A stretch of DNA of 64,000 nucleotides from an uncultured Gemmatimonadota bacterium (GTDB taxonomy: Bacteria; Gemmatimonadota; Gemmatimonadetes; Gemmatimonadales; Gemmatimonadaceae): NCBI GenBank assembly GCA_902826615.1, contig CADEFN010000003.1, positions 62,001-126,000 of the forward strand. Reading direction: 5' to 3'. Shown in pieces: positions 1 to 64,000 of this stretch. Both the position numbers and the translations under genes were made by a program. Position 1 is the first letter of the stretch; every line of letters starts with the position of its first letter. The notes beneath the pieces are model-generated. The model saw nothing but the letters and a program-made list of their open reading frames with translations. It did not search any database and had not been told where the DNA came from.

Positions 1-623
1 TCGGTAGCACCGACGACATCTCGTACGCCATTGATCAAACCACTGACGCCGTTCCGACCGGGAACCTCGTCTCTGCCGCGGCCGCGACGGCCGCGATTGT
101 GCGCGGCATGGACTCCTGGGATGCCGCGAGCTGCTCGACCCTTCCCCTCACCCGCAATTCCGACTTCGGTCTCGACGTCGGACTCGTCGCCTTTCAGCTG
201 AGTGGCGGCGCGATCGGCAGCCCGTTTGTCTTTGCCGACGTGCAACATGCCGGCTGGCGCGACCTCAACTTTGCGGGCGGCGTGCTCGGCGTGACCTTCA
301 CCTTTGTCTTCACCGACAACGGGGTTGCCACGGACATAGACAACAACAAGAAAGCAGACGTTGCGTTCCGGGAGATCTACTACGATCCGTCGTGGGTCTG
401 GCGCATCGACGGCAACATCGACATCGAATCGGTTGCGGCGCACGAAGCCGGCCACGGGCTGAGCCAGGCCCATTTCGGGAATATCGTGCAGCGGAACGAT
501 GGCAGTTTCGACGCCAGCCCCCGCGCCGTCATGAACGCCTTCTACAACGGCCCGTTTGCAGCACTGGCCGGAACCGACCTTGGCGGGCACTGCTCCAACT
601 GGGCGGCCTGGCCTAACCAGTAG
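1..623 (+). CDS. Matrixin-like secreted zinc metalloprotease, C-terminal part (5' end outside window)
   Basis: The frame is open from position 3, so the start lies upstream and about 206 residues are visible. The zinc site HEAGHGLSQAH (441-473) fits the metzincin pattern HExxHxxGxxH, except that the usual Gly is Ser. About 17 codons later AVMNAFYNGP supplies a candidate Met-turn. Acidic stretches such as DNGVATDIDNNKKADV resemble the calcium-binding part of matrixins (peptidase family M10). The start of the protein and any secretion signal cannot be seen. It is one of two plus-strand genes in the window and converges on coaX. Protease family is a confident inference; substrate is unknown. Confidence 0.75.
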   Translation, partial: GSTDDISYAIDQTTDAVPTGNLVSAAAATAAIVRGMDSWDAASCSTLPLTRNSDFGLDVGLVAFQLSGGAIGSPFVFADVQHAGWRDLNFAGGVLGVTFTFVFTDNGVATDIDNNKKADVAFREIYYDPSWVWRIDGNIDIESVAAHEAGHGLSQAHFGNIVQRNDGSFDASPRAVMNAFYNGPFAALAGTDLGGHCSNWAAWPNQ

Positions 624-637
624 CAGCCTGCGGTCGT

Positions 638-669
638 CACGGAGCCGTCGTGCAGACAACGGCTCCGTG
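638..669. terminator. Bidirectional hairpin terminator between convergent genes
   Basis: CACGGAGCCGT (638-648) pairs perfectly with ACGGCTCCGTG (659-669) across a 10-base loop. It lies between the end of the plus-strand metalloprotease and the end of minus-strand coaX, so it can serve both. There is no clear T-tract. Confidence 0.75.
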
Positions 670-709
670 GCGAGGCGTCACGCCGACGTGTTCCGCGGGG
701 ACCGGTTCA

Positions 710-1486
710 TCACGGCCTGGCCAGCAGCTCATACGCCATGCGCAGGCCGATCAGCGTCAGATGGAGTTCGACGCGATCGACCGTGGAGCAGATCGGCGCA
801 ATCATTGGCGACAGTCCTCCGGTGGCGACCACCAGCGGCACCCGTCCCGTCGGCCACTCCGCCTTGATGCGACGGACGATGCCGTCGAGCGCTTCGGCTG
901 CTCCCAGCACGACCCCGCTGCGGATGCAATCTTCGGTGCGGCGTCCGATGACACGCGCCGGTGGCACCAATTCCGTTGCCGGGAGTTTGGACGTCCTGCG
1001 GAACAGTGTCTCGGCAGAGGTTCGGATCCCCGGAGCGATGACCCCGCCGAGGAAGACGCCATCCACGGTGATGCAGTCGTAGGTGGTGGCAGTGCCAAGA
1101 TCGACGACGATGGTGTCGGACTGGTAGAGACGTGACGCCGCCAGGGTATTGATGATCCGGTCGGCGCCCACGGTGCGTGGCTCCTCGACGTCAAGCCGGA
1201 TAGGGAGCGCGGAGCGTCCGTCGACAAAGACCGGGCGGTGGCCGGTGAGCTGCGCGCACCCTTCGCCTAACGGATCGTTCATCCCCGGCACCACCGATCC
1301 GATCGCTACCCCGGTGACATGGCGTGGCTCGAGTGCACGCGCGTGCAGGAGGCCACGCAGGGTGAGTTCCACTTCGTCCGGCGTGCGAGCAGGGTCCGTG
1401 AGGATGCGCCAGTGTGCGCGCAGACTCTCCCCCTCAAAGGCGCCGATGGTCGTCTCGGTATTCCCGACGTCAAAAACCAGCAACAT
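710..1486 (-). CDS. coaX: Type III pantothenate kinase
   Basis: Phosphorylates pantothenate to 4'-phosphopantothenate, the first step of coenzyme A synthesis, in the cytoplasm. The 258-residue length is normal. The N-terminal phosphate loop FDVGNTETT (residues 5-13) with catalytic Asp6, the GADR motif (107-110) and the second phosphate motif DLGTATTYD (129-137) are all present, as expected of the ASKHA-fold CoaX family rather than CoaA. The start overlaps the end of birA by 17 bases, so it is probably the last gene of a mutL-miaA-bshA-uppP-birA-coaX unit; birA-coaX adjacency is common. One CGTTAGG word (1266-1272) encodes a Leu-Gly pair. Confidence 0.95.
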   Translation of the reverse strand: MLLVFDVGNTETTIGAFEGESLRAHWRILTDPARTPDEVELTLRGLLHARALEPRHVTGVAIGSVVPGMNDPLGEGCAQLTGHRPVFVDGRSALPIRLDVEEPRTVGADRIINTLAASRLYQSDTIVVDLGTATTYDCITVDGVFLGGVIAPGIRTSAETLFRRTSKLPATELVPPARVIGRRTEDCIRSGVVLGAAEALDGIVRRIKAEWPTGRVPLVVATGGLSPMIAPICSTVDRVELHLTLIGLRMAYELLARP

Positions 1487-2252
1487 CCGGTGTGTTCTCC
1501 GCTGGGATGAGTGAGCCCGCTGTCCGTTCCACGCGTCCTGCTGCCGTCTCGATCACAAGCGCGCCGGTCGCCGTAATCCCGCGCGCTGTCCCCACGGCCG
1601 GTTCCACGATGGCGAGGTCGCGCGCCCAATCGCGCGACCGATACTCGTGAAGCTCGGCGACCGTCAGCGCTCCGCGTCCCTGCGCGGCCTCACGCAGCGC
1701 AGGCACAAGCGCCCGCAGAATCTCCACTCGCTCGGCGCCCGGCGCGAGCGTGGCGGCCCCGGGCCATGGCGCACCGCGCACATTGAGGCCAAAGCCAATC
1801 GACACCCAGTCGAGGTGCGTTCCACGCCAGCGGGCTTCGACCAGAATGCCGGCGAGTTTTGCGCCCTTCACCTTGAGATCGTTGGGCCACTTGAGCTGCA
1901 CCGGCGCAGCGCTCCAGCGATCGAGGGCTTTCGCCGCCTGCAGCCCGAGCCGCAACGACAGCACATCGAGGCCATCGCTCGGGGGGCGCTCGATGAACGT
2001 GAAGGTGAGACACTCACAAGGTTCGGAGCGCCAGACTCTTCCCTGCCGTCCACGCCCCTGCACCTGCTCCTCCGAAAGCACCAGGGTACCGTCCGGAGCG
2101 CCGCTACTGGCGAGCCGATGCGCGACGTCCATGGTGCTGGAGAGCGAGGCAAAGAGGTGCACCGCGGGCACGCCACACACGCGCGCCAGCTCCAACGCGG
2201 GGCAGCCGTCGAGCGCGCCCATGGCGCGATCTACGACTGACGGCTCCACCAT
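1470..2252 (-). CDS. birA: Biotin--[acetyl-CoA-carboxylase] ligase
   Basis: Activates biotin to biotinyl-AMP and attaches it to the biotin carboxyl carrier protein. The biotin/ATP loop GRGRQGR (residues 66-72), KWPND and KLAGILVE mark the catalytic domain; SST near residue 39 begins it. There is no N-terminal helix-turn-helix, so this is a monofunctional ligase rather than a repressor. The open frame runs up to 2597, but that extension lies on top of uppP. The ATG at 2252 gives 260 residues and a 22-base overlap with uppP; an ATG at 2222 is an alternative. The end overlaps coaX. Confidence 0.93.
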   Translation of the reverse strand: MVEPSVVDRAMGALDGCPALELARVCGVPAVHLFASLSSTMDVAHRLASSGAPDGTLVLSEEQVQGRGRQGRVWRSEPCECLTFTFIERPPSDGLDVLSLRLGLQAAKALDRWSAAPVQLKWPNDLKVKGAKLAGILVEARWRGTHLDWVSIGFGLNVRGAPWPGAATLAPGAERVEILRALVPALREAAQGRGALTVAELHEYRSRDWARDLAIVEPAVGTARGITATGALVIETAAGRVERTAGSLIPAENTPDVAGF

Positions 2253-3034
2253 AACACCAGCACGGCCGCCCCTGCAATCAGCCGGTAGAGCGCAAAGGCA
2301 CCGTAACTGTGGCGGCTGACGTAGCGGAGCAGGAATGCAATAGCCATCCACGAGCTCACCGCCGCCGCCAGAATGCCAACGACCAGCGGCGTGGTCACTC
2401 CCTCCTTGAGGGCATCCGGTGCCTTGACGATCACCGCAGCCGCCGTGATGGGAAAGCTGAGCAGAAAGGAAAAGGTCGCCGCAGATGACCGGTCGAAACC
2501 CAAAGCGCGCGCAGCGGTAATGGTGGAGCCGGACCGCGAGACGCCAGGCACCAGGGCGCAGGCCTGCGCCACGCCGATGATGAGCGCCTGCACCCATGTC
2601 ATCGTGCCGAGGGAGTGGGCCTGTGACCGAAAGCGATCCACCGCCCAGAGCAGAATCCCCATGAGAATGAGCACCGTCGCCACCAGGGCTGGTGCGCGCA
2701 GCGCGCCTTCGGCCGCTTCTTCGAGGAGCAAGCCGGCCAGCCCAGCCGGAATCGTTGCCATGACAATGAACATCGCCCTCCGTTCCTCGACGGTCTCCAC
2801 GCGACGACGCGCGAGGACATTGAAGCCGGCACGTGTCAGTGCAATCCAGTCACGACGGAAATACCAGACCAGCGCAATGAGTGTCCCGAGGTGCAGGGCC
2901 ACATCGAACGCAAGGCCGGGGTCTTCCCATCCCATCACCCACGGCGTGAGGGCAAGGTGCGCACTGGAACTGATCGGAAGAAACTCGGCCAATCCCTGCA
3001 CGATACCGAGTACCAGGGCCTGGAGAACGGTCAT
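2231..3034 (-). CDS. uppP: Undecaprenyl-diphosphate phosphatase
   Basis: Integral membrane phosphatase that recycles undecaprenyl pyrophosphate to the monophosphate carrier used for peptidoglycan and glycan assembly; also called BacA because it can confer bacitracin resistance. Signature motifs are EFLPISSSAH (residues 17-26) and PGVSRSGST (163-171), with about eight hydrophobic segments. The 267-residue length is typical. The ATG overlaps the bshA stop by 4 bases and its own end overlaps birA. Confidence 0.95.
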   Translation of the reverse strand: MTVLQALVLGIVQGLAEFLPISSSAHLALTPWVMGWEDPGLAFDVALHLGTLIALVWYFRRDWIALTRAGFNVLARRRVETVEERRAMFIVMATIPAGLAGLLLEEAAEGALRAPALVATVLILMGILLWAVDRFRSQAHSLGTMTWVQALIIGVAQACALVPGVSRSGSTITAARALGFDRSSAATFSFLLSFPITAAAVIVKAPDALKEGVTTPLVVGILAAAVSSWMAIAFLLRYVSRHSYGAFALYRLIAGAAVLVLWWSRQS

Positions 3035-4182
3035 GCGCCTCCCGCAGCTGAGGGCCGAGCTGCGAGCGCTTCGGTGTAGAGCGCCTCGTATTCTGACACG
3101 ATTGTAGACTGTGCAAAGCGTGCTCGCGCATCGGCGGCGCAGCGCACCGAGACCTCGGCCCAGCGCGCCTCGTCGCGCAGCAGGTCCACCGCGCCAGCCG
3201 CCATGCCATCCACATCTCCCACAGCACGCAACACGCCGGTTTGCCCGTCGATCACCACTTCAGGAAGTCCACCGCTGGCGCAGCCGATCACGGGTACACC
3301 ACTCGCAAGTGCCTCGAGCGCGCTCAAGCCGAACGATTCCTTCTCGGAGGGGAGGAGAAAGAGGTCTGCGCTCGCCAGCAGCGGCGCGACCGATTCGATC
3401 TTGCCGAGGAAGTGGACATGTTCTGTCACGCCAAGGAGACTCGCCTCGTCTTCGGCCTCGGTGCGTTCCGGACCGTCACCCACCATCACCAGCACGGACG
3501 GTATCTCCGCAGTCACCTTGGCGAAGATCCGCACCACGTCACGGACGCGCTTGACCGGCCGGAAGTTGGAGATGTGCATCAGGACGCGGCGGCTCCCCAT
3601 TCGATCGCGGAGCAGCGGCGTATAACGTCCGCGATCATAGACTCGCGGGTCGACAAAGTTGTGAATCACCTGGACATCGCAACCGGCGCAGCCAAACGCA
3701 AAGAAGGTCTCGTCGCGCAGATACTGTGAGACCGCCGTGATCCGGTCCGAGCGTTCGATGGAGAACTTCGTGATCGCGTGAAAGCTGCGATCCTGGCCGA
3801 CGATGGTGATGTCGGTGCCGTGGAGGGTGGTGACCACCACGACATCGTGTCCGTTGGCGCGTAACATCTCCTTCGCGATCCACGCGCTCGTGGCGTGCGG
3901 AATGGCGTAGTGCACATGCAGCAAATCCAGCTGGTGCGATCGCACGACTTCATGCATGCGTACCGCCAGCGCCAAGTCGTACGGCGGATACTCAAACAGC
4001 GGGTACCGTCCTACATCCACCTCATGAAAGAAGACTCCCGGCATAAATGCCGGCAGCCGAAAGGGTTGCCGATAGGTGATGAAGTGGACTTCGTGCCCGC
4101 GTTGCGACAGGGCCATTCCCAGCTCCGTCGCCATGGCCCCGGAGCCGCCGTACGTCGGATAGCAGGTGATGCCGATTCTCAT
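3031..4182 (-). CDS. bshA: N-acetyl-alpha-D-glucosaminyl L-malate synthase (bacillithiol pathway)
   Basis: GT-B glycosyltransferase of family 4, 383 residues. It begins MRIGITCYPTYGGSG, the hallmark opening of BshA, followed by ATELG and GHEVHFI. The nucleotide-sugar end has EKESFGLSALEALASG. BshA joins UDP-GlcNAc to L-malate, the first step of bacillithiol synthesis. The start is placed at ATG 4182, which overlaps the miaA stop as ATGA; the open frame extends a further six codons. BshB and BshC are not in the window, so the pathway cannot be confirmed from here, and another GlcNAc transferase role remains possible. Confidence 0.85.
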   Translation of the reverse strand: MRIGITCYPTYGGSGAMATELGMALSQRGHEVHFITYRQPFRLPAFMPGVFFHEVDVGRYPLFEYPPYDLALAVRMHEVVRSHQLDLLHVHYAIPHATSAWIAKEMLRANGHDVVVVTTLHGTDITIVGQDRSFHAITKFSIERSDRITAVSQYLRDETFFAFGCAGCDVQVIHNFVDPRVYDRGRYTPLLRDRMGSRRVLMHISNFRPVKRVRDVVRIFAKVTAEIPSVLVMVGDGPERTEAEDEASLLGVTEHVHFLGKIESVAPLLASADLFLLPSEKESFGLSALEALASGVPVIGCASGGLPEVVIDGQTGVLRAVGDVDGMAAGAVDLLRDEARWAEVSVRCAADARARFAQSTIVSEYEALYTEALAARPSAAGGA

Positions 4183-5087
4183 GCTGTCACGGAATCCCAC
4201 CAGGCCCGAACGCCTTCCATGGCGCCCGGCTCGGTGAGCTCGATATGGGTAACCTGCTCCCCCAGCTGATGGCGGAACCAGGTGCGTTGCCGTTTTGCGT
4301 ACTGTCGTGTGGCGACAATGACCGCCTCACGCGTCGAACGATAATCGCGCGCACCATCAACCAGCTCCCGAACTGCTTCGTACCCGGTGGCATTCCAGGC
4401 GGGAGCGGCACGGGGGACGGCCTCCAGAAGGCGGGCCACCTCATCCGACCACCCGGCAGCCAGCATGGCGTCGACACGTTGGACGATGCGTTGCTGAAGG
4501 TCCTGGTGCTGCACGACCAGCCAGGCCGGCTCAAAGCGGGTCTGACGTGGGGCGGCGGCGTGCCACCAGGTGATGGGGTGCCCCGTGAGCTCGGCGACCT
4601 CCAACGCGCGGAGGAGCTGTGTTCGACCCAAGTGTGCACGAGGCGGGTCAACTTGCGCGACGCGGTCTCGCAGCGCTGCGGTCGGTAGCAGATCGAGTTC
4701 CGCTGCCAGCGTCGCCCGGCGCTCGGGGTCAAGCTCGGGCTCAGCGAAGAGCGGCTCGAAGAGCGCTCGCAGATACAAACCGGTGCCTCCGACAACCACC
4801 GGCACCCTTCCTGCTGCCCGGGCAGCGTCGATGGCCTGCACGGCCCCATCCGCCCAACGCGCGGCGTTCCAGCGCTCGGTGGGATCGGCCACGTCGGTCA
4901 TGGCGTGGGGCACGAGCGCGCGTTCCTCCTGAGTGGGCTTTGCCGTGCCGATGTCAAAGCCACGGTAGAGCTGGCGCGAGTCGGCGCTGATGACCGTCAG
5001 CGGGGTGGCACTCGCAAGGGCCGCCACCAGCGCCGACTTTCCCGTGGCCGTCGGACCGGTAATGACCGGGAGCCTAACGACGTCCAA
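4179..5087 (-). CDS. miaA: tRNA dimethylallyltransferase
   Basis: Transfers a dimethylallyl group to A37 of tRNAs reading UNN codons (i6A37), the substrate that MiaB (60560-61897) then methylthiolates. The P-loop GPTATGKS lies close to the N-terminus, followed by SADSRQLYRGFDIGTAKPT and VVVGGTGLYLRAL. The frame is open to an ATG at 5144 inside mutL; the TTG at 5087 places the P-loop about ten residues from the start as in the family, so it was chosen (302 residues). The mutL stop lies inside this start region. The end overlaps bshA by ATGA. Confidence 0.92.
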   Translation of the reverse strand: MDVVRLPVITGPTATGKSALVAALASATPLTVISADSRQLYRGFDIGTAKPTQEERALVPHAMTDVADPTERWNAARWADGAVQAIDAARAAGRVPVVVGGTGLYLRALFEPLFAEPELDPERRATLAAELDLLPTAALRDRVAQVDPPRAHLGRTQLLRALEVAELTGHPITWWHAAAPRQTRFEPAWLVVQHQDLQQRIVQRVDAMLAAGWSDEVARLLEAVPRAAPAWNATGYEAVRELVDGARDYRSTREAVIVATRQYAKRQRTWFRHQLGEQVTHIELTEPGAMEGVRAWWDSVTA

Positions 5088-6807
5088 ATCGCCGTTCCAG
5101 CTCGTCCCACGAGACGCGCACGATCGTCGAGCGGCCATGGACATCGTGCGCCGCCAGGGTGCAGCGAGCCAGCGCCCGGAACAGCGCCTCCATCTCGGGC
5201 CGCGACAAGAGATCGCCGGCCTTCACCGCCGCCTTGCAGGCGACTGTGGCGGCGAGGTGTTCATGCCTGGCATGTGTGCTCGCACTCCGTCCCCCACTGA
5301 GCGCAGCCAGGCTCTCTCGCAAACAACGGATGGCATCAAATCGCGGATGCGGTGTGGGCACGGCATGCACCAGCAACGTGTGACCACCAAAGCTCTCGAT
5401 CTCGTAGCCTAACCGTGAGAACACATCGGCCGCCGACTCGAAGGCATCGGCGTCCTGGGGATCGAGGTGAATGGTCTCGGCAAAGAGCAGGCGCTGCGAA
5501 GGCGACGACCCGCGCGCCATGTCACCCATGAATCGCTCATACAGCACACGCTCGTGGGCCGAGTGCTGATCGATGAGGATGACGCCCTCGTCGTGTTCAT
5601 ACATCATGTAGGTGCGTCGGAGCTGCACCAGGTCGGGGACGGCCACTGGCTCTTCGGCCATAGGCTCCGGCACAGTCCCCGTGGCAACGGGTGCTGGCGA
5701 TGCATCCGCAAAGAGCCCCTCCGCCATCGGCGCCGGCGACGGCATCGGGGGAAGATGGATTTCGGGGGAGGCCACCGATGCCACGCCGGGGGCCCACGCC
5801 TTGCCGATCCACGGCGTCGCATCGCTCGTGCCTAACGCGCGCTGGACCACCTGCTCCACCGCGCGTTCGGTACCCCAGCGGTTGGTGAAACGTACCTCCG
5901 CCTTGGCGGGGTGGACGTTCACGTCGACTTCGTCGACCGGCACCACAAGTTCGAGGATAAACGAGGGGCGCACACCGTGCGGCAGTGTGGAGCGATACGC
6001 CGTCTCCACCGCCCGCGCGATGCCGAGATCACGGATCGGCCGACCATTCACCACTACAAAGACCCGCCGAGAGGCCGTACCCGCATCGGCCGGTCGCTCG
6101 GCAAGCCCGCGCACATGAATGGGTCCGGCCACCCCGTCGACGTCGACAAATCGGTCCGCGTAGTCGGCCCCCCAGATGGCCGCCACCCGGTCGCGGAGTG
6201 TAGCGGCCGGTGGAAGCTGCAACGCCTCTCGGCCATCCGAAGTGACTCTGAAGCGCACATCGCGCCGTGTCAGACTCATGGTCACGACGGTGTCGGCGAT
6301 CGCTCGCCACTCCGACCGTGCGCTGCGCAGAAACTTGCGACGCGCCGGCGTATTGAAGAACAACTGCGCCACCGACACCGTCGTGCCACGCCGTCTCGAC
6401 GCGGGCGTGAGGGGCTCCTGCACACCGCCATTTGACCTGACCACGGCCCCTTCGCCATCGCGAATCGAGGTGAGGACTTCGAGACGCGACACCGAGGCAA
6501 TCGCTGGAAGCGCCTCGCCCCGGAACCCGTAACTCGACACCCCCACCAGGTCGCTGGCCTCACGGATCTTTGACGTCGCATGACGAGCGAGTGCGAGTTG
6601 CGCGTCGTCGGATTCCATGCCGCTTCCGTCATCGATCACCCGGATGACACCACGCCCACCATCCTCGACCTCGATTTCGATGGAGGTTGCGCCGGCGTCG
6701 AGCGCATTCTCGACGAGTTCCTTGACCACCGATGCCGGGCGCTCGACCACCTCGCCTGCGGCGATCTGGTCGGCGACCGTACTCGAGAGGATGGCGATAC
6801 GTGGCAC
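5074..6807 (-). CDS. mutL: DNA mismatch repair protein MutL
   Basis: 577-residue ATPase that links MutS mismatch recognition to downstream excision. N-terminal GHKL ATPase: ELVENALDAGA, DDGSGM and GFRGEAL. Near residue 410 the C-terminal domain has DQHSAHERVLYE, which fits the endonuclease motif DQHA(x)2E(x)4E with Ser for Ala, suggesting a nicking MutL of the non-MutH type. A Pro/Ala-rich linker separates the domains. No mutS is in the window. The stop codon sits inside a CGTTAGG word (5073-5079), and a second copy encodes Ala-Leu-Gly at 5831. Confidence 0.96.
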   Translation of the reverse strand: MPRIAILSSTVADQIAAGEVVERPASVVKELVENALDAGATSIEIEVEDGGRGVIRVIDDGSGMESDDAQLALARHATSKIREASDLVGVSSYGFRGEALPAIASVSRLEVLTSIRDGEGAVVRSNGGVQEPLTPASRRRGTTVSVAQLFFNTPARRKFLRSARSEWRAIADTVVTMSLTRRDVRFRVTSDGREALQLPPAATLRDRVAAIWGADYADRFVDVDGVAGPIHVRGLAERPADAGTASRRVFVVVNGRPIRDLGIARAVETAYRSTLPHGVRPSFILELVVPVDEVDVNVHPAKAEVRFTNRWGTERAVEQVVQRALGTSDATPWIGKAWAPGVASVASPEIHLPPMPSPAPMAEGLFADASPAPVATGTVPEPMAEEPVAVPDLVQLRRTYMMYEHDEGVILIDQHSAHERVLYERFMGDMARGSSPSQRLLFAETIHLDPQDADAFESAADVFSRLGYEIESFGGHTLLVHAVPTPHPRFDAIRCLRESLAALSGGRSASTHARHEHLAATVACKAAVKAGDLLSRPEMEALFRALARCTLAAHDVHGRSTIVRVSWDELERRFGRR

Positions 6808-6849
6808 AGAAGTGTGAGGCGGCGGGCGACGGGAGAAGTCGCGCGAAAT

Positions 6850-8940
6850 CTACCGTGCCGAGGGCACTTCCAGTGAACGGAGGCTTTGCGATTCGCTCCA
6901 GCCGGTGCGGCCATCGTCCAGACGAATGCGCACCCACGCGCCCTCCGCATGCTCCACATGTGCCGTCTCACCGGGAAGGATGGTCGCGACGGGCCGGCCC
7001 GACATGGCTGCGATATCGCGGAGTGAGCTACGGGACTGAATGACCACCTCCCGCGCCCCCCGCAGCTGCTCACTCTGCACCAGGGCCGCCAGACCAGCCG
7101 TGGCGGCGACCCCCAACGACCACCACACGCGCCGTGTCATGGCGCCCCCGTACCAGAGGAGCCCCCACCCCAGCACCCAGGCCACAAGACCTAACGATGC
7201 GATGGCATTGACCGGCACCGGTGCCACGTCGCCGAGCCAGCCATCGCGAAAGCTCGGTGTCCCCTTGAGCCGCGCGCGGGCATCACTGGCGAGCGGCTCC
7301 AGGCGCAGCGCACGCTGCCACCCCTCGACCGCCAGCGCGGTGTCACCCGCTTCCCACGCACTGGTGCCCACATTGGCCCACGCATCGGCGGACCGCTGCC
7401 GGGAGTCGCCAACGGCGCGGAAGCGCTCCATCGCCTCTGCCATGTCGCCCGCGTCGTAGGCGGCCACACCTTCGGCAAAGATCGTCGCGCTTTCGTCCCC
7501 TTGAGCCGCTCTCAGCCCGGATCCTCCAACGACAAGCAGCAACAGTGCCAGCCCACCTGCGCGCGACGCCGTCCCCCACGCCTCCGTGGCTTCTTCGTCC
7601 ACCTTCTGCATCGCATCAAGAACCCGATGCGCGAGCCCCGGTGCACTCGAGCGCCCCGGCGCGTACGCCATCTCGTCGAGTTCGGTCATCACCCGGCGCA
7701 CCTCCTTCGCCGTACTGAGTGACACGCCCGATCGGCGCAGCGTGCGCTCGAGCGTTGGGCCCTCCATACCGTGTGGGACCCGCGTCTTGGGCACTCGTGA
7801 ATGGAGAGTGGCGCGGGTGGCGCGGCGGAGCGCCTGGAGGTCGGGTACCGAAGCGGACGCGAGTGCCTTGAGCTGATCGTGGGCCGGCACCAGGCGATGC
7901 GGGCGCGACCTCCGTCGAAAGCGCCTCACGAGGCCCGGCATGGGCACCACCGCCAGGCCAGCCCAGAACCAGGGCGAGGCCGGAATGGGCGCAGGAATGT
8001 CGGGGCGCAACGTGCGACGAACGGAGAGCCGTGTGTCCTCCGCAGGGAGTGGCGCGTCGACCGCCGCCAGCGTGCCCGGCTGCACTCGCACGCCTAACGG
8101 GGCTGCCACGGCAATTTCATAGCGCTCGGTGTACGGATTGAAATACGGATACCGTACCTCGGGCAACGTCTGGCTCCCCGCCACTCGTGGGGTCACCACC
8201 CACTCGAAGTGTTTGTCCCCGGTGATGAGTGCCGACGTGGAATCGACCGACACCCGTTCGGGTCCCGCCACCGCGTGCCCCCATGGCACGGTCATCGCTG
8301 GCCGCGGAAAGAGGCCGACGTTGCCGACACCAGAGACGGTGAGCGTCAGCACGAACGGATCTCCCACCCGTGCGTCCGGCGCACCGGCCGACGCACGCAC
8401 CGACAAACGTCCGACCGCGCCATTGTATCCCGTTGGGCGGCCTTCGGCCGGCGGCTCCTGCACCGCGACGCGATGCACCGAGGAACGCGAGCTATGACTC
8501 TCCTCTCGGGAAAAGATCGACGTGGAGAGCGGCACCTGATAGGTGAGTCGCGCGGGGGCGATCTCCACCGCGCCAGCTGCCACGGGAAAGAGGGCGCGTG
8601 AGAAGACATGGACATCCCAGGCGCGCGGGCCTTCGGTGCGGCGCCCAAGGCGCGCCGGTGACGGCAGATCGTAGGCAATCACGGAACGCACATCGGGCGG
8701 CACAAACTGTGGATTGCTCCTCAGACGTGCCCGAAGGTCATCGGTGAGGAAGATCCCGATCTGGTAGGTGATCTGCTGCCCCACGTACACCCGCGCCGGC
8801 CACACCCCCGAGGCGAAGTTGATCTCTCGCGACGGGTCGACCCGCGCCGAACTCGCGATGGAGGGCACACTCCCCTGCGCCGACACCTGCGCCGATATGC
8901 CGAACACGCTCGCGCACAGCAGCCTCAGCGCGCGCCTCAC
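6850..8940 (-). CDS. BatD-like protein fused to TPR and SH3-like domains
   Basis: 696 residues. Signal peptide (about 1-22), BatD-type beta-sandwich region with a VGDPF motif and a membrane segment near 313-330, a cytoplasmic stretch, another hydrophobic segment near 460, TPR repeats (about 480-560), a hydrophobic pair (575-615) and a bacterial SH3-like end (about 640-690). In other bacteria BatD and the TPR proteins BatC/BatE are separate; here they appear as one chain. It starts at GTG overlapping the VWA gene stop (GTGA) and is the last gene of the moxR-DUF58-BatD-like-VWA set. Bat proteins are linked to envelope stress or aerotolerance, but the mechanism is not settled. Confidence 0.75.
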   Translation of the reverse strand: MRRALRLLCASVFGISAQVSAQGSVPSIASSARVDPSREINFASGVWPARVYVGQQITYQIGIFLTDDLRARLRSNPQFVPPDVRSVIAYDLPSPARLGRRTEGPRAWDVHVFSRALFPVAAGAVEIAPARLTYQVPLSTSIFSREESHSSRSSVHRVAVQEPPAEGRPTGYNGAVGRLSVRASAGAPDARVGDPFVLTLTVSGVGNVGLFPRPAMTVPWGHAVAGPERVSVDSTSALITGDKHFEWVVTPRVAGSQTLPEVRYPYFNPYTERYEIAVAAPLGVRVQPGTLAAVDAPLPAEDTRLSVRRTLRPDIPAPIPASPWFWAGLAVVPMPGLVRRFRRRSRPHRLVPAHDQLKALASASVPDLQALRRATRATLHSRVPKTRVPHGMEGPTLERTLRRSGVSLSTAKEVRRVMTELDEMAYAPGRSSAPGLAHRVLDAMQKVDEEATEAWGTASRAGGLALLLLVVGGSGLRAAQGDESATIFAEGVAAYDAGDMAEAMERFRAVGDSRQRSADAWANVGTSAWEAGDTALAVEGWQRALRLEPLASDARARLKGTPSFRDGWLGDVAPVPVNAIASLGLVAWVLGWGLLWYGGAMTRRVWWSLGVAATAGLAALVQSEQLRGAREVVIQSRSSLRDIAAMSGRPVATILPGETAHVEHAEGAWVRIRLDDGRTGWSESQSLRSLEVPSAR

Positions 8941-10634
8941 CAGTCCTTCCCTCCCGGGGGAGGCTTGGGTCGGCTGTCCTTCTGTTTGCGCCCCTGCACA
9001 CCACGTTCCTCACGCGCCGCTGCGTCCAGCAGCTGCTCCGCCTGCTGCTGACCAATTCCCCCGGCGGACTGTGACGCCTGCGGCGTGTCGGGCTCGGACT
9101 GCGGCTGCTCGCTGGCGTCACTGTTCCCGCCACCTCCGCCGCCCCCACCACCACCCCCGCCGCCGTTCTCCTCTTCCTTTCGCAGGGCAAGTTCGTAGTT
9201 CCACTTCGCATCGCGGTCAGTCGAACGCAGCAGGAGCGCTTCCTTGTACGCCGCGACCGCTGCCGTAAAGCGCGTTCGCGCCGACGAATCGCTTGCCGCC
9301 TCGGCGGCGAGCCCCGCGCGCAAATGGGCGAGCCCGACATTGAACAGTGTCCGGAATCGCAATTCGTCGTTTGAGGTCTTCGGGACCTTGCCCAGCACCT
9401 CCAGACCCGACGCCAGCGAGTCACCGGCCACCAGAGATGTGCCGAGGTTGTACGTCATCTCCGCAGGATCATCGCCCAGCGCGATGGCGCGTCGATAATG
9501 CCCGGCCGCCTCCATGTGGCGCCCCGCACCAAAGGCACGCGCCCCGTCCCGCGCGGCCGCGCCCGGCAAGGCGCACGACGTCATGGCGACGGCACCCAGT
9601 GCCAGTGCCCCACGCGGCACGCTGCGCCGTCGTCGCGACGCGAGCCAGGTGTCGAGGAGGAGCAGCAGCAACGCCGGAAACACAAACCATTGAAAGCGAG
9701 GGGTGCGGCTGGTGCCACTGGCCACCGCTCGCGGTGAGCGTCGCAGGCGCTGCAGTGCCGACCGTATCCGCGCCGCCTTGTCGGTGGCTCCGGCATCTAC
9801 AAAGGTGCCCTCGGCCGTTTCGGCGATCAGACGCAAGGTCTCAGGGTTGTAGCGCGTGGTAACGACGTCACCGTTTTCGTCGCGCTTGAAGGCATTCTCG
9901 CCACTCTCGCCCGTCGGGATCGTGCTTCCCTCCACGGTCCCGAAGCCGACGGTGACGACCGCGATGCCATTCTCTCGGGCGCGTTGCGCCGCAGCCTGAA
10001 TTTCCTCGACCGGCTCGAACGCCTCCCCATCACTCATGATGACCAGCGCGCGGTCGCTCGACGTACGCGTAGCCAGGAGCAGGTCAGTGCCCTGCCCGAT
10101 CGTGCGCGCGAGGGAGCTGCCGGCCTGCCCGACAATGGACGGGTCGAGGTTGTCGAGAAAGAGTTCGAGGGCACCATCATCGACGGTGAGCGGCGTCAGG
10201 ATGTAACTCCGCCCGGCAAATGCCAGCAATGCAATCCGGTCGCCCCGTGCCAGATCTCGATAGCGTCGCACTTCCTGCTTGAGCCGGTCGAGCCTGCTTG
10301 GCCGCTCGTCCGTGGCGAGCATCGAGAGGGACGCATCGAGGGCGAGGACGACGTCAACACCCTCGCCACGCACGGCCTGCACTTCCTCGCCCCATCGCGG
10401 ACCGGCCAGTGCGAGGCCGGACAAAAGACCGACAGCCCCCAGTCGTGTGGCACGGGTCCAGGTGCGACGTTCATCACGCGGAGCCAGTCGCTGAATGAGG
10501 TGCGCTTCGGCCATGCGCTGCAACCGCACCCGGCGGCGCGCGACACCCCAGCTCACGATCCAGGCCAGCAACGCCGCGATCGCAACAGCGCCCGCCACGA
10601 CCAGCCACGAATCAAAGAAGGTGGCGAGACTCAT
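8937..10634 (-). CDS. VWA-domain membrane protein with TPR repeats (BatA/BatB-BatC type fusion)
   Basis: 565 residues. Membrane helix (about 8-32), a second helix near 64-78, then a von Willebrand A domain with intact MIDAS motif DASLS (100-104). A further membrane helix follows near 335-355, then TPR repeats, a run of 14 glycines (about 489-502), and a Gln/Pro/Lys-rich tail. ATG 10634 overlaps the upstream stop (ATGA); the longer frame adds 21 codons lying in that gene. MoxR, DUF58 and VWA proteins are thought to act together as an AAA+ chaperone system; client unknown. Confidence 0.8.
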   Translation of the reverse strand: MSLATFFDSWLVVAGAVAIAALLAWIVSWGVARRRVRLQRMAEAHLIQRLAPRDERRTWTRATRLGAVGLLSGLALAGPRWGEEVQAVRGEGVDVVLALDASLSMLATDERPSRLDRLKQEVRRYRDLARGDRIALLAFAGRSYILTPLTVDDGALELFLDNLDPSIVGQAGSSLARTIGQGTDLLLATRTSSDRALVIMSDGEAFEPVEEIQAAAQRARENGIAVVTVGFGTVEGSTIPTGESGENAFKRDENGDVVTTRYNPETLRLIAETAEGTFVDAGATDKAARIRSALQRLRRSPRAVASGTSRTPRFQWFVFPALLLLLLDTWLASRRRRSVPRGALALGAVAMTSCALPGAAARDGARAFGAGRHMEAAGHYRRAIALGDDPAEMTYNLGTSLVAGDSLASGLEVLGKVPKTSNDELRFRTLFNVGLAHLRAGLAAEAASDSSARTRFTAAVAAYKEALLLRSTDRDAKWNYELALRKEEENGGGGGGGGGGGGGNSDASEQPQSEPDTPQASQSAGGIGQQQAEQLLDAAAREERGVQGRKQKDSRPKPPPGGKDW

Positions 10635-11560
10635 GCGGCACGTGCCTCGGCCACCGGTTGTGTCGCCTGATGCACCGCAGCGACCACCGCCCGGCACTCA
10701 TCGGCGAGCTCGGTGGCGCGGCTTGGGGTGGCCCGATGTCGCGCGAACTTCACGAGGTCCGCGTCGTGCAACAGCTTCTGCAAACGCGTGAGCGGCACCC
10801 GAGGCTCGCTGCGGCACGCGCTCACCAGTTCCGTTGACGTCCGGGAGATGGTGGCGACCGGGACCACTCGCGACAGGTAGAGTCGCATCACATCCACCAT
10901 CAACGCCACGTGCTGCCCCCCTTCTCCGGCAGCGGCCAGACCTAACGCCTCGACGCGATCAAAAGCCAGTAGCGCATCAGCATACGGGTCCACGATGCGA
11001 GGCGGCGGCGCCTTGCGGCGGCGCCACCACCACCAGAACAATCCAGCCAGCGCTGCAGCGACAAGCGCCACGACCGCCCAAACCCACCACGGAATCCCGA
11101 ACTCGTAGACCGGTCGCGGAGGACGTGGCACTCGTTCGGCGCTGTCCGCCGGAAGCACAGAGACCACCGTGACCGCGAGGTCGCTGCCAAAGGCGATGCG
11201 CTGCACCTGGTCGCCCGAACGCACCAGCACATCGGGAAAGCGCAGTGGACGTCGGCCCACATCCCATGCTGCCAACCGGTAGACCGCCGACTGCTCCACC
11301 ACACTGGTGTCCGCGCTCGGCGTCACCGCAACGCGATCAAGTGGTTCGACCTTGAAGGTGGTGTCCGGTGACTCGGGAAACTCGAGCACCGAGCCGCGAG
11401 GTGCGCGCACCCGAATGACCACACGGAACGGATCGCCCACGGTGACGGATTCGGGCTGCACCGACACGCCACGCTGCACGCCAGACTCCTGCGCCTCGGC
11501 TAAAGGTGCGCAGCTGGCAAGAACGACGGCGTACCACACCACCCGCGCGAGCGCCGTCAT
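10631..11560 (-). CDS. Membrane protein with BatD-like periplasmic domain, MoxR-cluster associated
   Basis: 309 residues: signal peptide ending near AEAQ (about 23), a periplasmic beta-rich domain with VGDPFRVVIRVRAP, a strong membrane helix at about 155-175 (WWVWAVVALVAAALAGLFWW), then a basic cytoplasmic helical region. It resembles the small BatD/DUF4381-like partners found beside MoxR ATPases. Overlaps DUF58 upstream and the VWA gene downstream by 4 bases each. A specific function cannot be given. Confidence 0.65.
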   Translation of the reverse strand: MTALARVVWYAVVLASCAPLAEAQESGVQRGVSVQPESVTVGDPFRVVIRVRAPRGSVLEFPESPDTTFKVEPLDRVAVTPSADTSVVEQSAVYRLAAWDVGRRPLRFPDVLVRSGDQVQRIAFGSDLAVTVVSVLPADSAERVPRPPRPVYEFGIPWWVWAVVALVAAALAGLFWWWWRRRKAPPPRIVDPYADALLAFDRVEALGLAAAGEGGQHVALMVDVMRLYLSRVVPVATISRTSTELVSACRSEPRVPLTRLQKLLHDADLVKFARHRATPSRATELADECRAVVAAVHQATQPVAEARAA

Positions 11561-12546
11561 CCGCGCGCGACCCGCCGTTCCCGGGCCCGGAAAAACCGCA
11601 TGAGGGGTTCGATGTATCCGGTCTTTGTTGTGATCGGAATTTCGTCGATGGCGAGCCGACGCAGCAACTGCCGAGTGGCGGCGTGCTGGCCCTCCACGGC
11701 CGTCGCATAGGCACGACGGACCCCGGGGTCACTGGTGTCTACGGCGACCTCTTCCCCGCTTTCGGGATCGACAAAATACGCTACACCGATATCCGGGAGT
11801 TCCAGCTCCGTGGGGTCTTCCACGTGCGCGACGACCACATCATGCCGCTGCGCCAGAAGCTTGAGCGGACGTTCGAGGTTGTCGTCGACCAGGTCGGTGA
11901 GGAGAAACACGATGGCGTGCTGCTTGAGCAGGCGCCGCAGAAAGTCGAGCGCCGCGCCGATATCGGTGCCCTTGCCAACCGGCTTGTGCACGAGCACATC
12001 GCGAAGAATGCGCAAGGCGTGACGTCGTCCCTTGCCCGGTGGCACGAAGTGCTCGACCCGATCGGTGAAGAGCAGCGCCCCCACACGGTCGTTGTTGCGG
12101 ACCGCACTCATGGTCAGCACCGCTGCCAGCTCGGTGGCGAGTTCCGACTTGAATCGCTGGACCGTGCCAAACTGTTCGGAGCCAGAGAGATCGACCACCA
12201 GCATGATGGTCAGTTCGCGCTCCTCGATATAGCGCTTGACAAAGGGACGCCGCATGCGCGCGGTGACATTCCAGTCGATCGATCGGACTTCGTCGCCGGG
12301 CTGGTACTCGCGCACCTCCGCGAACTCCATGCCCTGCCCCTTGAAGATCGAGCGGTATTCGCCGGAAAAGAGGGAGTTGACCAACCGGCGTGTGCGCAAC
12401 TCGATGAGCCGCACCTGGCGGAGCACGTCCGACGAGACGCCCAGCCCCTTTCCACCCTCGGAGGGCCCAAACACCTGAGAGCCGTGAGCACCCGGCGCTC
12501 GCTCCCGTGCCTCCCGTGCCTCTCGTGCTCCCCGTGCCTCCGCCAC
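11557..12546 (-). CDS. DUF58 domain protein, MoxR partner
   Basis: 329 residues. The DUF58 signature is clear: GMEFAEVREYQPGDEVRSID near residues 73-92, then a VWA-like fold with VVDLSGSE. These proteins are nearly always encoded next to moxR. The GTG at 12546 overlaps the moxR stop by one base and is preceded by GGAGG seven bases upstream, so it is accepted. The first 16 codons are then a translated GGAGGCACG-type repeat (AEARGAREAREARE), which no DUF58 protein needs; a GTG at 12474 is an alternative start just before the conserved part. It may be that the repeat entered the junction and was added to the frame. Confidence 0.85.
   Translation of the reverse strand: MAEARGAREAREARERAPGAHGSQVFGPSEGGKGLGVSSDVLRQVRLIELRTRRLVNSLFSGEYRSIFKGQGMEFAEVREYQPGDEVRSIDWNVTARMRRPFVKRYIEERELTIMLVVDLSGSEQFGTVQRFKSELATELAAVLTMSAVRNNDRVGALLFTDRVEHFVPPGKGRRHALRILRDVLVHKPVGKGTDIGAALDFLRRLLKQHAIVFLLTDLVDDNLERPLKLLAQRHDVVVAHVEDPTELELPDIGVAYFVDPESGEEVAVDTSDPGVRRAYATAVEGQHAATRQLLRRLAIDEIPITTKTGYIEPLMRFFRARERRVARG
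12506..12545. repeat. GGAGGCACG-type 9-bp repeat tract after the moxR stop
   Basis: Read on the minus strand, the tract begins straight after the moxR stop codon and consists of imperfect 9-base units (GGAGGCACG, GGGAGCACG, AGAGGCACG, GGAGGCACG). The same units occur at 16829-16864, also immediately after a stop codon, and inverted at 16760-16792. Confidence 0.8.
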
Positions 12547-13520
12547 TACGGCGCCTCCACCGTATCGAGCACGCGTTTCACGATGATGTCGCTGGTGACC
12601 TGCTCTGCTTCGGCTTCATAGGTCGTGAGCACGCGATGCCGCAACACGTCCGGGGCGATCGCCTTGACGTCATCCGGCGTCACGTAGGTGCGCCCACGCA
12701 GGAAGGCATGGGCACGTGAGGCTTGCGCCAATGCAATGGTGGCTCGCGGCGAGGCCCCGAATTCGATGAGTGACACCAGGTCTTTGAGCCCCGCCTCGGC
12801 CGGTGCGCGCGTGGCGTGAACAACATCCACGATGTAGTCGACGATGCGGTCGTCCATATACAGGTCGGCGATGCGGCGGCGCGCATCCATGATGGCCTCG
12901 GGCGTGGCCACCGCATTGACGCTGATCGGCGTCCCACTGGCCATGCGCCGCATGATCTCTTTTTCCTCGTCGCGCGACGGGTATCCGACGCGCAGCTTGA
13001 GCATGAAGCGGTCAACCTGCGCCTCGGGAAGCGGATAGGTGCCTTCCTGCTCGATGGGATTCTGCGTCGCCAGGACGAGGAAGGGCTCCTCGAGACGGAA
13101 GGTCTGTCCGCCTAACGTCACCTGTTTCTCCTGCATGGCCTCGAGCAGCGCCGCCTGCACCTTGGCCGGCGCGCGGTTGATTTCGTCGGCCAGCACGATG
13201 TTCGCGAAAATCGGCCCGCGTTTCACACTGAACGATCCCGTGGACTGATCGAAGATCTGCGTGCCCACCACGTCCGCCGGAAGCAGATCGGGGGTGAACT
13301 GGATACGCTGAAACGAGGTGTGGATGGTTTCGGCGAGGGTGCGAACGGTCAGGGTCTTGGCGAGGCCCGGCACACCTTCCAGCAAGACGTGTCCGCCGGT
13401 GAGCAGCGAAATCAGGAGACGCTCCACCATGTACTCCTGCCCCACCACGCGTTTCCCCACCTCGCGTGTTACTCCCTGCACGAGCGCCATGTCAGCGCTG
13501 TTGGCTACCGGCATCGTCAC
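12546..13520 (-). CDS. MoxR family AAA+ ATPase
   Basis: 324 residues. Walker A GVPGLAKT, Walker [11 protein letters not shown] with [17 protein letters not shown], sensor region [18 protein letters not shown], and a C-terminal lid domain. MoxR ATPases are thought to remodel or mature client proteins together with VWA partners. The GTG at 13520 has AGGAG ten bases upstream, better placed than for the ATG at 13514. First gene of the five-gene cluster running down to 6850; the hairpin at 13554-13576 isolates it from rluB. Confidence 0.93.
12554..12558 (-). promoter_or_regulatory. Ribosome binding site deciding the DUF58 start
   Basis: GGAGG lies inside the end of moxR, seven bases before GTG 12546. 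It supports translation from this GTG and therefore translation through the repeat tract. Translational coupling with moxR is likely because stop and start share a base. Confidence 0.55.
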
Positions 13521-13553
13521 GCGGTTTCGTCTCCTGGTGCGGGTGTGGCGTGT

Positions 13554-13576
13554 CTCGTCCTCTTACCCCGGACGAG
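13554..13576 (-). terminator. Hairpin after rluB
   Basis: CTCGTCC (13554-13560) pairs with GGACGAG (13570-13576) with a 9-base loop, in the gap between the rluB stop and the moxR start. It is likely to end the site-2 protease-scpA-scpB-rluB transcript. No T-tract. Confidence 0.6.
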
Positions 13577-13587
13577 GTGGCGGTTCC

Positions 13588-14328
13588 TCAGCGTTCCGTG
13601 TCCCAGCCCTCGGTAATTTCGGTGAGCAGCAGCCGTTCGCGCGAGCTCAGGGGACGTGACACCCCGGGCGTGAGTTTCCCCAGACGCACCGGACCAAACT
13701 GGGTCCGCACCAGCTGCTCCACCTCCAGGCCTAACGCGGCACACAAGCGGCGCACCTCGCGGTTGCGCCCTTCGCGTAGCGCGATCTCGAACGCCCACCG
13801 CCGGTTGCCCAGTGAGCGCACCTGGACCCATGCCGGTTGCACCGGCCCATCCTCCAGCTCGACGCCGGCGCGCGCCTGCTCCTGCGCCGCCTTGGCATTC
13901 CCGCGCACCGTCGCGACGTAGACACGCTCGACCTCCGAACTGGGGTGCGTCAGGCGGTGGGCCGCGTCACCATCCGTGGTGAGCAATACCAGGCCTTCGG
14001 TGAGGTAGTCGAGTCGCCCGACATACGTCAGACCGGGGGTCTTGGGCACCAGGTCAAACACCGTCTTGCGTCCCTGCGGATCGCGTTTGGTGGTGACGTA
14101 CCCGGCGGGTTTGTAGAGCGCGAGCCAGGTAGCCTGTGCCACCGGCGGCGGCGCCTCGATGTCCTTTCCATCGACCTGGATACGATCGCGTCCGGGTGTC
14201 ACACTCTGCCCGGTTCGCGCCACGTCGCCGTTCACGCGGACACGACCTGCCGCGACGAGTTCTTCGGCTTCGCGGCGCGATGCGACTCCAGCGCGCGCGA
14301 GTGCGCGTTGGATCCGCATCGCCTCCAT
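13588..14328 (-). CDS. rluB: 23S/16S rRNA pseudouridine synthase, RluB/RsuA family
   Basis: 246 residues: N-terminal S4 RNA-binding domain (RIQRALARAGVASRREAEEL), then the catalytic domain with GRLDYLTEGLVLLTTDGD carrying the catalytic Asp, and NREVRRLCAALGL near the end. RluB modifies U2605 of 23S rRNA in E. coli; RsuA and RluE/F are relatives, so the exact site is inferred from scpAB linkage, where rluB is the usual neighbour. The start shares one base with the scpB stop (TAATG). An ATG three codons in is an alternative start. Confidence 0.88.
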   Translation of the reverse strand: MEAMRIQRALARAGVASRREAEELVAAGRVRVNGDVARTGQSVTPGRDRIQVDGKDIEAPPPVAQATWLALYKPAGYVTTKRDPQGRKTVFDLVPKTPGLTYVGRLDYLTEGLVLLTTDGDAAHRLTHPSSEVERVYVATVRGNAKAAQEQARAGVELEDGPVQPAWVQVRSLGNRRWAFEIALREGRNREVRRLCAALGLEVEQLVRTQFGPVRLGKLTPGVSRPLSSRERLLLTEITEGWDTER

Positions 14329-14870
14329 TACACGGCCCGCGGCTCGGCGCGCAGTGCCACCGCCAACTCGTCGGCGCGTGGCAGTTCTTCGAGGTGACGA
14401 AGGGCGAACTGCTCGAGGAAGAGAGGCGTCGTGCCGTACAACAATGGCCGACCGAGTCCCTCGGCACGCCCGACGACGTCGATCAAGCCCCGTTCGTGCA
14501 GCGACTTGAGCACGCCACCGACGTTGACCCCGCGGATCTCTTCGATCTCTGCCCGGCCGATGGGCTGCCGGTACGCGATGATGGCCAGCGTTTCGAGCGA
14601 GGCCGCCGAGAGCCGATGCGGACGTACGGCCAGCTGAGCGCGCTCGATGGCTTCGGTGTACTCGGGGCGTGTGAGGATCTGGAATCCTTCACCGAGCTCC
14701 GTGAGCTCGATGCCATGACCATTCACATCGTACGCCTCGCGAAGTTCATCGAGGGCAGCACGCACGGCAGCAGGCGACGCCTCGGGGTCGAGGGCGGCGA
14801 GTTCTTCAACAGGAACAGGGCGTGCGCTGGAGAACAGCGCCGCTTCAAGCAGCTTGGCCAGGGGACTCAC
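14328..14870 (-). CDS. scpB: Segregation and condensation protein B
   Basis: Winged-helix partner of the SMC-ScpA complex that compacts and segregates the chromosome. LLEAALFSSARPVPVEELA and RPHRLSAASLETLAIIAYRQPIG followed by EIRGV are characteristic. GTG 14870 gives 180 residues and brings the family core close to the N-terminus, with a 26-base overlap with scpA; a TTG at 14891 is an alternative. Confidence 0.92.
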   Translation of the reverse strand: MSPLAKLLEAALFSSARPVPVEELAALDPEASPAAVRAALDELREAYDVNGHGIELTELGEGFQILTRPEYTEAIERAQLAVRPHRLSAASLETLAIIAYRQPIGRAEIEEIRGVNVGGVLKSLHERGLIDVVGRAEGLGRPLLYGTTPLFLEQFALRHLEELPRADELAVALRAEPRAV

Positions 14871-15579
14871 GACGGATCCAGACGTTGGCAAAAGGAGAAG
14901 GCTGGGCGAGCTTCAGCTCACCGCGGCGGGCCAGTTCGAGGAGCGCAAGGAGCGAGGACAGGATCTCCCAACGTTCAGCGCCCTGCCGCACGACATCGCG
15001 CCACCGCGCACGTTCGCGCAACTCGAGCACGCCGCGAATGGTGGCGATGGCACCATCCACGTCGAGCGCACGCGGAATGACGTCATGCATGGCCGGGTCA
15101 CGCACCACGCGCAACACCCGATCAACGGCCGAGAGCAGCTCGGCCAGCGACAGCGCGAGAGGCGCCGGTGGTGTTTCGACGTTTGATGGCGGGAAATACT
15201 GCCGGGCAAAACGGGACCGCCGGTCTTCGGCATAGCGTTCGAGCACGTCCACCACTTCACGCATCTGCTGGTATTCGAGCAGGCGTCTCACCAGTTCGGC
15301 GCGCGGATCTTCCCAGGCGTCGTCGGTGTCATGGCGCGGCAGAAGCATTTGCGCCTTGATGCGCAGGAGCCGAGCGGCCATTTCCAGGTAATCGGCCGCC
15401 TGGTCGAGCCCCATGGTGCGAATACGCGCCAGGAACTGGTCGGCAATTCGCGCGATGGGGATGTCATAGATGTCGACCCGCTCATCCCTGATAAGGGAAA
15501 GCAGGAGATCGAGCGGGCCTGAGAACTGGCCAAGCTCGACGACAAAAGGTGTTTCGGGCTCGCTACCGAGTAACGTCAC
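14845..15579 (-). CDS. scpA: Segregation and condensation protein A
   Basis: Kleisin subunit that bridges SMC heads. 244 residues from GTG 15579, whose G is also the last base of the upstream TAG. FSGPLDLLLSLIRDERVDIY near residue 20 is the N-terminal SMC-neck-binding motif, and the C-terminal winged helix follows. The frame stays open to 15762, but that part lies over the site-2 protease gene and has no ScpA character. It contains one TTA codon (TTA CTC) that is not in the CGTTAGG context, a useful exception. Confidence 0.93.
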   Translation of the reverse strand: MTLLGSEPETPFVVELGQFSGPLDLLLSLIRDERVDIYDIPIARIADQFLARIRTMGLDQAADYLEMAARLLRIKAQMLLPRHDTDDAWEDPRAELVRRLLEYQQMREVVDVLERYAEDRRSRFARQYFPPSNVETPPAPLALSLAELLSAVDRVLRVVRDPAMHDVIPRALDVDGAIATIRGVLELRERARWRDVVRQGAERWEILSSLLALLELARRGELKLAQPSPFANVWIRRESPGQAA

Positions 15580-16274
15580 TACCCACCGCTGGTGAACGGA
15601 CTCTTGAGAAGGAAGTCGCCAACAAGCCGCAATGCCAGTCCTTGCAGGTACATCGCGGGCGCCATCCAGGTGTTGAGCAATCCGCGTCCGATTCCCGACC
15701 CCATGATGAACACGAGAACGAGAATGCCGTAGACGCCGACCCGCTGGTATCGAAGTGCCCATGCTGGCGGGAGCAGATACTTCATCACGTGCGACCCATC
15801 GAGCGGCGGGATGGGCAGCAGGTTGAACATGGCCAGCATGAGATTGAACACGACCCCGTAGATCATCATGTGCTGCAGGATCGCGAACGTGTCGTTGGCG
15901 GCCGGGAGCGCGCGGCCGAGGAGGCCGAAGAGCACCAGGAGGACCGCCGATACGACAAAAAGTCCGAGATTGGTGACGATCCCGGCCATCGACACGATGA
16001 TGTCGCCGCGGCGGTAATTGCGGTAATTCCTGGGGACAACCGGAACAGGCTTCGCCCCGCCAAACAGGAAGTTCCCTGCGAAGAACGTCAGCGTCGGCAG
16101 AATGATCGTCATGAACGGGTCAATGTGCCGGACCGGGTTCCAGCTGAGGCGGCCGAGCTGGAGGGCGGTCGTATCACCCTGTTTGAGTGCCGCGTATCCG
16201 TGCGCTATCTCGTGAGCAACCATCGAGAAGAGCAGCACGGGGGCTATAAGTAGGAACTCCTGAAAGCGTTCCAA
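15579..16274 (-). CDS. Site-2 protease family membrane metallopeptidase (M50)
   Basis: Multi-pass membrane zinc peptidase. HEIAH in the first membrane segment provides two zinc ligands and the catalytic Glu; FNLLPIPPLDGSH gives the third ligand region (NPxxDG-like). About six hydrophobic segments. The longest frame starts at GTG 16343, but a good minus-strand promoter (16328-16356) would start transcription downstream of that codon. TTG 16274 (LERFQEF after 23 codons, giving 231 residues) is therefore preferred. First gene of the scpA-scpB-rluB unit, divergent from rpsT. M50 proteins act in regulated intramembrane proteolysis; substrate unknown. Confidence 0.85.
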   Translation of the reverse strand: MERFQEFLLIAPVLLFSMVAHEIAHGYAALKQGDTTALQLGRLSWNPVRHIDPFMTIILPTLTFFAGNFLFGGAKPVPVVPRNYRNYRRGDIIVSMAGIVTNLGLFVVSAVLLVLFGLLGRALPAANDTFAILQHMMIYGVVFNLMLAMFNLLPIPPLDGSHVMKYLLPPAWALRYQRVGVYGILVLVFIMGSGIGRGLLNTWMAPAMYLQGLALRLVGDFLLKSPFTSGG

Positions 16275-16327
16275 GCGCTGCTGGGCACCGAGGACAGAGA
16301 GTGGTCTTTCGACCGAGGCGGGGGCGC

Positions 16328-16356
16328 AAGCTAGCCGTCTCACAGACGGGAGTCAA
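16328..16356 (-). promoter_or_regulatory. Promoter for the site-2 protease-scpAB-rluB unit
   Basis: Minus-strand -35 TTGACT (16356-16351), 17-base spacer, -10 TAGCTT (16333-16328). The spacer contains the perfect hairpin CCGTCT-CAC-AGACGG. It diverges from the rpsT promoter with 14 bases between the two -35 boxes. Confidence 0.65.
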
Positions 16357-16370
16357 AACCAAGTCATTCC

Positions 16371-16399
16371 TTGACATGGCCCACCTCCGCCCGTAGGTT
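16371..16399 (+). promoter_or_regulatory. rpsT promoter
   Basis: Plus-strand -35 TTGACA (16371-16376), 17-base spacer, -10 TAGGTT (16394-16399), followed by a leader of about 42 bases to the rpsT start. The same -10 hexamer TAGGTT is found upstream of the serine tRNAs. Confidence 0.75.
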
Positions 16400-16447
16400 C
16401 CCCCGTTCGTCTTTCTAGAAACTTCGTACCAGATTCAGAGGGTTTTT

Positions 16448-16687
16448 GTGCCGAATATTGCCTCCGGCAAGAAGAATATGCGGAAGTCCCGGGCCGCAAA
16501 TCTGCGCAATCGAGCGCAGCGCTCCGCCCTCCGCTCCGCGCTGAAAAAGGCTGTCGCGACCACGGGTTCGCCCGAGGAACGCAAGTCGGCCGTTCAGCTC
16601 CTCGATCGCGCTGCTCGCAAGGGCCTCGTGCACCGCAACGCCGCCGCCCGGCACAAGAGCCGTATCGCCAAGCTAGCTGGAAAATAA
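16448..16687 (+). CDS. rpsT: 30S ribosomal protein S20
   Basis: 79 residues, basic, starting PNIASGKKNMRKSRAANLRN, with the typical alpha-helical S20 composition and KGLVHRNAAARHKSRIAKL end. It binds 16S rRNA early in 30S assembly. GTG start with AGAGG eight bases upstream. Slightly shorter than the usual 85-90 residues. Monocistronic: own promoter upstream, hairpin terminator downstream. Confidence 0.96.
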   Translation: MPNIASGKKNMRKSRAANLRNRAQRSALRSALKKAVATTGSPEERKSAVQLLDRAARKGLVHRNAAARHKSRIAKLAGK

Positions 16688-16714
16688 CTCCTCCCAGTTT
16701 TTCCAGCGCGCGTT

Positions 16715-16740
16715 GGGCGGGCCGGTCTCCGGTTCCGCCC
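16715..16740 (+). terminator. rpsT terminator
   Basis: GGGCGG (16715-16720) pairs with CCGCCC (16735-16740), with an inner CCGG/CCGG pairing around TCT, followed by TTCGTGTTT. Confidence 0.8.
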
Positions 16741-16759
16741 TTCGTGTTTAAGGGCAGAA

Positions 16760-16864
16760 GCACGGGAGGCACGAGAAGCATGAGAAGCACGACCGCGAAA
16801 AAGGACGAGAGGCACGAGCCAAATGGCCGTGCCTCTCGTGCTTCCCGTGCCTCCCGTGCCTCCG
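16760..16864. repeat. Inverted repeat of GGAGGCACG-type units between convergent genes
   Basis: The left arm 16760-16792 (starting GCACGGGAGGCACGAGAAGC) and the right arm 16829-16864 are near-perfect inverted copies built from 9-base units; a 20-base stretch pairs with one mismatch around a spacer of roughly 40-55 bases. The right arm ends directly at the stop codon of the minus-strand zinc-ribbon gene. The same units follow the moxR stop at 12506-12545. It could act as a second bidirectional terminator or be a REP-like element. Confidence 0.8.
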
Positions 16865-17797
16865 CTACATAGCTGCCAATTCGCCGCCGCAGCGCTCGCA
16901 GTACCACTCGGTCGGGTAGTTCATCGTCCCGCACTCCTGGCACTTGAGTGTCTTCACCTGCTCCGTCGGCATGTCCTTGAGGAACGACGGCATGTTCGCC
17001 GGTGAGATGGAGCCGTCACCCGCCACCGAACGCAGCGGATCGCGCATTCCGTTCACGACGCCACTCGACATCGGCGTGGCACGACGCGGAGCCGACAACA
17101 CCGGGGGCTGCACCATCTCCGCTTCGGCAGCTCCGGCGGTGCTGATAACCGAGCGCACAAACTCCATTTCTTCCATGACGGAAGGCGGCGTGGCATGCTC
17201 GGGCCGAGTGGGCTGCGTTTCCGCTGCACTCATCCGCTCGAGCGCCGACTCCACCGCTGACGTGTGGAGGGCCTGAGCCTCGGGGACGACGGCTTCCGTC
17301 TCGACCGTCGGAAGTTCTTCCTCAGCAGGCTCTGGCACCGCAACCACGGGGGACGGCGCCGGTGGCATTACGAGTGTGAGCACTTCCTGAAGTCGCGCCA
17401 GCTCACCGCCAACCGACTCACGCTGGCTCGTCAGCGAACGGATGGCCTCGTCGCACTGACCGATGATGTGATTGGCGTGATCGGTGTTGAGCTCACCAAC
17501 GGCGGCACGCAGCTCGGTTTCGGCGCGCTCGTCGCGCCGAGCCTCTTCTTCGCTAGCCAGGGCACCGAGCCGAGAGCGGAGTCCCGCTACCGTCGACTCC
17601 AACTCCACCGCGCGGCCGCGCAGGTGGGTCGTGACCTGCTCGAGCCGGGTCATGTAATCGGTCTTGACGCGTTCGAGCACGTGGGCCGGTGCGGCGCCGC
17701 GTCTCGACTCGAGCTGCGTCAGCCAGGTCTCGTACCGTGAGCGCTCGGCCAGCAGTTCGTGCAGGGCGTCCATGGATCCATCGGGAGAACTCATCAT
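16865..17797 (-). CDS. Coiled-coil protein with C-terminal zinc ribbon, unknown function
   Basis: 310 residues, no signal peptide or membrane segment. Residues 1-135 are rich in Glu/Arg/Leu with heptad spacing, so probably coiled coil. A Pro/Glu/Val-rich linker follows, then a C-terminal zinc ribbon with Cys286-x2-Cys289 and Cys300-x2-Cys303 (CQECGTMNYPTEWYCERCG). The zinc ribbon suggests a nucleic-acid or protein contact. Last gene of the pyr unit; its ATG overlaps the aldolase stop. Not recognised as a named family. Confidence 0.7.
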   Translation of the reverse strand: MMSSPDGSMDALHELLAERSRYETWLTQLESRRGAAPAHVLERVKTDYMTRLEQVTTHLRGRAVELESTVAGLRSRLGALASEEEARRDERAETELRAAVGELNTDHANHIIGQCDEAIRSLTSQRESVGGELARLQEVLTLVMPPAPSPVVAVPEPAEEELPTVETEAVVPEAQALHTSAVESALERMSAAETQPTRPEHATPPSVMEEMEFVRSVISTAGAAEAEMVQPPVLSAPRRATPMSSGVVNGMRDPLRSVAGDGSISPANMPSFLKDMPTEQVKTLKCQECGTMNYPTEWYCERCGGELAAM

Positions 17798-18492
17798 GTC
17801 TCACTCCGCGTATCAGCGGGAAGAATACAACCGGAAAAAGGCAGATCGGGCTGGGCCCGGCGCCGCTGGTCAACGAGCGCCTCAACCTGCGACGCGCTCA
17901 GGGTGTTGACGCGCCCGAGCGTCCGGGCGGTCAGCAGAATGCGCGCACTGTGTTCCAGACTCTCCATGCGCTGGTGCGCCATGGTCAGCGTGGGACCCAC
18001 CGTGGTTGCGCCGTGGTTGGCCATCAGGAAGGCGTCATGCTGTGCCACAAACGGTTCGAATGCATCAGCGAGTTGGGGTGTCCCGGGCGTGGCATACGGC
18101 ACCAAAGGTACCCAGCCCACCTGGAAGATCATCTCGGGAAGTACGCACGCGCTGAACGACTCCCCGGCCACTGCAAAACCTGTCGCCAGCGGTGGATGGG
18201 CATGCACTACGGCCTGCACATCGGGCCGCCGCTGGTAAATCCTCAAATGCATCAGCACTTCTGACGAGGCACGCCGCGCCCCGCGGAGGTGCTTTCCTTC
18301 CATCGAAAGTTCCACCAGGTCGTCCACGGTCACGTCCACCTTCGACATCCCCGCAGGGGTTACCAGCACCCGGTCACTCCCCAGCCGCACGGACACATTG
18401 CCGTCAGGACCGGCGATCAGCCCGCGCTCGTAAAGCCGCTGGCAGACCCGGACAATCTCCCGACGAGTCGACAGTCCGCCCTGTCTCACCAC
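17794..18492 (-). CDS. Class II aldolase/adducin family protein
   Basis: Zinc-dependent aldolase fold, 232 residues. GLIAGPDGNVSVRL near residue 25 is the phosphate/substrate loop; VVHAHPPLATGFA supplies the zinc-binding His pair, PEM the catalytic Glu position and MANHGATTVG the third His. Relatives include FucA, AraD and MtnB; nothing local identifies the substrate. GTG start (18492, or GTG 18489) lies three bases after the pyrC stop, so it is co-transcribed with pyrimidine genes, an unexpected partner. Confidence 0.83.
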   Translation of the reverse strand: MVRQGGLSTRREIVRVCQRLYERGLIAGPDGNVSVRLGSDRVLVTPAGMSKVDVTVDDLVELSMEGKHLRGARRASSEVLMHLRIYQRRPDVQAVVHAHPPLATGFAVAGESFSACVLPEMIFQVGWVPLVPYATPGTPQLADAFEPFVAQHDAFLMANHGATTVGPTLTMAHQRMESLEHSARILLTARTLGRVNTLSASQVEALVDQRRRAQPDLPFSGCILPADTRSET

Positions 18493-18495
18493 CCC

Positions 18496-19809
18496 TCAGA
18501 TCACCCGTTGATAGACGACCCGTCCACCCACAATGGTACACAGTGTCCGACCCTGCAGCCGCATCCCGTTGTACGGGCTGTTCCGGCCCTTTGTGAGAAA
18601 CTCCTTCGGCTCCACAATCCACTCCCTGGAGGGGTCGAAGACCGTGACGTCGGCCACACTTCCGCGGCGCAGGTTGCCGCCCTGGAGGCCAAACACACGC
18701 GCCGGCGCGCACGACATCTTCTCGACAAGTGTCGGGTAGTCGATGATCCCTGGGCGCACCAGATGCGTCACCAGGACCGCGAGCGCGGTTTCGAGCCCCA
18801 CGATGCCATTCGGTGCGTCGGCAAACTCCCGCTCTTTCTCGTCGTAGTGGTGCGGCGCGTGGTCGGTCGCCACGAGGTCGATGGTCCCGTCCTTCACCGC
18901 TTGCTGCAATGCCTCGACGTCGGCCGCGGTCCGCAGCGGCGGATTCATCTTGGCGTTGGTGTTGTACCCCTCAACCGAGTCTTCGGTGAGCGAGATGTGG
19001 TGTGGGCAGACCTCGGCGGTGACCTTGATGCCCCGCTCCTTGCCCCAGCGGATCAGTTCGACCGATCCCTTGGTGCTCATGTGGCAGAGATGGACATGCC
19101 CACCGGTTCGTCGGGAGAGCAGGATGTCACGGATGACCATGATCTCTTCGGCTTCGTCCGGGATCCCCTTGAGTCCGAGCCGCGCCGAAACGATCCCTTC
19201 GTTCATCGCGCCGCCGGCGGCAAGGGTCGGTTCCTCGCAGTGATCGGCCACGGGAACGCCAAAGGCTCGCGCATATTCGAGCGCGGTCCGCATCAGCTGC
19301 GCACTCGCCACCGGCTTTCCGTCATCTGACACGGCCACGGCCCCTGCCCCGATCATTTCCCCGAACTCTGCCAGGGCTTCGCCCTTCTGGCCCACGCTGA
19401 TGGCGCCAATGGGATAGACCCGTGCGGCATCGGCCCGCTGTGCCTGGCGAATGATGAACCCCACCGCCGCCTGGTTGTCGGTCACGGGGTCGGTGTTGGG
19501 CATCGCGCAGACCGCGGTGAAGCCCCCGGCCGCCGCCGCCCGCGCTCCCGTGGCAATCGTTTCGACATCTTCGCGCCCGGGTTCCCGCAAATGACAGTGC
19601 ACATCGACAAACCCGGGAGAGATCACCTGACCCCGGCAGTCGATTTCCATCAGGTCGCCGTCACGGCGCACTTCACCTAACGACGCCCCCGCATGTTCGA
19701 TCTTGCCGTCACGGAGGAGCACGTCGCCCACGGTATCCAGGCCGGACGAAGGATCGAGCACACGGCCCCCGCGGAGGAGGACAACAGGAAGGCTGGCAGG
19801 GGTAGTCAT
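18496..19809 (-). CDS. pyrC: Dihydroorotase
   Basis: Closes carbamoyl-aspartate to dihydroorotate in de novo pyrimidine synthesis. 437 residues, class I type as found next to pyrB. The metal site HCHLREPG, the second metal region ADHCEEP, HLCHMST, and ATDHAPHHYDEKE are present. The hydrolase belongs to the amidohydrolase superfamily. Follows pyrB after 63 bases of purine-rich spacer. Confidence 0.96.
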   Translation of the reverse strand: MTTPASLPVVLLRGGRVLDPSSGLDTVGDVLLRDGKIEHAGASLGEVRRDGDLMEIDCRGQVISPGFVDVHCHLREPGREDVETIATGARAAAAGGFTAVCAMPNTDPVTDNQAAVGFIIRQAQRADAARVYPIGAISVGQKGEALAEFGEMIGAGAVAVSDDGKPVASAQLMRTALEYARAFGVPVADHCEEPTLAAGGAMNEGIVSARLGLKGIPDEAEEIMVIRDILLSRRTGGHVHLCHMSTKGSVELIRWGKERGIKVTAEVCPHHISLTEDSVEGYNTNAKMNPPLRTAADVEALQQAVKDGTIDLVATDHAPHHYDEKEREFADAPNGIVGLETALAVLVTHLVRPGIIDYPTLVEKMSCAPARVFGLQGGNLRRGSVADVTVFDPSREWIVEPKEFLTKGRNSPYNGMRLQGRTLCTIVGGRVVYQRVI

Positions 19810-19872
19810 GCGCGGAGGCAGGAAGGCAAAGGACAGAAGGCGGGAAAAACCACAGTGGCGACGAGCGCCGTC

Positions 19873-20829
19873 TCAGCTCCCCTTGGCAGCGTCGGCCAGT
19901 TCCGGCCGGCCACCGGCGAGGAGGTACAACACCGCCATGCGAATTGCGACCCCGTTGGTCACCTGATCCAGGATCACGCTGTGCGGTCCATCAGCGACGT
20001 CGGAGTCGATCTCGACACCGCGGTTCATCGGGCCGGGGTGCATAACGATCACATCCCGAGGCGCCCGTTCGAGGCGCTCACGGGTCACACCAAACACCCG
20101 GTTGTATTCGCGCAACGAGGGAATGTAGCCCCCCTGCATGCGCTCCAGCTGCAGGCGGAGGATGTTGAGCGCCTCGGCCCACTCGATCGCTTCCTCGATG
20201 CGGCTGAAGACGTGCACCCCCAGCTGATCGATCGCGTTAGGCAGGAGAGAGCGTGGACCACACACCGCCACTTCGGCCCCCATCTTCTTGAGTCCCCAGA
20301 TGTTCGACCGGGCCACCCGCGAATGAAGCACGTCGCCGCAGATGCAGACCCGCCGCCCGGCGAGTGACCCCCACCGGTCGCGCAGCGTGAGCATGTCGAG
20401 CAGCCCCTGCGTGGGATGCTCGTGTGTGCCATCGCCGGCGTTGATCACATTGGAGGCAATCCGTTCGGCGAGAAACTTGGGTGCCCCTGACGCGCCATGG
20501 CGGATCACCACCATGTCGATCTTCATCGCTTCGAGATTGCGCGCGGTATCCACGAGTGTTTCGCCCTTCTGCACACTCGACCCACTCGTGGCCACGTTGA
20601 CCGTGTCGGCGGAGAGCCGCTTCTCGGCGAACTCGAAAGAAATCCGCGTGCGTGTGGATGCTTCGAAGAAGAGGTTGACGATGGTCATGCCGCGCAACGT
20701 CGGCACCTTCTTGATCGCCCGGAGACTGACGTCCTTGAACGGTCCTGCCGTATCGAGAATGAGCTGAATCTGCTCGGCACTGAGGTGCTCGAGCCCAAGC
20801 AGGTCTTTCCCGATCGGCGCCACGCTCAT
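19873..20829 (-). CDS. pyrB: Aspartate carbamoyltransferase catalytic chain
   Basis: 318 residues from ATG 20829, overlapping the pyrR stop as ATGA; the frame runs on into pyrR but without homology. Carbamoyl-phosphate loop [23 protein letters not shown], and [11 protein letters not shown] near the end are typical. First committed step of pyrimidine synthesis. No pyrI is present, consistent with PyrR-type control instead. Carries one CCTAACG word in coding orientation (Pro-Asn, 20235). Confidence 0.96.
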
Positions 20830-21374
20830 CCGGTCTCCGCTCCCACCAGCAACACCGCGTCGACGCCATCGAGCTCCTGCACCTGCACATCGACACGACT
20901 CCCCGGGGGCACATCGGTCTGCTTCCCGACGATGTCCGCGTGAATCGGGAGCTCCCGTCCACCGCGGTCGACCAGTACCGCGAGGGCGATGCGCGCCGGG
21001 CGCCCGAAATCGGCGAGTTCGTCGAGGGCGGCGCGAATGGTTCGTCCGGTGTACAGCACGTCGTCGACGATGACCAGCCGCTTGCCGTCGATGGCCCACG
21101 GCAACTCGGTTTTCCCCACCACCGGTCGCGGGCCGACCGTCTGGAGGTCGTCGCGGTACAGTGTGATGTCGAGGGCGCCTCGGGGCACCTTGGCGCCTTC
21201 GATCGACTCGATGAGGTGCGCCAGCCGGTCGGCGAGCTGCACACCGCGACGCTGAATTCCAACGAGAATCAGGTCATCGGTCCCGTCGAAGAGTTCGACG
21301 AGTTCCTCGGCCATTCGGCGGAGGGTACGCCCTACAGCCTGGGCGTTCAGGATGGTCGATGTGGGAGGCGCCAT
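20826..21374 (-). CDS. pyrR: Bifunctional pyr operon regulator / uracil phosphoribosyltransferase
   Basis: 182 residues from ATG 21374. The PRPP-binding motif [17 protein letters not shown] is diagnostic, with [15 protein letters not shown] upstream of it. In Firmicutes and Actinobacteria PyrR binds pyr leader RNA in response to UMP; it precedes pyrB here as expected. I could not recognise a PyrR-binding loop in the 70-base leader, which only shows a small hairpin (GTCGGA/TCCGAC). Confidence 0.93.
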
Positions 21375-21443
21375 GCTGAGGAGCCAATATGGCGGTCCGT
21401 GCGTCGGAATAGAAGCTCCGACCACACCACACCCTGCAACGAG

Positions 21444-22643
21444 CTAGGAAGTTGCGTGCTCGTGTTTGTGCTTCTTCTGCTCGTACAGCATGGCATCGGC
21501 GGTGGCGAGCAGCTCTTCCATGCTCGGTGGCGCCAGTGGATCGAAGTGCGCTGCCCCCACGCTGAAGGAGAGGCGGTAAGGGAAGCCGTCCCGCTCGTTG
21601 CGCTGCTGGAGCTCGGCACGCAGTCGTTCCATGATCAGGCCATCGGTGCCATGGGCGATGTCGGCGGCCAGCACCACAAACTCGTCGCCGCCCATGCGCG
21701 CGATGATGTCGGAATCACGAAAGGTGTGTCGCAGGATCTCCGCGGTGCGGCGAAGCGCCGTGTCGCCTTCGCCATGACCCCAGCTGTCGTTGATTTCCTT
21801 GAAGTCATCCATGTCGACGAACAGGAGGAGCAACTCCCGGTTGCCGCGGCGAGCCAGCTTGAGCTGCTGCTGAGCCAGGGTCAGGAACCCGCGCCGGTTG
21901 TAGAGCCCCGTGAGTTCATCCACCAACGACAACGCGCGCAGCGCCTCCTCGTGCTGCTTCCGTTCGGTGATGTCGCGTGAGGTGATGGCCACCCCATCGC
22001 CTAACGGCACCACTTGCTGGTGGATCCACGCCGCACGAACGGAGGGCGACCGCACCTCCACATCCTCTTCTTCCACCGCGCCGGTCTGCATGACCGAGAT
22101 GTACTTGGTCAGAAAGCCGTTGGTGCGCGTGGACGGAACGAGCTCACCAAGCCGCTGCCCAATCACCTCGTCGCGGCGCAGGCCGAGGAGCGATTCGGCC
22201 TGCCGGTTCACGTGCACAAACTCGAAATCGAAGATGGTCCCCTGACCGTCGCGCACCGCACCGAGCACGTAGAAGGCGTCCAGGCTTCCGTCAGTCGCCG
22301 CCCGGAATCGAGCCTCGCTGACCTCCAGCGCCACCTCAGCCTCGCGGCGAATGCGCAGCTCTCGCCGCACAATCAGGAAGGCCAGCGGCGCCAGGAAGAG
22401 CACTACGGCCAGACCCGCGCCTAGAAGCCCTTCGGTTGTCTCCGCCTGCAGACGCGCCTCGCGCGCCCGAGCCCGAAGGGCGATCCATTCGGTCTGGCTG
22501 GGTGATTCGCCACCGCTCTCCACACTTCTCGCCACACCAGCCAGATCGCGGGCGCTGCGCGCAGACAGAAGCCCCGTGGCGGCAACGAGCCCCAGGGCAA
22601 CGACGAACGCAATGGTGAGCTTCCTACCTACGGTGAGTGGCAA
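21444..22643 (-). CDS. Membrane-bound PAS-GGDEF diguanylate cyclase
   Basis: 399 residues: membrane helices at about 8-27 and 74-95 with a short periplasmic loop, PAS domain (about 110-235) and a GGDEF domain. The active-site signature GGDEF is intact and is preceded at the canonical spacing by an I-site (RDSD, then five residues), so it should make cyclic di-GMP with product inhibition. Ends in a His/Lys-rich tail. The sensed signal is unknown. It lies upstream of pyrR with a 70-base gap. Confidence 0.92.
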   Translation of the reverse strand: MPLTVGRKLTIAFVVALGLVAATGLLSARSARDLAGVARSVESGGESPSQTEWIALRARAREARLQAETTEGLLGAGLAVVLFLAPLAFLIVRRELRIRREAEVALEVSEARFRAATDGSLDAFYVLGAVRDGQGTIFDFEFVHVNRQAESLLGLRRDEVIGQRLGELVPSTRTNGFLTKYISVMQTGAVEEEDVEVRSPSVRAAWIHQQVVPLGDGVAITSRDITERKQHEEALRALSLVDELTGLYNRRGFLTLAQQQLKLARRGNRELLLLFVDMDDFKEINDSWGHGEGDTALRRTAEILRHTFRDSDIIARMGGDEFVVLAADIAHGTDGLIMERLRAELQQRNERDGFPYRLSFSVGAAHFDPLAPPSMEELLATADAMLYEQKKHKHEHATS

Positions 22644-22709
22644 GGCGATTCGGGCGTTTGGACCGACTGCTATCGGGACGCCCCATCCCCTCTCACGTCA
22701 CGAGACCCC

Positions 22710-23453
22710 TCAGGGTGTTACATCCAGGTCGCGGGGCGGGCGATCGATCTGCACCCTTCGTGAGAACTCCTTCAGGGTACTCCGTCTCGGCGCCTCAGGG
22801 GAAATGACCGGCGCCTCGGTGCGCGGTGGGGCATCGGCATTCAAAGCCGCCGTGTCTCGAACCAGGTTCCAATCCGTGATGAGCGAATCGGCGATGCGGG
22901 TTCGCCTCGTTCGGGGGCGCAGCACCGTGGTCCGTACGCTTTTCGGCTTCCGCTTCTCGGCGGCACGCTCCCGAAGGGTCGAGGCAATGCGGTAACCGGT
23001 GCGGCAGATCAAGGCGAGACCACCATAGGCGGCAACATCAGCGAGGTTCAGCACGAGGCTTCGGTTTCTCGAAAGGTGGACGCCGATGAAGTCCACGACA
23101 CCAGCAGGGGGAAGAACCATCGACGCGAGATTGCCAACAGCACCGCCGACGATGAGCCCAAGGGCCACAGGTGCCCCTTTGTCGATCGCGGCGAGGTCGC
23201 GAGTTACCGGAATGATGAACACCACCGCCGCCAGGGTGAGCGCCAGGTTCAGCTGCCACGTGTACGCACCCGCGGACCACCCGAATGCGCCGGCATGATT
23301 CGGAATCACCTGCAGCGTGATCAGGGAGCCGAGGTTGAGGGCCTCAACGCTCCACATCTTCGCAGCCAGGTACTTCGACCCGAGATCGACGGCAGCCGCA
23401 ATCATGGCCACCCGACTCAGCTGCACCATTGGATTCACTCGCGAATCACCCAT
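22710..23453 (-). CDS. LspA-like (signal peptidase II family) membrane protein with long C-terminal extension
   Basis: Hydrophobic core of four segments. NHAGAFGW resembles the NxGxAF motif, and GVVDFIGV plus NLADVAAY retain the two catalytic Asp positions of lipoprotein signal peptidase. The normally invariant NxxDR step reads NLASM, and a basic 110-residue C-terminal extension follows, so this may not be the housekeeping LspA. ATG 23453 gives 247 residues and has a GGACGGGA element just upstream; a further ATG at 23429 is possible. Operator-like repeats lie upstream (23536-23562). Confidence 0.65.
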   Translation of the reverse strand: MGDSRVNPMVQLSRVAMIAAAVDLGSKYLAAKMWSVEALNLGSLITLQVIPNHAGAFGWSAGAYTWQLNLALTLAAVVFIIPVTRDLAAIDKGAPVALGLIVGGAVGNLASMVLPPAGVVDFIGVHLSRNRSLVLNLADVAAYGGLALICRTGYRIASTLRERAAEKRKPKSVRTTVLRPRTRRTRIADSLITDWNLVRDTAALNADAPPRTEAPVISPEAPRRSTLKEFSRRVQIDRPPRDLDVTP

Positions 23454-23535
23454 TCCCGTCCTCAGATGGGAGCCAACCAACCCTACCCTTTCGTCCGGAA
23501 TTCCCGCTTGCCGGGGATTACCAAGCACCATGTGT

Positions 23536-23562
23536 GCCACAAGTCACATTGTGGCCACAAGT
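23536..23562. promoter_or_regulatory. Operator-like repeat cluster upstream of the LspA-like gene
   Basis: GCCACAAGT occurs at 23536-23544 and again at 23554-23562, 18 bases apart. Between them TTGTGGC (23549-23555) is inverted, so TTGTGGCCACAA (23549-23560) is a perfect 12-base palindrome. It could be a regulator binding site for the gene starting at 23453 or part of the end of the DUF2231 transcript. Confidence 0.45.
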
Positions 23563-23578
23563 TCCGGGATAGGCCGAC

Positions 23579-24406
23579 CTACCGCAGAGAGTCGAGCTTG
23601 GCTTTGAGGCGCGTGTTAGTCGGGAGCGCCAAGACGATGGGTTCGAGCAATGTGCGGGCGGAATCCTTGAAGCCGGCGCCCGCCAGAATGTCCACTTTGA
23701 GCAGATTCAGAGATCTTGCGAGCCGCTCATCCCCGTCGGGTGCGCGCAACTGCTCAACGGCTTGTCGCGCCGCCACGACATCTCCTCTGTCCCGCATCAG
23801 GGATTCCACCGACAGGAGCTGAGCCGAAAAGTCCGAGGGGTTCCGGGATGCGAGCTGGGTGAGGAGCGCATTGGCAGCGGCCCCATTCTTTGAGGCGCGC
23901 TCCTGCATGGCCTGGTGATAAAGCCCTGCGGTCAGTAGCCGCTCGACATCGCGCGGGTCGCCGCTCCGGATGCCGACGCCGCCGGCATACGAGTACACCA
24001 GCTCACCGCCGTGCTCCCCGGTTTCATACACCGCGTATAACCCACCGAGACCAAGCACCGCGGTCAGTGCGTGCGCCGTGCGTCGCCGGCGATCAGCGAG
24101 CGCCAGGGCAACGAGCTCGATAGCCGCGACCAGCAGGAAGATATTGCGCGTCCGTTCGCCCCACTCCTCGTGTTCGACGACCGCGGAGCGCGCCCCCGGG
24201 ACACGTTCGGCCGGCCCGTGTGCGTCATCGCCGCTTTTCACCGCAACGACAGACGCCATGGTCCCGCCCAGAATCAGGGCGGCTGCCGCGGGGCTCATCC
24301 ACGTCCAGCGGCCCAGAAGCGACAGGACGCGGAGACCAACTCCAACGATGAGCAGCGCAACAACAAAGTGGACAACCTGCGGATGCAGCTGAGCGATGGA
24401 GGGCAT
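23579..24406 (-). CDS. DUF2231 membrane protein with TPR-like C-terminus
   Basis: 275 residues. The start MPSIAQLHPQVVHFVVALL matches the DUF2231 opening (LHP..VHFP..L), followed by four membrane helices up to about residue 130. Residues 150-275 are alpha-helical with TPR-like spacing. DUF2231 proteins are predicted haem- or redox-associated membrane proteins, but function is unproven. Ends 125 bases before the LspA-like gene. Confidence 0.75.
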   Translation of the reverse strand: MPSIAQLHPQVVHFVVALLIVGVGLRVLSLLGRWTWMSPAAAALILGGTMASVVAVKSGDDAHGPAERVPGARSAVVEHEEWGERTRNIFLLVAAIELVALALADRRRRTAHALTAVLGLGGLYAVYETGEHGGELVYSYAGGVGIRSGDPRDVERLLTAGLYHQAMQERASKNGAAANALLTQLASRNPSDFSAQLLSVESLMRDRGDVVAARQAVEQLRAPDGDERLARSLNLLKVDILAGAGFKDSARTLLEPIVLALPTNTRLKAKLDSLR

Positions 24407-24524
24407 GACTGGGTGGCCGGGAGATTCGGGGAGCCCGCGACGCGCCTGGACATGGGCGGCGCTGGAAGCGGGATAGTATCACCGGGTCAGGCCTGCCGCG
24501 ACGACATCCCTCGAAACGCAGCGA

Positions 24525-24545
24525 GGCACCTCTATGCGAGGTGCC
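24525..24545 (-). terminator. Terminator after the serine tRNA pair
   Basis: GGCACCTC pairs perfectly with GAGGTGCC around a five-base loop, eight bases downstream of the last base of tRNA-Ser(GGA). Confidence 0.75.
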
Positions 24546-24552
24546 CCGGACA

Positions 24553-24639
24553 CGGACAGGGCGGGATTCGAACCCGCGAGTGAGTTTCCCCACCACACGC
24601 TTTCCAGGCGTGCGCCTTCAGCCACTCGGCCACCTGTCC
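24553..24639 (-). tRNA. tRNA-Ser (anticodon GGA)
   Basis: 87 bases with class II long variable arm. Acceptor arms GGACAGG / CCTGTCC, anticodon stem CACGC/GCGTG with loop CTGGAAA (anticodon GGA), variable stem around GTGGGGAAACTCAC, T arm CGCGGGTTCGAATCCCGC, discriminator G. CCA is not encoded. Confidence 0.95.
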
Positions 24640-24747
24640 CTACTTGGATCGATCAACGGAAAGAAGGCGAAAGGGAGATGCACGCTGGCGCCGTGTCTGG
24701 CGCGAGCGGGCATATCGCCCTTTTGCCGTCTGGTCTGATGGGTGACA

Positions 24748-24835
24748 CGGACAGGGTGGGATTCGAACCCACGATACCGTTTCCGGTATGCCGGTTTTCG
24801 AGACCGGTTCCTTCAACCACTCGGACACCTGTCCT
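24748..24835 (-). tRNA. tRNA-Ser (anticodon CGA)
   Basis: 88 bases, class II. Acceptor arms identical to the neighbouring tRNA-Ser (GGACAGG / CCTGTCC). Anticodon stem CCGGT/ACCGG with loop CTCGAAA (anticodon CGA), long variable arm around ACCGGAAACGGT, T arm GTGGGTTCGAATCCCAC, discriminator G, no encoded CCA. Lies 108 bases upstream of tRNA-Ser(GGA). Confidence 0.95.
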
Positions 24836-24847
24836 GGAGAGCCGCGA

Positions 24848-24877
24848 AACCTAGTCGAGCAAGTCGTGAAGCGTCAA
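24848..24877 (-). promoter_or_regulatory. Promoter for the serine tRNAs
   Basis: Minus-strand -35 TTGACG (24877-24872), 18-base spacer, -10 TAGGTT (24853-24848); the -10 ends 12 bases before the mature tRNA-Ser(CGA). Confidence 0.7.
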
Positions 24878-24945
24878 CGTGTTGCCCGCATTCTCACGGC
24901 CCGGTAGCGCCCCGAGTGCTCAAGACGCCACGACGCCGACCGCGG

Positions 24946-25406
24946 TCACCGATCCGCCCGGCGGCCGGCGAAGAACGCCCTGAGCAACTCCCCACATTCG
25001 GCGGCCAGTACCCCGCCCTGCACCTGAGGCTGGTGGTTGAGCCGCGGATGTCTGAGGATGTCGCCGACGGACCCTGCCATCCCCGCCTTGTCGTCCCATG
25101 CGCCAAACACCACGCGGTCCACTCTGGCGAGGACCATGGCGCCGGCACACATCGCGCAGGGCTCGAGCGTCACGTACAACGTGCAGCCGTCCAGCCGCCA
25201 CGTGCCTAACGTGGCGGCCGCGGCGCGCAGGGCCACCATTTCGGCATGGGCCACCGGGTCCTGATCGCGAGCGGTGCGGTTGCTCCCGGTACCCACCACC
25301 CGCCCCTGGTATACCACGAGCGCTCCGACCGGCACATCACCGTGCTGCGCGGCCTCAGCGGCCAGCGCCAGCGCCTCGCGGATGACTTCCTCGTCGCGCA
25401 CGCTCC

Positions 25407-25410
<4 letters not shown>
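24946..25410 (-). CDS. tadA: tRNA-specific adenosine deaminase
   Basis: 154 residues. Converts A34 to inosine in tRNA-Arg(ACG). HAEM supplies the zinc-binding His and catalytic Glu; PCAMCAGAM carries the two zinc Cys. The TadA-type [20 protein letters not shown] region distinguishes it from cytidine or guanine deaminases. GTG start overlaps the clpB stop (GTGA). One CGTTAGG word encodes Thr-Leu-Gly. Confidence 0.94.
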
Positions 25411-28010
<2,600 letters not shown>

Positions 28011-28171
28011 GCGTGGCGCGGCGGGCTGCGAGGATTTCTGGTGGAAGAACGCTCAACCAGCATCAAAGCATTCGCAATGCCGCGCGAACCTGCCGTCTTG
28101 ACCGTGGCCGCACCTTCATCGCGGCGGAGCCGACCGAACCGAGTGCCGAGTTGGCATGACCGGAAACGGCA

Positions 28172-28207
28172 CCGCCCGGTGCGTCCAATGGGGGACACAC
28201 CGGGCGG
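28172..28207 (-). terminator. Strong hairpin terminator after the CTD protein
   Basis: A 15-base-pair stem (28172-28186 with 28193-28207, a single G-U wobble) closes on a six-base loop, 13 bases after the stop codon at 28221. There is no T-tract. It isolates the small gene from clpB. Confidence 0.75.
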
Positions 28208-28220
28208 AAACCCTTCAAGT

Positions 28221-28679
28221 CTAACGGATAACCGTCAGCTTCTTGACCAGCGGCCGCCCGTCGATTTCCAGGCGGTAGAGATAAATCCCCGAGGCCACAT
28301 CTCTGCCTGAGGAAGAGTGCTTGCCGTCCCAGTACGCTGTGTACTGACCGCAGTTGAGCAGCATTTCTCTTGCTGACTCCCCTCCGGATGTTCCCGTGGA
28401 ACCGCTCTGCATCACCGGTACTGCGACCAGCTGCGCCAGCATGTTGTAGATCCGCAGGGTCACCCGATAACGCTTGGAAGGATCCGCACATTCTGGTGCC
28501 CCTCCAATGGCGAAGGGGATGCGCGTTTCCTGGCTGACCGGATTGGGGTAGTTCTGGCCTAACGTGGATCCGGAATTGCCGTCAACGGTGGCGCGCTGAC
28601 CCAGCTGTGCTTCGGTTCCGCGAGGAACGAACGCCAGAAAAGCAAGCACCAGACTTCGTGCTGCCCACTGACACTTCAT
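28221..28679 (-). CDS. Secreted protein consisting of a type IX-like/FlgD-like C-terminal domain
   Basis: 152 residues: signal peptide (about 1-24, cleaving near EAQ) followed directly by a sorting-type domain. QNYPNPVSQETRIPFAIG, LRIYNMLAQLV, YWDGKHSSSGRDVASGIYLY and KKLTVIR are the usual landmarks of type A type IX secretion C-terminal domains. Such domains normally sit at the end of large cargo proteins; here there is no cargo. Two Cys (PECAD, LLNCG) could form a disulphide. It has its own promoter and terminator. The stop is CGT-TAG. Confidence 0.75.
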   Translation of the reverse strand: MKCQWAARSLVLAFLAFVPRGTEAQLGQRATVDGNSGSTLGQNYPNPVSQETRIPFAIGGAPECADPSKRYRVTLRIYNMLAQLVAVPVMQSGSTGTSGGESAREMLLNCGQYTAYWDGKHSSSGRDVASGIYLYRLEIDGRPLVKKLTVIR

Positions 28680-28757
28680 TTTCGCGTTCTCCAGTCTGAC
28701 AAAAGAGGTTGAGTATCGAACTCCTTGGAAGCGGGACCTAACTGCTGTTGTTTTGCG

Positions 28758-28786
28758 AACATAGGAATCGGTTCGCGGAGTGTCAA
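28758..28786 (-). promoter_or_regulatory. Promoter of the small CTD protein gene
   Basis: Minus-strand -35 TTGACA (28786-28781), 17-base spacer, -10 TATGTT (28763-28758). The predicted leader is about 70 bases, with the ATG at 28679. Confidence 0.7.
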
Positions 28787-28825
28787 GAAAGCCTCACAAA
28801 TGCCTCTTCGCCCCCCCCATCCACG

Positions 28826-30673
28826 TCAGGGGAGTACCCTACCCTCCCCGCGCCGTTCCGTGATACGACGGTGATCACAGTACTCCAGAAAAGGCATCAG
28901 GTATTTCCGCGAAACCCCGAGCCGTTCCCTGAACATCGCCGGTGTTGCGGGCACTCCGCCGCCCTCCCGAACCACCTGCTGAACCTCACTCACCATTTCT
29001 CCGACCACCTTCGCGCTGAACCAGCGGTCGGCCTCGACGGCCACAACCCGCCCCTCCCGTTCAGCATACCTCAAGATGCCGGCCACCGCTTCTGGCTTTC
29101 CAGCATTCAGCGTGACTGCCAGCTCCGCCGCGGTTGGAGGCTCCCGCTTGGCACCGTCGATTGCCGCCAGAACCCGCTCCAGCAAGACCTCCAGATCCTT
29201 GGACAACTTTGATACCCATCCTGGTTGCCTTGCGAGCCCAGAGGCGACTTCGAGGCGTCCTTGAGCCGTCAGCGCATGCAAAGCCAGCTCGAAAAGTGCG
29301 ACCCGATCCGCCAAAGCCGTCCGTAGAGCAGCCAGGGGAACTCCGCTCTCAAGTGGGTTGATGTGGATGTACCTATCCACTTCCTCTGCAATACGTTGCG
29401 ACGCCAAGTCGAGGTCACGTGCGAGGAAGACGCGACCATCCGAAGAGACCAGAGTTTCGTCAGCTGTGATCAGTCGGTTGGACTCCGCAGGGCTGGTTCC
29501 AAGGCGAACGGGTACCGCCCCCTGCTCCAAACCGCCGCCGCCACTTCCGGCCACCAGAGCTCGCAATCGCTCGGCCGGTGTCGCCCGAGCTCCGAGCGAG
29601 GGCCGAGACTTCCGCAGCGCGGGAGAGGGGTCGAGAACGATGCCGCCCGCGACAGTGGCAACCGGCTGCGACCGGCGCAGAACGAAACGATCGCCGCCTC
29701 GCGCCACGATAGGGGTATCCGTCACCAGCCTCGCCAGATAACTCCCGGACTCCTCACTTTTGACCACGACCACCCGGCAGGAGACCTCGGTGGTCCCCAG
29801 ATGAAGGCGTAACCATTCTCGCGGCCGAAAGGCGGTTGCTCCGTTCTCCAGCCAGACCTCGGCGTGCAGTCGATCGGACGCGGTCCACGGCGCGTTGCTC
29901 AGGAGCATGCTGCCGCGCCGGATGTCGCCCACCTCCAGGCCCGCCAGCGCCACAGCAACGCGTGCACCGGGAAGAGCATGGTCCACCGAGGTTCCGTGCT
30001 GCTGAATGCCCCGCACGCGTACCGGGCGGCGTCCTGGCTCGAGCACCACAGCGGTGTCAGCACTGAGTTGACCCGACCAGGAGGTTCCGGTGACGACCGT
30101 TCCCGTCCCCTTCACCGTGAAGACGCGGTCGATCGGCAAACGAAAGAGGTCGTCGTGAGACCGCGGTGGCACGCGCGCGAGGGTGTCTGCCAGGAGTGAG
30201 CGCAACTCGTCGAGCCCAGCGCCACTCTTCACCGAGGTCGCAACCACTGGGGCCGCTTCGAGCGATGACCCCTTGAGCGAGTCGCGGATGTCGTCGGTCA
30301 CCAGGGCCAGCCATTCGGGATCGACGAGATCTGCCTTGGTGATGGCCACCACCCCGGCGCGAACGTCGAGCAAACGCAGAATCGCCAGATGCTCGCGCGT
30401 CTGAGGCATCACCCCTTCATCAGCCGCCACCACCAGCAGGCCGAGGTCGATGCCAGTGGCACCAGCCACCATGGTCCGGACAAAGGCCTCATGCCCCGGA
30501 ACATCGACGACGCCCACAGTCCCCACACCCGGCAGGACCAGGGGTGCGAAACCCAGCTCGATCGTGATGCCACGACGCTGCTCTTCGGGAAGCCGATCGG
30601 TGTCCACACCCGTGAGCGCCCGCACGAGTGAGGTCTTGCCGTGATCGATATGCCCCGCGGTCCCGATGATCAT
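28826..30673 (-). CDS. selB: Selenocysteine-specific elongation factor
   Basis: 615 residues. GTPase domain: [10 protein letters not shown] (G1), DVPGHE (G3), TKAD (G4). Two beta-barrel domains and a C-terminal series of winged helices that bind the SECIS RNA; ending in [20 protein letters not shown], typical for the last winged helix. Length and the C-terminal repeats distinguish it from EF-Tu. It implies selenocysteine decoding in this organism; selA, selC and selD are not in the window, and no in-frame UGA selenoprotein was recognised here. ATG overlaps the recO stop (ATGA). Confidence 0.95.
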
Positions 30674-31428
30674 GTGCGCTCAAAGCGAGCCGCCCACGCC
30701 GTGTAGGCGCGGAGCTCGGTCCCCTCCGAGACGTGGTGCTCGACAAACTCGCGGAGGAGACGCGCATGCGAACGCAGAGTACCTGCGTCAGGCATGGGAG
30801 ACTCAGCGCCAGCCAGCCATCCGAGAATCGCACTCCGCGCTGCGGCTGGCAGACGTCGCCCACCTCGCGCCACGCCCTCACAGTCGCGGCACACAGCCCC
30901 TCCGGTGCGATGACTGAAGAGCGCATCGTCCCCCCGGTCGAGCACGCGATGGCAGCTGGCGCAGCGGTCGAGACTTGGCGCAAAGCCTAACGAATCGACC
31001 AGCTGCCAGGCGGCCTGCGCGCCGAACACCTGGGCCTCCCGTCCGGACACACGTGTGAGGCCATCGAGACCATTCGTCAGGGCATCGAACGTTTCGGCGT
31101 GTGCTTCCCCCGCCGTACACCGCAGCGCCAGTTCACAGAGCATCGACGCCGCGACAAAGCGATCCAGATCGGCGGCGAGTGCAGACCTGGCGTACGTGAG
31201 GTCAAAGCCGGAGAGCGTCTGCAGATCGCGCCCGGGGCGTTGCTGAATTTCGGCCGTCCCCGTCACAAAGAGGTCGAGGCTCGAACCAAATCGTTTGACC
31301 GACTTGCGTGCTCCCCGGGCAAGGACCGACACCACCCCCGACTCGCGCGTGGCAAGCCTGAAGATGCGCGACGTTTCGAGGTAGTCGAACGCATGGAGTA
31401 CGATCGCGTCGGTCACGTGCAGCGTCAT
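30670..31428 (-). CDS. recO: DNA repair protein RecO
   Basis: 252 residues. N-terminal OB fold (DAIVLHAFDYLETSRIFRLAT), helical core, and a zinc finger with CASC and CRDC pairs. RecO loads RecA onto SSB-coated DNA with RecR. Sits 16 bases downstream of the TonB-dependent receptor and overlaps selB, so it may be transcribed from the B12 operon in addition to any promoter of its own. Confidence 0.93.
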   Translation of the reverse strand: MTLHVTDAIVLHAFDYLETSRIFRLATRESGVVSVLARGARKSVKRFGSSLDLFVTGTAEIQQRPGRDLQTLSGFDLTYARSALAADLDRFVAASMLCELALRCTAGEAHAETFDALTNGLDGLTRVSGREAQVFGAQAAWQLVDSLGFAPSLDRCASCHRVLDRGDDALFSHRTGGAVCRDCEGVARGGRRLPAAARSAILGWLAGAESPMPDAGTLRSHARLLREFVEHHVSEGTELRAYTAWAARFERT

Positions 31429-31444
31429 GACTCAAGATACCTGC

Positions 31445-33370
31445 TTACCAGCTCCAGTCGGCCTGCAGACCGGCAAAGAGATTGCGCCGTGGAGCGGCAA
31501 AGTGCACCACCTCCTCGTAGGCCGCGCCGAAGAGATTCTCCGCCCGCAGCACGAGGGCCACCTTCGTGGCGATTCGCTGCGGAGTCAGCCGGACTCGAGT
31601 CGCCGCATCCACCCGCGTGTACGGCGCCAGTTCCACTGGAGTCGCGGGAAAGGTGCTGAAGTCACGGTCGTCGCGCGTGCCTACGCGCAAAACCGTGAGA
31701 TCGTAGCTGGCGCGGCTTCCAGTCCGAGCGGTGACGCCCGCTGACCAGGTGTTGACGGGTCGTCGCAGCAACCGGCTGCCCTGAACAAAAGTCGCCCCGG
31801 CTCCACGGTCGAAGCCGGGATTGTCCACGCGGGTGAGGAGCCGCGTCGCCCCGCCTCGCAACACCAGATCCGGTGTCACACGCAGGGTGGCCTCCAGCTC
31901 TGCTCCACGCGCACGTGCCGCCGCGACGTTGAAGTACGACGGGTCGGTTGGCGTTCTGAAGGTGTACTGGATGAGATCGCGAAAGGACTGATCGAACCAG
32001 GCGAGGGTGACGTCGGCGCGGTCGCTCCGATGTTCGAGTGCCGCCTCCCATGCGCGGGTTCGCTCCGGGACAAGATCGGGATTGCCGACCGAGAACGCCG
32101 TGGAGAACTGCTCGAAGAAGGTGGGCGCCTTGAACGAGGTCCCCAGCCCCGCCCGCACCCGGAGACCGGTCACCAGGTCGAGGGTCGCGTTGGCCCGCGC
32201 GGTGCCAAAGGAGCCAAATGCATCGTTGTCATCCCACCGCGATCCTAACGAGTATCCGAGCCGACCGGCACGCCCGAGGAACTGGGCAAACCCCGATCGC
32301 GTGATCCGGTGCGCGGTAAACCGCGTGGTGCTCACCGAGTAGTTGGAGCTGTCCGCAAGCCGCTGGTGTTCATCAGCCCACTCCACACCCGCCACGGCCC
32401 GGTTGCCTTCGCTCACTCGCACCTCGGCCAGGGCGGCGACGTGACCGCGACGCACCCGTCCGTCGCTGCGATAGGCGTAGAAACCTGCGGTGTCCGCCGG
32501 ATCGTCAGGGGCGTCGCGCGTGTCACCACGCACCTGCATCCATCCCCCCGTCATCCGGAACGTGGTGCGCGGTCCAACCACACGCTGCAACTCGAGCCCC
32601 GCCGAGGTGCGCTTCTCTCCACGGTTGGCGTTGATGTCCACCACCTGACCTGTGCCATCGGTGGGGTACTCGAACCTGTTGTCGCCATGCCGGAGTGTCA
32701 GCGAGAGGGGCAGCGATCCTGACCAGGCCACGCGTCCGCTGACCACCTGGTTGCGGTACGCATTGTTGAACGGCAGGGTGCCGTCGCTGTGCTGCCGCGC
32801 GACATTGCCGTTCCACGAGAGACGGCCCGTGCTGGCACCGGCACCGGCGTCCACCAGCACACTCCCGTAGCTGCCGCCGCCTGCCGAGAGACGTGCCCTG
32901 GGGCGCCCCTCTCCGCGACGGGTTATCAGGTGGATCACACCACTGACGGCATCGCTGCCATGCACCACACTCGAGGGCCCGCGCACAATTTCAATGCGTT
33001 CCACATCGTCGATGGTGAGCGCGCCAAGGTCGATAGCGCCGCCGGGATCGTTCATCGCCACGCCATCGATCATCACCTTGGTGAAATCGCTTTCACCACC
33101 GCGGGTGAACACACTGGCCTGCGCACCAAACGATCCGGCGCGGGCGACGGAGACGCCGGGCACCTGACGCAGGGCCTCGAGCACATGGGTGATCCCGGCA
33201 GCGCGGAGGGCGTCGCCGGAGAGGACGGTGACCGACGCATTGGTGGCTGCGGAGGCAATCGGGACCCGTTCGGCGGTCACAATCAGACGGCGCAGGGTGG
33301 TGCTATCGGGCGTGACAGGTTGCGACTGGAGAATCGCGGGCACGAGGCCGGCGAGGAGAAGGCGGCGCAT
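31445..33370 (-). CDS. btuB: TonB-dependent outer membrane receptor, probably for cobalamin
   Basis: 641 residues. Signal peptide (about 1-18), plug domain with DALRAAGITHVLEALRQVPG and GGESDFTKVMIDGVAMND and DVERIEIVRGPSSVVHGSDA, then a 22-strand-type barrel ending in aromatic Trp. The N-terminal RRLIVTAERVP is a TonB-box-like stretch. BtuB identity is inferred from riboswitch control and from btuFCD on the same transcript; alternative siderophore use is less likely. ATG 33370 follows a TTG one codon upstream; 11 bases after btuD. Confidence 0.85.
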   Translation of the reverse strand: MRRLLLAGLVPAILQSQPVTPDSTTLRRLIVTAERVPIASAATNASVTVLSGDALRAAGITHVLEALRQVPGVSVARAGSFGAQASVFTRGGESDFTKVMIDGVAMNDPGGAIDLGALTIDDVERIEIVRGPSSVVHGSDAVSGVIHLITRRGEGRPRARLSAGGGSYGSVLVDAGAGASTGRLSWNGNVARQHSDGTLPFNNAYRNQVVSGRVAWSGSLPLSLTLRHGDNRFEYPTDGTGQVVDINANRGEKRTSAGLELQRVVGPRTTFRMTGGWMQVRGDTRDAPDDPADTAGFYAYRSDGRVRRGHVAALAEVRVSEGNRAVAGVEWADEHQRLADSSNYSVSTTRFTAHRITRSGFAQFLGRAGRLGYSLGSRWDDNDAFGSFGTARANATLDLVTGLRVRAGLGTSFKAPTFFEQFSTAFSVGNPDLVPERTRAWEAALEHRSDRADVTLAWFDQSFRDLIQYTFRTPTDPSYFNVAAARARGAELEATLRVTPDLVLRGGATRLLTRVDNPGFDRGAGATFVQGSRLLRRPVNTWSAGVTARTGSRASYDLTVLRVGTRDDRDFSTFPATPVELAPYTRVDAATRVRLTPQRIATKVALVLRAENLFGAAYEEVVHFAAPRRNLFAGLQADWSW

Positions 33371-33381
33371 CAATCGAAGTG

Positions 33382-34164
33382 TCAGCGGTGACGACGAAGA
33401 GGAACGAGGGTGGGCGCCCCCACAGCGGGGTCGCGCGAGACAACAAGGGGCCAGCGATACACCTGCTCGAGGATCTCGCCACGCATCACGGCCCCCGGTT
33501 CACCAAACGCCGCGAGGGTGCCTGACGAGAGGAGACCTACGCGATCCGCAAAGCGGGCGACAAGGTTGAGCTGGTGACTCACCACGAGCACCGCGCGGCC
33601 GTGACGCGCCAGCGAGGCAAGCAGTTCGAAGCAGTCCATCTCGTGCGCGATGTCGAGGAAGGTTGTGGGTTCGTCGAGCACCAGCGCCGGCGCCTCTTGC
33701 GCCAGTGCGCGGGCGATACGCACACGCTGCCACTCGCCACCGGACAAGGTGTCGGTGCGTCGCGTGGCCAGTGCTGCGACATCGGCGTCGTGCAGCGCCG
33801 CCTCCACGGCAGTGGTATCCGCTGCGGTCACTGGCCCCCAGGCCCCACGCCAGGGGTGCCGCCCCAACGCCACGTAATCGCGGACGGTCATGGGAAAGAC
33901 AGGCTCTTCGCGCTGCAGCACAACGGCCAGGCGACGGGCGCGCTCACGGTCGCCGTACTCCACCAGAGACCGGTCATCGAGACGCAGACTGCCCCCCGTG
34001 ACGGGCGCGCGTCCGAGCAGTGCGCGCACAAACGTACTCTTGCCGCTCCCGTTGGGACCGACGAGCGCGGTCAGCTGTCCTCGCGCCGCCTGGAGGGTGA
34101 CCTCCGACAGCGCCGGACGATCGGACCCCGGATACCGCACGGTAAGTTCACGCGACTCGATCAT
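33382..34164 (-). CDS. btuD: Cobalamin ABC transporter ATP-binding protein
   Basis: 260 residues. Walker A GPNGSGKST, Q-loop LQREEPVFP, ABC signature LSGGEWQR, Walker B ALVLDEPTTFLD, switch His in VVSHQLN. FecE/HmuV/BtuD subfamily of importers for metal chelates. Overlaps the permease stop by 4 bases. Confidence 0.9.
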   Translation of the reverse strand: MIESRELTVRYPGSDRPALSEVTLQAARGQLTALVGPNGSGKSTFVRALLGRAPVTGGSLRLDDRSLVEYGDRERARRLAVVLQREEPVFPMTVRDYVALGRHPWRGAWGPVTAADTTAVEAALHDADVAALATRRTDTLSGGEWQRVRIARALAQEAPALVLDEPTTFLDIAHEMDCFELLASLARHGRAVLVVSHQLNLVARFADRVGLLSSGTLAAFGEPGAVMRGEILEQVYRWPLVVSRDPAVGAPTLVPLRRHR

Positions 34165-35138
34165 CGGTTGCGCCGCAGCTGCCAGAGGAAGAAGGGGACA
34201 CCCAGCAGCGCCGTCACCGCGCCTAACGGCAACTCGGCAGGCGCCCGCAGTGTCCGCGCCGCCAGATCCGCGAGCAGCACCAGGGCCGACCCTCCGAGCG
34301 CCGCCACGACCAGCGTACGCCGGCTGTTGCCATCGCGCACCACCGCGCGCGCCAGATGCGGGACCATGAGTCCCACGAAGCCCACCAGTCCCGCGGTGGC
34401 CACCGTGGCCGCCGCCAGCAGCGAGGCCAGCACGAAGAGCCGCATCGCCACCCGCTCCGACGCCTCACCTAACGAGGCCGCGGTGTCGCCACCGAGAGCA
34501 ATGACATCGAGCGATCGCGCCATGTGCAGCAACCCGGCTCCCAGCACCGCCACCGCAAGGGCGAGACCCGCCACATCACTCCATCGGGCAGCACTCAGTG
34601 ATCCCATCATCCACCAGAGAGCGTTGCGCTGCGCGGTGGGCGTGGATTGGGCGAGCACCACCATGATGACGGCGTTGGCAAAGGCACCCGTGACCACACC
34701 AGCCATGAGCAGCGATGCGGGCGGCCGTGCGCCCTGCCGATCGCGTCCCAGCATGAGCACTACCCCAACCGCCACCAGCGCCCCGGCAAACGCCCACGTT
34801 GCCAGGGTCCCCAGCCCGGCAAAGCCGAGTCCCGCCGCCATGACCGCCCCCACCGCCGCACCGCCGGAAACACCCAGCAGGTAGGGCTCGGCCAGCGCGT
34901 TCCGGAGTGTGGCCTGCAGCGTTGCCCCGCTCGCGCCTAACGCGGCTCCCACCAGTACCCCCAGGAGAGCGCGCGGAAGACGCAGCTCCCACACGATAAG
35001 CCGCGCCGGAGTCTCCGCACTGTCCCAGAGCGTGCGCCAGACCTCGGCCAGCGGCAGACCAGCCGCCCCCACACCGAGACTGAGGACGACCAGGCCCGTC
35101 ACCAGCAGGACCAGCACCCACACCGCGCGGACGAGCAT
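34161..35138 (-). CDS. btuC: Cobalamin ABC transporter permease
   Basis: 325 residues, about ten hydrophobic segments of the FecCD/BtuC family. RLPRALLGVLVGAALGASGA (N-terminal third), LGGDTAASLG and GLMVPHLAR (coupling region) are family landmarks. Three CGTTAGG words in this one gene (34222, 34468, 34936), all encoding Leu-Gly. The ATG lies two bases past the btuF stop. Confidence 0.92.
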   Translation of the reverse strand: MLVRAVWVLVLLVTGLVVLSLGVGAAGLPLAEVWRTLWDSAETPARLIVWELRLPRALLGVLVGAALGASGATLQATLRNALAEPYLLGVSGGAAVGAVMAAGLGFAGLGTLATWAFAGALVAVGVVLMLGRDRQGARPPASLLMAGVVTGAFANAVIMVVLAQSTPTAQRNALWWMMGSLSAARWSDVAGLALAVAVLGAGLLHMARSLDVIALGGDTAASLGEASERVAMRLFVLASLLAAATVATAGLVGFVGLMVPHLARAVVRDGNSRRTLVVAALGGSALVLLADLAARTLRAPAELPLGAVTALLGVPFFLWQLRRNR

Positions 35139-35140
35139 GC

Positions 35141-35995
35141 CTAACGCCGAGCCCCGGACAGGAGCACCGCCAGGGAGGCCGCTGCCTCACCCAGCCTGGT
35201 CGATGGCTGCGAAACCAGTAGCGTGTCATAGGCCAGCACACGACCCTCGCGCACGGCACGGAGCGCCCGCCATCTCGTATTGGCGAGGATGCGCTCCCGG
35301 CCTTTGGGGGTCGTGAGCACCACGTCCGGATCGCGGCGAATGACGTCTTCGAGAGCGACGTAGAGGGATGGCATGGCCTCGTCGGCGTAGACATTCACCC
35401 CACCGGCCGCATCAACGAGTTCGCTCAGGTAGCTCCCGGCCCCCAGCGTCATGAGTGGCTGATCCCAGACCGGGAAGAAGACACGCAACCGGTCATCCCC
35501 TTGCACCGCGGCGCGGACACTGTCGAGTCGTCCACGAATGACGGAGCCGATGGAATCGGCGGTCTGGCGCGCGCCAAGGAGAGTGCCGAGGGTGTCGACC
35601 GCGACCAGGAACTCCTTGACGGAGTCAATACGCAGTGCGACGACCCGGATTCCGGCCCGCTCCAGCGCTTCGATGGCGGGCGCATTGTCGATCGCCGGAT
35701 ACACGATGACGAGATCGGGACGCAACGCGACCAGTCGCTCGATACTCGGTCGGATGGCGTCACCGACTTCGGGTATGACCCGCACCGTGTCGGGCCAGGT
35801 GTCCCAGCGCGAGCGACCAACCAGGCGTTCCATCGCGCCGAGGGCGACGACGATTTCGGTGGCGCCCGGACCTAACGATACGACGCGCTGCGGCGCGGCC
35901 GGGAGCGGTGTCGTGTCACGCCGCTCACCGCACCCGTTTGTGAGGGCGGCGACCACCAGCAGCACCCGGAGTTTCCGGAACGAAGACGCGGACAT
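35141..35995 (-). CDS. btuF: Cobalamin-binding lipoprotein
   Basis: 284 residues from ATG 35995. Lipoprotein signal with lipobox LTNGC near residue 22, then the class III periplasmic binding fold (RVVSLGPGATEIVVALGA, RPDLVIVYPAID, RDPDVVLTTP). First gene after the cobalamin riboswitch. The frame extends 22 codons upstream into the riboswitch expression platform, which argues against that longer start. The stop codon is part of CGTTAGG (35140-35146), immediately before the btuC ATG. Confidence 0.92.
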   Translation of the reverse strand: MSASSFRKLRVLLVVAALTNGCGERRDTTPLPAAPQRVVSLGPGATEIVVALGAMERLVGRSRWDTWPDTVRVIPEVGDAIRPSIERLVALRPDLVIVYPAIDNAPAIEALERAGIRVVALRIDSVKEFLVAVDTLGTLLGARQTADSIGSVIRGRLDSVRAAVQGDDRLRVFFPVWDQPLMTLGAGSYLSELVDAAGGVNVYADEAMPSLYVALEDVIRRDPDVVLTTPKGRERILANTRWRALRAVREGRVLAYDTLLVSQPSTRLGEAAASLAVLLSGARR

Positions 35996-36037
35996 ACCTG
36001 CTCCCGACTGGAGAGGAATGCCCGCGGACAAATGCCT

Positions 36038-36053
36038 GGCAGCAAGTGCTGCC
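36038..36053 (-). promoter_or_regulatory. Hairpin in the riboswitch expression platform
   Basis: GGCAGC-AAGT-GCTGCC (plus-strand reading) is a perfect stem between the aptamer and btuF. It is a candidate switching element. With no T-tract, sequestering of the downstream ribosome binding region or coupling to a Rho-type mechanism is as likely as intrinsic termination. Confidence 0.5.
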
Positions 36054-36094
36054 TCGCCCACCGAGCCTCCCCCGAGGATCGATTGATGTGGTGT

Positions 36095-36234
36095 GGACGG
36101 AGGTCGTCTCCTGGCTCCGGGCGTCGCGTTCGCCTTCCCGACCCGCGGTCAGTGGCTTTCGAACGCAACCAGCAAATGCCCGATACAGTGGCGGGGCCGC
36201 ACCGGCATGTCACCGGTTTCCGTTTCCGCCGTCC
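36095..36234 (-). ncRNA. Cobalamin riboswitch aptamer
   Basis: Read on the minus strand, the aptamer contains GGAAACCGGTGACATGCCGG followed by TGCGGCCCCGCCACTGT, then AAAGCCACTGACC, GGGAAGGCG and the B12 box GAGCCAGGAGACG, all in the normal order. P1 can form between 36226-36234 and 36095-36103 with one mismatch. It directly precedes btuF-btuC-btuD-btuB. In this class cobalamin binding lowers expression of uptake genes. Confidence 0.92.
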
Positions 36235-36255
36235 GCTTTCAGTTGTGGCGTGAAC

Positions 36256-37362
36256 CTACCCGTCGTCGGACCGGGGTGCAAGGAGCGCGTCGAGTTCGTG
36301 CTGCAAGGTGTCGCGGTAGTCCCTGAGCGCCTCGTGGGAGCCGGCCGCCGTTTCATTGGAGCCGAGGAGCCCATCTACGCCTGCCAGTGCGGCCTGCAGC
36401 TCCAGAATACGCGACAGTGGTTTCGGGCCTGAGGCGGGCCGGGCACGCAGCGACCAGGCCAGCGCGCCTAACGCCGCGAGGCCCAGCCCGGCAAGCCAGG
36501 GCCAGCGGGGTCGGTCGTCGGCCGGGGGCTGCAGCCGGACCTCGATGGTGGCGCCCCGCGGCACATCGCGCCCCAGGAATCGCAGAAAGGTGCGCCCTTC
36601 ACTCGGCACCGCGCCTAACGCTTCGAGCGTACCGCCCTGCACGACACCGGTGGACTCCTCGAGCAACACCTCCATCACGCTGCTGCTGTCGGAGAGCGGC
36701 ACGCGCCAGGGAAAGGCCGACGGAGGCAGCTCGTAGGTGAGCACCAGCTGACGGAGGCCCGGGGCCACCGGCGCCACAATACTGGCACTGCCCTCGCGGA
36801 TGTCGACAGCACTTCCGCTGTAGTCCCCCTGGGTGGACCGGACGTTGCGTGCCCCCGTGGGCACGGCCACGCTGAACGCGGGATCACCGGGGCGGCTGAG
36901 CCGCGTCAGCACGGTATCGTTTGCCAATTCCCACACATCGGTGATCACACGCCAGCCATCAGGCGCGGGCGCGGCCACCACCAGGTGACGTCCCTCGACG
37001 TGGAGGGGTATGCGCACCGACGTGGTATCGAACACATGGATCTCGCCCTCGGGAGCCGGCTCCCCGGCGCGCACCGGTGGTGCGAAGTAGGCGATGCCGC
37101 CAAAACGCGCCGTCGCGAGGTACATCGCCGTGCTGTCCGGACGCTCGACCTTGAATCGATACTCCCCACGTGCGCTCGTAAGCAGCGAATCGATGGCCAC
37201 ACCACCCTGCTGACCTATCCGATGCAACGTGACCCACGAACGTGGGACCGGCCGCTCGCCGTCGACCGTGCTGCGGGCGACGTGACCGGCAACCGTCAGC
37301 GATTGCGCTGAGACCGCGCTCCCCGTGACGACCAGGAGCACGGCAATTCCGCGCCACGTCAC
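36256..37362 (-). CDS. Membrane-anchored protein with carboxypeptidase-regulatory-like domain, unknown
   Basis: 368 residues: signal peptide (about 1-19, SAQ end), a beta-rich periplasmic region starting LTVAGHVARSTVDG that resembles carboxypeptidase-regulatory folds, a single membrane helix at about 300-320 (WLAGLGLAALGALAWSL), then an Ala/Leu-rich cytoplasmic tail. Start GTG overlaps the upstream stop (GTGA). Two CGTTAGG words (36467, 36614). No named family recognised. Confidence 0.6.
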   Translation of the reverse strand: MTWRGIAVLLVVTGSAVSAQSLTVAGHVARSTVDGERPVPRSWVTLHRIGQQGGVAIDSLLTSARGEYRFKVERPDSTAMYLATARFGGIAYFAPPVRAGEPAPEGEIHVFDTTSVRIPLHVEGRHLVVAAPAPDGWRVITDVWELANDTVLTRLSRPGDPAFSVAVPTGARNVRSTQGDYSGSAVDIREGSASIVAPVAPGLRQLVLTYELPPSAFPWRVPLSDSSSVMEVLLEESTGVVQGGTLEALGAVPSEGRTFLRFLGRDVPRGATIEVRLQPPADDRPRWPWLAGLGLAALGALAWSLRARPASGPKPLSRILELQAALAGVDGLLGSNETAAGSHEALRDYRDTLQHELDALLAPRSDDG

Positions 37363-37901
37363 GGATTGAACTTGCCGAAATCCTCGGGCCGCAGGCCGGC
37401 CAGATACTCCTTCAATTCATCGGCCGTCATATCGCTGGTTCGACGTGCGTGTGGTGGTTCGGGCACAATCGCGTCCGGGGGCTCGGACTCTGTCTCGCCA
37501 TCCTCTGGCGGGAGGTTGAGGAGCGACTCGGCCGCAAACACCGGAGAGCCGGTGCGAAGAGCAATGGCGATGCTGTCGGAGGGGCGCGCGTCGACGTGAA
37601 AGACCTGCCCTTCACGCTCGAGCAGAAGCTCCGCGTAGTACGTCCGCGCCTGGACCTGCGTGATGTTCACACGCTGAAGCACCGCGCCAAGTCCCACGAT
37701 GAGCCCCTTGCAGAGGTCGTGAGTGAGCGGGCGATCCTTCCGCACCTGATTGATCTCCAGGAGAATGGATTCCGCTTCGGGCTGCCCGATCCAAATGGGC
37801 AGGATGCGGTCCCCACCGCGCTCCTGGAGAATTACCACGTATGTGTTGGTCGAGCCGTCGAGGCCAAGCCGGCCGACCGTGACTTCCACCATCGGTTCCA
37901 T
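37359..37901 (-). CDS. Bifunctional nuclease (DUF151) family protein
   Basis: 180 residues. LPIWIGQPEAESI, RPLTHDLCKGLI and ARPSDSIAIALRTGSPVFA are the defining blocks of DUF151. Plant and some bacterial members have DNase/RNase activity; most bacterial members are uncharacterised. An acidic/proline linker and a short UVR-like tail (MTADELKEYLAGLRPEDF) follow. Downstream of metK by 27 bases. An ATG three codons in is an alternative start. Confidence 0.85.
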   Translation of the reverse strand: MEPMVEVTVGRLGLDGSTNTYVVILQERGGDRILPIWIGQPEAESILLEINQVRKDRPLTHDLCKGLIVGLGAVLQRVNITQVQARTYYAELLLEREGQVFHVDARPSDSIAIALRTGSPVFAAESLLNLPPEDGETESEPPDAIVPEPPHARRTSDMTADELKEYLAGLRPEDFGKFNP

Positions 37902-37928
37902 GATCCCTTCTGTCGACCGACTGTGGAA

Positions 37929-39173
37929 CTATCGCACGGCGCGCTTCAGTTCAGCAACTTTGTCGAGGCGCTCCCAGCTGAATGCGGTGCCGGAGACAGT
38001 TTTGGATTTCTTGCCGTTTTCACGCGGCGTCACGTACGAGAGCTTGTCCGACGCCCGTCCGAAGTGCCCGTACGCCGACGTGGGCGTGTAAATCGGCTTG
38101 CGGAGGTCGAGCGAGGTGATGATGCCCTTGGGCGTCAGTTCAAACGTGTCCCGGATAGCCTTGGTGATGGCGACGTCGTCGACCAGACCCGTGCCGAACG
38201 TGTTAACCATGACCGAGACCGGCTCCGCCACCCCAATGGCGTACGCCAGCTGGACCTCACAGCGCCTGGCGAGCCCGGCCGCGACGACATTCTTGGCCAC
38301 CCAGCGTGCGGCGTAGCAGGCGGAGCGATCCACCTTGGAGGGATCCTTTCCGCTGAACGCGCCACCACCATGACGCCCCATTCCACCGTAGCTGTCGACG
38401 ATGATCTTCCGACCGGTGAGCCCGCAGTCACCCTGCGGACCGCCAACGACAAATCGGCCCGTGGGATTGATGTGATACGTCGGCTTCTTCTTGCGCCACT
38501 CGCGCGGGATGGCCGGCTCGATGACCTCGGCGACAATCGCCTTGCGAAGCTTCTCCGTGGTGACTTTGTCGTCGTGCTGCGTGGAAACGACCACGGTGTC
38601 GACCGCGACGGGCTGGTCACCTTCGTAGGCCACGGTCACCTGTGCCTTGCCGTCTGGGCGAAGCCACTTGAGGCGACCCGACTTGCGTGCATCGGCCAGT
38701 GCCTTGGTCAGGCGATGTGACAACTGGATGGCGGCGGGCATGAACTCAGCGGTCTCGTCACTGGCATACCCGAACATCATGCCCTGGTCACCGGCACCAC
38801 CGGTGTCCACTCCCATGGCGATGTCCGCCGACTGTTTGTCGATGGTGCTCATGACGGCGCAGGTCTGCGCGTCGAAGCCGAAGCTGGCGTCGGTGTATCC
38901 GATTCGTTCGATGGTCCCGCGCACGATCGCGGGAATATCAACCCAGGTGTTGGTCGTAATTTCGCCCGCTACAACGGCGAGGCCGGTGGTCACCAGCGTC
39001 TCACACGCCACGCGTGCCGTGGGATCGTCGGCCAGGATGGCGTCGAGGACCGCATCGGAGATGGCGTCGGCCACCTTGTCCGGATGTCCCTCGGTTACGG
39101 ATTCAGACGTGAACAGTGTGCGTTCGGACACGGGAGACGAGGTCGATAGGTTCTGGGACGGACGGGCGAGCAA
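37929..39173 (-). CDS. metK: S-adenosylmethionine synthetase
   Basis: Makes SAM from methionine and ATP. 414 residues: [20 protein letters not shown] (ATP/metal), [12 protein letters not shown], and [19 protein letters not shown] (P-loop-like) are present. The longest frame starts at TTG 39173; GTG 39131 ([11 protein letters not shown]) is an alternative nearer the conserved core. No SAM riboswitch was recognisable in the 51-base gap. Confidence 0.96.
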
Positions 39174-39190
39174 TCTGGCTGGTAACGTTA

Positions 39191-39216
39191 CAGTGACGCC
39201 GCCAGTGGCGGCACTG
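39191..39216 (-). terminator. Hairpin after ptsI
   Basis: GCCGCC (39198-39203) pairs with GGCGGC (39207-39212) around AGT, extended by CAGT/ACTG, eight bases after the ptsI stop and before metK. No T-tract. Confidence 0.6.
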
Positions 39217-39224
39217 CCTCCACG

Positions 39225-40988
39225 CTAGTGCAAGGCGTCGCGGATAAAAGAGACATTCCCGAAGGCGGCGCGCAGCCGGAACTCCAGCTCTCGTTGGGCT
39301 TCCGCGGCCGTGCGAGCGTTCACCGCGGCATCGGCAGCTTCACGAGCAAAGGACGCGCTGACCCCGCGGATGATACGCTTGACGAGGGGCACGGCACGCG
39401 GGTTCACACTCAACTGCCGAATACCGAGTCCGACCAGCACGAAGGCCAATAGCGGCTCGGAGGCCATTTCGCCACAGACACACACCTCGAGACCATGCGC
39501 CTGACCGACCTCCGAGGTGCGGCGAATGAGGCGCAACACGGCGGGATGCAGCGGAGTGAACCGCGACGCCATGTTGGCATTGCCACGATCGACGGCCAGT
39601 GTGTACTGCACCAAATCGTTTGTTCCGATGCTGAAGAACTCGGACTCATCGAGAAAGGTATCGACGGCCACGGCGGCCGCTGGCGTCTCGATCATCACGC
39701 CCACCGGCACATCACGCTTGAAGGGAATCTGCTGCGCCTCGAGTTCCTGCATGGCCTCGCGAATCAGCGCGCGAGTGGCCGTCACCTCATCCAGGCTGAC
39801 CACCAGCGGCAGCATGATGCGGATGTCGCCGTGCACCGCGGCCCGCAGCAGGGCGCGGAGCTGTGTCTTGAACAACAGCGGCTCGTCGAGGCACATGCGG
39901 ATGGCGCGCCACCCGAGAAAGGGATTCGCCTCGTGCGGGAAGCCACCTACCGGGAGTTTGTCACCGCCGATATCGAATGTGCGGATCACCACCGGCTGGC
40001 CGTGAAAGGCTTTCGCCACCTTGGTGTACTCCCGGTACTGTTCCTCTTCGTCAGGCATGGAGGCGCGGCCAACCACCAGAAACTCGGTGCGCATGAGCCC
40101 CACCCCTTCGGCTCCGCTGTGCGCCGCCTGATCGGACTCCTCGGGGAGGTCGACGTTCACCCGCACCGTGATGCGCACCCCGTCGGTAGTCACCGCTTCG
40201 GCGTCGGCAATCTTGGCGAGTTCCGCCTCGTCCTGCTTTTCGAGCAGGGCGCGATGGGCAAAGGTCGCCACCTCCGCTTCGCTGGGATTCACGATCAGCA
40301 TGCCACTCGAACCGTCGAGCACCAGCCGTTCGTCGCCACGCAATCGCGATGTGGCGTCCCGCAGCCCTACCACCGCCGGAATTCCCAGCGATCGGGCGAG
40401 GATGGCCACATGCGACGTGCGCGTGCCGGAGTCGGTGGCAATCCCCGCAATGGCCTCACGATCGAGCTGCACCGTGAGGCTGGGAGTGAGGTCGTGCGTC
40501 ACGATGATGGCGTTGGCCCCCTTTGGCACATCCACCGGATCGTGATCGCCGAGCCCGAGCAGGATGGAGAGCACGCGGATGTGGAGATCGGTCAGATCAC
40601 CAACACGCTCGCGCAGCATCGGCACCGTGCTGCGAGCAAAGTGTTGCCGCCACTCCAGCAGCACGACATCGAAGGCTTTTTCGGCGCCGAGATTCTGGCG
40701 GATGTACGACTCGACGCGACTCGTGATCTCGTGGTCGTCGAGTAGCAGGAGCTGCGCATCGAAGATGCGGGCATCTTCTTCACCGGCGTGCCGCTCCGCG
40801 CGCTCGCGCACGGCTCGCAGCCGACCACGGGCGACTCCGAGTGCCTGATGGAGGCGGGCAATTTCTCCTTCGATGTCCTCGTCCGGGATGATGCGCTGGG
40901 GCACGTCCGGCACTTCCCAGTGCAGGAGGTGCACCGGACCAATGACGATGCCGGGTGAGGCGGAGATTCCTTGAAGGGCGCGTTCCAT
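39225..40988 (-). CDS. ptsI: PTS enzyme I
   Basis: Transfers phosphate from phosphoenolpyruvate to HPr. 587 residues from ATG 40988, four bases after the ptsH stop; a GTG at 41003 lies within ptsH. Phospho-His motif GTRTSHVAILARSLGIPAVVG, the PEP-binding region RTEFL, and the GTNDLVQYTLAVDRGN and catalytic Cys region VCVCGEMAS are intact, so it should be active. Last gene of the PTS operon. Confidence 0.96.
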   Translation of the reverse strand: MERALQGISASPGIVIGPVHLLHWEVPDVPQRIIPDEDIEGEIARLHQALGVARGRLRAVRERAERHAGEEDARIFDAQLLLLDDHEITSRVESYIRQNLGAEKAFDVVLLEWRQHFARSTVPMLRERVGDLTDLHIRVLSILLGLGDHDPVDVPKGANAIIVTHDLTPSLTVQLDREAIAGIATDSGTRTSHVAILARSLGIPAVVGLRDATSRLRGDERLVLDGSSGMLIVNPSEAEVATFAHRALLEKQDEAELAKIADAEAVTTDGVRITVRVNVDLPEESDQAAHSGAEGVGLMRTEFLVVGRASMPDEEEQYREYTKVAKAFHGQPVVIRTFDIGGDKLPVGGFPHEANPFLGWRAIRMCLDEPLLFKTQLRALLRAAVHGDIRIMLPLVVSLDEVTATRALIREAMQELEAQQIPFKRDVPVGVMIETPAAAVAVDTFLDESEFFSIGTNDLVQYTLAVDRGNANMASRFTPLHPAVLRLIRRTSEVGQAHGLEVCVCGEMASEPLLAFVLVGLGIRQLSVNPRAVPLVKRIIRGVSASFAREAADAAVNARTAAEAQRELEFRLRAAFGNVSFIRDALH

Positions 40989-40992
40989 GTCG

Positions 40993-41259
40993 TCAGGACT
41001 CACCGAAGCGACTGCTGATGAGTGTCGTCAGCGCCGTGACAGCGTCTTCGGCATCCGGACCATTGGCGCGGAGCACGACAGTCGCGCCGCACTCCGCGGC
41101 GAGCATCATCACACCCATGATGCTCTTGCCATTCACCTCGAGGTCGTCGCGCCCGATGGTGATTTCACTGCGGTACCGCGCCGCGGTCTTGACGATCTCC
41201 GCCGCCGGTCGCGCGTGAATCCCGTTCTTGTTGGTGACCTGCACCTCTCGTTCGATCAT
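40993..41259 (-). CDS. ptsH: Phosphocarrier protein HPr
   Basis: 88 residues. Active His in GIHARPAAE near residue 15 and the regulatory Ser in NGKSIMGVMML near residue 46, the target of HprK, are both present. ATG 41259 overlaps the EIID stop (ATGA); the frame runs further upstream but inside EIID. Confidence 0.96.
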   Translation of the reverse strand: MIEREVQVTNKNGIHARPAAEIVKTAARYRSEITIGRDDLEVNGKSIMGVMMLAAECGATVVLRANGPDAEDAVTALTTLISSRFGES

Positions 41260-42020
41260 GCGCGCACCATCGCCGCCAGGGCAACAAGGGAGAGGACACC
41301 TAACGACCACTTCCACACTTCAAACCGCCCGTGCAGCCGTGCAAGCCCAAGCCCGCCCAGCCCGGCGGTGACCAGCAACCCGCCGAGCACCATCGGGTCC
41401 ACCGGCCCCAACCCGCGCGCAATCGCCAGCGGTATCGCCAAACCGGCCAGCAGACTTCCGGCGCGCGCCAACCATTGCGGGCCCACGCGAAACACCGGAT
41501 GGCCCAGCGCCTTCGCCACATGGAGACCCTCGGCATAGCCGACCTTGAGACCCCAGAACCGCAGGGCCAGGTGACCAACGTTGTACGTCACCAGGAAGGC
41601 AAGTACGGAGCGCCCCGCCCCGGCCCCAATCCCAAACGCCAATATGCCGCACAGCACACTCAGGGGAAGCCAGGCCGCCCAGACCAGCCGGTCTCCCGTC
41701 GCGCCAAGCGGGCCACAGAGGGCGGTACGGAACCGCTCGATCTTCCCGGGATCAACGCCCTCCAGTTCGGCACGCGCCAGGGCACCCACCGCAAACGATG
41801 CCATGTACGGGTGCGCGTTGAAGTACTGGCTCTGCCGCGCGAGTGCGGCACGATAGGCGCTGCCCCCAATGCCTCCGGGAAGCAATCGCAGCGCCGGTTC
41901 GATGGTGAAGCCGATCCCGTTGCCCACGAGAGTTTCGTAGTTCCACGAACCCTGGATGGCCAGAAAACGCACGAAAATGGCCGCGCGGGTTCGCCATGGA
42001 AGCTGAGGAGTCGCCGTCAC
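41256..42020 (-). CDS. PTS mannose/fructose/sorbose-type EIID
   Basis: 254 residues from GTG 42020, which overlaps the EIIC stop as GTGA; upstream residues of the longer frame lie over EIIC. Family landmarks: SWNYETLVGNGIGFTIEPALR and FNAHPYMASFAVGALA, RFRTALCGPLGATGDRLVW, then four membrane segments. Membrane component acting with IIC in transport. Confidence 0.9.
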   Translation of the reverse strand: MTATPQLPWRTRAAIFVRFLAIQGSWNYETLVGNGIGFTIEPALRLLPGGIGGSAYRAALARQSQYFNAHPYMASFAVGALARAELEGVDPGKIERFRTALCGPLGATGDRLVWAAWLPLSVLCGILAFGIGAGAGRSVLAFLVTYNVGHLALRFWGLKVGYAEGLHVAKALGHPVFRVGPQWLARAGSLLAGLAIPLAIARGLGPVDPMVLGGLLVTAGLGGLGLARLHGRFEVWKWSLGVLSLVALAAMVRA

Positions 42021-42700
42021 CGTACAACCAACATAACGAGTGCCGCCAGAAGGCCAGCCACGAAATACCAACGCGTTTGGGCCGTCGTGTGAAAGACCGT
42101 GTAGACGGCTCCGGCCGCCGTCGTTCCGGCGATGGCAATCAGCAGCCAGCGTGTCAGCGAGCTGTCGAGCGACCAGCGCGTCATCGCCAGTGCGTACAGC
42201 GGTGAGAAGATGATCAGACCGGCGGCGGTCATCAGCATACCGCGAACGAGATCAGCGCTCATGCCGGCGACCTGCAGCGCCGTGACGACCTGCCGATTCC
42301 CATCTGCGACCGCGTCGTGACGTTGGCCCGCCCAATACGCGTTGAGCCGCCGGACCTGCACCATCGACCAGCCCCCGACCCAGGCCGTGGCCAGCGTGGC
42401 GATCACGGCCATGAGCATTCCTCCATCGGTCACCGAGGCCGACGTCGCCACCAGAGCGCCACCCACGGCGGAGGACGAACCCCATTCCGGATACCTCGAC
42501 GCCCCAACGGGGAGCGTCTCCAGCGCAAAGGCTTCGACAATCACACCCAGAAGGAGTCCCTGGAATCCCGCACCCATGAAACCCGCCGTGACCGTGCAGG
42601 CCACGATGGGCCGAGACAGCATGGCCTGCGGAAAGCTGACGACATCGAGTCCCAGGACGCCGCCGATAATCGCAACCACACCAATATCGGCGGGGGTCAT
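42017..42700 (-). CDS. PTS mannose-type EIIC
   Basis: 227 residues, about seven hydrophobic segments. ACTVTAGFMGAGFQGLLLGV and VGASRYPEWGSSSAVGGAL resemble the mannose-family IIC (compare RPLVxGPxxGLxLGD). Overlaps EIIB by ATGA and EIID by GTGA. The substrate cannot be predicted. Confidence 0.85.
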   Translation of the reverse strand: MTPADIGVVAIIGGVLGLDVVSFPQAMLSRPIVACTVTAGFMGAGFQGLLLGVIVEAFALETLPVGASRYPEWGSSSAVGGALVATSASVTDGGMLMAVIATLATAWVGGWSMVQVRRLNAYWAGQRHDAVADGNRQVVTALQVAGMSADLVRGMLMTAAGLIIFSPLYALAMTRWSLDSSLTRWLLIAIAGTTAAGAVYTVFHTTAQTRWYFVAGLLAALVMLVVR

Positions 42701-43188
42701 CGGTTGCCCTCGCCCGACAGGACTTCATTCAGCGTAAGGGCGCGTGCGGCTGGCACGTCTTGCGCCGTCACCTCTGCACCTGCCGTGGCCAGCGCCTTGA
42801 GCTGTTCTTCTTCATCACGCGACAGAAACAGATACCGCAGCCGCTGGGTGCGACCCGGGCGATGGTGGATGCCGCCGAGATTTACCGTTGGCACACGTCC
42901 CGAGGCGGTCACGAGCCTCACCATCGTGTCGATGTCACCGGTGAGGAGAATGCCCGCACGCGAATCGTCCTGGTATTTCGCGAGATGCATCACGGCGTCG
43001 TCGACGGAATCGAAATGCACGTCCATCTCCGGGGGGACACCCATACGATACAGCTCCTGCTCCCAGTCGCTGCTCGCCACCTCATCGTCCACCAGGACGA
43101 TGAACTGCACATCGAGTGGTTGCCCCCAGCCCACGACCACCTGGCCGTGTATGAGTCGGTCGTCGATGCGGTAAAGCTCAAGACCCAC
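42697..43188 (-). CDS. PTS mannose-type EIIB
   Basis: 163 residues from GTG 43188, chosen because GGAGG lies eight bases upstream; a TTG at 43203 would place the start on top of that site. RIDDRLIHGQVVVGW contains the active phospho-His. VNLGGIHHRPG is the second family block. Overlaps EIIA by 11 bases. Confidence 0.92.
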   Translation of the reverse strand: MGLELYRIDDRLIHGQVVVGWGQPLDVQFIVLVDDEVASSDWEQELYRMGVPPEMDVHFDSVDDAVMHLAKYQDDSRAGILLTGDIDTMVRLVTASGRVPTVNLGGIHHRPGRTQRLRYLFLSRDEEEQLKALATAGAEVTAQDVPAARALTLNEVLSGEGNR

Positions 43189-43570
43189 GCGCTGGACCTC
43201 CAATCACGGTCAATGCTTCCCTACCCCTCGCCGCCGCATGGAGCGCGGCCGCCACATCGTCGCCTTCCGCGAAGACAAAGTCCAGCATCGCGGCGAGGTT
43301 GACTCCGACCACCACGGCCAGCCCCGGGCGCTCGCGCTGGAGACGCCGGGCTGCCATGGTACAACTTCCCGCCGGAAGATCCGTGAACACCACCGTCGCG
43401 CCGGTGGCGTCGAGGGCCTGACCCAAGGCAGCCGCCACATCAGCCGCACTCATTCCCCGATTTGTCATGGCCTGAAACACCTCGCCGCGGCCGGTGATCT
43501 GATCCACCGCCGACACGATGCCGGCCGCGAAGTCGCCGTGCCCGGCAACGAGCGCACGAATGTTACTCAT
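43178..43570 (-). CDS. PTS mannose-type EIIA
   Basis: 130 residues from ATG 43570, overlapping the hprK end by 8 bases (ATGAGTAA). ALVAGHGDFAAGI holds the phospho-His about 10 residues in, and FTDLPAGSCTMAARRL is the second landmark. The remaining upstream frame lies inside hprK. Confidence 0.92.
   Translation of the reverse strand: MSNIRALVAGHGDFAAGIVSAVDQITGRGEVFQAMTNRGMSAADVAAALGQALDATGATVVFTDLPAGSCTMAARRLQRERPGLAVVVGVNLAAMLDFVFAEGDDVAAALHAAARGREALTVIGGPARGS
43197..43201 (-). promoter_or_regulatory. Ribosome binding site deciding the EIIB start
   Basis: GGAGG, eight bases before GTG 43188 and within the end of the EIIA gene. Confidence 0.65.
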
Positions 43571-44540
43571 CGTCTTCCACCAGGTAGCGACGAACGTCTG
43601 CGGCCTGCCGCATGTGTCCCATGAGACGCTGATTGAAACTCTCCGCCGGGTCCACACCACTGTACCGCAACAAGTGATTCATGGCGATGACCTCGGCAAT
43701 CACCGTGATGTTCTTGCCGGGGTTGAGATACACGGTGATGATCGGCAACTCCACGCCAAGGATGGTCGTCACCTCGCCATCCAGTCCGGTGCGCTCCACC
43801 ACCATCCCTTCGGTCCACTCCTTGAGCTGGACCACCACTTCGATGCGCTTCTGCTGCCGGACAGCATGGATCCCGAAGATGGCTGGTATGTCGATGAGCC
43901 CCACACCCCGGATCTCCATGTAGTGGCGCTGCAGCTCGTGCCCCCGTCCAATCAGCACATCGTTGCCTCGACGCGTGGCCAGCACGAGATCGTCGGCCAC
44001 GAGCCGGTGCCCACGCTCCACCAGGTCGAGCACGCACTCCGATTTGCCAATGCCACTCGCGCCGGTGAACAGCACCCCGACGCCAAAGACATCGGAGAGC
44101 GATCCGTGCAATGTGGTGGAGGGCGCAAAGATGGCCTCGAGAATCGGCTTGGCCCGGCGATAAAACTCGTTGGTCTTGAGTGGTGTGAGAAAGACCGGCA
44201 CGCCCGCGTCGACGGCGAGGTCGAGCATCGGAATCACGAGTTCCTGCCCCTTGGTTACAAAGACACAGGGGATGGGGAATGACAAGAAGAGAGCGAGCTG
44301 GCGACGGCGATCGTCGTCAGACAGCGACGCGAGATATGTCATCTCTGTTTCGCCAATCACCTGGGAACGCTCCGAGGTGAAGCGACCCACATAACCCGCC
44401 AGGGCCAGACCGGGACTGGAGATGTCCGAGTTGCCGACCACCCGATCGCCCCCGTAGTCCCCGCCGAGTTGCTCCAGCGGGACCACCTCTCTCAAGCGCT
44501 CAAGCAGTTTTCCAACGGTGACGACAGGCGAAGGGCTCAC
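43563..44540 (-). CDS. hprK: HPr kinase/phosphorylase
   Basis: 325 residues. P-loop GASGIGKSE, HRLVADDLV, the MEIRGVGLIDI signature and the C-terminal NITVIAEVIAMNHLL. Phosphorylates the regulatory Ser of HPr and can reverse it. GTG start overlaps the hpf stop (GTGA). In Firmicutes it drives carbon catabolite repression through CcpA; no CcpA-like protein is visible, so its output here is unknown. Confidence 0.95.
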   Translation of the reverse strand: MSPSPVVTVGKLLERLREVVPLEQLGGDYGGDRVVGNSDISSPGLALAGYVGRFTSERSQVIGETEMTYLASLSDDDRRRQLALFLSFPIPCVFVTKGQELVIPMLDLAVDAGVPVFLTPLKTNEFYRRAKPILEAIFAPSTTLHGSLSDVFGVGVLFTGASGIGKSECVLDLVERGHRLVADDLVLATRRGNDVLIGRGHELQRHYMEIRGVGLIDIPAIFGIHAVRQQKRIEVVVQLKEWTEGMVVERTGLDGEVTTILGVELPIITVYLNPGKNITVIAEVIAMNHLLRYSGVDPAESFNQRLMGHMRQAADVRRYLVEDDE

Positions 44541-44836
44541 GCCTTGGCTCCCTGGCGAGCGGTCCGTTTTTCACTGGCCACCTGCCGCTCGAGATGACTC
44601 AAGGCAACCGCCAGGGCCGGGCCATAGTATCGTCCGCTACCTTCGGCGACCAGTGACCGGTGCCGCGGCGCACGGAGCACCAGTTCCACCCGGCAGCGGG
44701 TCCCTTCTCGCTCAAAGCGCACTGTTGCATCCACGGTGCGTTCGAGGCGTCGTCCGAGTTTCTCGAGATGCGTTGTTGCGCGTGCCTTGAGGCGGTCGGA
44801 AATGACCGCGTTATGTGCCTGCCATACGATCTCCAT
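44537..44836 (-). CDS. hpf: Ribosome hibernation promoting factor, short form
   Basis: 99 residues from ATG 44836 (GGAGG five bases upstream). KARATTHLEKLGRRLERTVDATVRFE and RVELVLRAPRHRSLVAEG fit HPF/YfiA, which binds the 30S subunit in stationary phase. No C-terminal dimerisation domain, so short form. hpf next to hprK and PTS genes echoes the rpoN-hpf-ptsN-hprK block of Proteobacteria. Confidence 0.88.
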   Translation of the reverse strand: MEIVWQAHNAVISDRLKARATTHLEKLGRRLERTVDATVRFEREGTRCRVELVLRAPRHRSLVAEGSGRYYGPALAVALSHLERQVASEKRTARQGAKA

Positions 44837-44837
44837 C

Positions 44838-45944
44838 TCACCCTCCATGCTTCAAGACGGCCTGCAGATGTCGTTCGGTTTCCAGCGCCGCGCGCTCCCA
44901 GGTAAAACTCTCGGCGAAGAGTCGCCCCGCGGTCCCGAGTTCTTCGACAAGGGCACGATTGTCCGCGAGACGGCGCATGGACCGCGTGAGCTGGTCCACG
45001 TCACCATGCGGCACCAGGAAGCCTGTCACGTCGGGACGCACGGACTCGCGGATGCCCGGGGAGTTGGACGCGATTACAGGGGTTCCGCTCGCCGCCGCCT
45101 CCAGATTCGTGATACCCCATCCCTCCTTGGGCGAGGTCAGCATGAGCGCCCAGGCACGCCGAAGCAAGGCACGCTTGTCCGCTTCGCTGATACGCCCAAG
45201 AAATCGCACGCGGTCGCCGAGGTCAAGCGAGGCCGACAGCTGTTCGAGCTGTGGGCGAAAATCGCCCGCACCCGCAATCTCCAGCCGGGCGGAGGTGTCG
45301 CCAAGCTGCGCAAAGGCCCGAATGATGAGATCGACCCTTTTGTACTTCTTGAGGCGGCCGAGATACGCAAAGACGGGTGTCGCTGCCCGCTCCGCGTGGT
45401 TGGGGGTATATCCGGCGCTGTCGATGCCGCAGTAGATCACCTCGATCCGCTCACGGGCCACGCCACGCGACGTCAGGTCTTCGGCCGTACTCTCGCTGAT
45501 GACCTGGAACGGCACCTTCCGGTACACCAGGGGAATAGGGCGCTCCGAAAGCCACACCACCGCGGCTACGGGTGCTGGCAGCTCCTGGAAGGCCGTTCCA
45601 CCAAAGAGATGCGGAATGACCCCAACCACGGGCGTGGCCCCCCAGCGTGGCGTGAAGAGGGGCACCTTGTTGATGTCTTCGACGATGAGGTCGAAAGCGT
45701 GCGTGGTGGCGAGCTCTCGCCACGCGCGGCGCGCATGAAAGGGAAAGGTGTAACGTGTGCCAGCCCGCACGACGTGCATCCCGTCGAGCTCGGCCGTCGG
45801 CGCGCAGCCCGGCCAGCCACCACACAGCAGCGTTACCTGATGCCCCCGCCGTGCCAGTCGTCCAAATATCTCGTGCAGGTGGATCTCGGCGCCGCCGGCC
45901 TGGGGATTCTCGCGGTCCTGCCAGTTCACCACCAGCAGATTCAC
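44838..45944 (-). CDS. Family 4 glycosyltransferase
   Basis: 368 residues from GTG 45944, one base after the nusB stop. NPQAGGAEIHLHEIFGRLARRGH is the N-terminal Rossmann loop, YLGRLKKYKRVDLII the UDP-sugar domain opening, and EGWGITNLEAAASGTPVIASN the E(x)7E nucleotide-sugar motif. The upstream frame lies in nusB. Likely cell-envelope glycan or glycolipid synthesis; donor and acceptor unknown. Confidence 0.85.
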   Translation of the reverse strand: MNLLVVNWQDRENPQAGGAEIHLHEIFGRLARRGHQVTLLCGGWPGCAPTAELDGMHVVRAGTRYTFPFHARRAWRELATTHAFDLIVEDINKVPLFTPRWGATPVVGVIPHLFGGTAFQELPAPVAAVVWLSERPIPLVYRKVPFQVISESTAEDLTSRGVARERIEVIYCGIDSAGYTPNHAERAATPVFAYLGRLKKYKRVDLIIRAFAQLGDTSARLEIAGAGDFRPQLEQLSASLDLGDRVRFLGRISEADKRALLRRAWALMLTSPKEGWGITNLEAAASGTPVIASNSPGIRESVRPDVTGFLVPHGDVDQLTRSMRRLADNRALVEELGTAGRLFAESFTWERAALETERHLQAVLKHGG

Positions 45945-45945
45945 G

Positions 45946-46377
45946 TCAGAGCCTCCCGAGTGTCCGCGCCACCGCGTCGAGGACCCCGTTGACAAACCGT
46001 GCACTGTCGGCCGAGGCGAACCGCTCCGTGAGATGGAGCGCCTCGCGAATGGCCACACGCGGCGGCACCTCGTCCTGCATGAGTTCGGCCGACGCCAGAC
46101 GCAGCACCGATCGCTCCACGGCGCCGAGTCGCTCCAGCCGCCAGTTGGCGGTGAGGTCGGCCAGGGTGCGATCGATCTGATCGAGGTTGTCGGCCAGCGT
46201 GGTCACCAGGGCCCCGGACAAGCGGCGAAGCTCGGGCGTCAGCGCGAGATCATCCCACAAACGCTGCGCAGCTTTCGGCAGGTCGGCGGCGCTGTTCACG
46301 TCCCACGCGTACACCGCCTGCAAGGCCCGCACACGCGCCCGGCGGCGCACCCGTTGTTCAGCTTTCGTCAGCCGCAT
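45946..46377 (-). CDS. nusB: Transcription antitermination factor NusB
   Basis: 143 residues from ATG 46377, overlapping ribH by 20 bases. RRRARVRALQAVYAWD at the N-terminus, RLGAVERSVLRLASAELM and PPRVAIREALHLTERFAS, then SARFVNGVLDAV, are the NusB blocks. Acts with NusE in rRNA antitermination. ribH-nusB adjacency is widely conserved. Confidence 0.95.
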   Translation of the reverse strand: MRLTKAEQRVRRRARVRALQAVYAWDVNSAADLPKAAQRLWDDLALTPELRRLSGALVTTLADNLDQIDRTLADLTANWRLERLGAVERSVLRLASAELMQDEVPPRVAIREALHLTERFASADSARFVNGVLDAVARTLGRL

Positions 46378-46837
46378 CGAGCCGGAAGAACAGGTCGGAC
46401 ATTTCCAGTGCGGCGAGTGCCGCGTCCCATCCCTTGTTGCCATGAGCGCCACCGACGCGTGCCTCGGCCTGCTCCATGGTGTCACAGGTGAGCAACCCGA
46501 ATCCGAGAGGGATCTCGAACTCCGTGGATGCCACCGCCAGTCCGCGCGAGGCCTCGCCCGCGACGAAATCAAAGTGCGGCGTGTCGCCGCGGATGACAGC
46601 GCCAAGGGCCACCACCAGTTCATACCGGTCGGCGCCGAGGAGCCGACGAGCCGCGAGCGGAAGCTCCCACGCCCCCGGCACCCAGACGACATCGATGTCG
46701 CTGAACTCGACACCATGACGGGTCAACGCATCCAGCGCACCGTCGAGGAGGCGGCGAGTGATGGTTTCATTGAACCGTGACACCACCACACCAACGCGGC
46801 GGCCCTGTCCTTCGGGTGTTCCCGTGAATTCGGCCAT
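46358..46837 (-). CDS. ribH: 6,7-dimethyl-8-ribityllumazine synthase
   Basis: 159 residues. RVGVVVSRFNETITRRLL, VPGAWELPLAARRL, ALGAVIRGDTPHFDFVAGEAS (catalytic His), and GGAHGNKGWDAALAALEM. Condenses 5-amino-6-ribitylaminouracil with dihydroxybutanone phosphate. Start and ribBA stop overlap as TGATG. Confidence 0.96.
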   Translation of the reverse strand: MAEFTGTPEGQGRRVGVVVSRFNETITRRLLDGALDALTRHGVEFSDIDVVWVPGAWELPLAARRLLGADRYELVVALGAVIRGDTPHFDFVAGEASRGLAVASTEFEIPLGFGLLTCDTMEQAEARVGGAHGNKGWDAALAALEMSDLFFRLDAADES

Positions 46838-48051
46838 CAGGAGCTGAGCAGGTGGCCCATCTTGGTGCGTTTCGTCTCGAGGTATCCGGCGTTTTCGTCG
46901 GTGGTCGGCGCGGCAATCTTCACGCGATCGGTAATTTCCAGCCCGTATCCGCCGAGCCCCACGAGCTTCATCGGATTGTTTGTCAACACACGGAGTGAGC
47001 GCACGCCCAGGTCAAGGAGGATCTGCGCACCGATGCCGTAGCTGCGCAGGTCGGCCTTGAACCCGAGCTTTTCGTTGGCTTCCACCGTGTCGTGACCGGC
47101 GTCCTGGAGTTCGTACGCCTTGAGTTTGTTGAGGAGGCCGATCCCCCGCCCTTCCTGATCGAGGTAGACCACCACGCCACGCCCTTCAGCCGCGATCATC
47201 TCCATCGCGGTATGCAGCTGCCAGCCGCAATCACATCGTCGGGAGTGGAACACGTCGCCCGTGAGACACTTCGAGTGCATGCGCGTGAGCACGCCCTCGC
47301 CGCCTTGCACATTGCCAAAGACGAGGGCGACATGTTCGCGGTCATCGACCTCATTGCGATATCCCACAATGCGCCAGCCATCGCCCCCGATATCGGAGGG
47401 CATCCGAGCCTCGGCGACCCGTTTCACGAGCCGCTCGGTCTGCAGGCGATAGGCGACCAGGTCGGCCACGGTGATGAAGGTGAGCCCGTGCTCCTGCGCA
47501 AACTGGTCCAGCGCATCCCGACGCATCATGTTGCCGTCGTCGGAGAGAATCTCGATGAGCACGCCTGCGGGCTGCAGCCCGGCGAGCCGGCAGAGATCCA
47601 CCGCGGCTTCCGTGTGCCCCACCCGCTGCAGCACCCCGCCCTGCCTGGCCTTGAGGGGATTGGTGTGCCCCGGGGTGCGGAAGTCGCGCGGCCCCTTGGT
47701 GGGATCAGCGAGCAGCCGAATGGTGGTCGCGCGATCGGACGCCGAGACACCCGTGGTCACCCCGTACGATGCCGCGGCGTCGACCGTGACCGTAAAGGCG
47801 GTTCGCATGGCCTCGGTGTTCTGGCTTCCGCCAAGCATTCCCAGCTGCAGCTGGGCCGCCCGTTCGGCGGTCACCGGCACGCAAATCATCCCCGCGGCGC
47901 GGCGGAGCATGAAATTGACCATCTCCGGCGTGATGAGTTCCGCCGCGCAAATGAGGTCGCCCTCGTTCTCGCGATCTTCATCGTCCGCCACCACAACGAA
48001 CTTGCCGTTGCGGATGTCTTCGATGGCCTGGGAAACGGTGCCGAATGGCAT
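46837..48051 (-). CDS. ribBA: Bifunctional 3,4-dihydroxy-2-butanone-4-phosphate synthase / GTP cyclohydrolase II
   Basis: 404 residues. N-terminal RibB domain: VVADDEDRENEGDLICAAE and GHTEAAVDLCRLAG. C-terminal RibA domain: zinc Cys in HSKCLTGDVFHSRRCDCG, then YLDQEGRGIGL and LTNNPMKL. Supplies both branches of riboflavin synthesis. Downstream of ribE by 9 bases. Confidence 0.97.
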   Translation of the reverse strand: MPFGTVSQAIEDIRNGKFVVVADDEDRENEGDLICAAELITPEMVNFMLRRAAGMICVPVTAERAAQLQLGMLGGSQNTEAMRTAFTVTVDAAASYGVTTGVSASDRATTIRLLADPTKGPRDFRTPGHTNPLKARQGGVLQRVGHTEAAVDLCRLAGLQPAGVLIEILSDDGNMMRRDALDQFAQEHGLTFITVADLVAYRLQTERLVKRVAEARMPSDIGGDGWRIVGYRNEVDDREHVALVFGNVQGGEGVLTRMHSKCLTGDVFHSRRCDCGWQLHTAMEMIAAEGRGVVVYLDQEGRGIGLLNKLKAYELQDAGHDTVEANEKLGFKADLRSYGIGAQILLDLGVRSLRVLTNNPMKLVGLGGYGLEITDRVKIAAPTTDENAGYLETKRTKMGHLLSS

Positions 48052-48060
48052 GCCCGAAAG

Positions 48061-48657
48061 CTAATGGGCCGGGGGACGCTGGAGCAGCCGCCGGACGAAC
48101 TTGCCCAGTATGTCCGATTCGAGGTGTACCGGGCTGCCGGACACCAGGGACCCGAGGGTGGTATGGGCCAGGGTGTGCGCAATCACGGACACCTGCAACA
48201 CACCGGGCGCGGGCTGGGCGTTCACCGTTAGGCTCACCCCGTCCACGGTGATCGAACCATGGGGCACGAGGAGTTCGTCCACCTCCGGGGGCACCGCGAT
48301 GTCCACCAGCCAGGCGTCGTCGCGCTGTTCCGCACGCACGACCTGCCCGACGGCGTCCACGTGCCCCTGCACCAGGTGCCCTCCCAGGCGATCACCGAGG
48401 GCCATGGCCCGTTCGAGATTGAGCCGCGTCCCCTCGCGCCAGGCCGCAATGGCCGTCCGTTCGAGACTGGTGACCACCGCGGCCACGGTAAAGAGCCCTG
48501 CTTCGCAGGTGCGCACCGTTAGGCAGGCACCGTTGCAGGCGATGCTCTCACCCACCACGAGGTCCTGATACCGGCACGACACGGTGAGCTCGCGCCCCGC
48601 CGGAGTGTCCCGGACGTTTGTGATCACTCCAACATCGTCAATCAGTCCGGTGAACAT
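48061..48657 (-). CDS. ribE: Riboflavin synthase alpha chain
   Basis: 198 residues with the internal repeat of two lumazine-binding domains: MFTGLIDDVG with NGACLTVRTC, and LVQGHVDAVG with DGVSLTVNA. Dismutates two lumazines to riboflavin. Both LTV motifs are written with CTA-ACG, making two CCTAACG words in the coding orientation opposite to most of the window. Start overlaps the ribD stop (TGATG). Confidence 0.96.
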   Translation of the reverse strand: MFTGLIDDVGVITNVRDTPAGRELTVSCRYQDLVVGESIACNGACLTVRTCEAGLFTVAAVVTSLERTAIAAWREGTRLNLERAMALGDRLGGHLVQGHVDAVGQVVRAEQRDDAWLVDIAVPPEVDELLVPHGSITVDGVSLTVNAQPAPGVLQVSVIAHTLAHTTLGSLVSGSPVHLESDILGKFVRRLLQRPPAH

Positions 48658-49751
48658 CAGGCACCCTCCGCCGGCATCGCATAGGTGGAGGCCACGTCGT
48701 CCCCAAGCACTTCGTGTGAAATCACCCGCAGACGGGGCGCAGACTCGGCGCGGAGCGCCGGGAAGCCGGCAAACGCGTTGAGCGCCCCTCCGCCAAAGAC
48801 CACGGGCGCTCGTACCAGAATCAGCCGGTCGACCAGCCCTTCACGCCAGAACGACGCGGCGAGCCCTGCCCCACCTTCCACCAGGATCGATGTGATGCCG
48901 CGCGCACGAAGGGCCCCGAGCAACTGGGGGAGCCCCGCCCCATGCACCACATCCACCCCGGCGTCGGTCAAGGCGCGTTCATACCCGGTGTCGATCGACT
49001 CCGTCGCGACGATGACTGGCCCCTGCTTGATCGAGTTGGCCAATGTGGAGGTCAGCGACAGCCGCCCGGTGCGAGAGAAGACCACACGGACGGTGGGCAC
49101 TCGAGGTGCGATCGTTTCCCGCACTGTGAGTTGCGGATCGTCGGCGCGCACCGTTTGCATCCCGACGGCGACCGCGTCGTGCCCCGCGCGCAACCAGTGT
49201 GCATAGCGGCGCGCAGCCGGCCCGGTGACCCGGCTCGTGGTGTGAGTGCCGTCGGCAATGGCGCTTTCGAGTGTCACAGCAAGTTTGAGCGTGACATACG
49301 GGCGCGCCGACGACCATCGGTGGATGAACGCGGCATTCAGATCGCGAGCTTCCTGTTCGCAGACGCCGATGACCACTTCGACTCCGGCGCTACGCAGCTC
49401 GTCCGCGCCACCACTCGCCTCGGGATTGGGGTCGGCGCTCGCCACCACCACACGAGCCACACCGGCCGCGAGAATGGCGCGCGTACAGGGCGGTGTCTTG
49501 CCCGTGTGCGCGCAGGGTTCGAGCGAGACGTAGAGCGTTGCGCCACGTGCCGCCGGTCCCGCCGCACGGAGCGCCACGACCTCGGCGTGATCCTCGCCAT
49601 ACCGTGCGTGGAAGCCCTCACCGACCATCTCGCCCTGCTGGACCACGACCGCGCCCACCATTGGATTCGGCGCTACCTGCCCCCACCCCTCACGCGCCAG
49701 AGCCAGTGCCCGGCGCATCCATTCCGTGTCCGGTGCGTGCGGTTCGTTCAC
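48657..49751 (-). CDS. ribD: Bifunctional riboflavin deaminase/reductase
   Basis: 364 residues. Deaminase: DHAEVVAL zinc His and PCAHTGKTPPC zinc Cys. Reductase: TLKLAVTLESAIADG and GMQTVRADDPQLTVR, LVEGGAGLAASF. First rib gene in transcription order. Only six bases follow the barrel-protein stop, so there is no room for an FMN riboswitch. Confidence 0.95.
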   Translation of the reverse strand: MNEPHAPDTEWMRRALALAREGWGQVAPNPMVGAVVVQQGEMVGEGFHARYGEDHAEVVALRAAGPAARGATLYVSLEPCAHTGKTPPCTRAILAAGVARVVVASADPNPEASGGADELRSAGVEVVIGVCEQEARDLNAAFIHRWSSARPYVTLKLAVTLESAIADGTHTTSRVTGPAARRYAHWLRAGHDAVAVGMQTVRADDPQLTVRETIAPRVPTVRVVFSRTGRLSLTSTLANSIKQGPVIVATESIDTGYERALTDAGVDVVHGAGLPQLLGALRARGITSILVEGGAGLAASFWREGLVDRLILVRAPVVFGGGALNAFAGFPALRAESAPRLRVISHEVLGDDVASTYAMPAEGA

Positions 49752-49757
49752 GCCAGC

Positions 49758-50747
49758 CTAACGCCTGATCCGTACGCCCACCGACAGATACTCCACCGCG
49801 TCATCCGCGCGCGTGGCACCGAAGGTGTTGTACGTCGTGAGCCGCCCGTGACTCGACCGCCCGTACTCCCCAACGATCGAGAGAAGGGAGAGGTTGAGCG
49901 ACACCGAGCCGAAGGCATTGTCGCGCTTGAGTGTCTGGATGGAAGTCACGGGTCCCGCCGCATACGTCACCCCGGCACGCACAACCGACACGTCGGAGCG
50001 CGCCGAGGTTTCATAAGTGTCCTGACCAACACCGGCGGCCACGCTCACGAACTTGAGGTTCTTGCCAATCACCGCCCGCCAGGCCCTGGTGCTCACCTGA
50101 AAATCGTTCACCGCAATCCGGTCGTCGCCCGGCGTGGCCAGCACATCAACCGCCGGCAGGTCGCGCTGCAGATAACTCACCGAGATACCGGGGGAGAGAT
50201 TGCTCTCCTGCACCAGCGCCACCCGCGCCCCGAAGCCGAGCTTGAACGAGCCATCCTGCAGGGTCACCTTCACCTCATCGGTGTCGAGCGAGGGGAGGTA
50301 CGCCACGTTGACCAGGCCATCGATGCCTAACGCGTATGTGCCTCCCACCGGAAACCCGCGAAAGAGCCCCACGGCTGCATCCACGGTGGGCACCGGCACC
50401 AGCTGATCCTTGACGGCATACGCGGACGCACGCGCGCCCGTGATGACCGGCGTGACGTCATCCACCCTCGGGAGCCGCGAGCGAATGGCGTTAGCGCGAA
50501 AACCGATCGAAAACCGCCCGGGCCCGCTCAGCGCGGAGTGCTCACCACTCACGGCGTTGCCGCCAGCAATGGCCGCCCCGAGCTGGGGCGCGAGATACGT
50601 GAAGAGGTCAAGCGCCTTCTGACAGGCGTCCTGCGTGGCGCGTTCTTGCGTGGTGCCCGCGCGGCACTGCGGATCGATCGTGCCACCCTGGCCCTGCGCC
50701 GTCGTCGCCCACAACGCGACCACCAGCATACCAGCCGTGCGTTTCAT
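49758..50747 (-). CDS. Predicted outer membrane beta-barrel protein, unknown
   Basis: 329 residues: signal peptide (about 1-19), a Cys pair early in the mature part (PQCRAG, DACQKA), then alternating amphipathic strands with many Tyr/Gly/Ser and short turns, ending in strand-like EYLSVGVRIRR. Not matched to a named family. Overlaps the purM stop by ATGA. The stop codon lies in CGTTAGG (49757-49763). Confidence 0.7.
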   Translation of the reverse strand: MKRTAGMLVVALWATTAQGQGGTIDPQCRAGTTQERATQDACQKALDLFTYLAPQLGAAIAGGNAVSGEHSALSGPGRFSIGFRANAIRSRLPRVDDVTPVITGARASAYAVKDQLVPVPTVDAAVGLFRGFPVGGTYALGIDGLVNVAYLPSLDTDEVKVTLQDGSFKLGFGARVALVQESNLSPGISVSYLQRDLPAVDVLATPGDDRIAVNDFQVSTRAWRAVIGKNLKFVSVAAGVGQDTYETSARSDVSVVRAGVTYAAGPVTSIQTLKRDNAFGSVSLNLSLLSIVGEYGRSSHGRLTTYNTFGATRADDAVEYLSVGVRIRR

Positions 50748-51781
50748 GACGCTGCTCCGGAAAAGCGCACGATGCCTGCGCCGGGGACCACACGCCCGAG
50801 GTGCCAGGCGCGCACCTGCGCGCTCTGGGCTGACGCGATGATCGCGTCCGCATCTTCGGGTGCCACAATGACCACGGCACCCACGCCCATGTTGAAGGCG
50901 CGGAACATCTCCATGCGGTCGACCTGCCCCGCGGCTTCGAGCTGCAGGAAGGCGTTGGGGATTGCCCATGACGTGGTGTCGACCACGGCATCGAGGGTCG
51001 GCGGCAGAGGGCGGTTGAGGTTGCCCGGCAGCCCACCACCCGTGATGTGCGCCAGCGCATGCACCCGGCCCAGCACCGGACGCAGCGCGGCAAGATACGA
51101 GCGATGCACGCGCAACAACACATCGGCAACCGACGCCCCGTTCTCACCCGGAAAGGGGTCATGCGAGCCGAGCTTCATCCGCTCCTGCACGATCCGACGG
51201 GCCAGCGAATAGCCATTGGTGTGCAGCCCGCTGCTCTCGAGCCCGATGAGCACGTCGCCATCACGCACACGCTCGGCGCCTAACGTGGCCTGCTCGTCGA
51301 CCACACCGACAATAAAGCCGGCCAGGTCGTAGTCGGGCGGGGTGTACAGCCCCGGCATCTCGGCCGTTTCGCCACCGATCAGTGCGCAGCCGTTTTCCCG
51401 GCACCCGGCGGCAACTCCCGCGACCACACCCTCCACCGCCACCGGGTCGAGTACACCAAAGGCGACGTAGTCGAGGAAAAACAGCGGCGTCGCCCCCTGC
51501 GCGAGGATGTCGTTCACACAGTGATTGACCAGACAGTGCCCCACGGTGTCGTGACGACCTGCCTCGATCGCGACCTTGATCTTGGTGCCGACGCCATCGG
51601 CACTGGCCACCAGAACGGCACCGCTGCTTCCTGGCGCGCGGAACATACCCCCAAACGCGCCAAAGCCGCCCACACAGCCCGCCGTTCGGGTCGATTCGAC
51701 CAGGCGTTGAATGCGCCCCTTGGCGTCATCGGCCGCCTCGATGTCCACGCCGGCGCTGCGATAGTCGAGCGGCGCACTCAT
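50744..51781 (-). CDS. purM: Phosphoribosylformylglycinamidine cyclo-ligase
   Basis: 345 residues. ASADGVGTKIKVA, ALIGGETAEMPG and HITGGGLPGNLNR are AIR synthetase motifs. Step five of purine synthesis. Overlaps the PfkB gene upstream and the barrel protein downstream by 4 bases each; no other pur genes are near. Confidence 0.96.
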   Translation of the reverse strand: MSAPLDYRSAGVDIEAADDAKGRIQRLVESTRTAGCVGGFGAFGGMFRAPGSSGAVLVASADGVGTKIKVAIEAGRHDTVGHCLVNHCVNDILAQGATPLFFLDYVAFGVLDPVAVEGVVAGVAAGCRENGCALIGGETAEMPGLYTPPDYDLAGFIVGVVDEQATLGAERVRDGDVLIGLESSGLHTNGYSLARRIVQERMKLGSHDPFPGENGASVADVLLRVHRSYLAALRPVLGRVHALAHITGGGLPGNLNRPLPPTLDAVVDTTSWAIPNAFLQLEAAGQVDRMEMFRAFNMGVGAVVIVAPEDADAIIASAQSAQVRAWHLGRVVPGAGIVRFSGAAS

Positions 51782-52695
51782 GCCGGCATATCCTCCTCGA
51801 ACGCCACCAGCTGCCGGAAGGCGTCGAGTCGTTTGCGAATGTCATCCGGCCCGATTTCGAGCAGTCGCTGAATCGAGAAACGCTCGACGGCGAACGACCC
51901 CATCGTGGAGCCGTACACCACCGCGCGCCGGAAGTGGGCCTCGTCCAGCTTTCCGCGCTGCGCCAGGTAGCCGATAAAACCGCCGGCGAACGAATCTCCG
52001 GCACCGGTCGGGTCAAAGACATCTTCCAGCGGATAGGCGGGCGCAAAAAACACCGTACTGGCCGTGAACATGAAGGCGCCATGTTCCCCCTTCTTGATCA
52101 CCACGTACTTCGGCCCGCGGTCCAGAATCCAGCGCGCTGCTTTCACAAGGTTGTTGTGCTCGGTCAGCTGGCGCGCCTCGCCGTCGTTGAGCAGCAGCAC
52201 ATCCACGTGTTTCATCAACTCGATGAGGTCCGAGCGTCGGCTCTCGATCCAGAAATTCATGGTGTCACACGCCACCAGCCGCGGCCTCTCCACTTGCTTG
52301 AGCACTTCCAGCTGCAGCCGGGGATCGATATTGGCCAGGAAGACAAACGGCGCTTGCCGGAAGGCCTGCGGAATTTTCGGACGGAACTGGGAGAACACCC
52401 CGAGTCGCGTTTCCAGCGTCTCGGCTGCGTTGAGGTCGTGACGGTATCGGCCGCGCCATCTGAATGACTCGCCCTCGGCACGCTCCAGCCCACTCAGGTC
52501 GACATGACGGGCCCGCAGGGGCTCGAGTTTGTCCACCGGGTAGTCGTTGCCGACCACCCCGACGAGCTGGACCGGAGTGAAATGCGACGCCGACGCAGCA
52601 AAGAAGGTCCCCGACCCGCCGATGACCTCGTCCGCCTTGCCGAACGGGGTCTCCACAGAATCGAGCGCAACCGAACCTACCACCAGGACGGACAT
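51778..52695 (-). CDS. PfkB family carbohydrate/nucleoside kinase
   Basis: 305 residues. N-terminal GGSGTFFAASASHF (substrate lid) and C-terminal DPTGAGDSFAGGFIGYLA with the anion-hole GAGD and catalytic Asp. Substrate is not evident; linkage to purM makes a ribosyl or nucleoside substrate possible, but that is only suggestive. Confidence 0.85.
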   Translation of the reverse strand: MSVLVVGSVALDSVETPFGKADEVIGGSGTFFAASASHFTPVQLVGVVGNDYPVDKLEPLRARHVDLSGLERAEGESFRWRGRYRHDLNAAETLETRLGVFSQFRPKIPQAFRQAPFVFLANIDPRLQLEVLKQVERPRLVACDTMNFWIESRRSDLIELMKHVDVLLLNDGEARQLTEHNNLVKAARWILDRGPKYVVIKKGEHGAFMFTASTVFFAPAYPLEDVFDPTGAGDSFAGGFIGYLAQRGKLDEAHFRRAVVYGSTMGSFAVERFSIQRLLEIGPDDIRKRLDAFRQLVAFEEDMPA

Positions 52696-52734
52696 GAGAA
52701 CCGGGGAAAGACGTTAGGCGGCCACTCGCCGCGA

Positions 52735-54378
52735 CTACATGCGCTCCGGCGCGGTGATCCCGAGCAGGGCGAGGCCATTCCTCAGCACCACCATCGCCGC
52801 ACGTGCCAGGGTCAGACGGGCCTCCTGCAACTCCGCGGCCTCGCCCAGCACGTGATGCTTGTGATACCAGGTGTGGACCAGACGCGCCGTGTCGAGCAGG
52901 TATTGCGTGACCAGATGGGGCGAGCGCGTGCGCGCGGCCGCCGTGACCAGGGCCGGGTATCCGAGGAGCGCCTTCACCAGCTCGCGCTCTTCGTCGGAGG
53001 CAAGCTGTGTGTAGTCGATTCCCTCGCCCGTGACGCCAGCCGGGTCGCGTTCACCTACGCGGAAAATGCCGCAGACCCGTGCGTGGGCCATCTGCACGTA
53101 GTACACGGGATTCTCCTCGCTCTGCGACCGCGCCACATCGATGTCGAACACCAGGGGCGAGTCGGGCTTGCGCATGAGCAGGAAGTACCGCACGGCGTCA
53201 CGCCCCACCTCATCGATGAGGTCGCGTACCGTGACATACGAACCCGCACGCTTGGAGATCTTCATCTCTTCGCGATTGCGCATGACCGTCACCATCTGGT
53301 GCAGCTCGTACTCGGGATACCCCTCGGGAATTCCCATGCCGAGTGCCTGCAGCCCCGCGCGCACGCGTGTCACCGTACTGTGGTGATCAGCGCCCTGCAC
53401 ATTGATCGCGCGATGGAAGCCACGTCGCCACTTGCTCACGTGATAGGCCACGTCCGGCAGGAAGTAGGTGTACGTCCCGTCGGACTTGCGCATCACCCGA
53501 TCCTTGTCGTCGCCATAGTCCGTGGTGCGCAACCACATGGCGCCATCTTTCTCGAAGGTGTGCCCGGCCGCGACCAGCAGCTTGACCGTTTCGTCGACCT
53601 TGCCCTCGGTGTACAACGACGACTCGAGATAGTACACGTCGAACTGCACACCAAAGGCCTGCAGATCGAGATCCTGCTCACGACGCAGCGCAGCCACCGC
53701 GAACTCCCGCACCTGATCGAGATTGCCGGCCATGGCATCGTCGGGATGTGCGTTGGCGTAGTCACGTGCGATGTCGCGGATGTACTCGCCGTGATACCCA
53801 CCTTCGGGAATGGGCGATGTCTCGCCGTGCAGTTCGCGCACCCGCGCCTGAACACTCAGGGCGAGGTTGGCAATCTGGACGCCGGCATCGTTGTAGTAGA
53901 ACTCGCGCGTCACCTTCCAGCCCGTGGCTTCGAGCAGTGTCGCCACGGTATCGCCGATCGCCGCCTGGCGCCCATGACCGACATGCAGCGGCCCCGTTGG
54001 ATTGGCAGAGACGAACTCGACGTTCACCCCCTCGCCCTTCCCGTCGTCAGAACGGCCATAGGTGTCTGCGGCAGCGATCACGTCGCGCAGCCGCGCGGCT
54101 TCAGCGCCGGCTGCCATGCGGAAGTTGATAAAACCCGGCGGGGCCACGTACGCCTCTCGCACACCCGCCTGCTGCACGTCGAGCCTGGCGACGACATCAT
54201 TCGCGATGTCGAGCGGCTTGCGCTTGAGCACGCGGGCAAGGTTCATCGCCACGTTGCTCGCCCAGTCACCATGGGCGGGGTCACGCGGACGCTCCAGTTG
54301 TGCCTGGAAGTCGTCAGGCGCGCCCATCGCGCGCGCCGCATCGGCCAGCGCGCGGCGGAGAATATCCTCGGCCGTCAT
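52735..54378 (-). CDS. argS: Arginyl-tRNA synthetase
   Basis: 547 residues from ATG 54378 overlapping the fmdB-like stop; the frame continues through that gene but without homology. HIGH-type motif in NPTGPLHVGHGRQAAIGD, KISKRAGSYVTVRD in the KMSK position, N-terminal Add1 domain, and DALR anticodon domain. A CGTTAGG word (52712-52718) lies just after the stop. Confidence 0.96.
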   Translation of the reverse strand: MTAEDILRRALADAARAMGAPDDFQAQLERPRDPAHGDWASNVAMNLARVLKRKPLDIANDVVARLDVQQAGVREAYVAPPGFINFRMAAGAEAARLRDVIAAADTYGRSDDGKGEGVNVEFVSANPTGPLHVGHGRQAAIGDTVATLLEATGWKVTREFYYNDAGVQIANLALSVQARVRELHGETSPIPEGGYHGEYIRDIARDYANAHPDDAMAGNLDQVREFAVAALRREQDLDLQAFGVQFDVYYLESSLYTEGKVDETVKLLVAAGHTFEKDGAMWLRTTDYGDDKDRVMRKSDGTYTYFLPDVAYHVSKWRRGFHRAINVQGADHHSTVTRVRAGLQALGMGIPEGYPEYELHQMVTVMRNREEMKISKRAGSYVTVRDLIDEVGRDAVRYFLLMRKPDSPLVFDIDVARSQSEENPVYYVQMAHARVCGIFRVGERDPAGVTGEGIDYTQLASDEERELVKALLGYPALVTAAARTRSPHLVTQYLLDTARLVHTWYHKHHVLGEAAELQEARLTLARAAMVVLRNGLALLGITAPERM

Positions 54379-54722
54379 TTCTCTGGAGTGCTCCCCGACG
54401 AGCTGCTGGTACCGGAACTCTCGCTCTTGGTCGCGGGCGCAGCCGCGGGCTTGTCGGACGCACTTGAACTCGTGCTGACCGACTTGCTCTCCGTCTTGGC
54501 CTCTGATTTGGTGGCGGCTTCTCGCTGATCCTTCTTGCCGTCTTTGCCGTAGTCCGTGATGTAAAAACCAGAGCCTTTGAAAATCAGCCCAGCTCCGCCG
54601 GAAATCATGCGCACGGCCACCCCCTCGCCATTTGGGACGGGGATGGTCTCGGGAACCTCGGAAATCTTGAAGATGCGTTCGACGATGCTCCCGTCGGGGC
54701 AGCGAAACTGATAAGTCGGCAT
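54375..54722 (-). CDS. FmdB-like protein lacking the zinc-ribbon cysteines
   Basis: 115 residues. It opens MPTYQFRCPDGS and has FKGSGFYITDYG near residue 50, both typical of the FmdB regulatory family, but of the normal CxxC...CxxC only one Cys remains. A Ser/Lys/Ala/Glu-rich low-complexity tail follows. Zinc binding is therefore unlikely in the usual way. Start ATG 54722; upstream frame lies in the intergenic gap. Confidence 0.8.
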   Translation of the reverse strand: MPTYQFRCPDGSIVERIFKISEVPETIPVPNGEGVAVRMISGGAGLIFKGSGFYITDYGKDGKKDQREAATKSEAKTESKSVSTSSSASDKPAAAPATKSESSGTSSSSGSTPEK

Positions 54723-54798
54723 GCGATGTGACGAGGTGCAAGTGTTGCGAGCGGAATAACTTAGCCGCCTCGACCCCCGTGTGGTAGCGCGAGCGCCC

Positions 54799-56403
54799 TC
54801 AGGGGGCGCGGTACTCTCCCCAGACGCCACGCAACCTGTCGCCGATTTCGCCCACCGTCGCTCGGGCTCGCACCGCCGTAATGATCAGCGGCATGAGCTG
54901 ACTCCGCTCCCCCTCCCAGCCGTCAGCAAGAGTGCCTGCCGCGGCCGCCAGTGCCGAAAGAGAGGCCTCCACGGCCGCGTTGTCCCGCGAGCTCTTGAGT
55001 GCCCGAGTCCGGGCGACCTGCTCCCGCTCCAGGGCGCTGTAGTCCGGATTGGGAATCACTGGCGGGTCCTCGCCGTCGCCGAACCGATTGACGCCGACCA
55101 CCACCGATTCTCCCGACTCCACCCTGAGCTGATGGGCGTAGGCACTCCGCGCGATTTCCTCCTGAAAGAAGCCCGCAGCGATCGCCTTGGCCGCCCCACC
55201 CAAGGCATCCACCTTTTCGATAAGGGCGATGGCGTCGCGCTCCAACGCGTCGGTGAGCGACTCCACGTAGTACGAGCCGGCCAGGGGGTCGACCGTGCCG
55301 CTGAGGCCCGACTCATACCCGACAATCTGTTGCGTGCGCAGGGCGAGCGTGGCGGCCTCCGCGGTTGGGAGCGACAGCGCTTCGTCGTAGCCATTGGTGT
55401 GCAGCGACTGCGTGCCGCCTAACGTGGCGGCCAGGGTCTGCACTGTCACACGCACCACGTTGTTTAGAGGCTGCTGGGCCGTAAGGGTCACCCCGCCAGT
55501 CTGGGTGTGGAAGCGCAATCGTGCGCTGGCATCGGATGCCCCGAATCGCTCGCGCATCAGTCGTGCATACAGACGGCGTGCAGCGCGGAACTTGGCCACT
55601 TCCTCGAACAAGTCGTTGTGCGCGGCAAAGAAAAAGGAGAGTCGCGGTGCAAACACGTCGATGGCCAGCCCCGCGTCGAGCGCACACTGCACGTAGGCAA
55701 TGGTGTTGGCAAAGGTGAAGGCGAGTTCCTGCACCGCCGTCGCCCCGGCTTCACGAATGTGGTAACCGGAAATCGAGATGGGATTCCAGCTGGGCACTTC
55801 GGTGGCGCAGAAGCCGAAGATGTCGGCGATGAGCCGGAGACTCGGCCCGGGCGGATAGATGTACGTGCCGCGAGCGATGTACTCCTTGAGCAGATCGTTC
55901 TGGATCGTCCCGCTGATCGCCGATCGCGGAATGCCCCGCTCCTCCGCGACCACGATGTACATGGCCAGCAATGTCGACGCCGTGGAATTGATCGTCATCG
56001 ACGTGGAGACCTGATCGAGCGGGAGTTCATGCAACAGCAGATGCATGTCCTCGACCGAATCGATGGCCACACCGACACGCCCGACCTCACCGAGGGCCCG
56101 CGGCGCATCGGAGTCGATGCCCATCTGGGTTGGGAGATCGAAGGCCACTGACAGCCCGGTCTGCCCCGCAGCGAGCAAGTGGCGAAAGCGTTCGTTGGTC
56201 TGCGCAGCGGTTCCGAACCCGGCGTATTGCCGCATGGTCCAGAGGCGCCCCGTGTACATCGACGGCTGCACCCCGCGGGTAAAGGGATAGGCGCCGGGCG
56301 CGCCCAGCCTCTCCTCGAGCCCCGGCGAGAGGTCCGCCGAGGTGTATACCTGCTTGAGCGGGAGTCCCGATGGGGTGTGGCGTTCCTGTGGGGGCTTGGT
56401 CAT
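54799..56403 (-). CDS. Methylmalonyl-CoA mutase, large catalytic chain without B12-binding domain
   Basis: 534 residues, TIM-barrel catalytic part. [20 protein letters not shown] contains the Tyr and [13 protein letters not shown] the Arg that mark methylmalonyl-CoA (rather than isobutyryl-CoA, Phe/Gln) mutases. [10 protein letters not shown] and [19 protein letters not shown] are conserved. The cobalamin-binding subunit must be elsewhere. Isomerises methylmalonyl-CoA and succinyl-CoA. Separated from fbp by a terminator and from fmdB-like by 76 bases. Confidence 0.88.
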
Positions 56404-56464
56404 GCACGAAAAATGGTCAGAGGCGACGGACGCGGTAGTCGCGCGGTCGTGCCGGAAAAAGCGA

Positions 56465-56496
56465 AAGGCCCGGTGGCGGAGTACGCCCCGGGCCTT
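56465..56496 (-). terminator. fbp terminator
   Basis: AAGGCCCGG pairs with CCGGGCCTT; on the minus strand it is followed by TTTCGCTTTTTCC. Confidence 0.85.
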
Positions 56497-56511
56497 CGAG
56501 TCCCTTCTCTG

Positions 56512-57534
56512 CTAGGCGGCGAGGCGCGCCAGGAATTCGCGGGCGGTTTCGATATCCTCGCGGCTCCCGATGTACAGCGGGGAGCGCTGATGCAACTCGG
56601 TGGGCACCAGGTCCATGATGTCGTGGAGGCCATCGATCGCGAGCCCACCCGCCTGCTGCACCACAAACGCGAGCGGATTGCACTCGTACAACAACCGCAG
56701 TTTGCCGCGAGTGGACTGCGTGTTGGCGGGATAGGCAAACACACCGCCGCCTAACAAGTTGCGATGGAAGTCGGCGACCAGCGATCCGACGTACCGGACA
56801 CTCATGGCCTTCTGCTGTCCGTCGAGACCACGATACCGGCGCATGAGCGCCTTGGTGTTTTCATCCCAGAACTGCTCGTACGAGTCGTTGACGCTGAGGT
56901 AGCGTCCACGCGGAGGAATCCGGATGTCGGGATGCGAGAGGAGGAACTCCCCGATCGAGGGATCGAGCGTGAAGCCGTGCACGCCGTGGCCGGTGGTGTA
57001 CACCAGCATGGTGCTCGAACCGTAGATGATGTACCCGGCCGCAACCTGCCGGCGCCCGGGCTGCAGCACATCCTCGAGTTCTCCGCGCACACCGCGCGTG
57101 ATCTTTCGCATCACACTGAAGATCGTGCCCACCGGCACATTCACGTCGATGTTTGACGAGCCATCGAGCGGGTCAAAGCAGAGGACGTAATTCCCGCACT
57201 TGAACTGCTCGGGAATGGGGATGAGATCGGGTTCTTCTTCCGACGCCATCGCGCACAGACGGCCACCATGGTCCATGGCCTTCACGATCGTCTCGTTGGC
57301 AAAGACGTCGAGCTTCTGCTGGATTTCCCCCTGCACATTCTGCTGTTCGAGCGCGCCAAGGATGTCCACCAGACCCGCGCGACGCACCTTGTTGGTGATC
57401 AGCTTTGCCGCCAGCGCGATGTCGTACAGGATACCGGAGAGCTGACCGGTGGCTTCGGGGAATTGCCGTTCCTGCTCGATGATGAACCGGTCGATCGTGA
57501 CAACCGATGTCGCGGTGTGTTTAACGACGTTCAT
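56512..57534 (-). CDS. fbp: Fructose-1,6-bisphosphatase class I
   Basis: 340 residues. DPLDGSSNIDVNVPVGTIFS is the metal/substrate motif, SEEEPD the first metal site, YVGSLVADFHRNLLGGG the sugar-phosphate contact. Gluconeogenesis enzyme. ATG overlaps the small peptidase stop. Confidence 0.96.
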   Translation of the reverse strand: MNVVKHTATSVVTIDRFIIEQERQFPEATGQLSGILYDIALAAKLITNKVRRAGLVDILGALEQQNVQGEIQQKLDVFANETIVKAMDHGGRLCAMASEEEPDLIPIPEQFKCGNYVLCFDPLDGSSNIDVNVPVGTIFSVMRKITRGVRGELEDVLQPGRRQVAAGYIIYGSSTMLVYTTGHGVHGFTLDPSIGEFLLSHPDIRIPPRGRYLSVNDSYEQFWDENTKALMRRYRGLDGQQKAMSVRYVGSLVADFHRNLLGGGVFAYPANTQSTRGKLRLLYECNPLAFVVQQAGGLAIDGLHDIMDLVPTELHQRSPLYIGSREDIETAREFLARLAA

Positions 57535-57935
57535 GCGTCCTGTGATTGGAGGGGCCTTCGGTCACTGCCGCGGAGCCTCGATCGGGCGAAGTGTCTCGCC
57601 TCGACCTCGTATCGATTGTTGGAATACCCTCGGCGCAACGTTTCCCACCAATACCGCAGCGGGAACATGCTAAGAGCTTGAAACTGACGGACATGCACAA
57701 GCTCGTGCAAGAGTAGTTCCGCCGAGGGGTCCGCCCCCGGTCGAAGCCATACTGTCCGGCCCACGGTGATGCCGTCAACGCTCGACTGTCCAAGACACCA
57801 CCCGCCGAGACGCGGTAACAACCCGCCCGTGCGAAGACGTATCGCGAGCAGCTCGGGGTACCGCTGCGTCACCTGCGCCGGGAGGGTCGTTGCCCTCCCG
57901 GCGATGGCCCGGAACGCTTTGCCGAGTAGTGCCAT
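57531..57935 (-). CDS. Small zincin-type metallopeptidase-like protein
   Basis: 134 residues. LLLHELVHVRQFQ holds HExxH, with RYEVEARHFA 25-30 residues later supplying a possible third ligand (Glu). Resembles short DUF4157-like zincins. Cytoplasmic as no signal peptide is seen. It overlaps comEC by 67 bases at its start and fbp by 4 at its end. Confidence 0.65.
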   Translation of the reverse strand: MALLGKAFRAIAGRATTLPAQVTQRYPELLAIRLRTGGLLPRLGGWCLGQSSVDGITVGRTVWLRPGADPSAELLLHELVHVRQFQALSMFPLRYWWETLRRGYSNNRYEVEARHFARSRLRGSDRRPLQSQDA

Positions 57936-60112
57936 GTCGAATCCTGCGTGGTTGCTGCGATTTCTACCCCGTCCGACGACACGACGATCGTACCATCGTC
58001 GTCCGTTCGCAACACGTCGACCCCCCGCTCGTTGAGCGTCTGCAACACCGACGGCGAGGGGTGGCCATAGTCGTTGTCCGCACCGACGGAAACCAGGGCC
58101 AGGGTCGGGCTGACGACGTCCAGAAAGGCGGGGGTCGAACTGGTTTGACTTCCATGGTGCCCGGCCTTCAGCACGTCGGCACTGAGTTGGTCGCCAAATC
58201 GGGCGACCACGGCCGCTTCCGCGCCATGCTCTGCATCACCCGTAAAGAGGAAACGCGCGGCCCCGTACTCCAGCATCACGACGACGCTCGCCTCGTTAGG
58301 GTTGTCCTGCCCCCGGACCCAGCTGCTATCGGGAGCCAGCACACGCACCACGACGTCGTCCAGGGTGACGACCCGCCCCGGGAGGGCGCGCTGCCATGAG
58401 GCGCCCGCCGCCAGCGCACTGTCGAGCACGGCTCGGTAGGCTGGGCTTGTCCCGGGAAATGCCGAGTCCCAGACGGTGTCGACCGGCACCTGATTGATAA
58501 GCGAAGCGGCACCGCCGACATGATCCGCATGGGGGTGTGACAACACGAGATGCACCACACGGCCACCGAAGCGGCGCAAGTACGGACCGACGATGCTCTG
58601 CCCGGCATCACCTGTCTTCCACGATCCCCCGGCATCAATCAGGAGCCAGCGTCCGCGCGGCGTCCGCACCGCAATGGCATCGCCCTGGCCGACGTCGATC
58701 ATATGGACCTCCAGTCGCCCCGACCCCCGGGGGAGGAGCGGACGCCAGGCAGCAAGGGCCAGCACGCCTAACGCCACCGCCACACCGGTGCGCGCCCGCC
58801 CCAGACACGCCACGATCACCGCCGCTGCGCAGGCGGCCAGGCTGAGTGCGGTAAACGCGGTCAGCGCCACCGGCACCACACCCAGCGGAATGTGTGTGCC
58901 CAGCTGCGCCACCAGGTCGATGAGGGCAAGTGCGCCGCGTGCCGCGTCTGAGAGGAACGCGGCCACGGGCCCAAACCACCCAAGGATGACCGTGGCAAAA
59001 AGCAGTGGCTGCGCCACGTTGAAGAGCGGACCAGCCAGGAGATTGGTGACAACCGCGGCAATGCTGATGCGCCCGAAGGTCCACGCCACAATGGGCGCGC
59101 TCACCAGTGTCGCGATCGATGTGGCAACGACACTCTCGGCGATCGGCTTCTTCCAGCCGCTCCAGGTGGAGAAGAGCCCGCGTGACAACTCGCCGCTCGC
59201 GATCAGGCCCGCCATGCCGCTCACACTCAGCTGCCATCCGAGGTCCATCACGAGTCGCGGTTCCACGAGCGAGATCCCACTCCCCACCGCCCAGATGGCC
59301 CATGGACTTGTCGGGCGTTGCACCCAGCGCGCACCCGTCGTGAGTGCGAGCATGGCGGCCGACCGGACCGCCGGTGGAGGCGACGCGATGAAGACGATGT
59401 AGCTCCCCAGTATCAGGAGAGCGATCACCTCGCCGCGACGTGTGGAGAGACCGCAGGCGGCCAGGATGCCTAACAACCCTCCAGCCACGATCGACACATG
59501 CAACCCGCTCACCGAGACCATGTGAATGATCCCGGCGTCGGCATAGGTGGACCGCAGCTCCGCCGAGAGGTCGTATTGCTCGGCTAGCACCAGGGCACGC
59601 ACCAGTGGAGCGTCGTCCCCAAACTGTGATGTGATCAGGTTGCCCACGCGGTCGCGCCACCGGTCGGTGAACGAAGGACCGGCCACCACTGTCACCCGCG
59701 CCCCCCGAGTGGCCACACCGCCGCCCGCACGCCGGAAGGTGCCCTCCACGCGGAGCGTCGCGCCGGTGGGCGCCTCACTGCCACGCGCCGAGAGCCGCAC
59801 ACGCAGCCGGCACCCCTGCTCCATCCAGCCGGCCGCCTTACCGTCGCGCCGCAACGGCTCCGTCAGACGGACAATGGCAATCCCCTCGGCCAGCACGCGA
59901 CGACGGCAGGCGCGATCGTCGCGGTCGGCGTCACGCGCCACCAACCAGCCCAGGGCCAGCGCCCCAGCACCTAACGCGTGGGCGGCGGCGCGCCGCGACA
60001 GCGCCCGAAAGAGGAGGTAGAGGGCCGCAACCAGCACAGGCCACAGGCTGCGGCTGAAGCCGAGCCAGAGTCCACCTGCATAGGTGAGAAAGAGGAGCAG
60101 GATGAGGGGCAC
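57869..60112 (-). CDS. comEC: DNA internalisation channel ComEC/Rec2
   Basis: 747 residues. N-terminal membrane segments and OB-fold-like DUF4131 region, the competence domain with IIHMVSVSGLHVSIVAG and many helices, and a C-terminal metallo-beta-lactamase domain (SHPHADHVGG). Carries DNA across the inner membrane during transformation. Three CGTTAGG words, one in reverse orientation (58294). Confidence 0.95.
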   Translation of the reverse strand: MPLILLLFLTYAGGLWLGFSRSLWPVLVAALYLLFRALSRRAAAHALGAGALALGWLVARDADRDDRACRRRVLAEGIAIVRLTEPLRRDGKAAGWMEQGCRLRVRLSARGSEAPTGATLRVEGTFRRAGGGVATRGARVTVVAGPSFTDRWRDRVGNLITSQFGDDAPLVRALVLAEQYDLSAELRSTYADAGIIHMVSVSGLHVSIVAGGLLGILAACGLSTRRGEVIALLILGSYIVFIASPPPAVRSAAMLALTTGARWVQRPTSPWAIWAVGSGISLVEPRLVMDLGWQLSVSGMAGLIASGELSRGLFSTWSGWKKPIAESVVATSIATLVSAPIVAWTFGRISIAAVVTNLLAGPLFNVAQPLLFATVILGWFGPVAAFLSDAARGALALIDLVAQLGTHIPLGVVPVALTAFTALSLAACAAAVIVACLGRARTGVAVALGVLALAAWRPLLPRGSGRLEVHMIDVGQGDAIAVRTPRGRWLLIDAGGSWKTGDAGQSIVGPYLRRFGGRVVHLVLSHPHADHVGGAASLINQVPVDTVWDSAFPGTSPAYRAVLDSALAAGASWQRALPGRVVTLDDVVVRVLAPDSSWVRGQDNPNEASVVVMLEYGAARFLFTGDAEHGAEAAVVARFGDQLSADVLKAGHHGSQTSSTPAFLDVVSPTLALVSVGADNDYGHPSPSVLQTLNERGVDVLRTDDDGTIVVSSDGVEIAATTQDSTWHYSAKRSGPSPGGQRPSRRR

Positions 60113-60139
60113 ACCACGTCCAGTCGTGGCCCCCGAAGC

Positions 60140-60418
60140 CTATCCCGCGACGGTGCCCAGGTGGCGGGGACGTGCCTGCACCCGGCGCATGGCGTCGAGG
60201 AGCACGACAGACATCTCCGCTCGCACCTGAAGCTGCGACAGCGCGACACGAGTCACCGCGGAGCCAATCGGAGACCCGCTGATGTAGCGGGGACGAATCT
60301 TGTTGAGGGCATGCGTGATCGCATCATCACGGCATTGCAGACAGTCACAAAATCCCGCATTGCGGGACCGGAGCTGTTCAAAGACTTCGTCAGCGATCTC
60401 TTCGAGGGCGTTCTTCAT
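60140..60418 (-). CDS. comFB: ComFB family protein
   Basis: 92 residues from ATG 60418 (GTG one codon upstream is possible). KNALEEIADEVFEQL, the Cys pair CDCLQC with CRDD, ALNKIRPRYISG are characteristic ComFB blocks. ComFB lies in the comF operon of Bacillus, and cyanobacterial homologues have been reported as cyclic dinucleotide receptors. Here it directly precedes comEC (27 bases) rather than comFA. The longer frame to 60508 runs through the palindrome and is not used. Confidence 0.85.
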   Translation of the reverse strand: MKNALEEIADEVFEQLRSRNAGFCDCLQCRDDAITHALNKIRPRYISGSPIGSAVTRVALSQLQVRAEMSVVLLDAMRRVQARPRHLGTVAG

Positions 60419-60495
60419 CACCTGGGTGCGGCGTCGCCGATTCTGCTCACCTGCCAGACGACCGAGGACACAACCAAGGCACGAGCGCCCGGGTA

Positions 60496-60509
60496 TGTGA
60501 CCAGTCACA
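60496..60509. promoter_or_regulatory. CRP/FNR-like palindrome upstream of comFB-comEC
   Basis: TGTGAC-CA-GTCACA is a perfect 14-base palindrome 78 bases before comFB. The TGTGA half-sites match CRP, though the usual six-base spacing is four. Candidate operator only. Confidence 0.5.
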
Positions 60510-60559
60510 CAAAGTCGTGAATCCCTGCCTCGACTTCCGCCTGCGCGGAGGAGTCTCCC

Positions 60560-61897
60560 TTAAGACGCGACCGGCAGCGCCCCGCGGTCGGACACCACAC
60601 TTCCGGTGAACGTCGACCCCGTGGTTCCGGTGAGCTCCACGTTCACGTAGCGGCCAATCAAGCTTTCATCGCCCCCGATCAGCACGGTCTTGAAGTCACG
60701 CGAACGGGTTTGGAGCAGCTCACCGCGGCGTGCCAGCTTTTCGACCAGCACTTCGCGCCGCGAGCCAAGCAACGTCAGGTTCCTTGCGCGCGAGCCGGTG
60801 CGAACGGTCTCGATCAGCCGCTCCAGGCGTTCGGTCGCGACTTCGTCGGGCACCGTCAGCTCACTGGGCATGCGGGTGGCGGGAGTGCCTTCGCGCGGGG
60901 AAAACTTGAAGGTGTAGGCATCGTCGAAGACCACCTCACGCACCACCGACAGTGTCTCCTCGAAATCGGCGTCTGTTTCGCCGGGAAATCCCACGATGAC
61001 ATCGGTGGTCAGTCCGAGCCCCGGAATCGCCGCACGCAGGCGCCGCACGCAATCGAGGTACTCTTCGCGCGTATAACGACGCAGCATGCGCTTGAGGACT
61101 GAGGTGGAGCCGGATTGCAGCGGCAGATGCACATGCTCGCACACCGCCGGCACTTCGGCCATCGCCGCGATCACCCGATCGGAAAAATCGTTAGGGTGCG
61201 GGCTGGTGAAGCGGAGCCGGCGGAGCCCCGGGACGGCTCCAACGGCACGCAGCAGGTCTGCGAAATCGTGTGTGCCATCGTGGTACGAGTTGACCGTCTG
61301 GCCCAGCAGCGTGATCTCGGCAATGCCATCGGCCACTGCCTGCTCTGCCTCGCGAACGGCATCGGCGAGTTTGCGGCTCCGCTCAGGGCCGCGGGTGTAT
61401 GGCACGATGCAGTAGGTGCACTTGTAGTCGCAGCCGCGCTGCACCGGGATCCAGGCCTTGACCTTGTCAAAGCGGCGTGGCGCAAAGTCCTCGTAGTGTT
61501 CCTCGAGATCGAACGACGTCGCGACCTCGCGTGCCCCGCCCTGCGCGCGAGCCACCAGTTGGGGCAGCGCCCGATACCCGTCAGGCCCCACTACCAGACT
61601 CACATGTTTGGCCTGTGTGAGAAGACGCGGCCCGAGACGCTGCGCCATGCACCCGGTGACCCCGACAATGCTGCCCGGTTTCATCGAGCGCTTGAGTTCA
61701 CCCAGCCGGCCGATCACGCGCTGCTCGGCATGATCGCGAATCGCGCAGGTGTTCACGAGAATCACATCAGCGCCGTCGGGAGAATCGACCGGTGCATATC
61801 CCTCAGCCGCCAGTTTGCCGAGCATGAGCTCGGAGTCACTGACATTCATCTGGCAGCCATAGGTCTCGACGTAGACCGTGCGAACGACGGAACTCAC
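60560..61897 (-). CDS. miaB: tRNA-2-methylthio-N6-dimethylallyladenosine synthase
   Basis: 445 residues. UPF0004 domain with CQMNVSDSE, NTCAIRDHA and GCMAQR cysteines; radical SAM motif CDYKCTYC; TRAM domain at the end. Adds the methylthio group to i6A37 made by MiaA (4179-5087). ATG overlaps the mtaB stop. Confidence 0.96.
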   Translation of the reverse strand: MSSVVRTVYVETYGCQMNVSDSELMLGKLAAEGYAPVDSPDGADVILVNTCAIRDHAEQRVIGRLGELKRSMKPGSIVGVTGCMAQRLGPRLLTQAKHVSLVVGPDGYRALPQLVARAQGGAREVATSFDLEEHYEDFAPRRFDKVKAWIPVQRGCDYKCTYCIVPYTRGPERSRKLADAVREAEQAVADGIAEITLLGQTVNSYHDGTHDFADLLRAVGAVPGLRRLRFTSPHPNDFSDRVIAAMAEVPAVCEHVHLPLQSGSTSVLKRMLRRYTREEYLDCVRRLRAAIPGLGLTTDVIVGFPGETDADFEETLSVVREVVFDDAYTFKFSPREGTPATRMPSELTVPDEVATERLERLIETVRTGSRARNLTLLGSRREVLVEKLARRGELLQTRSRDFKTVLIGGDESLIGRYVNVELTGTTGSTFTGSVVSDRGALPVAS

Positions 61898-63132
61898 GGA
61901 GTGCTCGGTGTGAGGAGGGTGGCCTGCAGCGCACCACTGTGGTCGCGCGCGAGACGCATTTGGTGCCGCGTGCGACGCGGTGCCGCGACGGGCAGACGCA
62001 CCGAAAGATAGTCCTCGGTCAGGCCATGCCGGTGGTCCCCGCCTTCCACCACCACATCCGCAGCCTCCCCGACACGCTTGCTGAGGTACGTCTCCGCGCG
62101 AGCCGCAGCGAGGGTGCGCAGCTCCAAAGCACGCGCCTGACGAACTGGAGGCGGCACAGGATTGGCCAGGCGAGTGGCCGCGGTTCCTGGACGCTCCGAG
62201 TAGGGGAAGATGTGGAGATATGTGAAAGGAAGTTCGTTCACCACCGCCACCGTGGCCTGGTGATCGGCCTCCGTTTCACCGGGAAAACCGGTGATGATAT
62301 CCGCGCCGAGGCCGAAGGCAGCCCGGGTGCCGGCGATCTGCCGCAGCGCCTGTGTGTATTCGTCCGCCGTGTACCAGTGGCGTCCCATGCGCTTGAGCAC
62401 GGCGTCGGAGCCTGACTGCAGGGGCGCGTGCAGGTGAGGAGCCAGGTTCGCCGGATGCTGCAAACACTCCATCAGCCCGCCGTCGACTTCCGTGGCCTCG
62501 ATGGATGAAAGCCGAAAGCGCACCGATGGTACCGCGCGGATGAGCGCCTGCACCAGTGCACCTAACGAGGAGCCGAGGTCGCGTCCCCAGGTGCCGATAT
62601 GCACGCCCGTGAGCACGATCTCCGGATGCACCGCAGCCAGTGTTTCGGCCTCGCGCACGAGATCGACGATGGCGCGCGACCGATTGGCACCCCGCGCCAG
62701 CGTGGTCGCGCAGAAGGTGCAGTGTTCGTCGCAGCCGTCCTGTATGCGTAGCGTTGCCCGACTCCCGGTTTGAGCCTCGGCGGGCCCCACGGCCTCTGGC
62801 GGAAGTCCAAGCGCCTCCGCAACCGCAAGGGTATCGGCGCCAGCGACCACGTGAGACACACCAGGCAACGCGCGAATGGCCCCCTTATCGAGGGCAGCCG
62901 CGCACCCCATGACGACCGTCCGCAATCCGGGGCGTTTGCGTGCTGCCCGACGGACTCCCTGCCGGAGGTCGGCTTCGGCCTCCGTGGTTACCGCACAGGA
63001 GTTGAAGACGGCCACATCGGCCTCCTCTGCCGTCGCGACCAGCTCCGCCCCGCCCCGCTCCACCATCGCCTGCACCGCTTCGGAGTCATAGTGGTTGGCG
63101 CGGCAGCCGAAGGTGCGCACAAACACCTTCAT
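61894..63132 (-). CDS. mtaB: tRNA t6A37 methylthiotransferase MtaB family
   Basis: 412 residues. FGCRANHYDSE and NSCAVTTEAEADLRQ distinguish MtaB from MiaB; radical SAM CDEHCTFC. Makes ms2t6A in tRNAs reading ANN codons. Overlaps the histidine kinase stop and the miaB start by 4 bases each. Confidence 0.93.
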   Translation of the reverse strand: MKVFVRTFGCRANHYDSEAVQAMVERGGAELVATAEEADVAVFNSCAVTTEAEADLRQGVRRAARKRPGLRTVVMGCAAALDKGAIRALPGVSHVVAGADTLAVAEALGLPPEAVGPAEAQTGSRATLRIQDGCDEHCTFCATTLARGANRSRAIVDLVREAETLAAVHPEIVLTGVHIGTWGRDLGSSLGALVQALIRAVPSVRFRLSSIEATEVDGGLMECLQHPANLAPHLHAPLQSGSDAVLKRMGRHWYTADEYTQALRQIAGTRAAFGLGADIITGFPGETEADHQATVAVVNELPFTYLHIFPYSERPGTAATRLANPVPPPVRQARALELRTLAAARAETYLSKRVGEAADVVVEGGDHRHGLTEDYLSVRLPVAAPRRTRHQMRLARDHSGALQATLLTPSTP

Positions 63133-64000
63133 ACGGTGGTCCCCAACTGCACACGAGTCGTAGGGGGAGCGGAGGGAAGGTCCACCTTGAACTCCGCGCC
63201 GGCGCCGGGCGCACTTTCGACCCAGATGCGTCCCCCATGGGCCTCCACAATGAGCCGGCAGAAGGTGAGCCCCAGCCCAGAGGAGCGCAGCCGTGCCACC
63301 CGTGGAGCCCCACCCTGCCCAAACTTGCGAAAGATCAGTTCATGCAGCTCGGCGGGAATGCCCGGACCATCGTCGGCCACCACGAGATGCACCCCGGTGC
63401 CCGCCCGGCGAACACGGAACCGCACCTTCACATGCTCTCCGCTGTGGATCAGCGCGTTCTGCAGGAGGTTGGAGATGACACGCTTGAGCAATGCCCGATC
63501 ACCTCTGATCTCCGGCACATCGTCGGAGAGCTCCGCATGGATGGTGGCACCGGTATGATCTCTTCGCCCCGCCGCTTCGGCGATCACCTCGTTGACCAGC
63601 TCGCCGAGACGCACCGGTAGCAGCGCGAGGGTGATCGTCGCCTCCTCCATGCGACGCACTTCGAGCAGGTCGTCGATGAGGTCCAGCAACTCATCGGACT
63701 TGTGCATGGCGTCCTGCACTGCAGTGCGCTGCTGCGGCTCGAGCGGCCCGAGGTCACCGTCACCCAGGAGCTCGAGGGTGGCGAGGATCCCTGAAAGAGG
63801 CGTCTTGAGATCGTGCACAATCATCTGCATCAACTCGTCGCGCGCGCGCTCGACATCGCGCAGTCGCCGGTACGAGTTCTCCAGGGCCTCGGTCGCCGCC
63901 CGCAGACGCAGGAGTGCGTGCACACGGGCGCCCAGCAGGAGTCGATTGTGAGGCTTGGTCAGCCAGTCGTCGCCTCCGGCCTCGATGGCTTGCAACCGGT
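63129..64000 (-). CDS. Histidine kinase with N-terminal receiver domain, 5' end outside window
   Basis: About 290 residues visible. The fragment opens with the end of a receiver domain (WLTKPHNRLLLGARV, with the conserved Lys-Pro), then a coiled linker and a HisKA domain (MIVHDLKTPLSG with phospho-His), and a full HATPase (NLLQNAL, DDGPGIP, SGLGLTF). Response-regulator/kinase hybrid. Its stop overlaps mtaB. Confidence 0.88.
   Translation of the reverse strand, partial: RLQAIEAGGDDWLTKPHNRLLLGARVHALLRLRAATEALENSYRRLRDVERARDELMQMIVHDLKTPLSGILATLELLGDGDLGPLEPQQRTAVQDAMHKSDELLDLIDDLLEVRRMEEATITLALLPVRLGELVNEVIAEAAGRRDHTGATIHAELSDDVPEIRGDRALLKRVISNLLQNALIHSGEHVKVRFRVRRAGTGVHLVVADDGPGIPAELHELIFRKFGQGGAPRVARLRSSGLGLTFCRLIVEAHGGRIWVESAPGAGAEFKVDLPSAPPTTRVQLGTTV

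Follow-up and report, generated by a model that had tools for sequence, protein, structure and literature searches.

In Proteobacteria, a regulatory PTS cluster groups EI-R, HPr, HprK and IIA-Man near rpoN, and the version in Desulfovibrio vulgaris includes a putative mannose-class transporter (excerpts of Comas et al. 2008, PMC2405797). The same excerpts regard IIB, IIC and IID as possibly ancestral in this cluster, most proteobacterial lineages having lost them afterwards. Brucella melitensis has an incomplete PTS, in which hprK adjoins genes for a IIA-Man-like protein and for NPr, the conserved Ser is a target of HprK, the relay uses both EIIA-Ntr and EIIA-Man, and a gene for an S-adenosyl-compound enzyme lies nearby (excerpts of PMC2937029). 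Furthermore, hpf has been noted near PTS genes in rpoN clusters (PMC3162934). At stake is the route by which a sugar-importing PTS gave rise to the regulatory, permease-less systems that many Gram-negative bacteria possess; relatives that differ in IIBCD, IIA or HprK at a single slot allow direct tests of the sequence in which genes were lost and of which function survives the loss of transport. No paper describing a PTS of Gemmatimonadota was found in the open-licence literature, and in the one paper found there to combine Gemmatimonas, HPr and the phosphotransferase system, PMC3162934, the two mentions of Gemmatimon- stand in a figure legend and a reference.

Here we describe a PTS operon of an uncultured Gemmatimonadota bacterium, probably a member of the Gemmatimonadaceae, located in a stretch of 64,000 nucleotides (the window), which probably imports a sugar and also reports the energy state of the cell. 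As in the cluster of Comas et al., a GAF-less EI, HPr, HprK and IIA-Man are encoded together, and a predicted mannose-class transporter is present as putatively in D. vulgaris, so that in gene content the locus resembles the EI-R/HprK type. It differs in its host, which is not proteobacterial, in the retention of IIBCD in most of the phylum, in a ptsN gene outside the cluster, and in intermediate states of loss within one genus (g52); RapZ was rejected as a partner, being found in 0/16 genomes. In contrast to Brucella, which is permease-less and has a GAF-bearing EI-Ntr, the window encodes IIBCD, and only g52 resembles the Brucella arrangement. Features shared with PTS-Ntr (EI-Ntr, NPr, PtsN) are a PtsN-like EIIA in the genome and hpf near PTS genes, whereas the PtsN-like gene lies away from hpf and HPr, EI has no GAF domain by Pfam, and HprK is present.

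The operon and its conserved residues

Ten proteins of the region were run through Pfam, and the following genes were assigned (window positions):

44838..46058, minus strand: glycosyltransferase family 4 (GT4), Pfam Glycos_transf_1 133 bits; an open frame whose true start is probably near 45950
44537..44836, minus strand: hpf, short HPF/S30AE-type ribosome hibernation factor homologue, 99 aa, ATG at 44836; PF02482 35.6 bits (cut-off 23.7), below the NCBIfam yfiA cut-off (27.2 vs 40.9)
43563..44540, minus strand: hprK, HPr(Ser) kinase/phosphorylase; PF07475 197 bits, PF02603 90 bits, TIGR00679 323.5 bits (cut-off 240)
43178..43570, minus strand: EIIA, mannose type, with His11; EIIA-man PF03610 35.0 bits
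42697..43188, minus strand: EIIB, mannose/sorbose type, start GTG 43188 or TTG 43203; PTSIIB_sorb PF03830 129.7 bits
42017..42700, minus strand: EIIC, divergent mannose-class permease subunit; EII-Sor PF03609 27.8 bits (cut-off 26.3)
41256..42020, minus strand: EIID, mannose-class permease subunit, start GTG 42020 overlapping the IIC stop; EIID-AGA PF03613 87.8 bits
40993..41259, minus strand: HPr (ptsH) with His15 and Ser46; PF00381 109 bits
39225..41003, minus strand: Enzyme I (ptsI), start GTG 41003 or ATG 40988; PF02896 C-domain 353 bits, PF05524, PF00391, TIGR01417 531.6 bits (cut-off 341.7)
37929..39173, minus strand: S-adenosylmethionine synthetase-like gene, which we take to be metK, conserved downstream flank; profile match in 100/107 distinct loci
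37359..37901, minus strand: bifunctional nuclease domain protein, conserved downstream flank; PF02577 120.8 bits, 96/107 distinct loci

All eight PTS, hpf and hprK families exceed their Pfam cut-offs, EIIC by just 1.5 bits, and the true start of HPr at about 41259 corrects an earlier assignment. The window HPr is the single PF00381 match in the genome. The phosphorylated histidine of IIB (His19, in RLIHGQV) is invariant in 100/100 aligned relatives, as are IIA His11 (110/110), HPr His15 and Ser46 (111/111), and the Walker Lys/Ser and signature Glu/Arg of HprK (114/114); EI His198 is kept in 109/110, the remainder being one gap, and EI Cys510 in 101/110, the remainder being nine gaps in cut sequences, all these counts including the short fragments L132-L138 from genomes counted again as L139-L145. 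The complete mannose-type PTS with hprK and hpf that the first-pass annotation had reported, with its catalytic residues and the regulatory Ser of HPr, is thus borne out.

The genes mostly overlap (hpf/hprK by 4 bases, hprK/IIA by 8, and IIB/IIC, IIC/IID and IID/HPr by 4 each), and a single base separates the GT4 stop from the hpf start. Both hpf and hprK stand at the head of the PTS genes, as first proposed, but because GT4 directly precedes hpf they may not head the transcript. A promoter and terminator scan gave a signal no higher than shuffled sequence.

The permease subunits IIC and IID

The IIA and IIB histidines and the fold and homology of IIC and IID are shared with E. coli ManXYZ and the firmicute man-PTS (PDB 6k1h, 7dyr, 8hfs, 9wjr). 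A profile of 59 IIC relatives finds ManY (E 1e-20), and the IID profile finds man-PTS IID (E 2e-41). Single-chain AF2 models of IIC (pLDDT 95) and IID (pLDDT 92.5) match the folds of man-PTS IIC and IID with TM up to 0.78 and 0.62, respectively, and at E <0.001 the fold search returned man-PTS chains exclusively. However, IIC is only 227 aa long, lacks a C-terminal tail, is 18% identical to ManY and has its core motifs replaced, and the C-terminal third of IID is unmatched in sequence. The IIC signature reads D-x5-Q-x4-RP and LPxGASRYPE; its core residues D19, Q25, R30, E56 and R117 are invariant (59/59), as are F72, N73, P76 and D115 of IID (58/58). Just 50/58 IIDs have an Asn aligned with the pocket residue Asn28 of lactococcal IID, and the residue corresponding to lactococcal IIC Asp25 is not kept, the alignment there being uncertain (excerpts of PMC10783117).

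Median dN/dS values, calculated from up to 30 of 45 close pairs, were 0.20 for IIC, 0.13 for IID, 0.14 for IIB, 0.08 for HPr, 0.11 for EI, 0.15 for GT4 and 0.10 for metK. Because IIC and IID combine the ManYZ fold, invariant core residues and purifying selection, the predicted permease very probably transports something. It is hardly credible that the two subunits are remnants in decay of a transporter no longer functional, held by operon position alone: among the PTS subunits IIC is indeed conserved least (median 31% identity to the window) and is the weakest Pfam match, and eight g52 genomes lack both IIB and IIC, but the dN/dS of IIC and IID is close to that of the flanking GT4, the core residues are invariant, and internal stops are absent from the IIC matches listed across the phylum genomes.

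Since every score against the NCBIfam subfamilies EII-Sor, EIID-AGA, pts-sorbose and EIIA-man fell below the curated cut-off, the permease forms a separate branch of the mannose/fructose/sorbose class. Its substrate is probably not mannose itself. Mannose or hexosamine specificity could not be read from motifs: in a comparison with E. coli ManY and AgaC and with five plasmid IICs, the IIC motif resembled neither type. Ordinary catabolic uptake of mannose, glucosamine, N-acetylglucosamine or a similar sugar as food, with catabolic genes elsewhere and regulation incidental, would fit the intact permease under purifying selection, the best NCBIfam match of IIA (galactosamine/N-acetylgalactosamine IIA, at 56.9 bits far below the cut-off of 130) and the Asp that IIC shares with Aga-type IICs at the D19 position. 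We nevertheless consider this explanation unlikely, as the IIC motif is neither that of ManY nor that of AgaC/AgaW, a PtsN-like acceptor is encoded in the genome, and eight genomes retain HPr and EI without IIB and IIC. Furthermore, most loci have no gap of more than 500 bases between ribE and metK, so the slot in these loci cannot house sugar genes. In the window itself, no sugar hydrolase, isomerase or repressor occurs among the frames read between 33 and 50 kb, as the first-pass annotation had stated.

Distribution and flanks across Gemmatimonadota

A complete PTS gene set is found at one conserved place across most of Gemmatimonadota. The PF03609 IIC occurs in 166/200 phylum genomes and 82/91 genera, the source genome included and nearly always in single copy, which rules out a set peculiar to that genome. 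The order hprK-IIA-IIB-IIC-IID-HPr-EI is collinear in 96/100 loci read; three of the other four are broken by contig ends and one is rearranged. In a single scan of contigs that reached outside the phylum, 77 of the 80 relatives listed (of 281) were labelled Gemmatimonas or as a gemmatimonad group, two were labelled 'bacterium', and one carries the unchecked label Kuenenia.

The flanking genes bear on the proposal of the first-pass annotation that the whole set, permease included, is chiefly regulatory and relays PEP status to ribosome hibernation (through hpf) or to envelope synthesis (through GT4). GT4 lies ahead of the operon in 105/107 loci, hpf sits upstream of hprK at a distance of no more than 200 bases in 85/107 and stays beside the remaining PTS genes in 8/8 permease-less g52 loci, and Brucella offers a precedent for a permease-less regulatory PTS with HprK (PMC2937029, in part). 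However, hpf was not found in 20/107 loci, and in 19 of these the gap between GT4 and hprK is 157 bases or less, leaving no room for it, so the link to hpf is loose. Apparent swaps of hpf order among loci proved spurious, the profile used having strayed into the glycosyltransferase frame. The proposed link to ribosome hibernation is one of gene adjacency, and we know of no proposed or established phosphorylation site in HPF. As the permease fold is also kept under selection, a set serving mainly as such a relay appears decidedly improbable. The relay idea survives in one part, namely that HPr and EI persist without IIB and IIC in eight g52 genomes, seven of them with HprK, and lacks support in another, as IIC and IID look like a working transporter.

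Permease-less loci and the PtsN-like EIIA

On a contig other than that of the PTS operon, the source genome encodes a single PtsN-like EIIA; this protein carries an IPH motif and scores below the NCBIfam cut-offs for PtsN (70 vs 139 bits) and fructose IIA (91.5 vs 103.5). Additional EII complexes on the same HPr, which had been taken to count against a mainly regulatory role, were found in part: PF02378 permeases are absent from the genome and its single PF03609 permease is that of the operon, but this PtsN-like protein is a second EIIA. Compared with firmicute-type catabolite repression, HPr Ser46 is present, but no genome match exceeds the NCBIfam CcpA cut-off (best LacI-type 124 vs 442 bits), in line with the first report that CcpA was not seen.

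Among the 20 listed IIC-less genomes, a set to which 14 further IIC-less genomes do not belong, IIB was found in none, HPr in nine and hprK in seven. A strong PtsN-like match (E <1e-20) was present in 9/9 of those with HPr and in 1/11 of those without, eight of the nine co-occurrences coming from one genus, g52. In the ninth HPr-bearing genome (G119) the contig ends just upstream of HPr, and incomplete assembly alone may account for the missing IIC. One genome (G002) has PtsN-like matches yet lacks HPr, HprK and IIC.

In eight g52 genomes the PF03609 IIC is absent, as are IIB (0/8) and the PF02378 EIIC (0/8), and the same genomes keep HPr (8/8), hprK (7/8) and the PtsN-like EIIA (8/8). A ninth g52 genome (G185) gave a weak match to IIC that does not reach the cut-off (E 5e-4). 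The gene sets remaining at the same slot are hprK-IIA-HPr-EI in five genomes, hprK-HPr-EI in two and HPr-EI in one, which supports the conclusion that the HPr/EI/HprK part can stand without the permease. In a midpoint-rooted HprK tree, the permease-less loci of this slot are nested among permease-bearing genomes. Judged from these sequences, this group of g52 genomes seems to have dropped the importer while retaining the part that reports the energy state.

We therefore favour, with reasonable though not high confidence, a PTS with two outputs, sugar transport and PtsN-like regulation, kept in place across the phylum. Phosphate would pass from PEP via EI to HPr His15. From there, branch (a) would lead through IIA and IIB to a sugar as it passes through the IIC/IID permease, and branch (b), suggested by the co-occurrence described above, to the PtsN-like EIIA, whose gene lies outside the operon and which could report PEP and sugar flow to downstream targets. 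By analogy with Brucella and firmicutes, HprK may phosphorylate HPr Ser46 at high energy and slow both branches. This two-output reading draws on gene content, residues, folds, conservation and selection, and branch (a) is gone in eight genomes of one genus.

More tentatively, and less probably than not, the phylum may preserve in living form the PTS combining transport and regulation that was inferred by Comas et al. for an ancestor of Proteobacteria. HPr/EI/HprK would then feed PtsN as well as a mannose-class permease with a specificity of its own, that of the D-x5-Q ... LPxGASRYPE branch, the flux of one sugar setting PtsN phosphorylation, and g52 would represent a stepwise conversion to a purely regulatory PTS, with IIBCD lost first, then IIA and then HprK. 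An ancestral IIBCD in the regulatory PTS and its subsequent loss have already been proposed (Comas et al. 2008, PMC2405797, in the excerpts cited above). In all eight g52 genomes the PtsN-like gene lies 8.2 to 8.5 kb from HPr, and among six frames examined between the bifunctional nuclease gene and ptsN at one g52 locus, Pfam recognises a SelB-like factor alone.

Layout and conservation of the PTS locus

All eight proteins of the mannose-class PTS operon exceeded their curated Pfam cut-offs and are encoded contiguously on the minus strand, in agreement with the first-pass annotation of a complete system with hprK and hpf. IIC passed narrowly (27.8 versus a cut-off of 26.3 bits).

44836 to 39225, minus strand: hpf, hprK, IIA, IIB, IIC, IID, HPr and EI, in this order (Pfam search)

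Overlaps of 4 bases each were found at hpf/hprK, IIB/IIC, IIC/IID and IID/HPr and of 8 bases at hprK/IIA, and hpf starts 1 base from the end of a glycosyltransferase family 4 gene (GT4). Downstream of the operon lie a bifunctional-nuclease gene (bfn) and a gene which we take, from its sequence, to be metK-like, and upstream of GT4 are presumably nusB-like and ribE-like genes. As noted before, no sugar hydrolase, isomerase or repressor is adjacent; none was seen among the open frames of window positions 33-50 kb. Elsewhere, the window contains tandem tRNA-Ser genes (GGA and CGA; 24553-24834, minus strand) and, at 31445-36061, genes resembling a TonB-dependent receptor with periplasmic-binding, permease and ATPase components, which we assume to be a BtuBFCD-like uptake set.

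In a sample of 200 phylum genomes with a completeness of at least 90%, including the window's own (5.9 Mb, 99% completeness), PF03609, the Pfam family of mannose-class IIC, was found in 166 genomes representing 82 of 91 genera. Nearly all had one IIC match, with two in G037 and G152 and three in G123. In an IID search of contigs, 77 of the 80 matches listed among 281 relatives were titled Gemmatimonas or gemmatimonad group. Of 100 loci compared (stretches around the IIC match from 99 genomes, plus the window), 96 have the cluster hprK-IIA-IIB-IIC-IID-HPr-EI whole and in collinear order. Contig ends cut off three of the others, and the fourth, L126, shows a rearrangement past IID: its IID match stops early (9708-10724), and no HPr, EI, metK or bfn is present in the locus though the contig continues. 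The flanks ribE, nusB and GT4 on one side and metK and bfn on the other are repeated in most loci. As the ribE-metK interval of most loci contains no gap above 500 bases, the absence of sugar genes inside this slot is general.

Predicted function and specificity of the permease

The catalytic residues and the regulatory Ser of HPr, reported as present in the first pass, were invariant in aligned relatives wherever a letter was present: IIA His in 110/110, IIB His in 100/100, HPr His15 and Ser46 in 111/111, EI His in 109/110 (one gap), EI Cys in 101/110 (nine gaps) and the HprK Walker and signature residues in 114/114, counts that take in fragments L132-L138, duplicates of genomes already counted. 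IIC is the most divergent PTS protein (median identity to the window 31%, compared with 39% for IIA, 41% for IID, 55% for IIB and 59% for HPr), and hpf is lower still (27%). Median dN/dS, computed from as many as 30 of 45 close pairs, was 0.20 for IIC, 0.13 for IID, 0.14 for IIB, 0.15 for GT4 and 0.10 for metK. At E <0.001, the only chains matched by AlphaFold2 models of IIC and IID (pLDDT 95 and 92.5) were those of man-PTS IIC and IID, with highest TM-scores to the query of 0.78 and 0.62, respectively. A profile from 59 IICs matched ManY at E 1e-20, and one from 58 IIDs matched man-PTS IID at E 2e-41, covering the first 200 of 249 positions. Given the low dN/dS, the confident folds and these profile matches, the predicted IICD permease appears to be a functional ManYZ-type transporter.

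The IIC core motifs differ in alignment from those of ManY and Aga-type IICs. D19, Q25, R30, E56 and R117 are common to all 59 aligned IICs, most carry variants of LPxGASRYPE (P64 in 58/59, R69 and P71 in 55/59), and D-x5-Q-x4-RP is present in 98/100. The equivalent stretches of ManY read DEFQFHRP and GWMNIGAAVAPD. Lactococcal IIC D25Y and IID N28K mutants, with changes near the pocket, are described as having lost mannose uptake (PMC10783117); the position aligned with D25 is an unconserved Pro, and that aligned with N28 is Asn in 50/58. None of the window's IIA, IIB, IIC and IID reached an NCBIfam cut-off. Judging by these sequences, IIC and IID are taken as a putative separate specificity branch of the mannose class.

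Apparent permease loss in genus g52 and the association with hpf

Among 20 of the 34 PF03609-less genomes that were searched for other PTS genes, IIB was not found in any, HPr was kept in nine and hprK in seven. Eight of the nine HPr-keeping genomes belong to one genus, g52; in the ninth, G119, the contig ends just upstream of HPr, so that incomplete assembly may account for its missing genes. Neither IIB, IIC or IID in the PTS locus nor a permease of another EIIC family, PF02378, anywhere in the genome was found in the eight g52 members. Their slot between hpf and EI contains hprK-IIA-HPr (n=5), hprK-HPr (n=2) or HPr alone (n=1), with His15 and Ser46 of HPr retained. In L144, a g52 locus also without IIA, hprK is split over two overlapping frames (9068-10019), as if frameshifted.

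A tree of 107 HprK sequences, rooted at the midpoint, places the seven g52 HprKs in one monophyletic group (1.0) within a 20-member clade (0.98). The 13 other members of this clade are permease-bearing, so the losses look derived; the node uniting g52 with its nearest sisters is weak (0.39). Counting against derived loss, a further g52 genome, G185, has a weak PF03609 match (E 5e-4, the sole one of the 166 below cut-off), which could stem from a remnant, from a divergent permease or from chance.

Of 107 loci, 85 have hpf at most 200 bases upstream of hprK and two have it 260-382 bases off. The other 20 gave no hpf match; thus hpf leaves while the PTS remains, and the 5-157 bases between the GT4 and hprK matches leave no room for it in 19 of them. 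In g52, hpf is retained with the permease gone in 8/8 loci. Adjacency of hpf to PTS genes is already described for rpoN clusters (PMC3162934). The association, though real, is loose; the dedicated relay to ribosome hibernation proposed earlier is not indicated, yet the frequent adjacency of hpf and PTS is not explained away. A second HPF-type match in the window's genome was below threshold, and an HPF match in another genome (G189:C1:5048865-5049134) contains one in-frame TAG.

Additional PTS components and a predicted dual role

HPr is single-copy in the window's genome. A check for other permeases found no PF02378-type EIIC there, but did reveal a second EIIA, P0001:

L159:8180-8632 (contig C7 of the window's genome, ~187.2-187.6 kb; a contig other than that of the PTS): P0001, EIIA_2 protein, 150 aa, IPH motif

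P0001 resembles fructose IIA and PtsN alike, falling below both NCBIfam cut-offs, and its standalone gene is divergent from a gene adjoining dihydrouridine synthase. It is a likely candidate for a second acceptor of HPr phosphate. PF02378-type EIICs occurred in 7/60 genomes searched, the window's among the 60; the places include L147-L150, and in L148 the EIIC is joined with EIIB in a 1102-aa frame. CcpA, previously noted as not seen, had no match over cut-off in the window's genome, and RapZ was not found in 16 genomes searched.

Strong PtsN-like matches (E <1e-20) were present in 9/9 HPr-keeping, PF03609-less genomes versus 1/11 HPr-less ones (G002), a co-occurrence whose plain hypergeometric value of 6e-5 is descriptive only, because the genomes are related. 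In six HPr-less genomes the best match was weaker (E 2e-11 to 5e-7), and four had none. Five of the six weaker matches sit in frames above 700 aa (722-757 aa; G043, G076, G084, G097 and G101), where the EIIA_2-like fold perhaps has a PTS-independent use. In 8/8 g52 genomes the PtsN-like gene lies 8.2-8.5 kb from HPr.

The first-pass observation of a complete PTS with hprK and hpf stands, and its mainly regulatory interpretation does so in part: HPr and EI persist without a permease, which favors it, and the permease looks like a transporter, which does not. We consider a dual-purpose PTS, combining sugar import with PtsN-type regulation, the best prediction and a fairly probable one, our confidence being held down by the weak G185 match and the G119 contig end. 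In Brucella, EIIA-Ntr and EIIA-Man are described as taking part in a functional relay of the permease-less PTS, whose NPr is phosphorylated by HprK (PMC2937029). As presented by Comas et al. 2008 (PMC2405797), the regulatory EI group R occurs in Proteobacteria, Chlamydiales, Chlorobia, Planctomycetes and Leptospira, the D. vulgaris cluster holds a putative mannose-class transporter, and IIBCD may have been an ancestral part that most proteobacterial lineages lost later. In contrast to the losses in that scheme, Gemmatimonadota mostly retain the complete IIBCD form, adding a further phylum with the complete cluster as well as intermediates of IIBCD loss.
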